A DNA stretch of 64,000 bases, from positions 5,790,483 to 5,854,482 of the forward strand of contig NC_087077.1 in assembly GCF_026151205.1 (NCBI RefSeq), given 5' to 3'. A program made the position numbers and the translations under genes. Positions 1-64,000 of the stretch are shown one piece after another. The notes below the pieces were generated by a model, which made no database searches, had not been told where the DNA came from, and saw nothing but the letters and a program-made list of their open reading frames with translations. This DNA comes from Bolinopsis microptera. Lineage: Eukaryota; Ctenophora; Tentaculata; Lobata; Bolinopsidae. How positions within the stretch are numbered: position 1 is the stretch's first letter; each line of letters opens with the position of its first letter.

Positions 1-545
1 GCATCCTTTGTAATCAGTAACCTGCTAACACTGCCAAACAAGCTCTTGTTGAAGAATTCTTTATTTTGATGCTTGATTTTATTTGAGGAGGGCCAAGATA
101 ATTAAATAGCTCATAGCCATTAATATTCTTTAAAGAGCATGGTCTCTGGGTCTCATCTTGCAAGATGCGAAAGCAATAGTTTTGGAGTGAAAATTCTAGA
201 TCATTGCAACAGAGTGCGTCATCATCAACAATTGCCCAAACAATAGAACAATATTAGCTCAATGCTATTTCATTAATCAAGCAGCATTCAATAACGATAG
301 TTAGTTTGGTATCACGGGTTGGTCTTCGCCGATGGCGTGCGAAATCGATGACCACTGACCAGGCAATTTCGTTTTTGATTTCGTTTGACGTATTTTCCAT
401 CTGAATTTTTGATCGATTCAGAACAAGCAACACATCTTATTACATCAGGTGTAATATTTCATCACTTTAAATAAAAATTGACATTTATATTTTCACCAGG
501 AAGGGATCGGTTTTAGTTCCACTCAAAGATTTCAATTTCTGCTAG
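1..545. other. Non-coding leader region, no gene seen
   Basis: AT-rich sequence upstream of the GPCR gene. I see no long open frame or recognisable exon. It could hold the promoter and 5' UTR of the GPCR, or be part of a long intron of the DCST-like gene, whose 5' exons are missing from the window. Confidence 0.5.
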
Positions 546-1832
546 ATGCAAAAGTTAAAACAAACCCACCTGATGCTGATCATGTTGCTGTTCATGGTAC
601 GCTCCTCCATTTCCAGCACTACCGGGGATAGAAAAACGATAACTCCTTTAATGACACTTCCAGTAACTTCTAACATTGAAAATACTACTCCAGTGCTGGA
701 CCTCCCTGATCCTATAACCCTGGCTGACTTACACTGCTCCGGTTTGTTTTTACTTCCGGTGTCTGTTATCTTCGTTCTTGTCAATGGGTTTCTTGTGGGA
801 ATAGTGGTAAAGAACTGGGAACGGATCAGTGACTCAGTCTACTACAATTCCACTCTTCTCTGCATGCTGCTGACAAGTTCTGACTTTGCTCTTTCTCTGC
901 TCCTGGGACTACCAATCGGTATCCGACTAACTTTTGAGAAGCAACTCCGGGAAAACAAGTTCTTGGTGTATTACACCGAAGATATTGCGTATCTACTTTT
1001 TGAGTATCTGTACATTCTTAGAGTGATAGTAGTTGCTGTGATATCTGCAGAAAGATGCTTGCACATCCTTCGTCCTTTGAAGTACATGATGATAGCCACC
1101 AAGGGCAGAGTTAAAATCGTCTGTTGGATCATAGTCATCCTACCTCTACTAAGAATCGCCCCTGTGATATATGTTCTACGAACATCAACGGAAAACATCG
1201 TGCATTGTAGTTACTACAATGACGTTGTTATAGATTCAGATTCAGCTGATGAACAGTACTATACCCCTCTGACCTGCATGGTAGACTTCATGCCAAGTGC
1301 CAAGCTCCCTGGATTTAATACAGCTTACATTTCCATCATGGGTGCCCTCATTGGGGTCTCCTGGGTTATCATACTGGTTTCTAACATATTCATCTTAGTG
1401 ATAGTCTTTGACAAGTCCTTCGTAGGGTACTTCACACGCCAGCACAGACTTGAGGTGAATCTAAAGCTTTTAAAGAACAGCATCGTTGTCTTACTCATCG
1501 CATCAACCTTCGCCTTAACCAACTTCCCCTTTGCTTACGCCTGGACTAATCATCTCTTTGGCAAGGATAAGAACTACAGACAACATCTCTACCTCATTCT
1601 CCTCACCTTCATGTCCCTCTTTTTTCACCCGTGGCTTTATTGTTTGAGGATGAGGAATATCCAAGACCTAGTTACTGGATTTGGGAATCGGGTTCGGAGC
1701 CTGATATCGACATCTAAAAGCTCAAGGAAAAGTCCCATATTAGACCAAAAGACCCTGACCATGAGCCCTGTTCTCACAAAATCACCACTGCATTACAGAT
1801 ACATGGACACCAAGAAGGCTAGAAGAAACTAA
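546..1832 (+). CDS. Rhodopsin-like (class A) G-protein-coupled receptor, intronless
   Basis: Single open frame of 428 codons from ATG to TAA. A short hydrophobic N-terminus (about residues 9-24) could be a signal peptide and is followed by a Ser/Thr-rich ectodomain. Seven hydrophobic segments follow: TM1 near 55-80, TM2 near 95-120, TM3 near 140-165, TM4 near 185-205, TM5 near 260-290, TM6 near 315-340 and TM7 near 350-375. TM3 ends in the DRY-like motif ERC, followed by LHILRPLKY. TM7 carries HPWLY where NPxxY is usual. The C-tail is basic and Ser-rich. The first ATG is taken as start because the signal peptide follows it. The ligand is unknown; layout and short loops suggest a peptide- or amine-type receptor, but I do not recognise a subfamily. 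Intronless class A receptors are common in invertebrate expansions. If the DCST gene starts before the window, this gene sits inside its intron. Confidence 0.85.
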   Translation: MQKLKQTHLMLIMLLFMVRSSISSTTGDRKTITPLMTLPVTSNIENTTPVLDLPDPITLADLHCSGLFLLPVSVIFVLVNGFLVGIVVKNWERISDSVYYNSTLLCMLLTSSDFALSLLLGLPIGIRLTFEKQLRENKFLVYYTEDIAYLLFEYLYILRVIVVAVISAERCLHILRPLKYMMIATKGRVKIVCWIIVILPLLRIAPVIYVLRTSTENIVHCSYYNDVVIDSDSADEQYYTPLTCMVDFMPSAKLPGFNTAYISIMGALIGVSWVIILVSNIFILVIVFDKSFVGYFTRQHRLEVNLKLLKNSIVVLLIASTFALTNFPFAYAWTNHLFGKDKNYRQHLYLILLTFMSLFFHPWLYCLRMRNIQDLVTGFGNRVRSLISTSKSSRKSPILDQKTLTMSPVLTKSPLHYRYMDTKKARRN

Positions 1833-2709
1833 CCTGTTGTTTGTCGCCTGGTTGGAATTTATCTCTCTTAAGAAGTGGAAGAGACAATATATAAAAATGG
1901 GCTTTTTCTTGATATATTTATGAAACAATCCTCTGCTTTGTTTTGACTCCTATTTCTGTAGTTCAATTTAGGGTATTTGATACTATAAAAAGAGATCGGA
2001 ATTCGAAATCTTAGAATAAACAAACGTATAGTACAGATTACGTAGTAGTACTATAATATGTACTAGATATACGTATAAAACGATAGTAGGTATAATCTCC
2101 GATCTTATTAATGCTATAGTATGTAATATTTTTAGATCTGGTTTATTACCTCAATAGCTTTATGACACTATATATTTTGTTTGTCGATAATAACTAAAAG
2201 CAAAGGGTTCATTTTTGTCATAAATACAGAATTAATTTTACTAGGCAAAAATAACTGATTGAATTAATTAACAATGAATAAATTAACAATGAATAAATTA
2301 ACAATGAATAAATTAACAATGAATAAATTAACAATGAATAAATTAACAATGAATAAATTAACAATGAATTAATTAACAATAAGTTAATTAATAATAAATT
2401 AATTAATAATAAATTAATTCGATTATAAGAAGGCCTCCTATTTTCCAGTGCTATAGAGGTGATCAACCATCGTTTGAATATGGGCTTCCGGCATCTGAAC
2501 AAACAAACTGAATAACTATTAAGATTTTTGATTAATTATACTTATATTCTCAACCTCGTGGCGAACAACCTGAGCAGAATGATAACGTGATAACACATAT
2601 ATAATATTAAAACCAAATTGCTTATTGCCTAACGAAAAGTTTATACAGTAATCAAACATATATTTCCTAGAATACTGTTCAATAAATGATCTTTATGTTC
2701 ATCCCTCAG
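1833..2709. other. Spacer or intron between GPCR and first visible DCST exon
   Basis: AT-rich non-coding sequence containing one minisatellite (listed separately). No further exon is recognisable, so the missing 5' part of the DCST-like gene is not here. Confidence 0.5.
2262..2420. repeat. 15-bp AT-rich minisatellite
   Basis: Head-to-tail copies of the unit attaacaatgaataa, about seven nearly perfect, followed by degenerate copies in which the internal sequence drifts to attaataataa. The open frame on the minus strand across it is an artefact of the repeat. Confidence 0.9.
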
Positions 2710-5700
2710 CTTCTTAACTTGCTTCCAACAGTGGATTTAAGAGATAATAAATTAACCTATGAAAACACTCTTCAGGGTATAAAAAACTCAGTGTCTAAGT
2801 TTGGAGAGCAATACAAGGACCCTAAAATCCAGCTTTCGTCAGAAAGTAATATCAAGGTGGACAACACTTTGATTACTACTGGGTAAGCATTGTTGATTTT
2901 TATAATCTACTAATTGATCGAACAATAATTGAGTATTTGTTTAATAAACAAAGTTAGTCTTATCAAAAGTTGTACTTCATTTCAATAGCTGATCACTTCG
3001 CGGATTTTTCGTCCTTTAACTAAAGAGCAGTGAGTTGTAGATGTTAGATTTTAAATTCTTACTAGACACTTTTATCAGTTGTGAGCAAACGACCTACTCG
3101 GATTATATCATATCACGTTTATTTCAGTTTCAAGAAGTTGATGAACGAACTGAATACTGTAGGCGGTTTCATCACCATGGCCATAAACTTGGTATCTCTT
3201 GTGCTGCTTACCATGGTTCTTGCGGGTGCGATAACACATCAGGTTCTTAGATATTCAATATCATGTTGTCATGCCAACCCGTGATTGTCAGATGATGTTA
3301 TGTCCTTTTATGTCCCAATATGTTCTTGTTTAGTGGCGTCTCTGAATAACCTGTTAGGTATCAGGAAATGACATGTGATATTATCGTACGTAATGTCCCG
3401 TGTCTAAGTACTGTAACACAATGTCACATACTGTCACATACTGTCACAGTAATGTCACATACTGTCACAGTAATGTCACATACTGTCACAGTAATGTCAC
3501 ATACTGTCACAGTAATGTCACATACTGTCACAGTAATGTCACATACTGTCACAGTAATGTCACATACTGTCACAGTAATGTCACATACTGTCACAGTAAT
3601 GTCACATACTGTCACAGTAATGTCACATACTGTCACAGTAATGTCACATACTGTCACAGTAATGTCACATACTGTCACAGTAATGTCACATACTGTCACA
3701 GTAATGTCACATACTGTCACAGTAATGTCACATACTGTCACAGTAATGTCACATACTGTCACAGTAATGTCACATACTGTCACAGTAATGTCACATACTG
3801 TCACAGTAATGTCACATACTGTCACAGTAATGTCACATACTGTCACAGTAATGTCACATACTGTCACAGTAATGTCACATACTGTCACAGTAATGTCACA
3901 TACTGTCACAGTAATGTCACATACTGTCACAGTAATGTCACATACTGTCACAGTAATGTCACATACTGTCACAGTAATGTCACATACTGTCACAGTAATG
4001 TCACATACTGTCACAGTAATGTCACATACTGTCACAGTAATGTCACATACTGTCACAGTAATGTCACATACTGTCACAGTAATGTCACATACTGTCACAG
4101 TAATGTCACATACTGTCACAGTAATGTCACATACTGTCAATGTTACAGGTGAAGTACCTGACGGGACTGTCTTACCTTAACAACGTGGTGACGACACAGC
4201 TTCTGAAACTGGACGCTTGTCTGCCCTCCCATCACCGCACCTTCCCTCTTCCTGTATACATGAAGGTACAGCGTTAATTCTTTAGTCTGCTTTATACTTC
4301 AACTAAATGTCTACAACAGTTAATTTTGCAGTTGCTGTCACTGAAAATCACAAATTAATTTTCTAAGTGTAGTTTATTCGGTACGACCCGAGATTTCCCT
4401 GTCTCGGCAGCCAACTTTAAATATTTCTGCTTTAAATATAATATCTGTAATTATAGATCACATCTCAGCCCTTTCCTCCAACAGACATTTGTACGAGATG
4501 GGAGTCAGAAGTGTTTATCTAGAGACGAACTGAAGCCAGCTGTGATAGCAAGTCTAAAACACCTCCTATTCTCGCTCCTCTTCCTCGCCATAGTGTTCCT
4601 TGACTCGCAGGTATACGGAACCATGGAGGATATATCGGATACTGGGTATATAGTGTATGAGGTGTACATTAAGACAGGGGTTCTGTTGCAGAGTGATGGG
4701 GGGAGTTGGACAAAGGGAATGGTGGACGGTATACCCCAAGTTAACACACTCAACCACCTTTCATTTACCCAGGTAACAGGACTTTAGTTTAATTTATCTC
4801 AAACATAAGTGTCCCTCCAGATAACTATATAATACTATGTATACAAACATGTAAAACTAAAATGTATTGGGCTGATGCCCCAATATATTACAGAAATAAT
4901 GGCTTATACTGTCCCTTTAATTAGTTTGGTAGCCACAATTTAACTTGAAATATCCATATTCAATAGTCAATACCCTAGTCGAAGATAAATAATCTAATTT
5001 ATCAAAGTTGGAATCTGTCCCATCTCCGTAAATTTCACTCCCCAAAAAATTATTCTTCATTCAGATTTCAGATGATTAATGTCTGAGGAAGGTGAATCTT
5101 CTAAATACATATTATTATGTGTATTAGATTAGACTTCTGTATGAAGCACGCCTTCTTCCGGCGCAATAATTAATAAAAGATAAGATGCAGCACCGAATCT
5201 AATCAGAATAAGACTGCCTCGTCTTATCACAGCTGGATGCTACTTTGTACCCTCTTCTTCTCACTCTCTCAACCTCTTTTACCTCCTTTACTTCCTTACG
5301 TTATGTTTTATAAAGTTTCCCGTTCGTATATTTATATAACCTGTGTAACACCATGGTCTTTGTTCTGCTGTGTGTGGTTAGCTACCATTAGTATAACAAC
5401 AGCCTCCTCTCAACTAGCCCCCCCTCCCTCTCAACAAGAGGGTGTTACTACAATATTGGACCGGTCCCAGGCTATTCAAGAGGAGGGTTTCAAGGCGCTT
5501 AACAAAGTTTTAGATATCTTGGATCGGGCCTTTTCCTTCGTTGAGAGTCAAAATAGTGCGTGCGATGATGATCCTGAGATGAAGGACAGTAAAACTCTGG
5601 ACAGTATTTTGGATCGTCTTGATCGGATAGAAGCAGCGATATCAGCGTTCTCAGAGGATAAAACTGACCAGGCTTCGGAAAAAGAGGAGATGGAAGAAAA

Positions 5701-8700
5701 GCTGAACAGTGTTGCTTCCGAGGTTATTGACCGAGTTAATGAAAAGCTGAACAGTGTTGCGTCAGAGGTTAGCGAAAAGGTGGACTATCTGCAGACTATG
5801 TTGATTAACGAAACTTCAAGCATTGAGAAGAAGTTGGACACTTCTCTGGAGCTGTCTGAGAAATCAATCAAGCTGGGAACAACAATACAAACTCGACAGA
5901 ATGTGTGGTTATCAGAAATTAGGCTCATATCCTTGTTTAAACTTACCGGCGAGAATAATCCTCATAGTTCTCGTGACTATAACCCCGGACTAGCAGTGGA
6001 TGGTCAGTTTGTCTTCAGTACCAATACTCCAGGTGATATGAGGACCTACACTCACACAAGTAGTGGTGCTGCAGATAATAAAATGTGGATAAAGTTAGGG
6101 GGTTTGTTCCGCGTGTACAGTGTAAGAGTGTGGAATACCCGTGAAGCTAGTAAACCGAGGTTCTCCGGCACCAACATCTATGTGGATGACACTTTGGTGG
6201 GGACAGCGTCGGGTGACTGGGGGTTCCACGACTTTACCCTTCCTGAAGAGAAAGTGGTGTATGGGTCCAAGGTGACCCTCCATCAGCCGAGAGCTGACTA
6301 CATAATAGTTCTGGAGGTTCAAGTGTGGGGCAACGGACCTTACAACAGCACTGATCTCTTCAACTAGCTCCTGACTCCAGTAGGAGAATAAAGAGCCATA
6401 ATGCTATAATCCCAAACTTTAACACTCTGAGCTGAATATATATTGGTGAACTGGACTTATAACATTGAACTACAAAGATTCATGTAAACATTTGTTTTTA
6501 AGATCATGATTATTGATGATGAAGTATAAGAGTATATTATACTAGATTTAAATGATTAAACTATAAAATTTATTATATTCGTGAACTGGACTTAAATAAA
6601 CTACAAAAATTGTATAATAGACTTAAGTTATTTTCGCTATTAAAGTGCAAATTTGAGTATATAAAATGTATTCTGATTTTTTATTTGCAGCACGACCTCT
6701 CCATATTTATTTTTTGTCGTGTAAAAATTTGTTTCTCAGATAATAGTTATTGATATTGAAGTATATTATGATAGATTAATTATTATCACGTCTGGATCAA
6801 TACATTTTACGGTGAAAATTGGGATAGATTTCTATGTAATTTTATTGTGATTTACAATTTTTACATATACATACATGTATAGTATTATCTTGGATCAGCA
6901 TGAAGAAAAACCGGAATTAGCTGGGTTAATCAATGATGTGTTCTTTCCACAATAACCTTTTTATTGATTCTATAAAACAAACGAGTTATTATTATCAGTA
7001 AAGTAGAGTTAATCAAGAGTGTCATTTGCGGAGGGAAGACAAATTTGCCAGGCGACAGTGTCACAATTTATTATCTAGTTGAAATTTAAAGCGAAAACTA
7101 GCAAACCTGTACATCGAATGAGGAGTTTAGCACGTTTTATGAATGTGAAATGTGAATGGTTTAAAACTTTAAACCCTTCTGATCCCCCACCCCCTTCAGG
7201 ACAACAACAACTGTCTGCCAGACGGTTCTCCACCTGATCAGCAAAGAGCTCTCTGTATCTGTGTCTTTATTCTTCTTATCGTCCTTCTCAACTTCTTCCA
7301 GGTTAGTTGAATTATATTTTACTTCTCAACTTCTTCCAGGTTAGTTGAATTATATTTTCCTTCGTAAATTCTCCTGATTATACCTAATTTCAGATATACT
7401 CCCAACGATCAGTTCGGAGAATCTGTGCCTGGTTTTATCCCGATCGCGAGAACTTGCGTGTTCAGTTCCTTTACAGATTCCTCAAACAACGCCGGATGGA
7501 CTGTTTTAAAATACTAGTGAGTACAAGGAGGAGGGGGAGGAGGAAAGGGGAGGGGGCACAAGACTTTAGTCTCTCGATATATACAATCTGAACTGCTTCA
7601 AAATACTCAATAATTATTATCCTCATGCTCAAGGATCGAGCAGAATCCTGGCTTAGTCCCAGTAAAAATTGATCTGATCATGGCACCTAACCAGTAGCGG
7701 TTGATTGATGATGTGACCCATAGATTTCAGTTTAATTTACTGATTCAAGGCAATTATGGATTTTGTTATGTTGTTGTTTAGTCTCCACAACAAAACTTGC
7801 TGGCACAGCTTTAAAATTTAATAGCTTTGTTGTCCCCCTTCGTTTGATAAGCTCAATTAATACTCTGTGGACCCTGTTGGACAGTTGCAGATCAGACGAG
7901 ATTTGAGGAATTTGAGGAGATTTGAGGAATTGAGAGACAGCACTACAGCAGTCTACACAAATATGTGTGCTCAAAACGTATAGTACTCCACTCAACTTAT
8001 GGACAAACAATGAGCTGAAAAATTCCTGAAATACCAACAGTTGTCAACTTTAAGAACAATAGACTTCCGTAGACCAAAGCATACTCTCTTGAAGATCAAC
8101 GGCAGTTAGCATTTCTTCAACATTGTTTTTATGTTGTAAATTTTATAGGATTCACGCCAAAAAACAGCAAGAGGTCGCGGTTGATTCTTGCTCATGTTTT
8201 TGAAAACTCTGTACATCATAGCTTTCAGCTTTGTCAGCTTGATTCGTGGATCACAAAATAAGGGACGGGAACCCTTGCTTGTGGGGATGGTTCTCGTGTC
8301 AAGGGACGTCAGACCCAAAGCCCTCTGTTCAAGAGTACGTGTGAACTATTAAAGAGCAGCAGGTCATCACTTTCACACAGACATGTTGAGTGTTGGTAAG
8401 ACACCCGCTAAGAAGAAAAGGACTTGCCACACTCAACCTCATCACATCTGCTCATTTTACTCCACATACTCTAGCAAGATGGAGTATTTCTTTGCAAAAG
8501 CTACTGTGTTTGCGTTTGAACATGATATTCAGTAATTAGATATGGAGTTTCCGCTAATTATCCTAGAAAATCATAATAGTGGATGGTGAAAATCCCCAAA
8601 ACACAGTCTGACTAAATGAATTGCCTAGATACATTTGATAGTTTGGTTCGCTGTTCATGTTGTTATCTAATTAAATATAGTTGAATTATTAACTTATTAA

Positions 8701-9819
8701 CTAGGTCGAGGATAAGAGAGGATGTTTACCTAAGCAGTCCATGTTAAGACGATACTTCCCCCGCTTGATAAAGCACAGCTGCGTTGTGTGTGGCGACTGT
8801 GGTATCCACTCTTCTTGTCTGTTCTGCTTTGGACACGGTAAAATATTGATTATTTTTACCGTATTCAATCCATTACGAATTTATCAATTCAATATAGCAA
8901 TTCATGTGAAGTCTATTATCATGTGAAGTCTATTATCATGTTAAGTCTATTTTCATGTTCATAGCATGAATTTGATGGTTTGATTATTCATTATCCTCTT
9001 TTAAACCAACTGTGAAATTAATCTCTGTCAAAATCTTAAGGTTACGAGATAAAGTACTGCTTGGAGTGTTGGTCGGACACAGATAAAAAGTGTCCCTACT
9101 GCAAAACCACCCAGAAACTGGCTGGATATTCTGGAGTCGCAGTGGAGGACTCCTCCTCGGACTCGGACTCAGATAATGATGATGGGCGCTACACCTCCCC
9201 AGTTTATCAGATACATTCCGAGGAGGAGGGAGATGAAGTGAAGCAGACATACGCATACTCATACTCGTCTTATAAGAAAATCATTGAATCCTTTGCTGAT
9301 AGTTCTAGCGATGATAATGATGATGACGATATCATGGACTTGTTGAACGGCATACAAAGAGGACCAACCTCACCGGATGAAACTAGTTTGAGTGTGGGAA
9401 ACGAGACGGGGACAAGTTCGTTCTCACGGTCTCAATCTATTGTAATAACGAGAGCTCCTCTTTCTCAATCAGATTCCGTTGGAACAACCAGGGATTTTCT
9501 CCCAAGATCTGACTTCAAAAAAGCAGGGAAGACTTCATCAAGGCGCTTTAAAGCGCATGGAGGAGAGATAAATTCTGCCTCGGTCTCTGAATCTATAAGA
9601 GAAGCGGCTTTTTCTCTTTCACAACCTGATTCTAGTGAGGCAGCTAGAAACTCTCTTTCGCAACCTGATTCTAATGAGGCAGCCAGAAACTCTCTTTCAC
9701 AACCTGATTCTAATGAGGCAGCTAGAAACTCTCTTTCACAACCTGATTCTAATGAGGCAGCTAGAAACTCTCTTTCACAATCTGATTCTATTGAAGCAGC
9801 TAGAAATTCTCTTTCATAA
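2710..9819 (+). CDS. DC-STAMP domain protein with C-terminal RING (DCST1/DCST2, SPE-42/Sneaky family), 3' part
   Basis: Eight exons join in one frame: 2710-2882, 3128-3242, 4149-4265, 4485-4772, 7200-7301, 7394-7516, 8705-8837 and 9041-9819, with agreeing splice phases (donor GTTCTT at 3243 is weak). The family comprises multi-pass membrane proteins; SPE-42 and Sneaky act in sperm for fertilisation, and vertebrate DCST1/2 are needed for sperm-egg fusion. Visible signs are membrane segments in exons 2, 4 and 5; the DC-STAMP signature in exon 6 (RRICAWFYPDREN then FLYRFL); and a C4C4 RING across exons 7-8 (CVVCGDC, CLFC, CLEC, CPYC). The tail is acidic and Ser-rich and ends in a 13-residue repeat. 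Roughly the first 300 residues expected for the family lie outside the window. The stop at 9817 falls inside the repeat array and may be a late mutation. I cannot separate DCST1 from DCST2. Confidence 0.85.
3420..4140. repeat. 21-bp minisatellite, about 34 copies, in a DCST intron
   Basis: Nearly perfect head-to-tail copies of the unit gtcacatactgtcacagtaat fill most of the intron between DCST exons at 3242 and 4149. The unit length is a multiple of three and free of stops in three frames, so long repetitive open frames appear on both strands; these are artefacts. The array stops about 10 bp before the next exon's acceptor. Confidence 0.95.
5237..6367 (+). CDS. Secreted or type II membrane coiled-coil protein with C-terminal discoidin/F5-8C-like domain; nested in a DCST intron
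   Basis: Single-exon frame of 376 codons on the same strand as the DCST gene and wholly inside its 4773-7199 intron. Hydrophobic N-terminus: a Leu-rich stretch and a second one near residues 35-55 ending in ITTASSQ, a likely signal-peptide cleavage region or signal anchor. Residues about 70-220 are acidic and heptad-like, with an internal repeat (EKLNSVASEV occurs twice), predicting a coiled coil that would oligomerise the protein. Residues about 225-368 resemble the F5/8 type C/fucolectin fold: NPGLAVDG, then MWIKLGGLFRVYSVRVWN, and the closing strand VLEVQVWG. Such domains often bind glycans or lipids on cell surfaces; the specific ligand is inferred only. An AATAAA at 6387 just after the stop supports an independent transcript. 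The second Met (MFYKV) is an alternative start that still keeps one hydrophobic segment. Confidence 0.75.
   Translation: MLLCTLFFSLSQPLLPPLLPYVMFYKVSRSYIYITCVTPWSLFCCVWLATISITTASSQLAPPPSQQEGVTTILDRSQAIQEEGFKALNKVLDILDRAFSFVESQNSACDDDPEMKDSKTLDSILDRLDRIEAAISAFSEDKTDQASEKEEMEEKLNSVASEVIDRVNEKLNSVASEVSEKVDYLQTMLINETSSIEKKLDTSLELSEKSIKLGTTIQTRQNVWLSEIRLISLFKLTGENNPHSSRDYNPGLAVDGQFVFSTNTPGDMRTYTHTSSGAADNKMWIKLGGLFRVYSVRVWNTREASKPRFSGTNIYVDDTLVGTASGDWGFHDFTLPEEKVVYGSKVTLHQPRADYIIVLEVQVWGNGPYNSTDLFN
6368..7199. other. Intronic remainder after the nested gene
   Basis: AT-rich sequence starting with the AATAAA signal at 6387. I see nothing else except scattered A/T runs, up to the polypyrimidine tract and acceptor of the DCST exon at 7200. 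Confidence 0.5.
7284..7358 (+). repeat. 38-bp tandem duplication spanning a 5' splice site
   Basis: Two adjacent copies of a 38-bp segment that includes the last 18 bases of the DCST exon ending at 7301 and its donor GTTAGT. The second copy supplies a second identical donor at 7340. Because 38 is not a multiple of three, use of the second donor would shift the frame, and reading into the first donor copy meets a TGA at once. Confidence 0.9.
7517..8704. other. DCST intron with a dispersed repeat
   Basis: Intron of about 1.2 kb. Around 8246-8312 it carries a segment resembling 34541-34613 (shared core: aagggacggga, then ggttctcgt and tcaaggga). Otherwise I see no feature. Confidence 0.5.
8246..8312. 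repeat. Dispersed repeat, copy 1 (pair at 34541)
   Basis: About 70 bp resembling 34541-34613 with small gaps: gtggatcac, then ataagggacggga, then ggttctcgtgtcaaggga. The family is not recognised. Confidence 0.6.
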
Positions 9820-9924
9820 CCTGATTCTAATGAGGCAGCTAGAAACTCTCTTTCACAACCTGATTCTAATGAGGTAGCTAGAAACTCTCTTTCACAACAT
9901 GATTCTAATGAGGCAGCTAGAAAC
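9613..9924 (+). repeat. 39-bp coding minisatellite in the DCST tail
   Basis: Eight units of 39 bp encode the 13-residue repeat SLSQPDSNEAARN with few changes. In unit six a CAA has become TAA at 9817-9819, giving the present stop; two further in-frame units follow. After 9934 the sequence stays open in the +1 frame to a TGA at 10067-10069 with similar Ser/Glu/Asp-rich composition, suggesting an older, longer C-terminus. Confidence 0.9.
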
Positions 9925-10069
9925 TCTCTTTCAAAACGGTGAGACAGCGAGGGATCCCTTACCACAATCTCAATCCAATGAACTACTGACTTATTTTGAA
10001 GATAGCGAGGGCCGTGGAAATATTGACAGACCCGATTCAGAGGAATCTTTTAAGTCCATTCACCATTGA

Positions 10070-10824
10070 CTGGGAATGAAAATGAGGTCATAAAAGATTA
10101 GCTTTTACCTTACACTCATAATAATAGAGTCTGTTAAACTTTAGTTCAGAAATTAAACGGTAACTAACTTGAATGAATATTTACTTGCTTACAATATATG
10201 TGTATTTATTTCGTTATTTCATTCATTAATTAAAGTGATCTATATTTACTTGTTATTTTGTTTTTACATATTTATAAATTTATATCATGATGTTTACTGC
10301 AATTCGTTACTGACTCGAATAATTCAAAATTTAAACAATAACTCTATTTTTAATTGGCTGAATCCTGATGCGGATTTTCTGCGGAAGATTGCTTACGAAA
10401 ACGTAAATAAAATTAACAATGTTTTTGATTGATCATCTTTCACAGCGAAAGTGTTTGACTTTTAAATGTGCCGAACTCACTTCAAAACAACTTTATCACT
10501 AAATGTTATATATACTTTTATAATCTCGATGTTAAATTGAATGAGACAAGATGTTTCGATGTAAAATTTAGTTTCCAACAATAGTCAGTCACGACTACAG
10601 TTTTTAAGATTTGGAGCGCCTCTAGTAGGCTGAATGGAGTTCTATGTCTTCCGTTAAAACTATCTCTTGAATCAAGTTTTGGGGAACAGGCGCACAATAT
10701 GCATTGTACAATTCAACTGAACACTTCGGCAACTCACATGAAACTGTTATTCGTTTTAACTAAAAGTTCTAAAAGTCTTAAACTCAGAGTTGTAGCACGA
10801 TGTAAAGAGCTAGAAGAGAACTTG
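10070..10824. other. Intergenic spacer between DCST and RNF212-like genes
   Basis: AT-rich sequence with no recognisable gene. The open frame at 10169-10432 has extreme AT composition and no family likeness, and is not called. The spacer should hold the DCST 3' UTR and the RNF212-like promoter. Confidence 0.5.
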
Positions 10825-11681
10825 ATGGACTGGGTCCACTGTAATGGCTGTTACCTCTCACCTCCATCTAAGGAGTACAAATTCCTCCTCACCAGTTGCG
10901 GTCATATATTCTGTACTAAATGTTACAACGCCCCTAAACTACCCTGCTTGGTGAGTCACCTTTCTTCACATGTGCTTTGTTGAAACTTGAACTTTAGATA
11001 TGCTAGCCAGTGGTCCGTTATTTACTGTAAGGCTGTTACCGTTAACCATGGTTCATCGGACACTATAGCAACGCAGTTACTCGTGGATATCATTAACTTT
11101 TTATCGGTGGAATGTTTTAATCGCGTAGTTATCTGATAAAACTGATCACATGCAGAGCAACATGCTAACAATCCTGTTTTAAACACGTGACCTGACCTTT
11201 TACTCTGGAGTTGTAAAACTACAACTTGTTCAGGTTTGTAAGAACAAATGTATGATAACACCCCTTCGTCCTAACATGAGTCCAGATGTTCAGTTGTTCT
11301 TTATGGATCCGCTGGAGGTGGCTGCTAAGCTCCACAAGCAACTCCTCAAAGTTTTGGACTTTCAAAAAACACAGCGAAAACGCTTGACAGGTCCTCATTT
11401 TTGTACGAAAATAAATTATGAGAATAAGATATATTTATCATTATTAAGATAATATATTCTACGGCCAGTCTATTCTTCCTGATTTCTAAGTTATAATATT
11501 TCGTTGTAATTTACGTTGGTTTGAATTAAAAGAAATCTGTTAATATATTTAATGAGAGATTTCTATTCCAGCGTACAGAATAAACAACATAAAGAAAAGT
11601 CAATCAACAGTAACTGGTATGCAGCAGGAGCTCAAACGACTTACAAACGAGAATAAACAACTCAAATCTCTCCTGGCGTAA
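10825..11681 (+). CDS. RNF212/ZHP-3-like RING protein (meiotic crossover SUMO/ubiquitin ligase family)
   Basis: Three exons join cleanly: 10825-10950 (phase 0), 11234-11390 (phase 1) and 11572-11681. The start MDWVHCNGC matches the position and form of RNF212 starts, with the first RING cysteines immediately after the Met. The RING reads CNGC, then CGHIFCTKC, then VCKNKC, a C3HC4 layout. It is followed by the family's conserved stretch with SPDVQLFFMDP and LDFQKTQRKRL, then a short coiled coil ending in NENKQLKSLLA. RNF212/ZHP-3/Zip3 proteins sit on the synaptonemal complex and select recombination intermediates for crossing over. The stop at 11679 overlaps a strong donor (GTAAGA at 11678); if used, phase-matched splicing to an acceptor at 15746 would add a short Arg/Pro-rich tail ending at 15780. 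The donor of exon 2 (GTCCTC) is weak. Confidence 0.85.
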
Positions 11682-11781
11682 GAGCCTAGTCTGTTCGATT
11701 ATTTCTCGAGATTTTCTAAAATTGTACCAGTTGGCCGCTGACATTAAAATAAGATTTGCACCTAAAGGCTTACCGTCCATC

Positions 11782-12972
11782 CTACAAGTTGTTCAAGATT
11801 TTATGCTCGAAGTAAGCCTGAAAACATGCGAGGGCATACTCCAAATACCCAAACTGTAGCTCGGAAACTTCTGCCTGAACAATACCCCAGCACCCGTGCA
11901 GGAAATGAGCTGCCAATATGAACTTCTCCGAGTACTCCATTAACTTCTCCTCAGTCACATTCTGGTGAGCGACTGGCAGATCCAACCTGCGGACATATCG
12001 CACAATCATCTCCCTGCGGTCCTCCTCGCTCGGAATGAAGGAACGATCTCTGGTGAAGTACGGGAAGGTTGACGAGCTGAAGTCAAACTGCATTGTGGCG
12101 AAGAAGTGGCCGAAGTCGTATGAACGGTAGTTGTACGAGCTCATATCACAGCCCACCACCTGAACTCGTCTGTCGTCTTTGTGGCCCGTCAGGAGGAGGT
12201 TACCCTCCCCTAAACTGTTGTGACAGAACACCACTTCGTCGTTACAAGGAAAACAGATATCTTTCAGTGTGTCCAGTTCCTCGTCTATGTTATATCTAAC
12301 TATCTTCTTTAGAAGCTTGGCCTTGTCCTCGTCCTCGAAGTGAGTGGAGAGTGCCATGGAGTGGTAATGATCCAGGGTCTCCTCCAGCCTCCCGGCTACT
12401 TTCCCAAACGGCATGTCCATCTTGTGGTACTCTGCCAGGTAGTCAGCCAGAGTATTCGTTACCTCGGCTTTCCTAATCTCTGTAGCTCGCAGCTGCCTGC
12501 TTTTCTCGTACTGCTCGAACCTTCCGTCCGGGAAAAGGGCGAATATCTTAGGAATGTAGTGACGCTCAGCTAGGATCACGTTCAGGGTCATCATCTCCAC
12601 TTTGTTGAAGCCTTGGTAGTTCTCGATCTCTCCGTATACTTTTAGTGTGACTTTTGTGGGGTAATCTGCCTCTGATTTGAGGACTTTCAGGCCGTCGTTT
12701 TCACCATCCCACAGCAAGAGTTTACACACGTATAGGTAGTTGGTGAGGTCCCCCCTCATTCCTTTACAACGGAAATGTTTTAACTCGGCCCTGGCCCACG
12801 GACCACCCATGTACCTTTTAACCCACATAAACGCTTGTTCTCTGAAGTCGTTGACATTCTCGTTTTTTATGAGATGGGGCAGTTCACATTCTGCAGTTAT
12901 AGCTCGGCTATCTATGTCGATTGAGTCTGCAAGGCTGCAGGTTTCCAAGCTTTTATGCACTGAATTCGACAT
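11782..12972 (-). CDS. Choline/ethanolamine kinase-like protein, intronless, catalytic Asp replaced
   Basis: Uninterrupted frame of 396 codons from the likely start MSNSVHKS (an upstream ATG at 13032 adds 20 hydrophobic residues). Choline and ethanolamine kinases phosphorylate choline or ethanolamine with ATP as the first step of the Kennedy pathway, in the cytosol. Family signs are the N-lobe pattern GGMRGDLTN-like (here KGMRGDLTNYLY), the Brenner loop VFCHNSLGEGNLLL, the metal-binding segment CDMSSYNYRSYDFGHFF, and the C-terminal helix with a conserved W. The Brenner motif is normally HNDxxxxN; here the catalytic Asp is Ser (AGT at 12214-12216), which needs two base changes from an Asp codon. 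The frame is otherwise intact, so this may be a pseudokinase or a divergent enzyme. Lack of introns would fit a retrogene, but no poly(A) remnant or duplication is evident. Confidence 0.85.
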   Translation of the reverse strand: MSNSVHKSLETCSLADSIDIDSRAITAECELPHLIKNENVNDFREQAFMWVKRYMGGPWARAELKHFRCKGMRGDLTNYLYVCKLLLWDGENDGLKVLKSEADYPTKVTLKVYGEIENYQGFNKVEMMTLNVILAERHYIPKIFALFPDGRFEQYEKSRQLRATEIRKAEVTNTLADYLAEYHKMDMPFGKVAGRLEETLDHYHSMALSTHFEDEDKAKLLKKIVRYNIDEELDTLKDICFPCNDEVVFCHNSLGEGNLLLTGHKDDRRVQVVGCDMSSYNYRSYDFGHFFATMQFDFSSSTFPYFTRDRSFIPSEEDRREMIVRYVRRLDLPVAHQNVTEEKLMEYSEKFILAAHFLHGCWGIVQAEVSELQFGYLEYALACFQAYFEHKILNNL

Positions 12973-13684
12973 CGTCTGACAAGATTTTAAAGTTAATTTT
13001 AGATTAATAATAATTACAAGAATCAAACACAATTAGACACAGAAACCGAAAGATTGAAACATCAACTGACCATACATTGAAACGATACTTGACTAAAACC
13101 CACCGACGAAACATATCCGGTATGAACGTAAAGAAAAGAGAGGAAACATTGGAAGTATCACGAGCTTATTAAAAACGACCGCAAAAAGAACTACGAGAGC
13201 ACAGAATATCGATAACAAAGTTAGCTTCGGAGCTTGTTGAAACTAAGAAGACAATGATTGCACATCAAGCAAGCTTGCTCCGTTGTCAAGTGTTTAATAA
13301 ATAGTTCAGAGACGAATACTGCGCAGCTTTTAGTACAACTATAAGAGCACTTGTAAGATTTGCTTGTAGGTGGCATAAGGTGGGGAGTTATCGACAGTAA
13401 GCATGATTTAAAGTTGGTAATGATTATATAATCGTGATTTAAATCACGCCCTCCTTGTGAAGCGGTTACTTACATATTATTAAAACCTATCTTTGCAGGC
13501 AGAATAGTGTGATGTTCTTTTAACTGGCTATCTTTGATCAGATCCTATAGAAATTTATCAAATTTAAATCTTACCGATTATGACATCATATTCATTATAG
13601 GGAATTTTACGAATATTTCAACAAATATTAGTACATGATGTCATTGCTCATTATTATGGCCAGGTAGTTTCAATCAAAGATTAC
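12973..13684. other. Upstream region of the kinase-like gene
   Basis: Presumed promoter and 5' UTR of the minus-strand kinase-like gene. Around 13180-13305 the plus strand has a short open stretch rich in Lys/Arg/Glu ending in TAG that I cannot assign. Nothing else is recognised. Confidence 0.4.
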
Positions 13685-13687
13685 CTA

Positions 13688-13948
13688 GAAACTCTTTTGC
13701 TGGTTCCTTGGCTGAGTGATGCGATGCAACGCATTAATAAAAATTCCAGCTAGAAAGTTTCTGACAATACCAAACCCTACCATCTCTCCCAGGCAAGCTA
13801 AAGAGAACAGAATGCCAGGGACAGGGTCTCGGCGCCCCTCTCCATTTGGGAGCGGTGCCCCCACACCTGCATGCAGGGGTAAAGCCCCCTCGCCTGCTAA
13901 CAGTGCAGATAGAAGGATGAGAGAATCTCCGGCCGGCCGGACGACCAC
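13688..13948 (-). pseudogene. Possible SLCO/OATP transporter exon fragment
   Basis: A GC-rich island in AT-rich surroundings. The minus frame of about 87 codons is hydrophobic. Its spacing resembles the TM4-TM5 part of organic-anion transporters: a GxGALPL segment and then PGILFSLACLGEMVGF where OATPs have a PLYxGIxxxxxxLGPxxGF-like pattern. The frame ends in TAG directly before a GTAATC donor-like site, and no clear acceptor lies upstream, so it looks like an orphan or decayed exon. The plus-strand frame here is taken as a shadow. The assignment rests on weak likeness. Confidence 0.3.
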
Positions 13949-16439
13949 AGTACAGTAACAGTTTCGCCCAAGTGCTGGGTAGCAGGATTACACCCCCTCC
14001 CCCTATATTCCAGGCGAGTATTTTTACATTTTCTTCAACTTTTAGTAATAATATGACATTGAATTAAGGATACATAACAAGTTGCCGATGTCCGTGAGGT
14101 TCTCCTAACTAGCCATCAAATTGTTCAAATAAAAATGTACTCAAATGTGTACTTTAAATGTAAGAACATTTATTAAAGTTGATATCTGGACAAATGTTAA
14201 AGAAGGCAGCATAAGAAACTGAAGACAACAACATAATAACAATACGTTAACTTCAACACTAAATAGCTGGTAAACATTGGGAGGCAGCTCAAGTGCGTTT
14301 TATCACTATATTATAACATAACCGACCAACAGCTCAACAGCATCGACCAATCAAATTCCGGAATCATTGTCACGTGTGAAATAAACTTGCGATAAACATC
14401 TCCCCAAGATGACCATATATTTCAATAAATCCTGAGTTGCTTGCGAAGCTCATCACTATTTGGTCTTGCAAATTGACCACTCATACAAATAGCTAACAAA
14501 TTCATTTAGCACAATCAAGTCACCCTCAATTTAAATATTGATCACAATCACTGTTATGACTATGTTGCTATGGTGACACTACATTAAAATAAGAGGCAGT
14601 CTAGCTATCTCATCTGCTCAGGTGTCAAATAGAAATTTTAAAAAGAGTCCTTATTTCTCAAAACAAAACAATCGACAGATCGAACAGCTAAATTTGACAA
14701 TCTATTGTTTCACTTGTCAGTTGTTATCATAATTGCGGATTAAAAAGTATTAATTTGTTAAAGTTTTTGTTACTCTGTAAAGCGGCTTATTTTGGTCCAA
14801 TTAGGAAGGTCGTTCTGTCATTCTGTTAAAATTAAGTGTTGTCCTCTGTTCGCACAAATATTGGCCAAGTGTTAACATTTGGAAAATGAATCATGCTTAA
14901 ACTTCAAAGTTGTGAGATATATTAATATTATCTTCAAGTTTCTCTAGAAAAAATTGAAAAAACAATTTTTCTCATGCGATTCTACTTTTAAAATAAATCG
15001 ATCAAGTATAATTTATAAATTTAAAGTGATCCCACTTCAATTTTAAATATGATGGTTTAAACGGAGATGTGGCATATAATGCTACTATGCAGATATTGAG
15101 CTATTATGCAAGACAGTTATTTTTAAATTGCTCTTTCGGTCCACGATTGGACCACCAAATTGAAATTGGAAAGCGTCAAAAGTAATGAGATGGTTTGGAT
15201 CGTGGCAATTTGCCAAAGTTAAGTATGTACATTGTGATCTTCTTGGATTCAGTGAATCAAAAATGTAAAGTCCACACATAACGCTGTTTGCTGACTCTTC
15301 TGTAGTTAAATTAGCATCCAAAAAAGCGAATCAGTCACGCAAAAAATATCCAATCCAATAGACAAAGATTTAGAATAATCTGCATCATATATGCCTGAAA
15401 TTAAACAGTATTCTTCACTTTGATCTATTTCTAGATTTTATAAATCGTTAACAGACATCAAACTAAAATAATATTATCTAACAGATAATTTTGTATTCTA
15501 CTGAGTAAAACAATTCGCTAAGTTTACCTCTATACAGTTCACTCGGGAAAACAAAAAGCTAAAATTGGAGGGCAGTTATCGCAGAATATGGCCAAGTTAG
15601 GTCCACCTAGCGAATAAACATTCAAGCAGCCACTAAAAACGAGAACGATGACTGCATCCAGTACAAATATTCCAATAGCATCAAATCATATTAATGTTTA
15701 AAGTAAAATATTGTCATGTTATGTAATACGATGTTTTTATTTTCAGACGCCGAGAACGACCCCCTCGCCCCGTAGTTTAGAAGACTGCAAACGTTCAGTA
15801 GAGTACAACTCAAAACGGCAATATAAGAGCTACACAGGAAATACGTCCAGGTAGCTTGTTTGCATCAAAATGAAGATGGCAACAAATGCACGTTGGTGCT
15901 CGGAAATGAATACTGGTTTCGCACTGATACAAAATAAAAACAATAGTCGTAGCGCGCAAAGTTCGCGCTTCTGAAAACTAGCCAAACTACTAGCAGACAT
16001 TGTCATGAATTGTGTGCAAAGGAACTTATTTTACACTCACCGTGACAGTTTGATCGTGCCGCGCGCTTTAGATTGTTAAATCAAATCACATGTTGACGAA
16101 TTATTGAAGTATTCCATATTTTTATCAAAATTCACAACCATCATTCGATGACACCGTTGATACAAATAAGAGTTTTGAATTTAGATCTAATGTACATGAT
16201 CCACCAGTTGTAAGTTGTTCGCAAGAAACTAGAAATTAACTATCCTTTTTACAGCGGATTGCTCTGATGTTTAAAACTTAATAATCTACCAGAAATTCGA
16301 TGATTTATTGATCATTGACTGTCTGATGTTTGTATCATTGATGCTTTCAGTTATAGCAAACTCTTCAGAACCTATCACTTGAATCAAATCAAATTCCAAT
16401 AAGAACATAAATGATCATCGTTTCGGTAATCTTCATTCT
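13949..16439. other. Gene-poor interval
   Basis: About 2.5 kb of AT-rich sequence with C-rich patches near 14000. The only gene-like signal is a candidate plus-strand exon with acceptor at 15746, ending at a stop at 15780 or at a GTAGCT donor near 15851 depending on frame; it could be an alternative last exon of the RNF212-like gene. I see no other gene. Confidence 0.4.
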
Positions 16440-19400
16440 TCAAGACTGAATTTCTGCTCTGTAAGTGTGCATCTCTTCGATCATGCGTGTCAAAGTTTCT
16501 ATTTTGGATTCTAAACTTTCAACTTTTTTCTGGATAACACTGCTTTTATCTCTGAAAATAAAAATTATTGTACATACAATATCAAATATGAAATAGGGCG
16601 AACTGGATATTACGGCCGAAGACAGTGAACAGTCCTACTTGACATTCTCAAAAGGGTGAAAAGTTCCTTGAAATATCACTAGCCGAACCAGACATCGCAC
16701 TATTGATAAATATAGTAATACTGATTATACAATTTAACTTGATTTGATTTTAGATTTAGCTTGTAATCGTCAATCTTTTTTATTAGCTTAATAATTATCT
16801 AGAGTTACTTCAATTACTTCATGATCATTAATTTAAATCAAACATTCGATATTATTGAAAGCTTTGAAACATTTTCAAAAGTTTAAAAATACGAATTTAT
16901 GCGAATATGCATAGATTGACGAATACTAGCTCAATTTAAAAGCAAATTAAATTATTGCACATTACACAAATCGTCAGTGGTACTGTGACCATGTGATCCG
17001 TCATGCTGTCCCCCCTTTTAGGAAAGGCGTTGTGTCTTAAACCCGAAATACAATAAACATTTTGATGAAACTGTTTGTTAATAAAAATTTATTAGTTATG
17101 CTGTTTTACATAATTCATGTTTGGTTGATTTATTATTGATTATGATTTTCAAAATTTGTTTGTAATACATTTATAAGTTTTGAATTAATTTCTATGTTTA
17201 TTGACTAATCGAAATTGTTTTGATTAATTAATTTATCGTATTAAAGTATTAACTTACTCCTCATCCTCAAAATCACTCATAGAAATTGTGATTCCCTTAT
17301 GATCCTGAGCCCCAGTCTTTAGTATACTGTTGTACTCTATCAGCCAGGATTTAGGTAGGAGCATGTCGATCTCTGCTATCAGTTGTGCACGTGACAGGGC
17401 CACTATTGCACGTGCACGGGATCCTAGCCCAGCGTATCTGGAAAACCGGGATCAGCATAGTTTATTAGTAACATCTTTGTGGATAAACCCAAAACCAAAC
17501 AAAGTGGTTACTGATAATGATCAGTTGTAGCAAATCAGTTCATGTCGCCATCGGCCAAGTTGAATTGGTAAAAAATATGAGATCAAAAGGTGAAATCATT
17601 ATGAGTATGAGTATGAGTATGAAATGTACTGTTGAGGATATCTTTATACATGTCACTCATAAGCGCAATGAACAGGTTGATGATAATGACTGAAGTCACC
17701 AGAATCCAAAAACATACGTAAATATTCCACCACCAATCAAGATCCTCTGGCTGACAGAAGATTGGGAATTTATAAAGTTATTTCGATTTAACCGTCCGAA
17801 TAACAGAGCATTGCATTGGAACTCGTATTTGTCTATGGTCAACAAATTAAGATTGAGTCGACTGTCGATATAATCAATTCATTATGAACTCATGAGAATT
17901 TTTTCACGTGGTACTGTTAGATTTTAGATTGACGAGGAATTCTCAATTTATGCAAAGATATAAGATTTCAGAGACTCACTTTGGTAATTTCCTTTCCACG
18001 ATCGTAGTCATAATCCACCACTGCCATTCGTAGCACATTGAAGATTATGTCGTGCCTTTTAGAATATTGGATAAGGGGTCGTTCACATATTACGTAATCA
18101 TATTTTTTTGAACATTTTATCCCCCCCCCCCCCTCCGTAATCAGTTTTAGTTATTGTGTCAAAATTACACTATCGTAATAATTCGGAACCCCCCCCCCCC
18201 CCCCCCCCCCCCCTCAGCTGATTACGTAATATGTGAACGACCCCTAATTAATAAGTACATGTCAGATTGTATTTTGTTTAGAATTCTTTATGGTGCTGTC
18301 AAATAAAAATGACCCCAAAGCTCTTTAAAGATACCACTGGGAGACTTTGGGACCGGAAACTGATCCGGCCCCCAAAGAGGGGTCAGATCACGTCACCAAT
18401 TAGTGACGTATAATTAGTGATGGATTACACAGGATTACACAGGATTTACACAGGATTAAAATTAAATTATAGATCCATTATCATGGACCGTCATAATTGT
18501 TTACAGAAGTTAATGAAAACAATCATCTTTGCTTGAAGTCAGGGCCAGGGTTATCCTTAAGTCTTAATTATGACTAATTCGCGAGGTTCTCACCAAATTG
18601 ATAGTAAAATTGTTTAAGTTTCGTGCATTTGAATTACGCTGACGCATATCTTCGGTAAAGCTATTTCGCTCTTCGGAGCAGCGAAGGAAATAAGTGCACA
18701 CACAGTTGACAGCATAGGAGCGCCTTTCTTGAAATTGAATATACTGTGGGGTGTTTGGTTGAATATCAAGTGAGCGGTGGCAGTGAATATGGAGGCTCTG
18801 GTGATTTTGAGGAATTACAGTTGAGTAAGGAGACAAAATTTCCATGAGATGATCTTTGAGATTTGTTTCAATTTCATTGATATTGCTTGAGTCGGTGATT
18901 TCATTGCTTATTTCAATGATTGGCATTTGAGAAAGATTTTTGACTAATTTCGACCTCTGTTTTGAATACAAGTCACATATGTAAAGAGCATGCGACTCGT
19001 CTTCGATGGTCTCAACGCCCATACTTGATTGGCACCAACCACATAGTCTTTGCTCACGGGGTGTGTTGGAGTATCTCCCTCTTTCAATATGGAGATCATG
19101 GGCGCTGATTCTAAGTTTTGTGGTGCTGTAACGACGAGAAAAGCCTTTGCATAAGTATAAGTAGGGCTCTCGGTTGAAGGTGTGTTTGATTGAGTGATAG
19201 AATGAGAGTTTAGAAGAAGTAGATTTTTGATATTGCCAACATTTTTTGAATTGATTGGTTAGAGCTTCGATGATTTTAGGAATTCTATACTTTTTGCTGC
19301 ATAGTGGTTTGATGGATTGACTAAAATTTGACTGATTTATGAGGGAGTCTTTAAATAATTTGTGATCACTTACAGGGTTGGGCGCGGCTTTGTTAGCTGC

Positions 19401-22400
19401 ATTTGTATTGAGAATTCGGTGCGCAGTTACGTGATCTAGTTTGTAAATTTCATCTAGTTCAAGGAGTGGTTTTATGTATCGATTTTTTTTTTTTTTTTTT
19501 TTTTTAGAGAGGCTGGGCCAAGATAGCCCACGAGAGGATAGCATTGAGATGCTCTGCCTACCTCTGGGGTGTGGCAACCTTGGGGAAGGTTGCCGGTGAA
19601 ATCAGAGTGATTGGTGGAGGATGGTGTAAGATGATATATGAGTCAAAATGATACGCTTAAATGCCAGCTGGGTTTGGAAAAGTAAAACGAGACGAGACAG
19701 CATATGAGCTAATACTTTAAGCCACCCCGGTCTGATCCAGCTCTTCCGGCACAATTAAGCGTTTGGTGCGGTTTGCGAAATTGACAATTGTGGTGATGTG
19801 TTGGTTGTCGAATATGTCATTGACAGAGAGGTAGTAGTCCTGGAAATATTGACCTCTAATTTGGGCAATAGCTGGACACTGTCCAAGGAAGTGTGAGACA
19901 GTTTCCTCTCCGTCGCCGCACATAGGACAAGCACTGGTGTTTGATTTGCAAATGGTGTGAAGGTGTTTGTTTAAGCCGCAGTGACCCGTGATGAGGTGAA
20001 CTGCAGTTCTGTAATCTTGTCTGTTTTTGCTGAGTGTAGTGTTGAGGTTTTTGATGATTTTGGCATGCTTGTGGCCGAGTGTCAGTTTGGTGTGTCTGGG
20101 ACCGTCAGTTAACCAAGTTTCCTGATTCAGTCTGTTGACTTTGTTGTCGATTTGACGCTTGATGTAGGATTGTGGAATTGGACACTTCAAAGTGGATTCA
20201 CTGGTTGTACCAAGCTTGGCCAGCTCATCTGCTTTTTCGTTCCCCCACAATCCGATGTGTGCTGCAATCCATCGTATCTCTAGCGTGTTGTTGGATCCGA
20301 GTGCATTAAGAGAGTCGTAACAGTCTCTTGTAGTTCTACTTCGCGTTGAAAGCGCAGAGATAGCTTGTATAGATGAGAGACTGTCAGACCATATGATGAT
20401 ATGTGTGTTGGTATAGGTAGAGAGATATTTGCAAGCTTCAATGATGGCGGTGAGCTCTGTTTGGTAAACAGTGCAATAATCAGGGAGCTTGAATGATCTT
20501 TCTTCAAGGGTGGTGTTATTGTTGTCAGTTGTGATGATATAGCCAGCCCCGCATCCTGAGTCTGTGAGTGACCCGTCAGTGTAGCAGGTGATCGTTTCAC
20601 TGGTAATGTTGTCGATGGTGTTTTGAAGTGAATTTCTATATTCAGTGGTATCGGCTCCAGGAGTTGTGACGGTGAAGTGCCGTCCCAGCATCATGGTTGG
20701 TGTTGTTAGGTCTCTCGTTGCTCTAGGTGGGATAATGAGGTCTGCCATGAATTGTTTGTTGATAGTGGTATGATTTTTGATAGTTCCCTTCCTGAAAGCG
20801 ATAGTTTCAAGAGTGAGGCTGCCATAAGCTTGTAGCCTGGCCGCACCCTTTGCTGCTTCGCCTTGCAGGAACAGTATGATGTCAGAAGTGTCGGTGAGGT
20901 GATTCAATGCGATAAAAGGTGTGCTTGGCATGGCACCAGACATCATTCTGAGTGCCAATGCCTGAACACGTTTGAGTTTCTTCGCGTTATAGTCCGTTTG
21001 AGTGGCCCTGATCCATATACTACAGCAGTAGGATAGGATTGGACGGATGACAGCCGTGTACATCCATTTGCATGTTTTGGGGCTCATACCCCATGTGGGG
21101 CCGACAGCTCTTCGACATTGCATGAGGGATGCCGTGGCTTTTTTGGTGGTGTTGATGATATGTTCATTGAAGTTGAGTTTGCTGTCCAAGGTCACTCCTA
21201 GAAATTTAGCAGACTTGGAAAGACCTATAATGTTGTTGCCAACTGTTATAGGTCTTAGAGTCCACTTACTATTCCAGGTAAACATGACTATCTGAGTTTT
21301 AAGGGCGCTAATAGATAGCTCTTTGGTTCTGCACCAATTTTCTATCGTTTTAATAGTTTTGCATGTTCGGTCCCAGATGATGTCTAAATCATCCCCTTCC
21401 GCTAGAGACAACAGATCATCCGCAAAGGCTTGCAGGTAACCCGGGATGTCTTTTGCGGTAAAGGAAAGGAGATCGTCGACTACCAGGTTCCAGAGAAAAG
21501 GAGAGAGAATGCCTCCTTGGGGGCAACCTCGCCTGATCCGTACCCTTCTCGACTTATCCTTATGATTTAGTGTGATGAATCGATTGGTTACCATGTTGAT
21601 GATCCACTGTGCTGTAGCCAAGTCCACTTTCGTAGCCTTGACTGCTTCAGATAGGTAGTGCGCCATCGACAGTGAGCCGCGCGTGCCGACTGTAGGATGG
21701 TTTTTTAGCGCTAATTTCGGCCAGCACAATTTTCTTCAAACAAATAGATATTGAGTATCCTTCCCGACCTCCAATTGCAACAAAAATTGGTAAGCTTACT
21801 TAAAGACTTACAAGGAAAGTGTCCGAAAAATGTAAAGCATATCCAACCATCAGACATTATGTTACAGCTAAAAGTAGCATATTTTGCCCCATTTTGATCA
21901 CTATATCAACTCCGATATCCACCAAATTTTTCGGACAGTTGTGAAAGCCCTATTGGAAGGTCGTCGCCAATTTCCAGAATGATCTCATTTAAGGAACTGA
22001 AGATAAATCCGAATAATACGACAAAAATGGTCAAATTTGGACGAATTTGGTCAAATTACGAGACTTTTACAGCTACTTTTGCTCCAAAAGCCGCGCACCA
22101 TCAAATATGGCACCTAGGCGAAACTCACTGATCTTTCCAAAAAGGTATGACAAATTTGGTATTGGGGAAATTCTCACAATCTTTAGAAAACAGTGGTACA
22201 AAAATTTTTAAAATCCGAGCAAGTTTATTTTTATCGTGCACCTCCTACTTCAGAGATAGCCTTGAACGAGACATTATCGAAGGCGCCCTCTATATCTAGA
22301 AAGACACCTAGGACATATCCTTTCTTGGCTATTCTGCGCTCAATGGTGTGAGTAACTTTATGAAGTGCCGCTTCTGTGGAGCAGCCCTTTTTAAAGCCGA

Positions 22401-25400
22401 ATTGTCGTTTGTTGATATCATTAGCTATGTTGAGGTCATGTTGCATATGCCATAAGATCAAGGTAAGTTTAGTGATTTTTGTTCTTTTACGGCTGCAGTG
22501 ACAAACGAATTCGACTTTGATTTTGTATTTAGCCTTTCACGATGGGACCACTGGAAGCGCATTGCACTAGAGATTTTTCGCGCGCTGAGTGTTGCCAGGC
22601 AAATATTTCATCATGATTCCCATTGGCTTCCAGCTCTATCTTTACTTGGCATATCATTAGTTCATGTTTCAGTTTTAAAGAGAATCCTTTGTTCTGCATC
22701 CCAGTATAAATTTGATCAGTTAACTTTTTGATGAAGTTGACTATCAAATGTGCGTAAAGTAATCAGTTTTCGACAGACCACTGCAAGAAAACTTCATTTT
22801 TATCCTACCCAGAAAACTGAGAATATATTGGAAATCATCTCAACTTTATGTGTGCAAATTTTCAGAATGGCTCGACAAGATGGTTTCGAGATAGAGATGA
22901 TCAAACACGATGTTTCTGTGTTATTTTAATACATTCGCGTGCAATTTTTAACGCCAATTGTAAGATGTAAGCATTGAACGCCGATTGTAAGCATTGAAAA
23001 TATTAGAGATTTGATAGAATAGTGCATTGTAACAGAATATAATAACACATAGTATTAGAAAGATTAGTTACCACAATAGCTCGATCATGAGATCGGTGGA
23101 CTGTTTGGATGTTTTCAATGTGAGTAGTGAGCTGGGTGTGGGTTCGAACCTCACCGGGGGTTGAAATCTTCGATTTCAAATCCCGGTGAGGTTCGAACCC
23201 ACACCCAGCTTAATGTTTTTGCTTTATCCATTAAGTTTATAAATATAAGATATCATTGAGATAAACAAATTAGGTTATTAGTTAGATTACAACACTACCA
23301 CAAATATAATACTCCATCATTCACTTTATTACTGAGTACTGACACGTAATAAAGTTGACTATAAAATGTGCGTAAAGTAATCAGTTTTCGACAGACCACT
23401 GCAAGAGAACCTCATTATTAGCCCTCCCAGAAAACTCAGAATATATTGGACATCATCTTAACTTTATGTGTGCAAATTTCCAGAATGGCACGACAGAATG
23501 GTTTAGAGATAGAGATGATCAAAGACGATGTTTCTGTGTTATTGTAATACATTCGCGTGCAATTTTGAACGCCAATCTTAACAATATAACAATTGAAAAT
23601 GTTATCAGTTTGATCGAATAGTGCATTGTAGCACAATATAATAACACATAGTATCAAAATGACCAGTTACCACAATGGCTCGGTCATGACAGCAAAAGAC
23701 TAATTCTACATATTGACACAAGCAATAAGTAAACTCAGTGTGGGTTCGAGTCTGACCAGGGGTTAAATTCTACGATTTCAAAGATTTCGACACCTGGCCA
23801 GACTCAAACCCACATCTGGTCGAATGCTTTTGCTTTATTTATATTATTTATAAATATAAGTTAAATACAATATCTTATTGAGATAAACAAATAAAGTCAG
23901 TAGTTAGATTAATACACGAACACAGATATAATCATTGACATTATTACTAACACGTAATTTGCCATAACTCCGGATTGGAAATATGTTCCCAAGGCCCAAT
24001 TATTCTCAAACCCCATCGATATTGAAAGTCTGAAAATAATTCAAAACTACCACTACTTACTCTCATTCTGTTGAACGATCAGTAAGAAGAGTTTTGATGA
24101 TTAAATGTGAATCCTATCTCAGAAAATGGATTCCATGATGCGTTTGATATTGGTTACGCGAACCAGGATTTGCTCCTTGATGAGCATTGTAGCGTTTCCC
24201 TTCAAAAAGCAATACTGGCCAGTGCGAAAAGCCTGCTGGCTTTGGATCAATTCATTATATTATATTCGACCGACCATATCATGCATATTCAAATTTTAAC
24301 TCTTAACTGACATTGATTGCTTTTTTTACAATTCATAGATTTTACATTCGCGCCTTCCGTAAAGTAGAGCAAGATTCTGAAATTTCAGCAGGCAAACTGG
24401 ACTTTATCAATGTTGTTGAAAGAGTTTCTAAAGATGATCAAGAAAGTTACTGAAACGATTCCGTCTATCCTACATAACAGTCTATCCTACATAACAGTAT
24501 TTTAGGCCTCGTTTGCAAAATTTTAGCGCACAGAATTAAACCAAGTTCTGCTGTGTTGCGAGCAGCGATAGAAGGAAGTTTTCTCCAACAGTTGAAGAGC
24601 GAGGGGTAGTGTGAACGAGTTCATCAGTTCATTCTTTTCTTTTGTGGCAGAATTAACTCCCTGTCAAAGATTAATAATGTGAAACGAATTTGAAACATAA
24701 CCTCAGCAAGTCGTGAGTTGTGTCAAAATTGTATGATAGATAATAATCTCAGAACTTTCTAAATCTTAATAACATTTTTTCATCAGCATTGGCAAATAAT
24801 TGGCAATAGTAATTTTGCTTCAACTTACATTTGTTCTCGGAGAAGGAATGTTACACTTTTACATGGTCCTGGCCTGATCGGCAATACTATTCGCTACTTT
24901 TCAGGATTTAATCCCTGAAATTTTGTACAATGCTAGCAGGAATTACGAAATCTATTCGAAGGTTATTTAGTTTGTTCCTCAAACCGCTCCACAAAATACT
25001 CCACAACTCCCTCTCTACTTCTCCGCTTCCCCATCAACATTTCACTACCACTCCTCCCCCGCCCCCGAAGAGGAAAGGTCACCATTTCTACTCACACTCA
25101 CAACACAGCACTCAGTCTTGGTCCAAGAAAGCAAAAGATGATCTACTCGCTACGGTACAGGAGAATATTTCTGCAATGGCCATCAATCTACGTTGGAAAG
25201 AGTTATTTGCTAACACTCAACCGACACTCTCAACAAACATTTGAAGTAGACTTACACCTGTGCTCCACGTCTAGTAGACCAGAGAAATCTGGGCCAAGAC
25301 TTCTGAAATAGAGGAGATACCACATCAAGAGGATTAATACAAGCTTCTTTTAGCTTATTTAATCTTTTTGCCATCTCCAAGAATAAGTGGCTGTTATGAT

Positions 25401-25512
25401 TTCTTTTCACTGTCGCTAAACGTGTAAACAATTTTATAGATATTCATGCCATACAATTGCAGTACCTACCTATTGAACCTATGAAAGTATTTTTACCTAG
25501 CAGCAGTAAAAT

Positions 25513-25548
<36 letters not shown>

Positions 25549-28500
25549 GGGCCGGGGGGGCCGGGGGTAAGGGATCATGTATTAACTGTTTTTAGGATAA
25601 TAATTAAGACACCCACCCCCTTTTACCGGCTTTTGTGGTACTAACTGTTGAGAAATCACTGTACTATGTCTTGGTTTATAAAATAAGATACCCACCCAGA
25701 AATTGCTTTAAACAGCTCATTAAATATGACTTTTTAGTTTTAAAAGGATCCGATATTGAATGTAAACAATGAAACTAACAGTTGAGATATCTATGCTTAA
25801 TTAAAAACATACACTAACACACGCCCACATGTTTACAGATTACAATTACACACATGGCATGTATGTAATGTGTACTATACATATCACACATCATTTAAGA
25901 ACCAGTAGTTGAAATACATTTTAAAATAAATTAAACACTGCACCTTCTCAAACGGAAAAGTCAACAAAGCCAAAGGCCACTTTTTAAAATTATACAAAAG
26001 ATCAATCGCACTCTGTTTAATAAATTATATCTTAATTTACTAACTGTTTTTGGGCAAATTAGACCTAAGACTCACTATTTAGTAGCATACAGTACAAACT
26101 GTTTTTTCTGGGAAATGAGCAGCAGATCCACCACTTAGTACAAAAGTACTAACTGTGTTTTGGAAGAATATATGACACACCACCCCAACGTCACGTACAG
26201 TTAACAGTACTCAGTACCTGATCCCGGGGTCCCCCTCCTCCCCCGGTAAAATATTACCAATATTTCTTTATCTAAGGACGTATTTAAAATAGTATTACAG
26301 TACTTACTAAACGGTGTGTGTCTGAGGGAGTTGTAAGGGCTATCAAACTAGGAATTTTAAGATGTTGCACAGATTTGTATTTCTGAGTTCTCCAGTCACC
26401 ACTATTTCAGTCAGCACAATCTCTCTCTCTCTCTCTCTATTCTACGATTTTGGTATCATTAGCACAACAAATAACAATGTAGCCGTTACAGCAGCTAGCG
26501 ACAAGTAAGTTTATCCTAAAAGTAACGAAGCACATGCTCATTTAAAAACCTTCATTTACTGAGAATATGATCAAGCTTATTAGTAAAGATACAATAAGTA
26601 TTATAAGCGTGGCTTGCCTCAAATTAAATAGATCAGAAGATAACTATAAACTGATCATGATTAGAACAAAAACAACACAGTGCTTGGTCGTTGTTTTAAA
26701 GTTTGAAAACAGTGCATGTGGCCTTCCATCAAGAACACGGAATTATGTGATCATACAAGAAAGACAGATCTTAATAATATTTAACATCATTTGCATCAGG
26801 CTTAGTTGTTTGAAATAAATTACCTCATACAGCTGAAGACCAACAATGATTGGAGAGGAGGAAAAAATATCAAACAGAATAATCATATGTATTGTGAGCC
26901 AACCAGGGGTAGATGAGGCATCCATCTCTCCAACGGTTTTGACATCATCGAAATCATCTTACCGTCATCTGAATAAAGGTCATGTTAATCATCTCAATTA
27001 TACATTAGCCAGTTGCAGTATTAAATTAGCCAGATGCTTAGCAATGCGCATAAATGTGCTCAGTGCATTCTTGGAATTTTCACAAGTTTTATTTCAGCCC
27101 GACAATGAAAATAATATCAGATCAGTGGTACTTAGATCGAATCCAAATAAAATCAACAAAGTGGCCGCTTTTTATGCACAATTTTTAAAAAAATGTATAT
27201 TTGGACTATTCATATGTGCACAGATAACTGCATCAAGGTAATGATAATAATAATCCTATACATTTGCATAATTGAAACAATTATGGCCCCTTATTGTGGG
27301 CAGAATATGTGTTTTTGTTGAAGTGTCCTGGTATAAAACTTATCTGAGTGACTGCATAGGGATAAATGCTAGGACCTACTAAACTCAAAACAAAATGCAG
27401 CCACCTAATTAAGATACTGAATTATTTACTTCACTTTAATTATGATGGCCAAACGTGACAAGCTTGTATCTAAACAAATAAAAACATGATCAATGATATG
27501 ACGTACATGTAGCGCGTGGTCAAGCGCAACTAGCAGAGCCAAACGGAATAGAAATAGCGCAGTGCTTTTCAACAGTCCCATTATGTCACAGTTAATTATC
27601 AATCAAAATAACTGACCACTGATCAGCCCTACATTACATGACAAACACCCAACACTCATACTTTAATCAGAAACACTCACTGAGTGAAAAATGTAATACC
27701 TTGGGAACAAGAAATTTGGGATACATAACATTTTGATGCATAAGTGCATCCCTTTCTGATCTTCTGGATCAATTTTACAAAATTCAGAGAACAATTCCAA
27801 CACTATACCGGTTTTACATTATACAACTAATAGAATTCTAAGGATAAACACAATAATCTATCTTTCTAATTGCTATGTTAATTGTTAAATAGCAACATTT
27901 CGGGGTTAATTCATACTCTGCACTGCAAGGTTACAGTTTCATTTTAATAGAAATTTGAGTAATAATGCCTGTAACAATGTTTTAATAAATCATAGTGTGT
28001 TAAAGGATACAAATGGAGTGATGTGCTTTATGGCTTCCATCATTGAGTGCATTGAGTTATGTAACCTAAAAGGTGTCCAGTTTTGGATTGGGAATTGAGT
28101 GGGGCAGTATCTGTGCAGCCCTAAAACCAAGAGTAGACTTTGTTGTGGGGCTGCACAGATACTTCCCATGTATTATAGAACTATGATCATAATAAACTAC
28201 TTTTAGGATAAGAGTGAGAAATAGTGAAACAAACTTTTTAGTGAAACAAATTTAAAATAATGCAAGGGTAGGGGTAACAGATAGTTATTATGACTTTAGG
28301 AACCTTAACCTTATTCCTAACCAAACTGTTGTGTACTCAATTTAAATGTCTAACTAGCCTTTAATAATGGTGGGTTGTCTTGGATACTGCATTTCCAACT
28401 TGGTGCACGCCAGGTTTAAAATAAAATTATTTCCCTCACTTGCTTGGATTAGATTGGCTCACTCCAATGTTAAGACTGCGTCGTCACCACTAACCAGTAG

Positions 28501-31500
28501 ATTTATCATACATGAACTGTAGGCACCTAAATTGAATTGATTAGAATAAGTAAGTCAAAGATTTCGTTTTCCCTAATAGAAGTTTCGATAGTAAATAAAA
28601 GGAAAAATGTGTCAAAATGTATTTAATATACATTCAATTAAATCAAGTGATGCGATTGGCAGAGCACAATCAAATTTTTAGTGTTGCAATTGGCAGAGCA
28701 CAATATTTTAAATCTTTAACAATCTAATATATAAAAGTTTCAAAACGCATGATCTGCTCCATTATTTAGACTCCATTAAAGGGGCAGGGATGAGATTGTA
28801 GGAGACTTCTGATAGATGGATCTCATGTTTGGTGTCCACCTTCTTTCCCCGGTACTTAATTAAAAGAATATCCATTTGAGCATATATATTTTTACAATTG
28901 GTCAAAATATGGGTAAAAAGAAACAATAAACATATAATAACATTTATTGGAATGCGAGAATTTGTATTGTGGCAGGTGGTTGATTTAAGTGCTCCAAGAA
29001 ATAATTTTACTTTACAATAGGCAATGATGAGTGGCAGGATTTTGTAGCCCACTAATAAACATTCATCTTCAAATCTTTCGAAAATGGCATTATCTCATAA
29101 AGCAATATATTCTTGGTTTAAAAAGACAAAAAAGAAATTTTCAAAAGAAGCCTATAGAAGAAATTCTGCTTGTGTGCTTGTAAGAAATATCAATCATCTA
29201 TACGATGGGAGTTGGGACATAAGATTAAAGGCTCATAATGTTAAGTTATAGAAGTCAAGCACATTGATGCATTTGGGACAAGCCATTAGAACTCACTGTA
29301 CGGCCTCAAGTAGGAAAAATTGTGTGCTTCGTCATGGAGATGGTATGTGAGAATTCATAGACCTGTGATCTACAACAATCAATATGTTACCAATGATTTG
29401 AATATCTTTGAAAGTGTCAGATCGAGGATTCAATGAAATCTTATTTGGAGATTTTCACTTTATATCAAAGAATAGGTGATATGATGTTCTATTCTTCATA
29501 TATGTATTTACAAAAGGTCGTGAGCATACAGTCTCAAGTCTACAAACATCATTTCCCGAAACTTGTGGACGATATCAAATTTAAAGCTGGAAAAATATCA
29601 GCCAACAATACAATTTGCTTAAATAGTAAAGAATACGAAAGTTAACATCAAACTAGGCGGTTTGTTTGTTCATAAGTAGTCATTTCTTCTGCATTAGAAT
29701 TAGCGCTCGATTCATCAGGCTATCTATCTATGCATAACAATAAAAATGTATACAAGCTATATTAAAATGACTCTAGATGCATCAATTACCAAATAATTAA
29801 TTGTTTCAAAATTTATATACTGTGGTCGTACGTCGATTTTTTAATTCAAAACATGGAAATGGGTAGCGCATGGTCGCGCGCGCAACAATAAGGTCGCATT
29901 TGTGATTTCAATATTTTACATGACGTACGCGTAACGCGCGGACGCAAGCGCGACTAGCAGCGCCAAACGGGATAGAAAATAGCGCGGCTCTATTCAACTT
30001 GGTCCCATCGTGCCTTTTGAAGTAATTTAACGTTAAGCGAATTGATTGATAAATCAGAGGAATTCTTCCTGTTTCTCCCCAAACACCGACATTTGATGCT
30101 TTACGATGGACTCCCAATGCCCATTTTAGGAATGAAATATGCACTCTTTCTTGCAGAGAGGCGCTGATTTTTTTAAGTAAGTTAGTAGCGGTTGCTTCTG
30201 TCGAGTTAATCGTTTTGCAAATTAGAGATTTATTGATCGTACTAGTGGGTGTCCATATCGGAGCACCATATAATAAAATGGGCTTGATGAGAGAGTCGAA
30301 CAGTGTAAGGAGTGCTTTAAAAGATAACTTTGAACGCATGACAACCCTTTTCAGGCCAAAAAATGCACGCATTGCTTTGGTTTTAAGGTTTTGTTGAGCA
30401 ATCTGTACTTGACCCGATTGATGAAGTTCAAATCCAAGGTAACAATAACTGTCAACAATTTCAAGATTAGATCCGTTGAGTGTAAATTTGATGTTTTGTA
30501 TGTCCTGTTTTAACGTTTTCTTACCAAAGATGACTGCTTGAGTTTTGAGTTCATTGATTTCAATGCCCCACTCCTCACAAAAATTACCGAGAATATTAAG
30601 TTGCTTTTGAGTGGTTTCCTGGTCGAGTGAAAGGAGTATAAGGTCATTCGCCCACAGTAGGTGGCTTACAGTCATATTTGAAAGTACGGGGCAATTTGGA
30701 AAATCTAGGAGGCAGGACATATCACTGAGAAAAACTTTAAAAAGATCAGGTGAGAGTGGGTGACCTTGTTCTGTACCTTTACGTATCTGAAAGCGTTTAC
30801 TGAGGTGACCAGATAATTTTATGTAAGCGTACGAGTTTGAGTACATATTTTTGAGGACATTGTAGAAGTTCCCAGTTATGCCATTTTTTGCGAGTTTGAG
30901 GAAAAGGGCTTGACGGCAGACTGAGTCGAATGCTTTTTTAAAATCAACAAATACTGCATATACAGGTTTCCCCAAAAGTTTATATTTTGAAGCTATAGTT
31001 TTCATGGTTAGTATGTGATCGTATGTTTGAGCTTTCTTTGTGAAGCCTAGTTGGTTAGGTGGATCAGGGCAGTTTTCAGAGCAGAAGTGAATGAGTCGTT
31101 CTAAGAGAATAGTTGAGAATAGTTTTCCTATGACACTGCTGACAGCAACTGCACGGTAGTTGTCAGGATCTGATTTATTTCCCTTTTTATGAAGTGGAGA
31201 TATAATGCTGACGTTCCAGGGATAAATTCCTTGTGAGAAGCAGGCGTTGAAGAGGTTCAACATAATCAATTTATGATTGGTGTCCAGAGATTTTATAATT
31301 TCGTTATTAATCATGTCGAGTGAGGAAGCTTTACCATTTTTAGGGATTTTATACTAGAGTCAAGTTCTGTTTTGGTGATTAAGGAGTTGAGTGACTCAGG
31401 ATGAGTTGCATCTTGATTTATCAAGTCAGCTTGATCAATCATAGAAACTTTTTTATTTTCATTTATTGTTTTGTGGTTATCGGAATATAGGCTACCAAAA

Positions 31501-34500
31501 AAAGTCTCGAATCTATTCATATCATGACTGTCAAAATTTAAAGTTTCCTTTTTCTGATTTTTTAGTTTTTTGAAAGATTGCCAGTTGAGAATTTTCCCCC
31601 CCTCTATGTCCTCATTCATACGTGCGAAGAATTCGTTTTTGGCAGAGTTCTTCAAACGCTTATAGCTACCCTTGACAAGATAATAGTTTTCACGTATAAG
31701 GTTGTTTGACGGGAATTTTGAGGTTGCATCTGTAGCTTTACGAAATTCTCTTTTACCTAATCTCGTTTTCCAGTTAAACCAAGGTTTGTTTGAGGTGTGA
31801 GATTTTTTGGGTGGTTTGGTTTGTTTGAAACACTTCGAGGCCATGTCGCGAAGATGTTCTGAAAGTCGTTTGTTAATGTCTTTGAGTTCAGTTTCATAAT
31901 TACGGTCATTGTCTGCTAAAATATTTTGATTGGTGAGTAAGTCGATGTTTGATTGAAGTTCTTGGATTAAGGTCAATGATAGATTTTCTGACTGAGCTTC
32001 GAAAAAGTCGTCTTTGTTCTCTTCGTTGATAATGTATCTGGTTGGCGCTGTCTGATAAGTGTCCTGTAATGGGGCGCATTTGTTGATCGCGAATCTATTG
32101 CATTTTAATTCAGTACTGAGGGGCTTATGATCAGAATGCTCGGTGAATGTCAAGATTTTGAAGTAGTTGATTCTGATCTTTGTGGAGTTGGTCACTGCAA
32201 TGTAATCAATAACGCTGCACCCATTTTTTTGGATACTTGTGAAGTTTCCTACAAGATCTCCTAGGGTACGGCCATTCAGAATAGTGAGTTGGTTATGTTT
32301 GACTAGGTTAAGAAAGTGTGTACCGTAAGTATTTGTGATAGAGTCTAGTGAGTTTCGGGGGAGAAAGTTGTCAGGCTCATAATCGTCTGGTAAGGGAACA
32401 ACGTTGGTTGAGTCTTCTCTTATCATACCCGTTTTTTGTCCTATACGAGAGTTAAAGTCCCCACACAATATGACTTCGCCCTCCTCCCGAAGTTCGTTCA
32501 CAACGTCTTCAATGTTTTTTAGAGCATCTTTGCCATTGTCAGTCGGGTTTGAGGCTGATGAATTAAATGGTCTAATGTAAACGTTAACTATGAATGTATC
32601 TTCTGATAGGTTAAAGAAATCCTTGTCTAGTCGACAAACTAGGTAGTCTGAACACTTTGTATTCTTGATAAACTCAATCCCTTCAATAAGCTCATTTTTA
32701 ATGAGGATACCGACACCTCCTGATTTACCGTCTTTCCTTATGTTGCAGATTGATCGATATCCTACCAAGTGAACCTCTCTCCTAATTTCCTGAAGACAGG
32801 CTATGTCATGATCTTTGATAACATTTTGAAATGATTCTATTTCAAATTTGCTCCCATCTACTGATGAAGGCGATTGGATATTCCAAGAAAGTATTTTTAT
32901 GCTATTTTTATTAATTGAAACCTGTGTATTTTTTTTGTGCGTTTCTAGTCATGGTATAATGTGTATAAATGAGAATCTATGTCAGTGTAATCACATTCGA
33001 CTAAGAGGAGAAGGTTCCAATCCTCCTGTAGAACGGACTTTCTTTGGCTTGTTGAGAAGCAGTCTTGTCATTTCATGGATGCTGTGACGGAAGTTTCCTA
33101 GGATGACCTCTTTGCCTCTTGTTGAAAGGTGGACTCCATCGTTCGTGTGATACTCTCCTATCAGATGATCATCATGCATGAAGTTTGCGTTGGGGTTGTA
33201 ATACAAAGACCGCTCTTTGAAGGGTTTGCGTTCGTTTTTATTAGTTACAGTCACAAATTCCCAAATTGCATCCCTTATCTCCCCAATCTTTGCGTTCGCT
33301 TCATTGTCAGATGTCATTAGCGGCATTGAGAAGAATAACTTTGTACCTATCAGGGATTCCTCTACGAATAGTGAAAATTGAAATATGTTGTCGAGACTTA
33401 CCCTTAGGTCGAAGTTTTGGTTGGCATCATTGACTCCTAGGTGAACATAGATGAAATCAGGTTGTGTTCTTAATAATTCTTCTTTGACATGTTGGTCTTT
33501 AAGTCCGCCTGTGTCCCGCTTGTTGATTAGGGTCAATTCATGGTTCTTTCCGAGAGCATTCTTGGTGTCCATACCCTGGACATGTCTCAGGATTGAGTCT
33601 GAGATGAGGGTCGTCTTGAACACTTTTGAGGGTGTGGTGGATCCTGAAGTTTGACGAGTGAAGTCGGAGTTCTGAGTTCTGGTGAAGGCGGAGTTCTGAG
33701 TCCTGGTGAAATTGAGGTTCTGAGTTCTGGTAAAGTTGGAGTTCTGAGTTTGAGTAGAGTTCTGAGCTCGAGAGGCCGAGGAAGTCATGCTGAATCCATT
33801 GTTTCTTCGGGACAGCAGGTTGTTTTCTCTACTGTGAGTTCTTTGATCTCGAAAGGGTGAGGGAGGTTGGTAGGGTGGAGTGTGTGATAAATCATCGTCA
33901 TTAGGGGAATAGTCAGGTGGGACATCGGTACTCGCGCCATTCCATCCTTCTGACTGAGTGACTATTTTGTGAATTTCTTTAATCAGCTGTCCGTCTTCCC
34001 GAAAGAATGCACTGTTGTAGTAGTTTTTGAGGTCAAACTTTAGTTTTTGAACACTTTTGTCTACTTCGTCCGTTTTCGTTTCCGCTATAGAAATCTCCGT
34101 GAAAACTTCGTCTACTCTGTTTTTGATCCGTGTGGTAGCTGACAAGTTTTTCTCCCAGAGGTCTTTGACCTTTTGCATTTCCTTCTTGCCAACCTCGAGT
34201 AGTTTTTCGATTTGCTGGATGCTAGTATCGGAGCACTTAAGACTGTTAACCTCAGATGTAAGTTTCTCCAACTCCTGCTTAACGTCAATAACTTGGTTCT
34301 CGATAATAGTCTGGACCCATGCGAGAGAGGGGAGTTTCGAATCTAAGTCCCTATTCAGAGAGCTCCTTGCTGGTTCTTCGGGTCTAGACATCACATTCAT
34401 CATTCTTGCTCTCCTTTCTGTAACAGATCCTTCTGTGGAGCACCATGTGATCCATGGATTGAATTTAATTGACATAGAAATGTTCACATGTCAATTCTGT

Positions 34501-37500
34501 AAATCATAGCTGTACATTAAGAAGTAAACATGATCTGACTGCTCGACTCGTAGATCACATAAGGGACGGGAGCTCTTACTAAAGGGGGGGTTCTCGTATC
34601 AAGGGATGTGAGACGTACGTCTCAAAGGCATGCAAGGGGAGTGAGCCGATCTAGTGTTCTAGGTATAAATATTGGGTGATAAAAGGTAGTAGTATCGCAT
34701 TCTATCAACAGTCATGCCTACCTTCTCCAAGTCCCTCAACGGTTTCAGAGGATGTCTGGATGTCAACAGGTGCTTGATTCTGACGGATATATCTACAGCA
34801 GCAAGAAATATGATGACACCGTCCTCTCCACGAGCCAGAACTTCTGCCTCCGGACCTGCCCAACATACCGAGTCGAAGACTTCTCTTGAATTCGTTCTTC
34901 CTCCCAGCTGCACATCTACGAGAAGAGACGAACAATTTATCCTCTTTGATGGGAAGACTGACCGAGATGTGAGAATCATAGCCTTCGCCACCAACAGGAA
35001 CCTTCACACCCTCGATATTTCCCCAAAGTTACACCATACATTCGGTGATAGAAAACAAATGTCTACCTTCCAAAAAGAAGAGGATTTCCAGCAGTATTCT
35101 GTACGACCTTTGTTCTTTCTACACGACATACCCAACAAAGATTGAGTACTTGTTCGCTGTTGCGAAATACTTTGGTAATAATATTGAGTAATTTGTTGTA
35201 TTCTAAAGTATTGTATTATTAATCTATTTAACATTTTATAACCAACCAATACATTGCCTCAATTTAAAACATGTTCACTTCCTAATTTGTAGCTCCTATG
35301 TACAGAGTTGTCATATGAACTCTACCCCAGATCTAGCCCATTTCTAGGTCAATTATATTCAATCCATGGATCACATCACTAATTATACGCCACAAGCTTC
35401 AGGCTTGCATGTTAATTACTTGATGACGTATATGGTGGATCATATCACTCCGGCCCCAAAGTCTGGCAGCCAAAGATACTACCTTTTCTGGGGCAGATTT
35501 CATTCATAAAACTCTAAATATTGGAAAACTGATTATATTATAAGTACGTATGTATATCATAGTTCATACCATGCTGCTGTATCGTCATATCTGTAGACAG
35601 TATAGTAGAAGATAGCTAGGTTCGGTATATACATGAAGATAAACACCCCTAGGATCAAGCTCGCATCAGTTTTAGTTTCTCTGATAAACACCACAAATCT
35701 CCCTAAACTTGAGTGAACCTCACACTGGAAAAAGAGCCAATCCCACAGCACCATTAGCACTATAGCGTTTGCCACCGACATAACTGAAACATTTACTATA
35801 ACATTTATAAGCGTTTTCTGAGCTTTGCGGATCTAATCCGTCATCTATTATTCAAGATTTGACGGAGCATTAGCACATTTTATGAATGTATTTTAATAAA
35901 TAATTCCATTCTAATAAATAATTCCATCTTTTATGATGATGATATTTATTCATTAAATGCAGACGTGAAAATTTGCCATCTCCTTGTATCTCACCAATGT
36001 AAGCAGCCTTGTTTTCAAGTTCCTTTCCCATCACCATCCGCTGACCTTTCACAATGCACTGTATCAGTAAGACAATATGCATGAAGATTAGAACTAAGTT
36101 CATAGGCCGCTGTGTCAGCTTCTTTTTGAACATTGTAGAAACTTTAGTGTTTAGTTTGGTAATCGCTTCATTGTATCTGGCTGTTAAGTGATTGGACGTC
36201 GATCTCTCAAAATTCATCCGTGCCATTGCCATGTTAACTAGATTTTTTCCTCTCGCTTTACCCCGTTTAAGTCTAAATATGATATTAGCAAAACTGGGTA
36301 TTAGTAATAGAATTCCAAACACCATCATGAAGTACCCGAAAGGTTCCCTCCCGCTCCAATCACTCATTTTAGCTGGTGGGATAGCGTAGAAAATAGTCCA
36401 GAAAAGGATGAAGAAGAGGTATGAAAAGAACCCCAAGTAGAATATCCTGCTCCCATACAAACTCCACTTCTCTTCAGTCAGACACTGAACAGTCACGTGG
36501 TTGGTAATATTTCCTGACATCATGACAAGACTCTCGTAGGGTGTGATGGCCCCAACTTTGCAGTTCCCGGTCTCCTCAGAGTGTTTGGTCTCAGTACTGA
36601 GCATGAAGGTCACATCCACACTCATTTTTCCCTCGTATTCGTCCCTTTTCACAAGCCTGGGTTAAATTGAACTCTAGCGATATCACCAAAATTTCGATGG
36701 AGTGATTAAAAAATCAGTGATTATCCAACTAACACTAGATTTCTCACTTTGCCAGAAAATCTAACTCACCTAGACAGCATGTTGGCAGCGAGACTAGGGT
36801 ACTTGGCATTGACCACCACAATTGCAGGAACGTCAGTGTTATCTCTTATATCTGACAAAGCTCCGTGGTCTATCAGGTAGCTAGCCACTTCCGGTTGAGC
36901 GTACAGTACGGAGGTTACTACTGGCGGCTGTCCGAACCTGTCCACTGAGTTAAAGTCTCCGCCTAAGTAAAGAGGTAGAATATCGGGTTTTGTTGTATTG
37001 TTTTTGGTGAAGGGGTTGAACCATTCATTAACTTGGGTAAGATGTCCAAAAAGAACCTTATTTTTTGGCTGGACAAAGTATGTTGAACATAGATGAATAA
37101 ATCATAGATTTTTGTTACAAAATTGGCAGCAGCCCCCCTCTAAATGTCATGATCAATGATATAATGAATCACCAATATTACTATACCTGATTCCACGATG
37201 TACCGGACAATATCGATATTTCCGGAAATTCCGGCGAAATGCAGGGCACATCTACCAGAGGAATCCTCCGGAAGAAACCAAGTATCCTCGGGGAGGCACT
37301 GAAAAGCTTCCAGAGACCCGAGTAGGGCACTACAGTGAACAGGTGTCATTCCTGAGTAGTCCGGTTGTTGGGGGTTCAACCCCGCCTCCAGTAACCTGTT
37401 GGAGTTGAATTTGTTAGAGAACCCGTACAGATAATAAGTTAGTATTAAATATGCGTATATAGATTTTTATTGTATAATAAGGTGAAAAGTAATAAAACGG

Positions 37501-37731
37501 TTTCATTTCAAGTGCTCTTCTGATCGGTGGACTATATTAGTATTACAAATAAGACATTACATTTGCAGGTTAACTTTGAAAATGAGCAGTAAGCTGTACC
37601 TTTGAACGGTAGCTGCATCGCACCACATCGCCGCTAAGTGAAGAGCTGTTTGTCCAAGGTCATCTGTAGCCAAAATGAAGGGGTCTGATTTCAAATATTT
37701 CTCTAATTGCTTACTGTCTATCACTGCTTTA
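16440..37731 (-). CDS. TRP-family cation channel with N-terminal ankyrin repeats (TRPA/TRPV-like)
   Basis: Nine minus-strand exons join with consistent phase: 37731-37600, 37395-37187, 36962-36770, 36656-35995, 35783-35570, 18055-17980, 17750-17650, 17437-17258 and 16551-16440. Exons 1-3 are ankyrin repeats (DDLGQTALHLAA; YSGMTPVHCSALLG; SGRCALHFAG; RFGQPPVVTSVL). Exon 4 has the pre-S1 helix, S1 (YLGFFSYLFFILFWTIFY), S2 and S3. Exon 5 carries S4-S5. Exon 6 is the pore helix and filter (FNVLRMAVVDYDYD). Exon 7 is S6 with NLFIALMSD, then the IY of a TRP-type linker. Exon 9 is a C-terminal coiled coil for tetramer assembly. About 620 residues are visible; the first exon is not settled (an ATG near 37958 opens a plausible but unlinked frame). 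TRP channels pass cations across membranes in sensory signalling. The filter lacks the usual Gly-Glu. The S5-pore intron is 17.5 kb while the other introns are about 115 bp to 0.8 kb. Confidence 0.8.
18075..18244. mobile_element. 170-bp MITE with 25-bp terminal inverted repeats (Harbinger-like TAA duplication)
   Basis: Perfect terminal inverted repeats begin ggggtcgttcacatattacg and end with its complement. The flanking triplet is TAA on both sides, the 3-bp target duplication type seen with PIF/Harbinger elements. Inside are two poly(C) runs. No coding capacity. It sits only 19 bp upstream of the acceptor side of the TRP pore exon. Confidence 0.85.
18310..18460. repeat. Repeat related in inverted orientation to 35360-35510
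   Basis: Its reverse complement shares aatccatcactaattatacg, a ccggtcccaaagtct-like block and a ctttggggtca-like block with the 35.4-kb region. The two copies lie near opposite ends of the giant TRP intron. A short tandem gattacacag repeat follows at about 18422-18452. Confidence 0.5.
18564..19480 (-). pseudogene. LINE reverse-transcriptase C-terminal fragment, interrupted by another LINE
   Basis: The minus frame continues about 305 codons from 19480 and ends in a stop at 18564. It has the typical C-terminal tail of a LINE ORF2: the block TTKLRISAHDLHIERGRY, then PREQRLCGWC, and an acidic stretch with ESHALYICDLY, a Cys/His knuckle. The first ~30 residues of the apparent open frame (19577-19481) belong to the 3' end and poly(A) of the neighbouring element, so that frame is a chimera. 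The fragment is probably the tail of the same kind of LINE as the copy at 29.9-34.5 kb, which lacks this end. Confidence 0.7.
19717..21654 (-). CDS. LINE ORF2 remnant: reverse transcriptase and RNase H
   Basis: Open for about 645 codons in LINE sequence, although the open frame extends back to 21729 into inserted DNA. RT motifs visible are RRGCPQGGILSPFLWN and the catalytic box AFADDLL. A C-terminal RNase H domain has its four acidic positions: YTDGS, the Glu of QTELTAI, WSDSLS, and the closing AHIGLWGNEKADELAK. A terminal knuckle CPMCGDGEETVSHFLGQC follows. This order is typical of RNase H-bearing Jockey/R1/I-group elements. The N-terminal endonuclease and ORF1 are absent, and the insertion at its 5' side shows it is dead. 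Confidence 0.85.
   Translation of the reverse strand, partial: LSEAVKATKVDLATAQWIINMVTNRFITLNHKDKSRRVRIRRGCPQGGILSPFLWNLVVDDLLSFTAKDIPGYLQAFADDLLSLAEGDDLDIIWDRTCKTIKTIENWCRTKELSISALKTQIVMFTWNSKWTLRPITVGNNIIGLSKSAKFLGVTLDSKLNFNEHIINTTKKATASLMQCRRAVGPTWGMSPKTCKWMYTAVIRPILSYCCSIWIRATQTDYNAKKLKRVQALALRMMSGAMPSTPFIALNHLTDTSDIILFLQGEAAKGAARLQAYGSLTLETIAFRKGTIKNHTTINKQFMADLIIPPRATRDLTTPTMMLGRHFTVTTPGADTTEYRNSLQNTIDNITSETITCYTDGSLTDSGCGAGYIITTDNNNTTLEERSFKLPDYCTVYQTELTAIIEACKYLSTYTNTHIIIWSDSLSSIQAISALSTRSRTTRDCYDSLNALGSNNTLEIRWIAAHIGLWGNEKADELAKLGTTSESTLKCPIPQSYIKRQIDNKVNRLNQETWLTDGPRHTKLTLGHKHAKIIKNLNTTLSKNRQDYRTAVHLITGHCGLNKHLHTICKSNTSACPMCGDGEETVSHFLGQCPAIAQIRGQYFQDYYLSVNDIFDNQHITTIVNFANRTKRLIVPEELDQTGVA
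21655..22247. mobile_element. 593-bp unclassified insertion inside the RNase H LINE
   Basis: The LINE frame stops at ISE and resumes at SEAVKA exactly across this segment. The flanks carry an imperfect direct repeat (cttcagatag at 21645 and cttcagagatag at 22248), consistent with a 10-12 bp target duplication. No clear terminal inverted repeats and no coding capacity; type unknown. Confidence 0.65.
22231..22461 (-). pseudogene. 5' piece of the RNase H LINE reverse transcriptase
   Basis: Upstream part of the same RT as 19717-21654, carrying the palm motif region FLDIEGAFDNV (the first catalytic Asp). Separated from the rest by the insertion; the last ~17 bases of this open frame belong to the inserted segment. 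Upstream of 22461 the LINE likeness stops. Confidence 0.75.
22736..23960. repeat. Two tandem ~618-bp repeats, each with tRNA-like and hairpin sequence
   Basis: Direct repeats at about 22736-23353 and 23354-23960 share long blocks such as tgtgcgtaaagtaatcagtt and gatgtttctgtgttatt. Each contains a segment beginning gttaccacaatagctcg/ggctcg, followed by a T-arm-like gtgtgggttcga box, then a large inverted repeat. The copies are diverged by substitutions and small gaps. No complete tRNA folds: no acceptor stem pairs. Confidence 0.8.
23132..23211. repeat. ~80-bp palindrome containing a tRNA B-box
   Basis: Arms of about 36 bp: one starts agctgggtgtgggttcgaac and the other ends gttcgaacccacacccagct, with a short loop around tgaaatcttcgatttca. 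The box ggttcgaacc resembles the Pol III B-box. The equivalent hairpin in the second tandem copy (about 23738-23818) is more diverged. Confidence 0.85.
23961..25510. other. Intronic interval with one unassigned short open frame
   Basis: Lies inside the giant TRP intron. A 104-codon frame with a normal ATG occurs at 24930-25244, rich in Ser, His and Pro (PPPPPKRKG) and ending at TGA; I do not recognise it and it may be chance. A 19-bp tandem tctatcctacataacagta duplication lies near 24465-24500. Nothing else is recognised. Confidence 0.4.
25514..26255. repeat. Repeat-rich element with G-tract end and inverted C-tract end
   Basis: Begins with 34 consecutive G followed by more G-rich sequence and ggatcatgtattaactg. 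It ends with the inverted counterpart cagtacctgatcccggggtc and a C-rich stretch. Inside, a motif like actaactgttttt followed by gacacccacc recurs at about 25590, 25640, 26040, 26095 and 26150. It is therefore probably one mobile or satellite-derived unit of about 740 bp. No coding potential. Confidence 0.5.
26421..26438. repeat. CT dinucleotide microsatellite
   Basis: Nine perfect CT units. Confidence 0.95.
27498..27582. repeat. Dispersed ~85-bp repeat X, copy 1
   Basis: Matches 29920-30008 along its length: atgacgtac, then caagcgc, then actagcag, then gccaaacgg, then atagaaa, tagcgc and tcccat. GC-richer and CpG-richer than its surroundings. Confidence 0.75.
28107..28162. repeat. Perfect 15-bp inverted repeat (hairpin)
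   Basis: Arms gtatctgtgcagccc and gggctgcacagatac enclose about 25 bases. Could be a decayed MITE end pair or a small foldback. Confidence 0.8.
29908..31314 (-). pseudogene. Reverse transcriptase part of LINE ORF2, broken and catalytically altered
   Basis: About 440 codons of RT. Motifs include ISPLHKKGNKSDPDNYRAVAV, FVDFKKAFDSV (first catalytic Asp present) and GTEQGHPLSPDLFKVFL. The usual FADD/WADD box reads LLWANDLILLS, so the first Asp of the pair is Asn (AAT near 30645). The frame is one base out with the endonuclease, because the A run (T run 31337-31341 on the plus strand) has five bases where six would keep frame. The final ~25 codons are encoded by repeat X, not LINE sequence. Confidence 0.85.
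29920..30008. repeat. Dispersed repeat X, copy 2, at the truncated LINE end
   Basis: Related to 27498-27582. It replaces the LINE 3' part directly after the codons for YFKRHDGTK, which dates its junction after the LINE insertion or marks an aberrant 5'/3' fusion of the two repeats. Confidence 0.7.
31311..32952 (-). pseudogene. APE-type endonuclease and linker of LINE ORF2, frameshifted
   Basis: The endonuclease starts with IKILSWNIQS and continues with ACLQEIR, GGVGILIKN, VILCGDFNSRIG, VIDYIAVT and the closing EHSDHKPL, the expected metal-binding and catalytic positions. The plausible ATG at 32952 is out of frame with the rest by one base at an eight-A run (T run 32929-32936). The linker to RT has basic segments (KPPKKSHTSNKPWFNWK). 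Confidence 0.8.
32991..34487 (-). CDS. LINE ORF1: coiled coil plus SGNH/GDSL-type esterase domain
   Basis: About 498 codons (start perhaps at an internal Met near 34410, MMNVMSRPEE, because the first residues overlap an inverted repeat). Residues about 45-165 are a predicted coiled coil, likely for trimer or oligomer formation. Then comes a Pro/Ser-rich linker with four tandem FTRTQNS-like repeats. The C-terminal SGNH hydrolase has TLISDSILRHVQG (nucleophile block), VHLGVND (Asn block) and DGVHLSTRGKEVI (Asp-His block). Esterase-bearing ORF1 proteins are known in CR1/L2-group LINEs, where the domain is thought to help membrane or RNP handling. No disabling change is visible in this ORF, unlike ORF2. 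Confidence 0.85.
   Translation of the reverse strand: MNISMSIKFNPWITWCSTEGSVTERRARMMNVMSRPEEPARSSLNRDLDSKLPSLAWVQTIIENQVIDVKQELEKLTSEVNSLKCSDTSIQQIEKLLEVGKKEMQKVKDLWEKNLSATTRIKNRVDEVFTEISIAETKTDEVDKSVQKLKFDLKNYYNSAFFREDGQLIKEIHKIVTQSEGWNGASTDVPPDYSPNDDDLSHTPPYQPPSPFRDQRTHSRENNLLSRRNNGFSMTSSASRAQNSTQTQNSNFTRTQNLNFTRTQNSAFTRTQNSDFTRQTSGSTTPSKVFKTTLISDSILRHVQGMDTKNALGKNHELTLINKRDTGGLKDQHVKEELLRTQPDFIYVHLGVNDANQNFDLRVSLDNIFQFSLFVEESLIGTKLFFSMPLMTSDNEANAKIGEIRDAIWEFVTVTNKNERKPFKERSLYYNPNANFMHDDHLIGEYHTNDGVHLSTRGKEVILGNFRHSIHEMTRLLLNKPKKVRSTGGLEPSPLSRM
34541..34613. repeat. Dispersed repeat, copy 2 (pair at 8246)
   Basis: Shares atcac, then ataagggacggga, ggttctcgt and tcaaggga with 8246-8312, about three quarters identical by eye. 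Confidence 0.6.
34672..34681 (+). promoter_or_regulatory. TATA-box-like core promoter
   Basis: The motif tataaatatt lies about 40 bp upstream of the ATG at 34714, with pyrimidine-rich sequence tcgcattctatc near the expected start site. It could drive the short frame that follows. Confidence 0.4.
34714..35145 (+). pseudogene. Short frame resembling the N-terminal part of MULE/FLYWCH-type transposases
   Basis: A 143-codon frame with a proper ATG and TGA. Residues about 70-100 (FILFDGKTDRDVRIIAFATN, then RNLHTLDIS) resemble the segment that precedes the DGTF motif of MULE transposases (ILIFGTEENLxxL-like). The DGTF catalytic region itself is absent and the frame ends soon after, so if the likeness is real this is a fragment. 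A small unknown gene is the alternative. Confidence 0.4.
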
Positions 37732-38950
37732 CTGAAAAGTTAAGCACTTGATCACGTATATAGGTCTGATGAGAATTTCAAAACTGGATCGTTATGCCTA
37801 TGGATATTCACGGTTAGTCTGAGATTTACCTTCTTGGAAAGAGTGAATCTGATGTGCAGATAAGTTTATCTGTTCAATTGTTGATGAACTTGTTGTGAAA
37901 TGTTGTCGTTGATAAACGACAAAATATCGTCTTTCCGATCACTTCCATTTCGAGGCATTCTAATAACCTTATTTCCATTCAAACGAGATAAAGCTTATAA
38001 CTTATTATAAAATCAATAGTGAGTCTGTTTAAAGCAATCATCGTTATTTTAATTTCGACGAACAAGCATTATATACATCAAGGTTCAAATTCGAAACAGG
38101 TATGAAAAGTAACTATTGAAATGTACTATAAAATGTATAAACATTCTGTGTAGGTACACGGAAACTACAACATGCAAACAGCAGCAAAACAGAATTAAAC
38201 AATACTAATAGCTTGGTTCGGGATGGCTGTCGGCAGTATTTTTGGCAGCATATTTTGCATTTTTGCGTATTTGCGTATTTGAGCTGCAGAATGCAGATAT
38301 GGTTTAGTCGTTCGACTCATATCGGTTCAGGTCGATTATCTAACTATCTAACACCGAGTTGTCCCCATCGAGCTATTCAAATGATTCTAATCTGAGCGAG
38401 AGTGTAGAAGAATGCAAAAACAAGTTATAAAACTGTTAGAATTAGATGTGTCAATGAATGGAATTTTAGCCGTGTAGCTCGTATTTCATTTTAGTGACCA
38501 TGAAATTACAATATAGTGATGAGATAAACAAATATTGAGGAGGTCTAGGTGATAATAAAATTGGGCCACCTGGTGAGGCCGTTTGTAAAACGCCAGCTTT
38601 TAAAAAGGTGCTATAAGTATAGTTGGTTCTGGAACAGATCGCTAGCTTTACTTAATTACAGGAATTACAATAAAAATATCAAAGATATTGCGTTTTTCAG
38701 TTTCAAGTTTGCTGATCACACTTCCAAATTTAGAAATTGTATTTCATGTGCTGTACTTATAGCTGACATCCGGAAAAGTTGTTTGTAAACCGTATTACAT
38801 CAACTGGCACTGCAACTGCTGAACTGGCATATTCTGTCGTAAATATTTACATGACAGACTTAGACTTTACTTTTAGTTGTCCGTTACCAATACCACAAAT
38901 AAAATTATTCGCCATAAGGATCACTGAGCCACTGAGGTATTTGCAATTTG
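37732..38950. other. Region upstream of the TRP exons
   Basis: Probably contains the TRP first exon and promoter. On the minus strand an ATG at about 37958 opens a short hydrophilic frame (MPRNGSDRKDDILSFINDN) that could be the N-terminus, but I find no donor whose phase fits the next exon. Otherwise nothing recognised. Confidence 0.35.
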
Positions 38951-39165
38951 ACTTCACATAGCCATGTTGCATGTGCCTACGCGTATAGTAGTAGTACGGC
39001 GGTCGTGCGCTGCTGCAAGCTAGAGGGCTCTGGTTAGAGCAAATAAAATTACAATATGTATATAATTATTTCACATAGCCATGTGCCTCCGGCGGTCGCG
39101 CGCTACTGCAAGCGAGAGCGGAGAGGGCTCTGGTTAGAGCAATATAATTATAACAATACAACATA
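38951..39165. repeat. Imperfect tandem duplication with CpG-rich core
   Basis: Two copies of cacatagccatgt, then cggcggtcg, then gctgcaag/ctactgcaag, then agagggctctggttagagca, at about 38955-39035 and 39072-39145. A third, shorter relative may lie near 39222-39265. Confidence 0.75.
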
Positions 39166-39479
39166 TTCTATTGCTTTATTTACCTTGGTAAATAATGTTC
39201 CCTCTCTTGTCTCTTCACATATCCATGTATATGTGTCTACGCCGCGTGCGCATTGCGTGACGCGCTTGTTTCACAAGTAGAATATCCTGTGCCTACAAAT
39301 ACGTATACAAATACATTGAAAGCCGCGCCGCGCGTTCGATCTAATTCCTAGATCGAACCGAATAACGATTTACAAAACGCTTTTTTGCCACAAAAGGATG
39401 AAACCAAAGATATTCATTATGTCTCTTCTTATTGCTTAAATAACTGGGTTCTTAAATTTTCCTTAAAACTTCATTCGAA

Positions 39480-40270
39480 ACATTCCAAAAATAAAAATCA
39501 TTTACACTGTTTTTATGAATAATTTCCCTCTTAAATCCTTCCAATCTAACTTTAAAACTTTAAACTGTCGAGCAGTTCTTGACATCTGGAGGGAGTTTGT
39601 TCCAATAAGGAATAACTCGCTCCGGAAGAAAAGAAGACTGAAGATTCTTCACTTTAGTTACACTTTTACTTCATTTATTGGTTGAAACAAGATTAAGACC
39701 AGATCTGCTCATTCTGAACAAACCCGATCCATATTCAGTCAAACCACTAGTTACTTTAAAAGCTTCAATAAGGTCCCCACGTATTCGCCGCTCTGCCAGC
39801 GTCTACGTAACGGCTGTATGGAAGAGTTCGGCTGTATGGAAGAGTACCCACCTCATCAATAAAACGGGTAAACCGCCTCTGGACGCTCTTCAGCTCCAAA
39901 ACAGTCCCTCAACTTCCATGAGCCGCAACTGGATTCCACAATTGGACACAATACTCAATATGAGGTCTTATAAAAGCTTTATAAATAGCTATAATTTGCA
40001 TTACAGCCTTTACTGGCCCCGCTCAGCCTGTCATTCCGCCGAATCTCTATTCGTATGTTTATGAACATAATAGCCTGAGGTCCCCAGGTATTACAGCCTG
40101 TTCTCTAATAACTAAATTCCTTACAATCCCGCAGATCATACGATTTGCTTTAGAAATACATGCATACATTATGATATTATTATTCATTGTAATGGCAATA
40201 AAATTTAAATTTTGTTTTCCTGAATTTGCTGACAAAAGAGAATGTTTGCTTGAAGAGATTCTTGTAAACT
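39480..40270 (-). pseudogene. Degenerate CR1-like LINE RT C-terminus
   Basis: On the minus strand, pieces in different frames read as the thumb and tail of a CR1-type ORF2: ISKANRMICGIVRNLVIRE, LIKLYKAFIRPHIEYC, LELKSVQRRFTRFID and PERVIPYWNKLPPDV. Frameshifts, stops and a short internal duplication (ggctgtatggaagagt twice) break it. It is related to, but clearly older than, the LINE at 48.4-52.5 kb. Plus-strand open frames here are shadows. Confidence 0.75.
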
Positions 40271-43029
40271 TGTACCGAAATTGCTTAAAATTTGGCTGAG
40301 GAATGATCATAACATAACATAACATTATAAATAATGCCTCTCTGGGCATCTCAAAAAGAAATTCATAGAAAATGAACACTTTACGTTTGAAACCATATAA
40401 TTACAAACTTTTAAAAAATTTAACTAAATACCTTTGATATTAACTTGTAGCGCGATGCACTACTGGGTCGCGCGCGCATCAAATAATGCTTCTCGCAACC
40501 ACAGTAGTGTGCAAACCAACATTCGAACCACCAGCAGCTGGTGGTCAATTTCCTACGAACGCGACTTAATTTTGGTTCAGACTGGAGTCGAGCGCTACGT
40601 TATAGCTGTATATATAGCTCGTTTCACGACGAAATCTTCATTTATTGAGTTTGTCTGTCGATTATGTTGGAGTTTGTATTTTTAATTTTGTACTCGAATA
40701 CTGTTAATTTATTTTTATTAAATAGTTGTTTTTCGTAACAGCACACTAGTACGTGATTCCTTTTGTTATTCTTACATAATTAGGAAGATTTTAAACTTCA
40801 ATACTATAAATAATCAAATATTTACGAACACCGATCATCGGTATGTACCCATTATGCATTATTGGTATCGAAGTCTTATGTTGAGCTGGATATCGAAAAA
40901 TTTGAAAATGTAAGGCTGTAATTTTGTACTTGTTTAGGTGTAGAACTAGGATTAACAACTTGATTGCTAGGAGCTAGGAAGAGATTTTAGTAATGATGAC
41001 CCTTTAAACTTAAACTATATCTCTAGTGCACTTCGATCGGTTTTCTTTTCAATTTTGATAAAACCTAGTCGTGATCTTTGTTTCAGAACTTCACTAATTT
41101 ATTAAGTTTTGTAGTTTATATAGACGGAACATGAGCAGATACCATTTGATTAATTATAATATATCCGATTTGAAATATTATTCTGTCGGAGTTTGAGTTC
41201 AACATGGACACATTTATTAACATCCCGCATGAATTTGTGTCGTCTTTACAATTTTTTGCGCTGAATTTGTATGCTTATTAATACTGCCGCATGATATCAG
41301 TAGCTGCTATAAAACTAGAGTGTATAGCATGTGTATTATACGATGTTTCCCACGTAAAAATCGCAGGTTGTTTTGGTGCGGCTGGGCACTCTACTGGTGA
41401 TTGACACCAGAGACTGAGAAAAACTTTGACATAATTTTCAAGTTTGATATGACCTAATAACTACCACATTTACAGGAAGTATGGTAATACATTCTTGTCA
41501 GCTGTCTGGGCAAATCTTCTCTCGCAGAATTGGATTAAAATTTAATGTATTTTATTTCTCACTTCCAACGATGTCGCAATTATTAGGTAAAATTTGAAGT
41601 TATTTTGAGATTCAATTAATAAATTTTAGATTGCAGCTTGATATCACTTAGTATGTACATTGTACTCGGTTGCAAGGGTAGAACTTATGAGAATACTATC
41701 ATAGTATTATTGAACTATACTATTATGGGTTCATCAAAGTTCGTATCATGATTTGTCACAATTAAACCATCGAGTCACTTGAGGAAACCCGTTAAAGCTC
41801 GCAATTGGCGACGAGATAAAGTTTGTGGTACCTCTAGATGTTAAGTTAACTCTTAGGCTCCAATCTTCCTTACTATACCTACCACTCCTTCTTCCTTGAT
41901 AAGAAGTAGATCCATCTGGAACAGTGAGCTGCTTCTTCCCTTCTATCCCGTACTAGCCTACTCAGCTCTCTCCAAACCGTGAACAACTACTCCCGGTGCT
42001 AGAACTTTAACCGCATAATTATAACAGCACAATTCTTTCGCTTGAATCTCAGTCTGCTGTAAGACTGCTGTACCGGTAGAGTTTTTACTTGTATGATTCA
42101 GCAATCTGCTCTTTAGATGGTACCGTTACCTCCCGCCATAAGACTGTGCCGTCTTGGTGACCTTGAGAATATCATAAGGTCCGATATATAAAAGCACTAT
42201 CCAATATCGAGACCCACTCAGGATCCCAAACCACGACTCCTTTCGGTCGTCTGTACTTGCTTTTTTCCTCCCAGCATGGACTAAGTCAATGATACTGTCT
42301 TACATCGCTGGCCTTGTTCTTATAAGTGTTCACTCGGCGCTCACAAGATAACATGTTCAGAGATCTGTTGCAGAACCTTGTCGTGCCGTCATTTATATAC
42401 TCCTTGACTAAGAGCTACTTTACACCTACAGCAAAAATGTGCTAAATGATATCCATCCTCTCCTCACATTACTGTACTTGCACTTACCATCCTCATCTTC
42501 GCCATAGAGGTGGTTAAGAGGGTGACGTACACAGCATCTAGCACGAATCCAATAAGTGAGTCTACAGTGCGTGTCGAAATACATTGCATGTACCCTTATA
42601 TATTAATTGAGACAGAATTTTAATAAATCAACAAATTCTTAAAATTTAAAAAGGTAGAATTTAATTCTATGGCATTTATTGAAACCTGCTTTTTTAAAGT
42701 TGAGAATTGGTTTCAATTTCTAGAATATCACGATAATGTTGACTCAAAACTGTTTCAGGCAGCTATCAAGTCTCAAGATATGACATAATTTGATAGAATG
42801 TTAGTACCAACGCTATCAGTGCATTGAAGTCGAGTTCTCGATACAGGTATTATAATTAGGTTCTATCGACCGTTTTTGTAGTCTTAACTCATTTTTATTT
42901 GTTATTATACGACCAATTAAAACCTAGCAAACCAGACTTCTTTATGTGCTAAATGTTACTTTAACCTTAATAATAGCAGCATTGTGGCAGATATCCAGTT
43001 ACATTTTTTCCAGCCGTATATTATAAATA
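40271..43029. other. Gene-poor interval
   Basis: AT-rich DNA. CpG-rich patch near 40445-40480. No open frame with family likeness and no obvious element. Confidence 0.45.
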
Positions 43030-43056
43030 TACAGGGTGGGCCAAAAGTCAGTGTGC
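43030..43056. mobile_element. Solo mariner-like terminal inverted repeat
   Basis: The sequence tacagggtgggccaaaagtc is the common form of mariner-family ends, starting at a TA. No transposase and no matching opposite end are seen nearby. Confidence 0.5.
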
Positions 43057-43417
43057 AAACGTTGGCATTAATAGCTCAGTCACTGAGTGCCCAATTGAAA
43101 TAATTGGTTCTGGTATGACTTACTACCACCACTGGTTCGAGAAATTTGTCAAATCGAAACATATTTGTGTTCATTGTTTTCAAAAGCAAAAAGAAGGTTC
43201 ATTTTCGCATTTATTTGATAGTTTGGATAATCGGATCGAGCCAAATTTTATTGAATTGTGTTTAGCCATTTAAATTACGTTTGCTCTAAAAAATGAGAGT
43301 ATATATATATTACTCATGCAACTAAGATAAATTGAGTATAAATACTCAATTTATCTTAGTTTAAGTTCCAAGTTATATAACTCATTTTCTAAAGGTCTCG
43401 TAAACTTTAATCAATTA

Positions 43418-43623
43418 CAGAGGGTGTGGCCTCTTTTTCACTGAAAAGACGCCATCAGATTTCATTGCATTCTGGGACCAATTTTGGTGTGATTTAAAGT
43501 ATCCTACAAATTGGTGTTTACTGTTTCGACTTTTGTAAAATCACTGTAACAATATAATCTGTATTCTTATAGTTTCAACCATAATAGTGAAATAGAGGGG
43601 CTGGCCAATAGCCACACCCTCTG
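43418..43623. mobile_element. 206-bp Tc1/mariner-type MITE, copy in repeat 1
   Basis: Terminal inverted repeats cagagggtgtggc and gccacaccctctg are flanked by TA on each side; the palindromy extends outward (aatcaatta and taattgatt). No coding content. Confidence 0.8.
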
Positions 43624-44066
43624 TAATTGATTTAAGCCTACGAAACTTTCAGAAATTTGTGTGTAATTCGGAGATAAATTAAACAAGTTGTTATCGGCCA
43701 CCATGTGTAAACGGAATGTTCTAGCAGACTGTATAATACTATAACATACATTTTCTTACACACACATAACCTAATCTCTGGAATGTTGCTATGATATCAA
43801 TGGCAATGTTTTGATACTGTGTATTATCATGATTATGCCTTACAGGCCGATCTTCCGATGGAGTTTCGGTTGCCATGGCAACACATCAATATGATAAAGA
43901 ATTTGTAAACGCAGTCACAACTCTGTCGTGTACACTGTACGGTGCGAGCGGTTATTTTATGATAGGTAACATCTACTTTTTCAGCATTTGCGGGATGACC
44001 AGTTCACACGTATATTTTCGCAGACACAACTTCGCATAAAATTATATCCAATTATTCTATAACCAA

Positions 44067-44472
44067 TTATCTACACGGACTTCTGTCTAAATATGAATGA
44101 AATCGAGAAAACCAAATATTATATGTTTCATCCTGAAGTGCTGAGTTCTCAGGCAGTATAATCATGATCCTGATAGATATCGAAGTCTCCTTAAATGATT
44201 GTCTCTGCTGCTTAATATATCTGGATTGTCGTTGGGAGGCGATGCAGATTTGTTTACTTTTAAGGGGGAGGTTCTGCTCAGCAGGAGAAAGAGGTGATGC
44301 ACATTTTGTATTTGTCTGACATGTAGGACTTGAGCCACGTTTCCGTAAGTGCAATAAACGGTAACGAGTGGTTTTTGGATTTCTCCTGAATAAGAGCTGA
44401 GATTTTTGGCACTTCCCATATACTCGCACTTGATGCACAGGATTCATGGACTGGACATTTAAGACGAGGCAT
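44067..44472 (-). pseudogene. LINE endonuclease N-terminal fragment, copy 1
   Basis: The minus strand reads as the start of a LINE ORF2 (KISALIQEKSK, then LPFIALTETWLKSYMSDKYK), matching the first endonuclease blocks with the catalytic Glu of TETWL. Stops and frame changes follow at once. Identical in nature to the copy at 45310. Confidence 0.7.
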
Positions 44473-44660
44473 GAGGAATAACGGGCACGTGCAGTGTATC
44501 CTCTGAGGCGGTAGGAACTGCTGGTAGTGGTATAGTGGGTAGTATATATATATTACTCATGCAACTAAGATAAATTGAGTATAAATACTCAATTTATCTT
44601 AGTTTAAGTTGCAAGTTATATAACTCATTTTCTAAAGGTCTCGTAAACTTTAATCAATTA

Positions 44661-44866
44661 CAGAGAGTGTGGCCTCTTTTTCACTGAAAAGACGCCATCA
44701 GATTTCATTGCATTCTGGGACCAATTTTGGTGTGATTTAAAGTATCCTACAAATTGGTGTTTACTGTTTCGACTTTTGTAAAATCACTGTAACAATATAA
44801 TCTGTATTCTTATAGTTTCAACCATAATAGTGAAATAGAGGGGCTGGCCAATAGCCACACCCTCTG
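44661..44866. mobile_element. 206-bp MITE, copy in repeat 2
   Basis: Same element as at 43418 carried along by the tandem duplication; its left end now reads cagagagtgtgg. Confidence 0.8.
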
Positions 44867-45309
44867 TAATTGATTTAAGCCTACGAAACTTTCAGAAATT
44901 TGTGTGTAATTCGGAGATAAATTAAACAAGTTGTTATCGGCCACCATGTGTAAACGGAATGTTCTAGCAGACTGTATAATACTATAACATACATTTTCTT
45001 ACACACACATAACCTAATCTCTGGAATGTTGCTATGATATCAATGGCAATGTTTTGATACTGTGTATTATCATGATTATGCCTTACAGGCCGATCTTCCG
45101 ATGGAGTTTCGGTTGCCATGGCAACACATCAATATGATAAAGAATTTGTAAACGCAGTCACAACTCTGTCGTGTACACTGTACGGTGCGAGCGGTTATTT
45201 TATGATAGGTAACATCTACTTTTTCAGCATTTGCGGGATGACCAGTTCACACGTATATTTTCGCAGACACAACTTCGCATAAAATTATATACAATTATTC
45301 TATAACCAA

Positions 45310-45930
45310 TTATCTACACGGACTTCTGTCTAAATATGAATGAAATCGAGAAAACCAAATATTATATGTTTCATCCTGAAGTGCTGAGTTCTCAGGCAGT
45401 ATAATCATGATCCTGATAGATATCGAAGTCTCCTTAAATGATTGTCTCTGCTGCTTAATATATCTGGATTGTCGTTGGGAGGCGATGCAGATTTGTTTAC
45501 TTTTAAGGGGGAGGTTCTGCTCAGCAGGAGAAAGAGGTGATGCACATTTTGTATTTGTCTGACAGTGACATGTAGGACTTGAGCCACGTTTCCGTAAGTG
45601 CAATAAACGGTAACGAGTGGTTTTTGGATTTCTCCTGAATAAGAGCTGAGATTTTTGGCACTTCCCATATACTCGCACTTGATGCACTAGGATTCATGGA
45701 CTGGACATTTAAGACGAGGCATGAGGAATAACGGGCACGTGCAGTGTATCCTCTGAGGCGGTAGGAACTGCTGGTAGTGGTATAGTGGGAGCGCTGTTCC
45801 TGGCTGAAGAGGTGGATGTGGTCTGGGGTAGTGGTAGGGCATTTGAGTTTGAGGGAGGCTGGACCGGTGGTCGACTATTTCTGATAGGAGTCCGATCCTG
45901 GTTTGCATCGTTTCCAACAGTCTCCGTAAC
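45310..45930 (-). pseudogene. LINE ORF2 5' fragment, copy 2 with extra upstream sequence
   Basis: Copy 2 keeps about 130 bp more of the LINE than copy 1: a Pro/Ser/Thr-rich stretch upstream of the endonuclease start (LNVQSMNP). The 6-bp gain near 45563 restores spacing that copy 1 lacks or adds two residues. Three overlapping minus frames are pieces of one decayed ORF. Confidence 0.65.
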
Positions 45931-48364
45931 TATAACAATCCTGTGATCTGGTATTGGTTACTTAAACTTATTTAATTGAACATGGTGTTTGACGTTGGAG
46001 CTTATCACTTTACAGTTTACATCACCTTACCTGAATAATTGAATAGGATGAATACTGAATAGCATTTATTAATGCTTTCTTTACCCGGAGAACTCTGTTT
46101 TACTTGTCCCTCGGTAACACAAGACCGTGAGCCGTGACACTTAGTCACAATAATTAAGTCATAAGTCAGAAAGAAGTCCATAATTCGTACACCCATGATT
46201 ATGTTAAATATAGATTGACTCCAGTCTCCATTGTTCAATGACTTCGTCAAAATGTTTTAGGAAAATGTTCACAGATTTGTTAATTTTGGACTCAAATTAA
46301 CGTTGAGAAAAACTGAATTTATTTTGGAAAAATCCCGGCTAAAACCAAAATCCCGGCCGGTACCGGTACAAAATCGCCAAATACCAGCCGGTATTCCGGC
46401 TGCGCCGGTTATATCCCGGTCGAGTTCTGTCTGAGACCTAATTTTCTCTATTTCTCGTGCAATTTTAGATCAGACACAGTCATCTAAATTATTTAATAAG
46501 AAGGTTTAAATTATAAGCAATTAAAAACAGTTGGGACTATCATTGTTTGTGAGTACATATTATACGAATATAAGGTGGTTAATATAATTATAACACATTT
46601 AATATAAAACATTTAAGACACATTTTTTTATTCCTGCATTGTACTCATTAATTTAACTAGTAATATTATATAAAAACCACATTTCTATTTGTACAGGGAG
46701 CTGCTGGTAAACTACCGTCGCTATACATCGACTATGACTACAATCTTACTTTTAAAAACAAACTACATACATATCTCACATTTGCGAGGACTACTTCATC
46801 ACAAGCAAAAAATCGACATTGGTAAATAAAGGTAGGTTCTTTTCACTGACTTCGTTAAATGAGTTACATATTTTCACACAAATTACGTGCATGATCATTA
46901 AAGGGTTGCTTGTGTGCAGTTACTTCTGGGCCAGCGCCACCCTGTTTGGAGTTTTCACATAAGTAAATTTGCCGATAATACAATTTTACTCATTCTGGAC
47001 ATGTTACCTATATTATCATTATACTAGTATTTCTTCAGGTCTGTCTTCTATAACCACGATGAAAAGAAAAGCTGGGCGAAAACATTTGAGACTGCAGATT
47101 GCAGAACTGGAACACTCTATTTGAAGACAGTGGCTGCTGAGTGCTGAGCTGCATCAAATCTATCAGCATCATGTAACTTCGATCAGGAACAGACTCCATT
47201 TCATTTCCGACAACTAGCACCTGTTTTCCCTAGACTTACCAAGTATTAAGTAACTGCATTAGTATTAGGTTAAATTAAAGGCCCTACATCGAACAAGTCT
47301 AACAATTAAAACTTAAATGCAAGAGTGCACAATTTATCACTAAATATCTTCCTCTTTTAATTCTAATCAACACACGGTTTCGTCTTTGTTTCACCCAATC
47401 GTGCTGATAATCAGTAATCATGCACTCTGCACTCTAACTTCGAGATGTTTCAAAAGGGCTCCCGACGAGTTGAATTAGATCAATATTTTCTTTTGATACA
47501 TAGATACTGATTGGGAGGTTCATCATACTATTCTTGTCACATGGTAACGATTAACGATTAGCTGATCAGCTTCCAGCATCGACAGGCCGAAATCCATAAA
47601 TATAATCAGTTGTAATTTAATATTTATCATCGTCCGGATCATCATAATATTTTAATTTAAAGTTACAATTGAACGGTGTTAAGAAAGATAATTTAAGAGA
47701 AATGTTTTGAAAGTGCCTGATTTCGAGTATAAGATCTGTACTGATACATTAATTTTCAGATTGTTATTATAGTTTATTTGTATTTTTTATATTATCTTAT
47801 CCGCACAAGTTCGGAAGCCATCTGAACGCTATTGCCAGACACAGGCATATATTTATTTTGGGGTATCATGCTCTCAGAAATTTCAACTCAGTCCGATATT
47901 ATAGTTATACTAACCTGCATTGCATAAGGTTAATTGTCTCGCAGTCTAGTGCATAAACCTTTTATTTTGTATAAACCCTTTATTTTGATTGGGAAAACTT
48001 TAGTGGTTACCGTCTCTAAAGTTGGCATGATAGTTAATAAACTCTTATCTATTATGTCACTGAAGATGACGCCTTGCAACATGTTTGACGATAGCCTGTA
48101 GATTGATAGTTTGATCTAAGTATTTACAACAATTCATCTAGTTTGATTGATTCAAAGGGAAACAAATTCCTCTCTTATCTATTATGACTATATTTAAATT
48201 CAATCCTGTAAAGTGATACTCCTTTTTTAGTAATTTAAACATGTGTTTTCTCCTTCTGATTTTTAAACTATTACCGGTCACGCTGAATAATAATGACCTC
48301 AGTGAATTTAAAGCTATCGTTAACATCACTCAGAAAATGCGCGTCTTTAGCGCGTGTCTTGTTG
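45931..48364. other. Gene-poor interval
   Basis: AT-rich sequence. Around 46330-46425 the phrase atcccggc and related ccggtaccggtac palindromes recur. No gene recognised; the end may hold the 3' UTR of the minus-strand LINE that follows. Confidence 0.45.
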
Positions 48365-51300
48365 TTATGCATCAATCCTTCGGTAGATCGGCGAGATGCA
48401 CCACTGTGCCTCACCGAGCTGCGAAGGATTGACATCGTGAATCAAGATATTAACCTTCTTCCTCTTAGCTACCAATGGATTCTCTTTCATATAACTTACA
48501 TAACTATTCCTATTAGACACAGACACATCTATCCTATCAAAGATGTCATATGAAAGTTCCCAGTGATGACCAAGCTTATTAGCTCGATATCCATGAAGCC
48601 GAAAGGCATCTAATCCTCTCTTGAAACCAGTAACTGACTCACTAGCTTTCACAAGTGGTGGTAGACTGTTCCAATAGCGCAAGACCCTTTGGGCAAAGAA
48701 ATCAGTCTCATTTGTGGTGAATCTATGAGTCTTTGATCTAGCAGCAACGGTCCTACCAGAACGACCAAATAAATCGGAACCATAACCCACAAAGCCTTCC
48801 TGGATCTTGAACATCTCAATGAGATCTCCACGAACCCTGCGTTCAAGCAGGGTTGTGAGGTTCAGCTTATCCAGTCTCTCTCTGTACGTCATGAGTCCCA
48901 ATCCATCAATCATACGGGTGAACGATCTTTGAACACCTTCCAATTCAAGAATCAGTGACCAGTTTCCATGCCTAGCCATTGGAGCCCATGCCTGTGAACA
49001 ATACTCTATATGAGGCTTTACTAAAGACTTATACAAGCCCAGCATAACGCTTTTCTCCCTCGATATAATATTTCTTGTAAGCCAGGCAATGGTACTATTA
49101 GCTTTAGCAATGCACTTTCTCACATGACCCTCAAAGTTGAAGCTGGTGTTAAAGACAACTCCAAGGTCCTTCTCGCTTTCAACACATCTCAAAGGCACAC
49201 CACCAAACAAGTACTGATTCTTAGGATTACAAGAACCAATTTGCATGACCATACACTTATCTACATTAAAATTTAAACACCAACGAGACTCCCAAAGTTC
49301 TAGCAACTTCAAATCAGCTGCTAGATTAATAAAAGGATTAACAATCATTTTAACATCATCAGCGAAAAGTTTGATGATAGCTTTGATTCCTTCTGGAAGA
49401 TCATTTACAAATAAAAGAAAGAGCAATGGTCCCAAAACACTGCCTTGGGGCACTCCTGAAAGTATATACTTAATCTCAGAAAATTCATCTCCTACTTTAA
49501 CTTTCATAGACCTCCCTACTAAAAAGTTTTCTAAAATACCAATTATCTCCTCAGGAACACCAACATTTCTTAATTTAACTAATAAACGGTGGTGTGGTAC
49601 GCTATCAAAGGCCTTAGAGAAATCAAAGTATAATATATCAGCACAGCCACCTTCAGCCAGCAAGTCATTGACAGCGTCAATAGACTCCAGTAGGTTAGAT
49701 AAGCATGACCGACCCTTCATGAAGCCGTGCTGCGTGCTACTAAGCACCTGTTCAACACCGTCGAGAATATACTCCCTAAGAAGCTTCTCATAGGCTTTGC
49801 ATAGTATACAAGTCAGTGACACAGGCCTGTAATTATTAGGACTATGTACTGACCCCTTTTTGTGCAAGGCCACAACAGTGGCAGTTTTCCATACCTCAGG
49901 AATATACTGCTCAGAAGCACAGGCACTAAACAGCAACACAACCGCGTCCACAAAGGAACTGTTCTCACTTAAATACCTCAGGAGTCTAGGATGAACACCA
50001 TCAGGACCCATAGCTTTACTAATATCTAGTGATCCCAAAATCTTGGCAACACTTTCAGGGTGCACCATAAATTTACTCCAGAAGTAATCATTATTACATT
50101 CTGTATAACAATTTTGAGGCAGAGGGCCAAAAGGTTCAGGTTTAAAAACTGACTGGAAAAAATCAGCTAACACTTCTGCCGTTTCAGAAGGAGACTTGGT
50201 CTCAGAACCATCATCTGTTTTAAGTCTTTCTACAGATTTTCTTAAAACACTTTTAGATTTAAGGTAATTAAAAAGAGGTTTACAATTTAACTTAAACAAT
50301 TTAGTCACTTTATTCTCATATTTGATCTTTGCCTTAATCTCAGCGTTCTGGTACATCCGCTGCTCGTACTCGGCTGCGTTAAACATCACCATCGTAGGGT
50401 CCTCGTCAAAATCCTTCCATGCCCGGTCCTTGCACTTTCTTTTCCTAACCAGACTAGAGCAATCCCAGGGTAACCTCTGTAAGATCTCCCCACCTTTAGT
50501 TGTTTTAAGGTGGGTGGTTGGAACACGATCTGAAATGACACTACGTTTTTGGTGTAATTCTTCCCACATCTCTTCGACCTGAAGATCTTCTCTAGAGTAC
50601 CCCCAGCTGATGTCTGATGACTGTGTGTTAACAAAGTCCTGATCCACCTTATACCAGCTTTTCTTCTTAGATGTAAGGAACTCGACATTGTTTTTGACTT
50701 TCAGCTCGACCAGTAGTGATACATGATCGCTTTTACCCAGAGGAGCAAGGATATCAACATTATTTACAAAACAATCATTATTGCAGAAGACCTGATCAAG
50801 CAAGGAGCATTGAGTTGTATCACCAACCTTCCTGACACGTGTCGAAGACCCAGTGACATACCACTTCAAACCTTTCCTGGTAAAGACATTCAAGAATTCT
50901 GATTCCATCAGCAACCTTCTGTCACATGAGTTTGGTGGGCGCTCGACTAGACTTTTGTCCCAGTTAACATGAGGTAGGTTCACATCGCCAACTATCACCA
51001 ACTCTTCATCCGCATTAACTGGTAAACGTTCAAGAGCACCTAACAGGCCAGCATTGTCCTTCATATCAACAAGTGAAGTAGACCGATACAGACAAACAAC
51101 ATTGAACCTAACAGAGTCGATTACAATATTTACCGCAAGTGATTCAAGACCAGTAAACCAATCCAATCGTTCTACCCTCAGTGCTTTGTGGACAAAGATA
51201 GCAGATCCCCCAAAACGTGTATCATTAGGTCTGTCTGCACGAAAGAGGTTGAAATTAGGAATAGACACTTCAGCGTCAACAATATCTGAATTTAGCCAGG

Positions 51301-51397
51301 ACTCTGTCACACAAATGATCTGAACGTCGTGAGTCTCTGACAAAACCATGAGTTCCGTCATCTTATTGTACAGGGAATTAGCATTAGTGTACAGCAT
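48365..51397 (-). CDS. CR1-like ORF2: APE endonuclease plus reverse transcriptase
   Basis: Intact 1010-codon frame; it remains open upstream of the first Met into the ORF1 end. Endonuclease in about residues 1-235: NANSLYNKM, VTESWLN (catalytic Glu), GDVNLPHVNW and the closing GKSDHVSLL. A linker of about 200 residues follows. RT in about residues 440-780: NYRPVSLTCILCKAYEKL, YFDFSKAFDSVPH, SGVPQGSVLGPLLFLLFVND and the FADD catalytic box. The thumb and tail have YKSLVKPHIEYCSQAW and RVLRYWNSLPP. The protein would nick target DNA and copy its own mRNA at the site. All catalytic motifs seen are intact. Confidence 0.9.
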   Translation of the reverse strand: MLYTNANSLYNKMTELMVLSETHDVQIICVTESWLNSDIVDAEVSIPNFNLFRADRPNDTRFGGSAIFVHKALRVERLDWFTGLESLAVNIVIDSVRFNVVCLYRSTSLVDMKDNAGLLGALERLPVNADEELVIVGDVNLPHVNWDKSLVERPPNSCDRRLLMESEFLNVFTRKGLKWYVTGSSTRVRKVGDTTQCSLLDQVFCNNDCFVNNVDILAPLGKSDHVSLLVELKVKNNVEFLTSKKKSWYKVDQDFVNTQSSDISWGYSREDLQVEEMWEELHQKRSVISDRVPTTHLKTTKGGEILQRLPWDCSSLVRKRKCKDRAWKDFDEDPTMVMFNAAEYEQRMYQNAEIKAKIKYENKVTKLFKLNCKPLFNYLKSKSVLRKSVERLKTDDGSETKSPSETAEVLADFFQSVFKPEPFGPLPQNCYTECNNDYFWSKFMVHPESVAKILGSLDISKAMGPDGVHPRLLRYLSENSSFVDAVVLLFSACASEQYIPEVWKTATVVALHKKGSVHSPNNYRPVSLTCILCKAYEKLLREYILDGVEQVLSSTQHGFMKGRSCLSNLLESIDAVNDLLAEGGCADILYFDFSKAFDSVPHHRLLVKLRNVGVPEEIIGILENFLVGRSMKVKVGDEFSEIKYILSGVPQGSVLGPLLFLLFVNDLPEGIKAIIKLFADDVKMIVNPFINLAADLKLLELWESRWCLNFNVDKCMVMQIGSCNPKNQYLFGGVPLRCVESEKDLGVVFNTSFNFEGHVRKCIAKANSTIAWLTRNIISREKSVMLGLYKSLVKPHIEYCSQAWAPMARHGNWSLILELEGVQRSFTRMIDGLGLMTYRERLDKLNLTTLLERRVRGDLIEMFKIQEGFVGYGSDLFGRSGRTVAARSKTHRFTTNETDFFAQRVLRYWNSLPPLVKASESVTGFKRGLDAFRLHGYRANKLGHHWELSYDIFDRIDVSVSNRNSYVSYMKENPLVAKRKKVNILIHDVNPSQLGEAQWCISPIYRRIDA

Positions 51398-51429
51398 CCT
51401 GATACCCTGTGATTCCTTTACGCAACTCG

Positions 51430-52450
51430 CTACTCGTTTTTTGACTTCACAGCATTCTGGACAACATCTTCTTTATTATCCGCATGCTCTACATTTGTTA
51501 CAGGAGCCACATCAGTTGGCAGTTCCTCTTTGGGTGGTTTGTCAGCAGTTACTTTCGTCCTCTTATCAGTTTCCAGTTTAGCATTGCGTGTGTTCCACCG
51601 GATATCTCGATCCGCCTTGATCAAGTCAGGATTTATCCACACATCATCACTTTTCTTTTTTCCATGATAAGCAAACCCGCGTCCATGGTTGTGTGTGTAA
51701 GTAGCTAACTCTTCACTCTTTAGCTTCGCAATGACCATTCTTCCCCTGTACTTTGTACGGTTGACGTTGCCAAATACACCTATTCTCTTTGCTGATACTA
51801 TGTCACTCTGGTTAAGATCTGTTGCATGTCGACAGATGATAGCCTTTAGTTGTTCCTGACTCTCATTTTCCTTATCTTCATCAGGTAAGTTTGACAGAAC
51901 AATGTTATTCTCCCGCTTTTTCCTTTCCTGCATGTTAGCATCAATCTGTTGTGAGATGGTGGTTATTGCAGGGCCTGCTGCGTGCTGACACACTTCAGCT
52001 ATCAATTTCTTCTGCTGCCCACTGGCTATCTCAGCCCAACTCTATCTTCTTATTGGCTTCTGAAACAACATCATTTACAAGAACCTTCTGGATAGATTGT
52101 TCCACACTGGCGCTGACAGCAGTCTGTATAACACTTGTCAGTTCTTTAGCAACGTCATCAGTAAGTTTTTCAAATTTGAGTTTCTCAGGCAAAACGAAAC
52201 AAAAGTGGCAGTTCCACACTGTCAGCTTCTTGACATCTGTAACGGTTAGACCAGCCAAACCGGCACAACTACTATGCCACCAATTCTCACATGTTGAACA
52301 ACCTAGCCAAACAATCTTCTTTCTCGAAAGTGGTTCATCATACTTCTGACAATAGAAGCATATCTCCTTTCTCTCGTTAGTTTCTGTACTGGCTGGGTCA
52401 CTATCGATGTGCCCCGTTTGCCCGCCATTGTTAGCCATCCCTGAACTCAA
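51430..52450 (-). CDS. CR1-like ORF1 with PHD finger, one apparent frameshift
   Basis: The first part (52450-52031, 139 codons) holds a PHD-type zinc finger: CFYCQKYDEP, WLGCSTCENWWHSSCAGL and WNCHFC. The second part (to 51430) is a basic domain with a helical segment and KRENNIVLSNLPDED, GVFGNVNRTKYRGRMVIAKL, a nucleic-acid-binding-like region usual in ORF1 proteins. The frames differ by one base: the run ccc at 52035-52037 (GGG on the minus strand) has one base too many for a single frame of about 335 codons. PHD/ZnF ORF1 proteins are known in CR1-group elements and would coat the element RNA. Confidence 0.8.
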
Positions 52451-52811
52451 ATTATTTGTTATATAGTAGTGTTGAAAGTATTAAAAATCTGCGGGGTTTT
52501 GATCTCATCATCGAATCAGTAATCTTATCAGTGTGCCTCATTACGCTGTACCAAGCGAGTTTGAGATTAATCTTATCATTCACATGAATTCCGAATTCAA
52601 CATTGGATACTTAAAATCAAACATTCATACAACAATAATTGTTAAAAATAAAATGATAGAAATGAAAAACTTGCAGAACACATAGAACCTCGTTAAACTC
52701 CGACTAGCTTTTGAACTCTGGGTTCATCTTGTGGATAATTTCCATCAAATGATGCTTTAGCTGTATCCCAGTGGCTGAAAGTGAGAAATCTTGGAATGAG
52801 GTTCCTAACCA

Positions 52812-53190
52812 ATTTCTGTGATTGAAGTTTAAAAGTTCAGTTCAGTTCAGTTCAGTTTAGTCCCGGACGGCTTTAATCCGTAACCGGGTTTCTCCTCCGG
52901 AGTAGGACCTCAAATTTTACTGGTAGAGGTCCGCCGTTCGGCCTCCCTTCTAAGGGAATCCACGGAGATAGGTGCGAATAATGGGCTATCTGGATAAGCC
53001 TTCAAGCCCTCGCAGATCCTTAAGTATCGTCCTTTCTGTACTGGCTGTGCACATGAGGACTTCCCAGCGACCTGTGGGACAATATGTCCACTGAAACCAA
53101 TGCAACAGAGCAGAATTATTAAGACATAATCGTCCCGAGAATTAATGGCCAGATGTACAGGCAGCCAACTGACCATTTTCCTCACGTGAG
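52812..53190 (-). mobile_element. 3'-terminal LINE fragment with pentanucleotide tail
   Basis: On the minus strand a decayed coding end (91-codon frame at 53185-52910 with KGRYLRICEGLK) is followed by a GC-rich 3' UTR (ggcggtttctcct-type segment) and (actga)n repeats, typical of LINE 3' ends. The sequence ccaatttctgtgattgaagt beyond it recurs at 60938-60957. Confidence 0.5.
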
Positions 53191-53412
53191 AGTCATTCCA
53201 TACTAATCATGTGTTGGGACAGTGAAAGACCCTCAGAAATTCTGTCCCACCTCCTAAAGTTTCTGCGAGGAATTGATTGGGTTCAGTTTTGTGGTTATTG
53301 TTTGATCAAGTTATAATTGGACGTGCTTGTGAGAGGTTCACAGGATTTCAGTGTCGTGGGGAGGCTGGAAGATCTCTCTTTTTGGATAGGGTTTCAGATT
53401 TTGTGAAGAATT

Positions 53413-53480
53413 TGATTATATTTTTAGTACTTATAGTTAGATAGATACTTATTATATTTTTAGTACTTATAGTTAGATAT
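53413..53480. repeat. Tandem duplication upstream of the AlkB frame
   Basis: The phrase tatatttttagtacttata followed by gttagata occurs twice, about 41 bp apart. The second copy contributes the TAG that limits the open frame. Confidence 0.8.
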
Positions 53481-53482
53481 AG

Positions 53483-54640
53483 AAACCCACTATATTTGAG
53501 AATAGGACAGTTGCATATTATGGGGACTTTCCATACGCTTACAATGGAGGCTTTCATAACACAAGGCCAGTAGCAGACAATCCCTACCTAAAGTCTATTT
53601 TAGAACGCTTACGCTCACAGTTCCCAAAGTTGAAATTCAATAGTGCTATGATTACCAAGTATAGAAATGGTCAGCAAGGAATTCCCTTTCACTCGGATGA
53701 CGAGAGGTCAATTTCACCAGGCTCCATGATGTCCACCATCTCTTTAGGGGCTACTAGAGTCCTAAGCTTCAGATCCAAACTGAGAGCTCATATTGCTGAC
53801 CTTACCCTCTCCCATGGTGACATAATGAATATGACCAGACAATCCCAGACCAGCTTTGAACACAGCCTCATCCAGGACAAGTCTAAAACCATGAGAATAA
53901 GCATTACTCTGCGCCTAATTGATGGCAGCGCAACCTTATCCACTCTGTCTGATGTTTCCAGTCAAGTTAAGAACACTGAACCCTCGGCCCCTAAGACTAG
54001 ATCAATAGAACATTCTGGTAAATCTTTGTGTGTCTACATTAGCTCTAGTATGTTCTCCAAATTAGAGGGAGAAAAGCTATCGTCCAAACATCATGAGGCA
54101 CCTGTATTCAGCTACCCTGGTGCCACAGCCAATGCAATCAATGAACGGTTTCAATCAGATGTAAGAAAAGACACTCTTAATACCAATAATGTGAAAAGCA
54201 TTGTACTTATGTGTGGTACAAATGACGTGGACTCTATCCTGAACAGCCCTCGCAACATGAGGACTAAACTTCTGTGCCCTGATAGTTTTTCTGGTGATGC
54301 TAGAGCTCTTGACTTTACAAACAATTGTATTGAAAAACTTGTACTTTTCCTTCACAAGTGGGCACCTGGAGCTGATATTAAAATTGTTAACTTATTACCT
54401 CGGGAGAGTTTCTCCAGAAACAAGGTTATAACAGATATCAATGAATGTATATCAAATCTGCAAAGAAAATACACCTATGTAAAACTGCTCTCAACCGAGA
54501 CAAATCGTTTCTTGTTTAGTGATAAGAAAGGCTTTAGAAAATCGTCATTTTTTAGTAGTTATGGAGAGGATAATGTCCATCTCAATGATTATGGCATAGT
54601 TAAATTAGCAAGGCACTTGAAGTATCATGCACACCATTAG
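53483..54640 (+). CDS. LINE ORF1: AlkB-type 2OG-Fe(II) dioxygenase fused to SGNH esterase
   Basis: The frame is open from 53483, although the first in-frame Met lies later (ATG at 53648), so the true start is upstream or unusual. AlkB part (to about 53930): AYYGDFPYAYNGG, then FNSAMITKYRNGQQGIPFHSDDE with the iron HxD (His 53690, Asp 53696), SLGATRVLSF, the distal His in FEHSL (53861), and the 2-oxoglutarate/substrate arginines in MRISITLR (53894 and 53912). AlkB enzymes remove alkyl groups from RNA or DNA bases. The SGNH part (about 54030-54640) has VYISSSM (nucleophile Ser near 54047), a Gly block YPGATANAIN, CGTNDV (Asn 54221) and DNVHLNDYG (Asp 54569, His 54578). Both active sites look complete. 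A role in repairing the element RNA is inference. Confidence 0.85.
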   Translation, partial: KPTIFENRTVAYYGDFPYAYNGGFHNTRPVADNPYLKSILERLRSQFPKLKFNSAMITKYRNGQQGIPFHSDDERSISPGSMMSTISLGATRVLSFRSKLRAHIADLTLSHGDIMNMTRQSQTSFEHSLIQDKSKTMRISITLRLIDGSATLSTLSDVSSQVKNTEPSAPKTRSIEHSGKSLCVYISSSMFSKLEGEKLSSKHHEAPVFSYPGATANAINERFQSDVRKDTLNTNNVKSIVLMCGTNDVDSILNSPRNMRTKLLCPDSFSGDARALDFTNNCIEKLVLFLHKWAPGADIKIVNLLPRESFSRNKVITDINECISNLQRKYTYVKLLSTETNRFLFSDKKGFRKSSFFSSYGEDNVHLNDYGIVKLARHLKYHAHH

Positions 54641-54795
54641 AATACTGCTGAATACTGACATAACACTCCTACCATCAGTTTTATTTTTACAGTACGACAT
54701 CCAGACAAATACAACCTGCTTTTATTCTGTTTTTCAGTTTAAACACAACTTTACAACTTTTATTCATTCCATTGTGAATTAATAAGATTTACAAG

Positions 54796-57771
54796 ATGAC
54801 AAATTTTAATAATGCAGCTGATAGGTTTCACAACCTCTGCATTGGTCATTGTAACATTCAAGGAGGGCTTCTTAATTTAGGTAAAAGTAATGAACTTTCC
54901 CAACTTATTAGAGATCATAAATTAGACATACTTTCCCTAAATGAGATGAATCTTAATGAAACTATTGACACAGACACCATAAATATTCCTTCCTCCTTCA
55001 ACCTTATGCGATGCGACAGGCCAAACAGTTCTAGGGGTGGTTGTGGCTTAATGATAAACAAAAAACTAGCTTACACAGAATTAATTATGGATAGTAAGCT
55101 TGATAACATTGAAGCATTATGGGTGAAGCTTAAGAATAGCAAGATCAATGTTTGCTGCTTCTATCGCTCTGGAAATTATTGCAGTGTTGATAACTTTATT
55201 GAATACATTAATTTTTGCATGAAAAAATTGAATGGGAAAAAGGTTATCTGGATTGGGGATATAAACATTGACCAGAATAATATCTCATCCACCCAGTACA
55301 AAAAATTAGATATGACCTTGAGATGTTACAATCTAGTTCAAACCATTCAAGGGATAACTAGAGTTGCTAAACGTGGAGACAATTTTACCCAGACTACTAT
55401 TGATGTAATATTCACTAACTGTTATGCAGATTTTGTTCAATCTTCTGTTCTTGATGAACGTATTGGGGATCATCAAGCTATTATGTGTGAGATAGATTGT
55501 AAAGTACCTATAGCTCCTAAATTTGAAAAGGTTGAAATTAGAAATCATTGTAAACGTAATGTTAAACAATTCTTAGACTATCTAGATACCTGTTCTGATT
55601 ACAGTCCACTATTGGAAAGTGCAGATGTTGAAGCTATCACTGCTGGCCTTTGTCATCATATTGAACAGGCATATGCAACCTTCTTCCCTTGCAAGACCAT
55701 AGAAAGGCATGAAAAGTTCATACATAAACCTTCTACTGAACTTTTAAATGCCATTAATCATACACATTTTCTTCTAAAGAAATTCCGTAAAAAGAAGGAT
55801 AAGAGAGACAATGGAAATTGCAATAAATGTGGTACATGTAGCAAATGTATAAAGTGTAATGAGGCCTGGGATTGCTACAAGATTCAGAGAAATATTAGAA
55901 ATAAATTAGCTAAAACCTGCAAAAAGGCTAATGTAATCGATGATCTACAAGTTAAAAGTGCCAAGAATGATCTTAAAGGGATATGGAAAACTATCAAACT
56001 GGCATCAAATATGACCCCTGGTACAACTAATTGTCAAACTATCAATGAGAATGATCCTGAGCTATTTAACTTTCATTTTGCAAATGTTGGATCAATATTA
56101 CAAAATCAGGCCCCCAATATTGAAAGAGTTAGTTTTACTGATTTTTTACCTCCTAGAACTTCTAACATCTCATTTGATAGATTCCAAGAAATAAATGAAA
56201 CTGATATCCTAATGTATGTCGAAACTCTCAAGAATGACAAGGCCTCATATGACGATGTGCCTCTATTTTTACTTAAGCAAGCTGTACCACACATAGTTGA
56301 GCCACTGACCCATATTGTCAATTTGAGCCTTAATACAGGTGTTGTACCAACCCTTTGTAAAAAAGCTAGAGTAACTCCCATCCATAAGGCAGGAATGAAA
56401 GATGATCCTAATAATTACAGGCCAATATCCATCCTTCCACTTGTAGGAAAACTTATAGAAAACTTTGTCGGCAAGCAACTCACTGATTACATGGAAGAGA
56501 ACAAACTTTTCATCCGGCATCAATATGGCTTTCGGAAAAATCACTCCACAACTTATTTGATGTACGATCTGATGGACGAAATATATATGAGTAAATCTAA
56601 GTCTTATAAACCAGGAATCATCTTTCTTGATCTTAAGAAGGCCTTTGACACAGTGAATCATGAAATATTGCTTCAAAAATTGGCATATTATGGAATTGGT
56701 GGCATTGCTTTAACCTGGTTTAAGAACTTCTTATCTTGTAGATATCAATGCACAAGGATCAATGGCAAACTAAGCTCATTTTTAGAAGTTCTGAGTGGTG
56801 TACCACAAGGAAGCATCATTGGGCCTATATTATTTAGTATCTTCATAAATGACATCATTTATGCCTGTAACCTATCTAAGCCCTTTCTATTTGCAGATGA
56901 TGGTGCACTATTCTTTGATCAAACCTGCAGAAGCACATTTATAAACATGAAAATAGAACTTATGACAATCTTTAAATGGCTCAGTGTTAATAAGTTATCA
57001 CTCAATGAAAAGAAGACTGAATTCCTATTATTTGATTCTGTTGATAAACATGATGAATTAACCATTGAATGTGATGAGGTAACTTTCACAATCAAGGAGT
57101 GCAAAGAGACAAAATATCTTGGCCTCATTCTAGATAGTAAATTAAACTTCAAAAGCCATGTAGATTATATTATTAGGAAGGTCATGAAGAGAATTGGTGC
57201 CATGTATAGAAGTAAAGCACTGCTACCCATTAAATATAGGAAAATGTTTGCCAATGCACTCATGTTGCCACAATTCGATTATTTAGACACGATCTATTGT
57301 AGAGCTGGCAAGACAAAACTTGCTGAACTTGACACTCTGTACAAAAAGGTAGCCAAAATAGCTCTCAACGTTCCACAAACAGAGAGCAGCCTTAATGTTT
57401 ATAGAGACATGAAATGGTTACCACTCCATCTTAGACGACAACTCCATCTGTCAAATTATATGTTTAGAATCATCCATGACAATTGTCCTACAAACTTTAT
57501 GAACAAATTTAGTTACATATCAGGAGGTAGTAGGAGCGGCGAAAGCTGCAACCTATATGTTAATAGATCAACATCACATAAAAACTTTCAATACTTGGGG
57601 GCAAAATGTTGGAATAATGTTCCAACAGATCTACGAAATCTGCCCGATGTTAAAAGCTTTAGTGATTCGTATAAGAAACAGCTACTCTCATCTATAACAA
57701 CAGACCCTTATTATACCGTCGACAATTCATATGACAAATTTTACACTGCAATCATAGTCGACGATAACTAA
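54796..57771 (+). CDS. LINE ORF2: APE endonuclease, Cys-rich insert, reverse transcriptase (L2/CR1 group)
   Basis: Intact 991-codon frame from ATG to TAA. Endonuclease in about residues 8-240: IGHCNIQGG, LSLNEMNL (catalytic Glu), VIWIGDINID, TIDVIFTN and IGDHQAIM. The linker contains a cysteine cluster at residues 342, 345, 348, 351, 354 and 360 (C-x2 repeated four times, then C-x5-C), which I do not know from related ORF2s. RT in about residues 510-790: ARVTPIHKAG, NYRPISILPLVGKLIE, FLDLKKAFDTVNHE, SGVPQGSIIGPILFSIFIND and FADD at 699-702. The C-terminal region has YLGLILDSKLNFKSHV and CWNNVPTDLRNL. Nothing disabling is seen. Confidence 0.9.
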   Translation: MTNFNNAADRFHNLCIGHCNIQGGLLNLGKSNELSQLIRDHKLDILSLNEMNLNETIDTDTINIPSSFNLMRCDRPNSSRGGCGLMINKKLAYTELIMDSKLDNIEALWVKLKNSKINVCCFYRSGNYCSVDNFIEYINFCMKKLNGKKVIWIGDINIDQNNISSTQYKKLDMTLRCYNLVQTIQGITRVAKRGDNFTQTTIDVIFTNCYADFVQSSVLDERIGDHQAIMCEIDCKVPIAPKFEKVEIRNHCKRNVKQFLDYLDTCSDYSPLLESADVEAITAGLCHHIEQAYATFFPCKTIERHEKFIHKPSTELLNAINHTHFLLKKFRKKKDKRDNGNCNKCGTCSKCIKCNEAWDCYKIQRNIRNKLAKTCKKANVIDDLQVKSAKNDLKGIWKTIKLASNMTPGTTNCQTINENDPELFNFHFANVGSILQNQAPNIERVSFTDFLPPRTSNISFDRFQEINETDILMYVETLKNDKASYDDVPLFLLKQAVPHIVEPLTHIVNLSLNTGVVPTLCKKARVTPIHKAGMKDDPNNYRPISILPLVGKLIENFVGKQLTDYMEENKLFIRHQYGFRKNHSTTYLMYDLMDEIYMSKSKSYKPGIIFLDLKKAFDTVNHEILLQKLAYYGIGGIALTWFKNFLSCRYQCTRINGKLSSFLEVLSGVPQGSIIGPILFSIFINDIIYACNLSKPFLFADDGALFFDQTCRSTFINMKIELMTIFKWLSVNKLSLNEKKTEFLLFDSVDKHDELTIECDEVTFTIKECKETKYLGLILDSKLNFKSHVDYIIRKVMKRIGAMYRSKALLPIKYRKMFANALMLPQFDYLDTIYCRAGKTKLAELDTLYKKVAKIALNVPQTESSLNVYRDMKWLPLHLRRQLHLSNYMFRIIHDNCPTNFMNKFSYISGGSRSGESCNLYVNRSTSHKNFQYLGAKCWNNVPTDLRNLPDVKSFSDSYKKQLLSSITTDPYYTVDNSYDKFYTAIIVDDN

Positions 57772-58700
57772 GTATCTTCTATTTCTTTTAAATCTGAGGA
57801 ATATATAATTGAAGTGTCGAAAGGATATTCCCTTGTTTACCACCTTACCATTCTGATTGATTCTGCACATGACTGACATGTTTTAACTGGAGAAGGGGTT
57901 CGCACAGTGGTAGTTTTATAAACCACTTTTAATTTATTGACCTATTATACCTAGTGGTAGTTTTACAGACCACATTTAATTTATTAACTTATTATACTTA
58001 GTATTTATTTTTGGTGACTGTATCACCCAGTACAGTTTTAACATTTGATAATTGTACAGTTTATTGACGACACATTGACCGAATGTTATTTTAATATATT
58101 CTAATTTATATACTAGATATTTTATTTATTTTCCAACAGACGACAACTTGCTGTTTTTTTTCCTTCTATATTAGTTACTCATATCTCTTGTACAGACTGT
58201 TCTACAAGGACATTGACAGATGATACTCATATTAGGCATTCATTATTGCATCTAAATTATTTCACTTGCATTAGGTTTAGAAATTTATTCTCTGGTTAAC
58301 AGATTTCAAATGTTTAATTAATTTGTAGTATGACAGTATATAAGAAGTTATTTAATTTTGCTTGGGCTGTTGTGTTGACTGTTGGGGTTTAGTGGTGGTA
58401 TGGAATTTGAATTTTATATAAATTTACACTATGAGGTTGGGGCATTTTGCATAGTAAATATGGTTACTACTCAGCTCCTATATATCATATTATTTGATCG
58501 GTATTCGATTTCTGATTATTTCCCTAGGAATATGATTATTATATCTCAATTTGGCTTTAGGTAGGGTGCCCCGCTAAAAGAACTGGATTCTTCCAGGAAG
58601 CATCCCGTGCACAGAGCTTGGTCTACATATATATTAAATTATTAACCATTCATTCTGTATGTGCACGAAAATTTATTTCAATCAATCAAAGTACTGTGTT
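57772..58700. other. LINE 3' UTR and flanking AT-rich sequence
   Basis: Follows the ORF2 stop. Contains the duplicated gtggtagtttta segment followed by accac and ttaatttatt. The boundary of the element is not visible. No gene recognised; the 60-codon frame at 58382 has no likeness. Confidence 0.45.
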
Positions 58701-58802
58701 TTTTGGTGTCTTTATTTCATAGTAGTTCTTCTACGTAATGTGAGAATGGGTTTTCCAAAGGTGTATTGGGGGGGTGTCACGTCCGTCTATGTCCGCTTGT
58801 CT

Positions 58803-58910
58803 CATAGAATCCAAAAAGGACAGGACATAGGCGGACATAGGTGGACATAGGCGGACATAGACGGACATAGGCGGACATAGACAGACATAGGCGGACATAG
58901 GCGGACATTA
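58803..58910. repeat. Subterminal array of ~10-bp GGACATAGGC-like units
   Basis: About ten units reading ggacataggc, with ggacatagac variants, next to the left end of the TIR element. A second array of acggacaaaaa-like units follows at about 58998-59060. Confidence 0.9.
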
Positions 58911-59069
58911 ATAGACACCTAAATTGCTAAATAAAATGTTCAAATTTTGCTGTTATAGGGGGATCATGTTTTTTGTCCGTTCGGTACCCTATATTTTCAA
59001 AACGGACAAAAAATAGAGTGGACAAAAACGGTCAAAAATGGACAAAAACGGACAAAAATGGAAATAACA

Positions 59070-60535
59070 TTTAGATGCTTCCTCCTCCTACTCTTCCTCC
59101 TCCTCCCCCTGGGTCTTCCTGATCTTCCTCAGTCCTCTTCCTCCTCCCCTCCTCAGTCCTCCTCCTACTCCTCCTCCTCGTCCTCAGTCCTCCTCAACAG
59201 TCCTCAACAGTACTTCTCCTCCCCAGTCCTCCTCCTCCTCCTGGGTCCTCCTCCTGGGTCTTCCTCCTCCTCCTCTTCATCCTCCTCCTCTTCCTCCTCA
59301 GTCCTCAGTCCTCCTCAGTCCTCCTCCTCATCCTTCTCCTCAGTCCTCCATCCTCCTCCTCAGTCCTCCCCCAGTCCCCCTCCTCCTCCTCCTATTCAGT
59401 CCTCCTCCTCCTCCTCCTCCTTCTCAGTCCTCCTGAGTCCTCCTCCTCCTCCTGAGTCCTCCTCCTCCTCCTCCTCCTCTTCCCTCTCAGTCATCCTCCT
59501 CCTCCTCTTCATCCTCCTCCTCAGTCCTCCTCCTCCTGGGTCCTCCTCCTCCTCTTCATCCTCCTCCTCTTCCTCCTCGGTCCTCAGTCCTCCTCCTCCT
59601 GGGTCCTCCTCCTCATCCTTCTCATCAGTCCTCCTCCTCCACAGTCCTCTCCCAGTCCCCCTCCTTCTCCTCCTCCTATTCAGTCCTCCTCCTCCTCCTC
59701 AGTTCTCCTCAGTCCTCCTTCTCATTTCTCCTAAGTCCTCCTCCTGAGTCCTCCTCTTCCTTCTGAGTCCTCCTCCTGAGTCCTCCTCCTCCTCCCTCTC
59801 AGTCATCCTCCTCAGTCATCCTCCTCATCCATCCTCCCCAGCCATTCCTCAGCCATCCTCCTCAGTCCTCCTCAGTCCTCCTCCTTCTCAGTCATCGTCA
59901 GTCCTCCTCCTCAGTCCTCCTCCTCCTCCTGGGTCCTCCTCCTCCTCCTCCTCCTGGGTCCTCCTGGGTCTTCCTGATCCTCCCCAGTCCTCTTCCTCCT
60001 CCCCTCCTCAGTCCTCCTCCTACTCCTCCTCCTCGTCCTCAGTCCTCCTCACCAGTCCTCAACAGTTCTCCTCCTCCCCAGTCCTCCTCCTCCTCCTGGG
60101 GCCTTTTCCTGGGTCCTCCTCCTGGGTCCTCCTCCTCCTGGGTCCTCCTCCTCCTGGGTCCTCCTTCTCCTCCTCAGTCCTTCTCCTCCTCCTCCTCAGT
60201 CCTCTTCCTCCTCCTCCTCCCTCTCAGCCATCCTCCTCAGTCCTCCTCCTTCTCAGTCCTCCTCAGTCCTCCTCCTGAGTCCTCCTCCTGAGTCCTCCTC
60301 CTGAGTCATCCTCCTCAGTTCTCCTCCTCCTCCTCCTAGGTCCTCCTTCTGGGTCCTCCTCCTCCTGGGTCTTCCTGATCCTTCTCCTCCCTCTCAGTCA
60401 TCCTCCTCAGTCATCCTCCTCAGCCATCCTCCTCAGCCATCCTTCTCAGCCATCCTTCTCAGCCATCCTTCTCAGCCATCCTCCTCAGTACTCTTCAGTA
60501 CTCTTCAGTACTCTTCAGTACTCTTCAGTCCTCAA
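59070..60535. repeat. 1.46-kb polypyrimidine tract (CCTCCT-rich)
   Basis: Almost purely C/T on the plus strand with regular single purines in cagtcctcctcctc- and ctgggtcctcct-type phrases. The 229-codon Ser/Pro/Leu frame at 59058-59747 is an artefact of the repeat. Mirror-symmetric pyrimidine runs of this kind can form triplex DNA. Confidence 0.9.
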
Positions 60536-60540
60536 AATGT

Positions 60541-60710
60541 TTGTCCGCTAATGTCCACCAATGTCCGCTAATGTCCACCAATGTCCATCCAAGTCCGCCA
60601 ATGTCCGTCCGGGTCCGCCAATGTCCGTCCGAGTCCGCCAATGTCCGTCCGAGTCCGCCAATGTCCGTCCGAGTCCGCCAATGTCCGTCCGTGTCCGCCA
60701 ATGTCCCAAA
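60541..60710. repeat. Subterminal 20-bp GTCCGCCAAT-type array
   Basis: Eight to nine units based on gtccgccaatgtccgtccga, next to the right end of the TIR element. Open frames in three frames and on both strands here are repeat artefacts. Confidence 0.9.
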
Positions 60711-60975
60711 AAACACGTCCGTTGTCTCATAGAATCCAAAAAGGACAGGACATAGGCGGACATAGACGGACATGACACCCCCCCCCCCCCTGTATTGTCT
60801 TTTTTTTGTGAAGGCTGCACAGTCTAGTAGGATGTGCATGGCAGTTTCATTTTCCTCAGCGTCTTTACAGTAGTCACATTTTGGGCTGCGCTGTCTGCAA
60901 GTTTTGCTCGGAAGGCATGGTTGTTGAGGTTGTTGTGTCCAATTTCTGTGATTGAAGTTTTAAAAGTAGCGTTGT

Positions 60976-61652
60976 AAACTCTGGAACTAACTAATTATTG
61001 CATAGGCACACAATTGAGACTAGAGTATGATCACGTTCGCATTCCTTACCCCCCCCCCCCCCCCCCCCCAGTGGCGTAATGTTACCTGTTGTCAGTTAAG
61101 TTTTTCAAAATCGTCCCACATTCAAACGACGATTTCGCGACCCGCGCCCCTTAGATGGCCCTCCCCGCACAGCAGGGCCCTTCAGCTTCGTTACCCCACT
61201 GCCTTCCCCTCTCAAATTCAGTAATTCTTCGCTACCTGTGGTTACCAGATTCCTAGTGTGTGTTTTAAATATTTCCAACTTGGTACAGCCTGATGATAAA
61301 AAAATTTTTATAACTCAGTCTAATTTCAAACTAATTACAATTTTGAGGGAGTGGCAGCTGACTCCATTTGTAACCCACAAAGTTTTTCAAAACTTTCAGA
61401 GAAGCTAAGTTTGACCCATATGAATAGTATTTTAACCCTTGATATTTTTGAGCAATTCTGACTAAGTTTTGTGAGATATTTAAGAGTTGTATGTGTGCAA
61501 TGAATTCTGGACCCTTTCTTGTATCCTTTATAATTGATGATTGGCATAATATATGTTATGTATCTTGTACTTTGTATTAGAGGTCACACAAATTAATTGT
61601 CATTAAGTAATGTCAATTTAAACTCTGCGTAAAGTTGATAGCCATTGTTTAG
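60976..61652. other. Spacer before the zinc-finger gene
   Basis: AT-rich except for an 18-C run near 61051-61068 and a short GC-rich stretch after it. No gene recognised. The sequence tttgtttag just before 61653 is acceptor-like. Confidence 0.45.
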
Positions 61653-64000
61653 GTTCATGTTGGAGATGGTTGATGAGGAAGAAGAAGATGAGGTCAATGG
61701 AAAAAGCAAGCCAGGTAGCCGCCTTTCAATTGTATGTAACATCTGTAGCCAGAGATTTGTAAATAAGGATGATATGTCCTTGCATGTGAGATCAGCACAT
61801 TTTGGTATGAAAGTGGAGAAAGAAAATAATAATGAGTCTTTGGATGCTGTTCCCCTGATTCAAATAGATGATAATGTACAAGGTGAGGAGTCCTCCAGTG
61901 AAGATGATGGGATGATTGTTGATTCAGATACATTGTGTCAGGTGTGTTGTTGTATTTTCAGGGATAAGGATGATCTAGCAGCTCATACCAGATTGGCTCA
62001 CCCAACAACTTTCAGTTCCCAGTCGAGTAACTCTGAAAGTGGAAGTGATCACAACAATTCTACTTTTGATTCTGATCAACCTGTAAATAATTCGACTGAT
62101 CTCTTAAAGTTTACAGACAAAGACAGCCCTGTCAAAGAACAGACAGTAAAATGTCTAACGCCTATTGAAATAATACTAACACTAATCCATCTGACTCTGA
62201 GAATGATCAAGTAGATGATCTTTGTGATACGGATGCAACAAATTCAAAACGACCAGAGAATGCTGTTGATGAAAAAGATCCTCAAGTAGAAAAGAGTGAT
62301 TGTGTTATCCTTAACAATGATGTTTCAAAAGGCATTATATGTGTTTCAAGTGTAGCAAGAAATTATGAAAGAGTTGTTTGTAATATTTGTGTTCAGGAGT
62401 TTGAAACTAAGGAACTGTTGACTGTCCATATCAAGAGTGATCACTTTGGCATATCTAGCTACAAATGTGCAATGTGTGCAAAATCATTTGAAAGTAGAGA
62501 CCAAGTAATAAAGCATTACAATAACTGTGAGGGGGACACTCAGGTAGAAATGAATGTGGCAGATCAGATGATTGAGGCTAAAGCTCTTAAGAGCAGAGCG
62601 GTTTTAAATCATAGAAATAAAAGACGATCCTGGAAAGATCTTACCACAAATTCAGTAAAGCAGAAGAATATTTCGAAAAATTCAAGACGAGTTAGTGCCA
62701 GAACCGCGGAAAAGGACAGGATATTGTCTCAGCCAACCAAAGATGACTGTGATACAAAGAAAATGTCCTCAGCCATGAAAGATCAGATATCAAGGCTTAG
62801 GAATAGGACTGCCACTCAAAGAAATGTCAGAAAGAAGGGCAGGGCTGCCTTCCAAAAAAGCATCAGAAAAAAAGTACCTCCTGAAAACGAGATAGAGAAA
62901 AGGGTTAAAAGGAGGAAGACAAAAAAATCGGATGTTATTGAAAATGAAGATATGTCAAAATACAACACTGATACATGTACAGGCTTTTATGAAACTTTGC
63001 GACCATGTTTTATTTGTGGGCAGAAGTTCTTAAGTTCCAATAACGAGTTAGACCACATGAATCAGAAGCACAGTGAGTATGAAAAACCGACAAGTTCTGA
63101 GTTAAGTTCGTTAACACATGAAAAGTTTAAATGTTTGCGATGTGGAAAAGTTGGTGTACTTAGTGTTATACAGTGTCATCTCCAGGGCAAGTGTTTAAGA
63201 GCACCATTCAATGGTGTGGCACGACTTGAGAACTTCTATTGTACAGTTTGTGGTGAACATTTTGATAATGCTAAATTGCATGACACACACGTTGCCTTGG
63301 TGCATTACTCTCATCTATATCAGAAAGATGGACATTTTGCATCCATTCCTTATCCTCACATACTTCTATACCACATTTCTCCAAAGGTGTGTCAACATTG
63401 TGGCAAGAATTGCCAGTTTACAATCAAGAGTAGGACTGCTGCTGAGCGTGCTATCTTGCAGCAAGTCAGCTGCATTGAGGGGCCTTATGTGTGTCCATAT
63501 GCTCACACGACACGACAATCGAGGTGCACTCTTGATCTTTTGTTGCATCATTTGAAGTTCTGTGCTTGTAGAGCTGGTGTCCTTGCCCTTCAGTGCAATA
63601 ACTGTTTCAAGATGCTGCTCTGTAACAACACCCCTGACCAAGTTGATCAGCTGAGAGATGTTATTAAATTTGATAATCTGGAATGTTGTCCAAAGACTGA
63701 TAAATCCTTTAAATGCTACTGTTGCACTTATGATTACTCCTGGTCGGTGGTGACTATCCAGTTGAAAGCTTCGATCAAACGACTAGATAAGATAAGAGAG
63801 TCAGAGTATTGTGATGATGTAAAGAAGGTAAAGAGAGTACTTAGTCTTAATCCATCTGTACATACCAAGGGCCCAGAGCTAATTGCCAAAAAGGTAAATA
63901 GTATAAATACTTTAGTGCCCTATCACGATAAGAATATTGATTCTAAAAATATATCAGCTCCAAAGGATCTCACGATAAACTCCAAACCTAAGAGAAGGAA
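61653..64000 (+). CDS. C2H2 zinc-finger protein, 3' end beyond window, one apparent frameshift
   Basis: Probable start ATG at 61657, or an exon start at 61653 after an acceptor-like ttgtttag. Frame 1 runs to 62214 and encodes an acidic segment and two fingers (CNICSQRFVNKDDMSLHVRSAH; CQVCCCIFRDKDDLAAHTRLAH). From 62169 a second frame is open without a stop to the window end. It carries further fingers: CNICVQEFETKELLTVHIKSDH, CAMCAKSFESRDQVIKHYNNC, CFICGQKFLSSNNELDHMNQKH and YCTVCGEHFDNAKLHDTHV, plus a long basic linker and Cys/His-rich segments (CQHCGKNC, CNNCFKMLLC, CCPKTDKSFKCYCC). One missing A at gaaataat (62167-62173) would join the frames. Likely a nuclear DNA- or RNA-binding regulator; no subfamily recognised. 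Confidence 0.8.

Follow-up and report, generated by a model that had tools for sequence, protein, structure and literature searches.

The window analysed here is the whole 64,000-nt stretch of Bolinopsis microptera DNA, and positions refer to it throughout. On its forward strand lies a LINE copy whose first coding part is a single open frame of 385 codons plus stop (53483-54640; 53483-54637 without the stop). The frame corresponds to codons ~170-550 of the family's ORF1 and its stop codon, as judged from the open frame and from relatives, and has no native start codon. An AlkB-type 2OG-Fe(II) dioxygenase domain (53561..53914, + strand) is matched by the Pfam model 2OG-FeII_Oxy_2 (PF13532) at 64.3 bits against a cut-off of 31.2 over residues 27-144, and by a family profile at 210 bits over residues 4-148 (~53492-53926). 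The catalytic set is complete, with an HSDDE sequence at residue 70 (the HxDxE motif, 53690-53704), a distal His and RISITLR for R-x5-R. No second AlkB was found when the family profile was run against the window's other open frames of at least 50 codons. An SGNH hydrolase domain follows in the same frame (54011..54637, +), carrying an SSSMF block, GTND and D-x-x-H, and the family SGNH profile, which was built from relatives of the window's ORF1 protein itself, scores 301 bits over residues 177-385. Both motif sets had been read from this frame in the original prediction and both are present. Its expectation for Pfam, a dioxygenase match and then an SGNH hydrolase match, is borne out in order and in its first half, while Lipase_GDSL_2 reaches 22.7 bits over residues 206-371, under its cut-off of 32.9.

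After a 155-nt spacer (54641..54795) comes the intact ORF2 that had also been predicted right downstream, a frame of 991 aa (54796..57771, +) encoding an endonuclease (Exo_endo_phos, PF03372, 28.4 bits) and a reverse transcriptase with an FADD motif (RVT_1, PF00078, 124.8 bits). A protein search with ORF2 returned 152 relatives, with a top identity of 97%. The 3′ UTR (57772..58687, +) ends in a short AATCAATCA tail and was delimited by comparing it with four other copies aligned at their 3′ ends; its end at ~58687 is read from the sequence and is accurate to a few bases. At the other end, the junction of the copy falls within 53471..53495 (+). DNA similarity to a full-length copy (L034) begins at 53471, which is position 1682 of L034; at the protein level, three longer relatives align from 53495 onwards. 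ORF1 of L034 has 550 residues, of which residue ~170 aligns with the start of the window frame, and the 5′ boundary of L034 (position 911-915) is common to many fetched copies. Because similarity to longer relatives begins only at ORF1 residue ~170 of 550, the window copy is a 5′-truncated insertion that lacks the start of ORF1, about 169 of its 550 residues and the beginning of the AlkB region. Position 53483, given earlier as the limit of ORF1, does open the frame but is merely the codon after a stop.

The element is a non-LTR retrotransposon, with an endonuclease and reverse transcriptase ORF2 behind ORF1 and dispersed copies, many of them 5′-truncated, that share a common 3′ end. By its traits it is probably CR1/L2-like. 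Its ORF1 is not a plain esterase (type IV) ORF1, as the SGNH domain is not the sole enzyme domain and is preceded by AlkB. Two likely host genes lie in the same window, one for a 7TM receptor (546-1832, +, 31 bits) and one for a choline/ethanolamine kinase (11782-13032, −, 177 bits).

Copies, relatives and constraint

Searching the genome assembly (264.65 Mb, 232 contigs) with the ORF1 fragment gave 110 matches, a number that, like our other match counts, is a lower bound. The best 30 of these 110 cover 325 or more of the 385 residues at 98-100% identity. Of these 30, 23 sit in open frames 551-552 codons long, the matched part of one being broken by a stop; the remaining matches form groups near 72%, 38-39% and 37% identity. 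So many near-identical copies point to a recently active family. An ORF2 start adjoins ORF1 in all 30 loci (L001-L030, with only 64 residues of it in L013) and likewise in L031-L034, so that dozens of copies in the genome, besides the database relatives, share the order beside a reverse transcriptase that the original prediction had anticipated.

For a census unbiased by ORF1, we used the first 400 residues of ORF2 as query, obtained 106 matches and kept the 82 that begin within the first 16 residues. Judged by coordinates, 66 of these 82 ORF2 starts are closely preceded by a match to ORF1 or AlkB. They divide into 55 of the 66 starts with an identity of at least 77% and 11 of the 16 at about 49%. 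Five of the 55 have only the end of ORF1 (query starts 132, 144, 203, 253 and 278) and were counted as truncated, including those at 132 and 144, which begin just inside the AlkB end. Among the other 16 ORF2 starts, for which ~1.7 kb upstream was examined, L072 and L073 carry AlkB in a broken frame, and in the remaining 14 the similarity to the element stops in ORF1, in the spacer or in ORF2. None of these 14 upstream stretches (~1.7 kb each) has a frame with an AlkB profile match or one resembling a different ORF1. Three of the 14 may be interrupted rather than truncated, since an ORF1 match including AlkB lies 2.2-4.4 kb farther upstream. In total, AlkB is present, at least in part, upstream of 63 of the 82 ORF2 starts, and 19 are truncated or interrupted.

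Beyond the genome, a protein search with the window's ORF1 returned 121 relatives; among the 120 listed, three are proteins of Mnemiopsis leidyi. Our alignment combines the window copy and 81 of these 120, a hand-picked set made up mostly of the longer ones. PF13532 matches all 82 aligned rows and Lipase_GDSL_2 matches 37 of 82 at E 0.001. Nine residues are invariant in 82 of 82 rows (H187, D189, E191, H246, R257, R263, S336, G360 and N394), and D510 and H513 of the SGNH D-x-x-H motif are kept in 80. In the 39 relatives outside the alignment, H187/D189/E191 are found in 31 and H246/R257/R263 in 37, the remainder being gaps. Eight fragments among the 120 listed relatives thus lack H187/D189, and two of these also lack H246/R257/R263, in each case as gaps; neither the window copy nor any of the 120 listed relatives has a substitution at an AlkB metal or 2OG residue. 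The consensus ORF1 consists of a Cys/Leu-rich N-terminal region, then AlkB, then SGNH. Pattern matches in viral contigs and genome contigs yielded no confirmed further relative, and an Rfam search gave no match. The fusion of AlkB with SGNH is thus genuine and conserved as the ORF1 layout of a LINE family. This supports the structural half of the original prediction, whereas the demethylation of element RNA or cDNA that it went on to infer is a candidate role.

Coding constraint was estimated by the NG86 method. For the AlkB part, dN/dS is 0.086 (dS 1.15) between L034 and L031, which represent two families, and 0.087-0.146 for five close copies compared with L034; the pair L038-L032 gives 0.113. 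In the further element types introduced below, three LINE-B pairs lie at 0.037-0.050, two LINE-C pairs at 0.156 and 0.234, and three Helitron-type pairs at 0.161-0.199. Synonymous sites in AlkB are saturated in the comparisons of L034 with L032 and L033, in L042-L050 and in L041-L049. Values this far below 1, for which the original prediction had proposed to test, indicate that AlkB is under purifying selection, where a ratio below 1 speaks of constraint and not of function. The ORF1 N-terminus is poorly conserved (39% identity between L034 and L031). Of five close pairs compared there, four have a nominal dN/dS above 1 and the fifth, L020, has 0.69; we do not claim positive selection because the changes are so few, just 2-5 synonymous and 12-17 nonsynonymous.

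These results bear directly on the outcome that the original prediction had named as fatal to it, a functionless piece of a host ALKBH gene inserted by chance in one copy. The genome does contain host ALKBH2 and ALKBH3-like genes, and nothing beyond their presence speaks for a capture of this kind. The copy census rejects it, with AlkB at 63 of 82 ORF2 starts, and so do the relatives in Mnemiopsis leidyi, the selection estimates and an AlkB tree (below) that parts most of the element domains from the host genes. We regard chance capture as practically discounted.

AlkB in other mobile elements

The Pfam AlkB model finds at least 151 matches in this genome, and all those listed are above the cut-off. 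In a fetched sample of them, three are host-type genes and the others lie in frames of mobile elements. We refer to the LINE groups as LINE-A, to which the window's LINE belongs, to LINE-D, letters coined for this analysis. LINE-B frames (L040, L048 and L052, the last with a broken ORF1) encode AlkB, a Ser-rich and coiled-coil-like stretch and an SGNH-like part, followed by a different reverse transcriptase. In LINE-C (L041, L042, L049, L050 and L051) a PHD-like finger precedes AlkB and the SGNH-like part, and the ORF2 behind this ORF1 opens with a Cys-rich stretch; the PHD match is under the cut-off, at 16.7-22.4 bits, in five of five frames. LINE-D (L047) has AlkB and an SGNH-like part without the D-x-x-H block. 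A further type (L035/L039, L036 and L037) has the order SGNH, Pro/Ala-rich stretch, AlkB, the reverse of that in the LINEs. Here L039, contiguous and in frame with L035, adds DUF6570, a Helitron_like_N replicase domain (82.2 bits) and a PIF1 helicase (79.1 bits), which marks the combined locus (G000:C10:16871500-16885600) as Helitron-type. The open frames are long (3388 aa in L035 and 2459 aa in L036). The replicase is reached only in L035/L039; L036 is covered to DUF6570, and L037 stops early, with its SGNH start outside the fetched stretch.

In the element frames that were scanned, AlkB scores 67-83 bits, above the cut-off, whereas the SGNH part falls under the curated Pfam cut-off in every singly scanned frame. 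GDSL models reach 12.7-30.3 bits in L031-L033, L035, L036, L038, L040, L041 and L047-L051. L042 has no GDSL match at E 0.01, and its SGNH assignment follows from motifs and 17.5 bits with the family profile. Both the window copy and the 16 element frames examined retain complete metal and 2OG motifs in AlkB; in L050 and L051 the last of these motifs takes the form RYSFTFR. This conservation bears on the possibility that the AlkB fold serves ORF1p chiefly as a nucleic-acid-binding module in place of a missing RRM, with catalysis secondary. Esterase-type ORF1 proteins indeed have no known RNA-binding domains (PMC3905857), which would leave such a role to be filled. A fold kept for binding is hard to reconcile with metal and 2OG residues that show no substitution in the 120 listed relatives wherever they are present, and we hold this reading to be quite improbable.

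In all complete element frames examined, an SGNH-like part, recognised by motif or by a weak profile match, stands beside AlkB in either order. The pairing is what would be expected if the two enzymes acted sequentially on one substrate, or if AlkB targeted a protein or lipid partner instead of nucleic acid; we know of no precedent for such joint chemistry. Against it stands another LINE of the window (29908-34487, −), whose ORF1 (32991-34487) matches SGNH weakly and the AlkB profile not at all and is accompanied by an endonuclease frame (31311-32768) and a reverse transcriptase frame (29908-31314). In an 18-row reverse transcriptase tree this SGNH-only LINE and LINE-B are joined (100/99), apart from LINE-A and LINE-C, while the placement of LINE-D is open, with long branches. 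Since an AlkB-less LINE groups there, AlkB seems optional in the reverse transcriptase clade of LINE-B, and since that element has no AlkB, SGNH does not need AlkB. Joint chemistry is accordingly, in our estimate, very improbable.

From the 5′ UTR through ORF1 to ~140 nt into ORF2, L034 and L031 are 51-89% alike per 100 nt; past that point identity jumps sharply to 94-100% and stays there to the end of the compared stretch. Because the jump falls shortly inside ORF2, cassettes of 5′ UTR and ORF1 seem to have been exchanged between LINE families against a near-constant ORF2. Such exchange has been proposed in general terms for CR1/L2 ORF1s (PMC4120745).

A third LINE of the window (48365-52450, −) is CR1-like and has a 1010-aa endonuclease/reverse transcriptase ORF and no AlkB. 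Two ORF1 pieces of this element were seen at 52031-52450, with a weak PHD-finger match (19 bits), and at 51430-52005.

AlkB class and proposed function

Among PDB sequences, a phmmer search with the window's ORF1 finds ALKBH2 and ALKBH3 chains closest (E ~1e-12 to 1e-10, best 1.8e-12). The family profile gives 95 bits to ALKBH3, 91 to ALKBH2, 27 to E. coli AlkB and 21 to ALKBH5, and no other AlkB class in the PDB reached E 0.01. ALKBH2 and ALKBH3 are thus the closest solved relatives and have HxDxE, the distal His and R-x5-R in common with the element domain. The residue before the Glu of HxDxE is N in 40, D in 34, S in 6, Y in 1 and K in 1 of the 82 rows, where ALKBH2 has HxDDE. The Asn of the N-x-Y motif contacts 2OG. 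Its position is mostly Thr here, also in the window copy (T 66, H 8, N 5, Q 2 and S 1 of 82 rows), and the aromatic position is Tyr in 74 and Phe in 8, so substrate or kinetics may differ. As the family mostly reads T-x-Y for N-x-Y, we call the domain ALKBH2/3-like rather than an orthologue. By sequence it resembles this class and not ALKBH5, a class that does not by itself settle the substrate.

The host-type frames are L043, which is ALKBH2-like (207 bits to ALKBH2), L044, which is ALKBH3-like (139 bits to ALKBH3), and L045, also near ALKBH3 (99.5 bits). In a tree of 41 AlkB domains, LINE-A, LINE-C, LINE-D and the Helitron-type elements lie with two further proteins on one side of a branch with 96/95 support; on the other are the host, bacterial and remaining proteins together with LINE-B, whose AlkB falls on the cellular side with 89/87. 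The LINE-A, -C, -D and Helitron-type domains thus differ from the stand-alone host repair enzymes ALKBH2 and ALKBH3 in branch as well as in their mostly T-x-Y motif. Topology tests do not reject a tree that unites every element AlkB in one clade (p-AU 0.173); trees in which the Helitron-type AlkBs stay outside those of the LINEs are borderline (p-AU 0.051 and 0.052). An AlkB-only protein search (23 matches) found no eukaryotic source gene; the named bacterial matches are Pseudoalteromonas AlkB proteins at 64-65 bits.

ALKBH2 and ALKBH3 demethylate adenine at N1 and cytosine at N3, positions on the base-pairing face where a methyl group brings polymerases to a halt; single strands are the preferred substrate of ALKBH3. 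The class thus suggests an enzyme that repairs N1-methyladenine and N3-methylcytosine more than one that erases m6A. In keeping with this, we propose, at about an even chance (roughly 0.5), that the element-encoded dioxygenase clears base-methyl lesions from single-stranded intermediates. ORF1p would coat the element RNA in a particle, and the SGNH domain would attach this particle to membrane lipids, as proposed for the esterase of the fish element ZfL2-1. AlkB would then oxidatively strip Watson-Crick-face methyls, of the 1-methyladenine/3-methylcytosine type, from the exposed single-stranded RNA template and the nascent cDNA, where such methyls would block reverse transcription. In Helitrons the domain would presumably act on the single-stranded DNA intermediate; a base demethylase acting on single strands would be usable by both element classes.

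Several elements of this scheme have precedents in the literature. E. coli AlkB acts on 1-methyladenine and 3-methylcytosine (PMC544882). The SGNH domain of ZfL2-1 is hydrolytic and binds anionic phospholipids but not oligo(A) RNA; the coiled coil of ZfL2-1 forms dimers (PMC3905857). The same text describes RepBase esterase ORF1 proteins as having no RRM and no other known RNA-binding domain, which would leave room in ORF1p for an enzyme that binds nucleic acid.

The contending view of the substrate is that AlkB erases a regulatory mark of the host (m6A in RNA, 6mA or another mark in DNA) and not lesions, as a means of evasion. An ALKBH5-like ORF of an orchid Ty3/Gypsy element is an m6A demethylase in vitro (PMC9289625), and human L1 retrotransposition is affected by METTL3 and ALKBH5 (PMC7873242). 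The family profile, far nearer ALKBH2/3 (91-95 bits) than ALKBH5 (21 bits), disfavours an ALKBH5-type m6A eraser, with the reservation that class does not fix substrate, and an HxDxE motif with an invariant Glu, preceded mostly by N or D, resembles the HxDDE of ALKBH2. We retain erasure of a host mark as a rival and judge it unlikely.

Returning to lesion clearance, the occurrence of AlkB across element types suggests that mobile elements of several kinds, each with its own AlkB and SGNH-like domain, repair or shield their own single-stranded copies. More tentatively, and somewhat short of an even chance, AlkB and SGNH would form a portable two-enzyme module that was acquired or exchanged among several ctenophore LINE lineages and Helitrons, keeping single-stranded intermediates free of base methylation, with the ORF1 cassette swapped independently of ORF2. 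It would have been taken up or passed on, on this account, because both element classes expose a single-stranded intermediate that needs to be free of base methylation.

Relation to known systems

Parts of this picture are already known: viruses and an orchid Gypsy element carry AlkB, and there are LINE ORF1s of SGNH type. The esterase (type IV) ORF1 of CR1/L2 LINEs such as zebrafish ZfL2-1 is likewise an SGNH ORF1 upstream of an endonuclease/reverse transcriptase ORF2 (PMC3905857, PMC4120745), and the zinc finger/leucine zipper of type IVB is resembled by the Cys/Leu-rich N-terminal segment of the window's family. The main text of those two papers mentions neither AlkB nor a dioxygenase, whereas the window's family has AlkB between the N-terminus and SGNH. 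The orchid Ty3/Gypsy element (PMC9289625) is likewise a retrotransposon encoding an AlkB-family enzyme, but it is an LTR element with a separate ALKBH5-like m6A demethylase ORF; here an ALKBH2/3-like domain with SGNH is found in a non-LTR ORF1 and in Helitron-type frames. With an ORF2 of endonuclease and reverse transcriptase and an AlkB that is not ALKBH5-like, the window's element does not belong with AlkB-bearing Gypsy elements. The unrelated LTR and Penelope-like retroelements of bdelloids (PMC5408684) similarly share accessory enzyme ORFs within one lineage, one of them an SGNH hydrolase. The extra ORFs there are a GDSL esterase and DEDDy and not a dioxygenase, AlkB being unmentioned in the main text. 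Viral AlkB domains (PMC544882) offer another case of AlkB in a replicating agent, viral and not a LINE. We found no description of AlkB in a LINE or Helitron in the titles and abstract openings searched, and subscription journals or Repbase may hold one.

Viral AlkB domains sit in plant RNA virus replicases, and to our knowledge they have no SGNH partner. The ORF1 proteins of LINEs are poorly understood, and few of them contain enzymes. If the proposal is true, a base demethylase conserved in ORF1 would make base methylation that blocks reverse transcription a real constraint on retrotransposition or a host weapon against it, and would open this idea to testing. The AlkB/SGNH pair in frame with a Helitron replicase would link elements that transpose through RNA and through DNA by way of their single-stranded intermediates, and the abundance of AlkB matches makes this genome an unusual setting for studies of nucleic-acid demethylation.

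Some minor features complete the window. Just past the AlkB-SGNH LINE is a simple-repeat stretch coding for Ser and Pro (59058-59747), and repeat frames like it were seen upstream of two 5′-incomplete copies (L061 and L064). A LINE fragment with reverse transcriptase and RNase H domains lies at 19717-21729 (−), and at 3368-4180 a 21-nt unit is repeated in tandem over a long array that stays open in several frames (MSHTVTV repeats).
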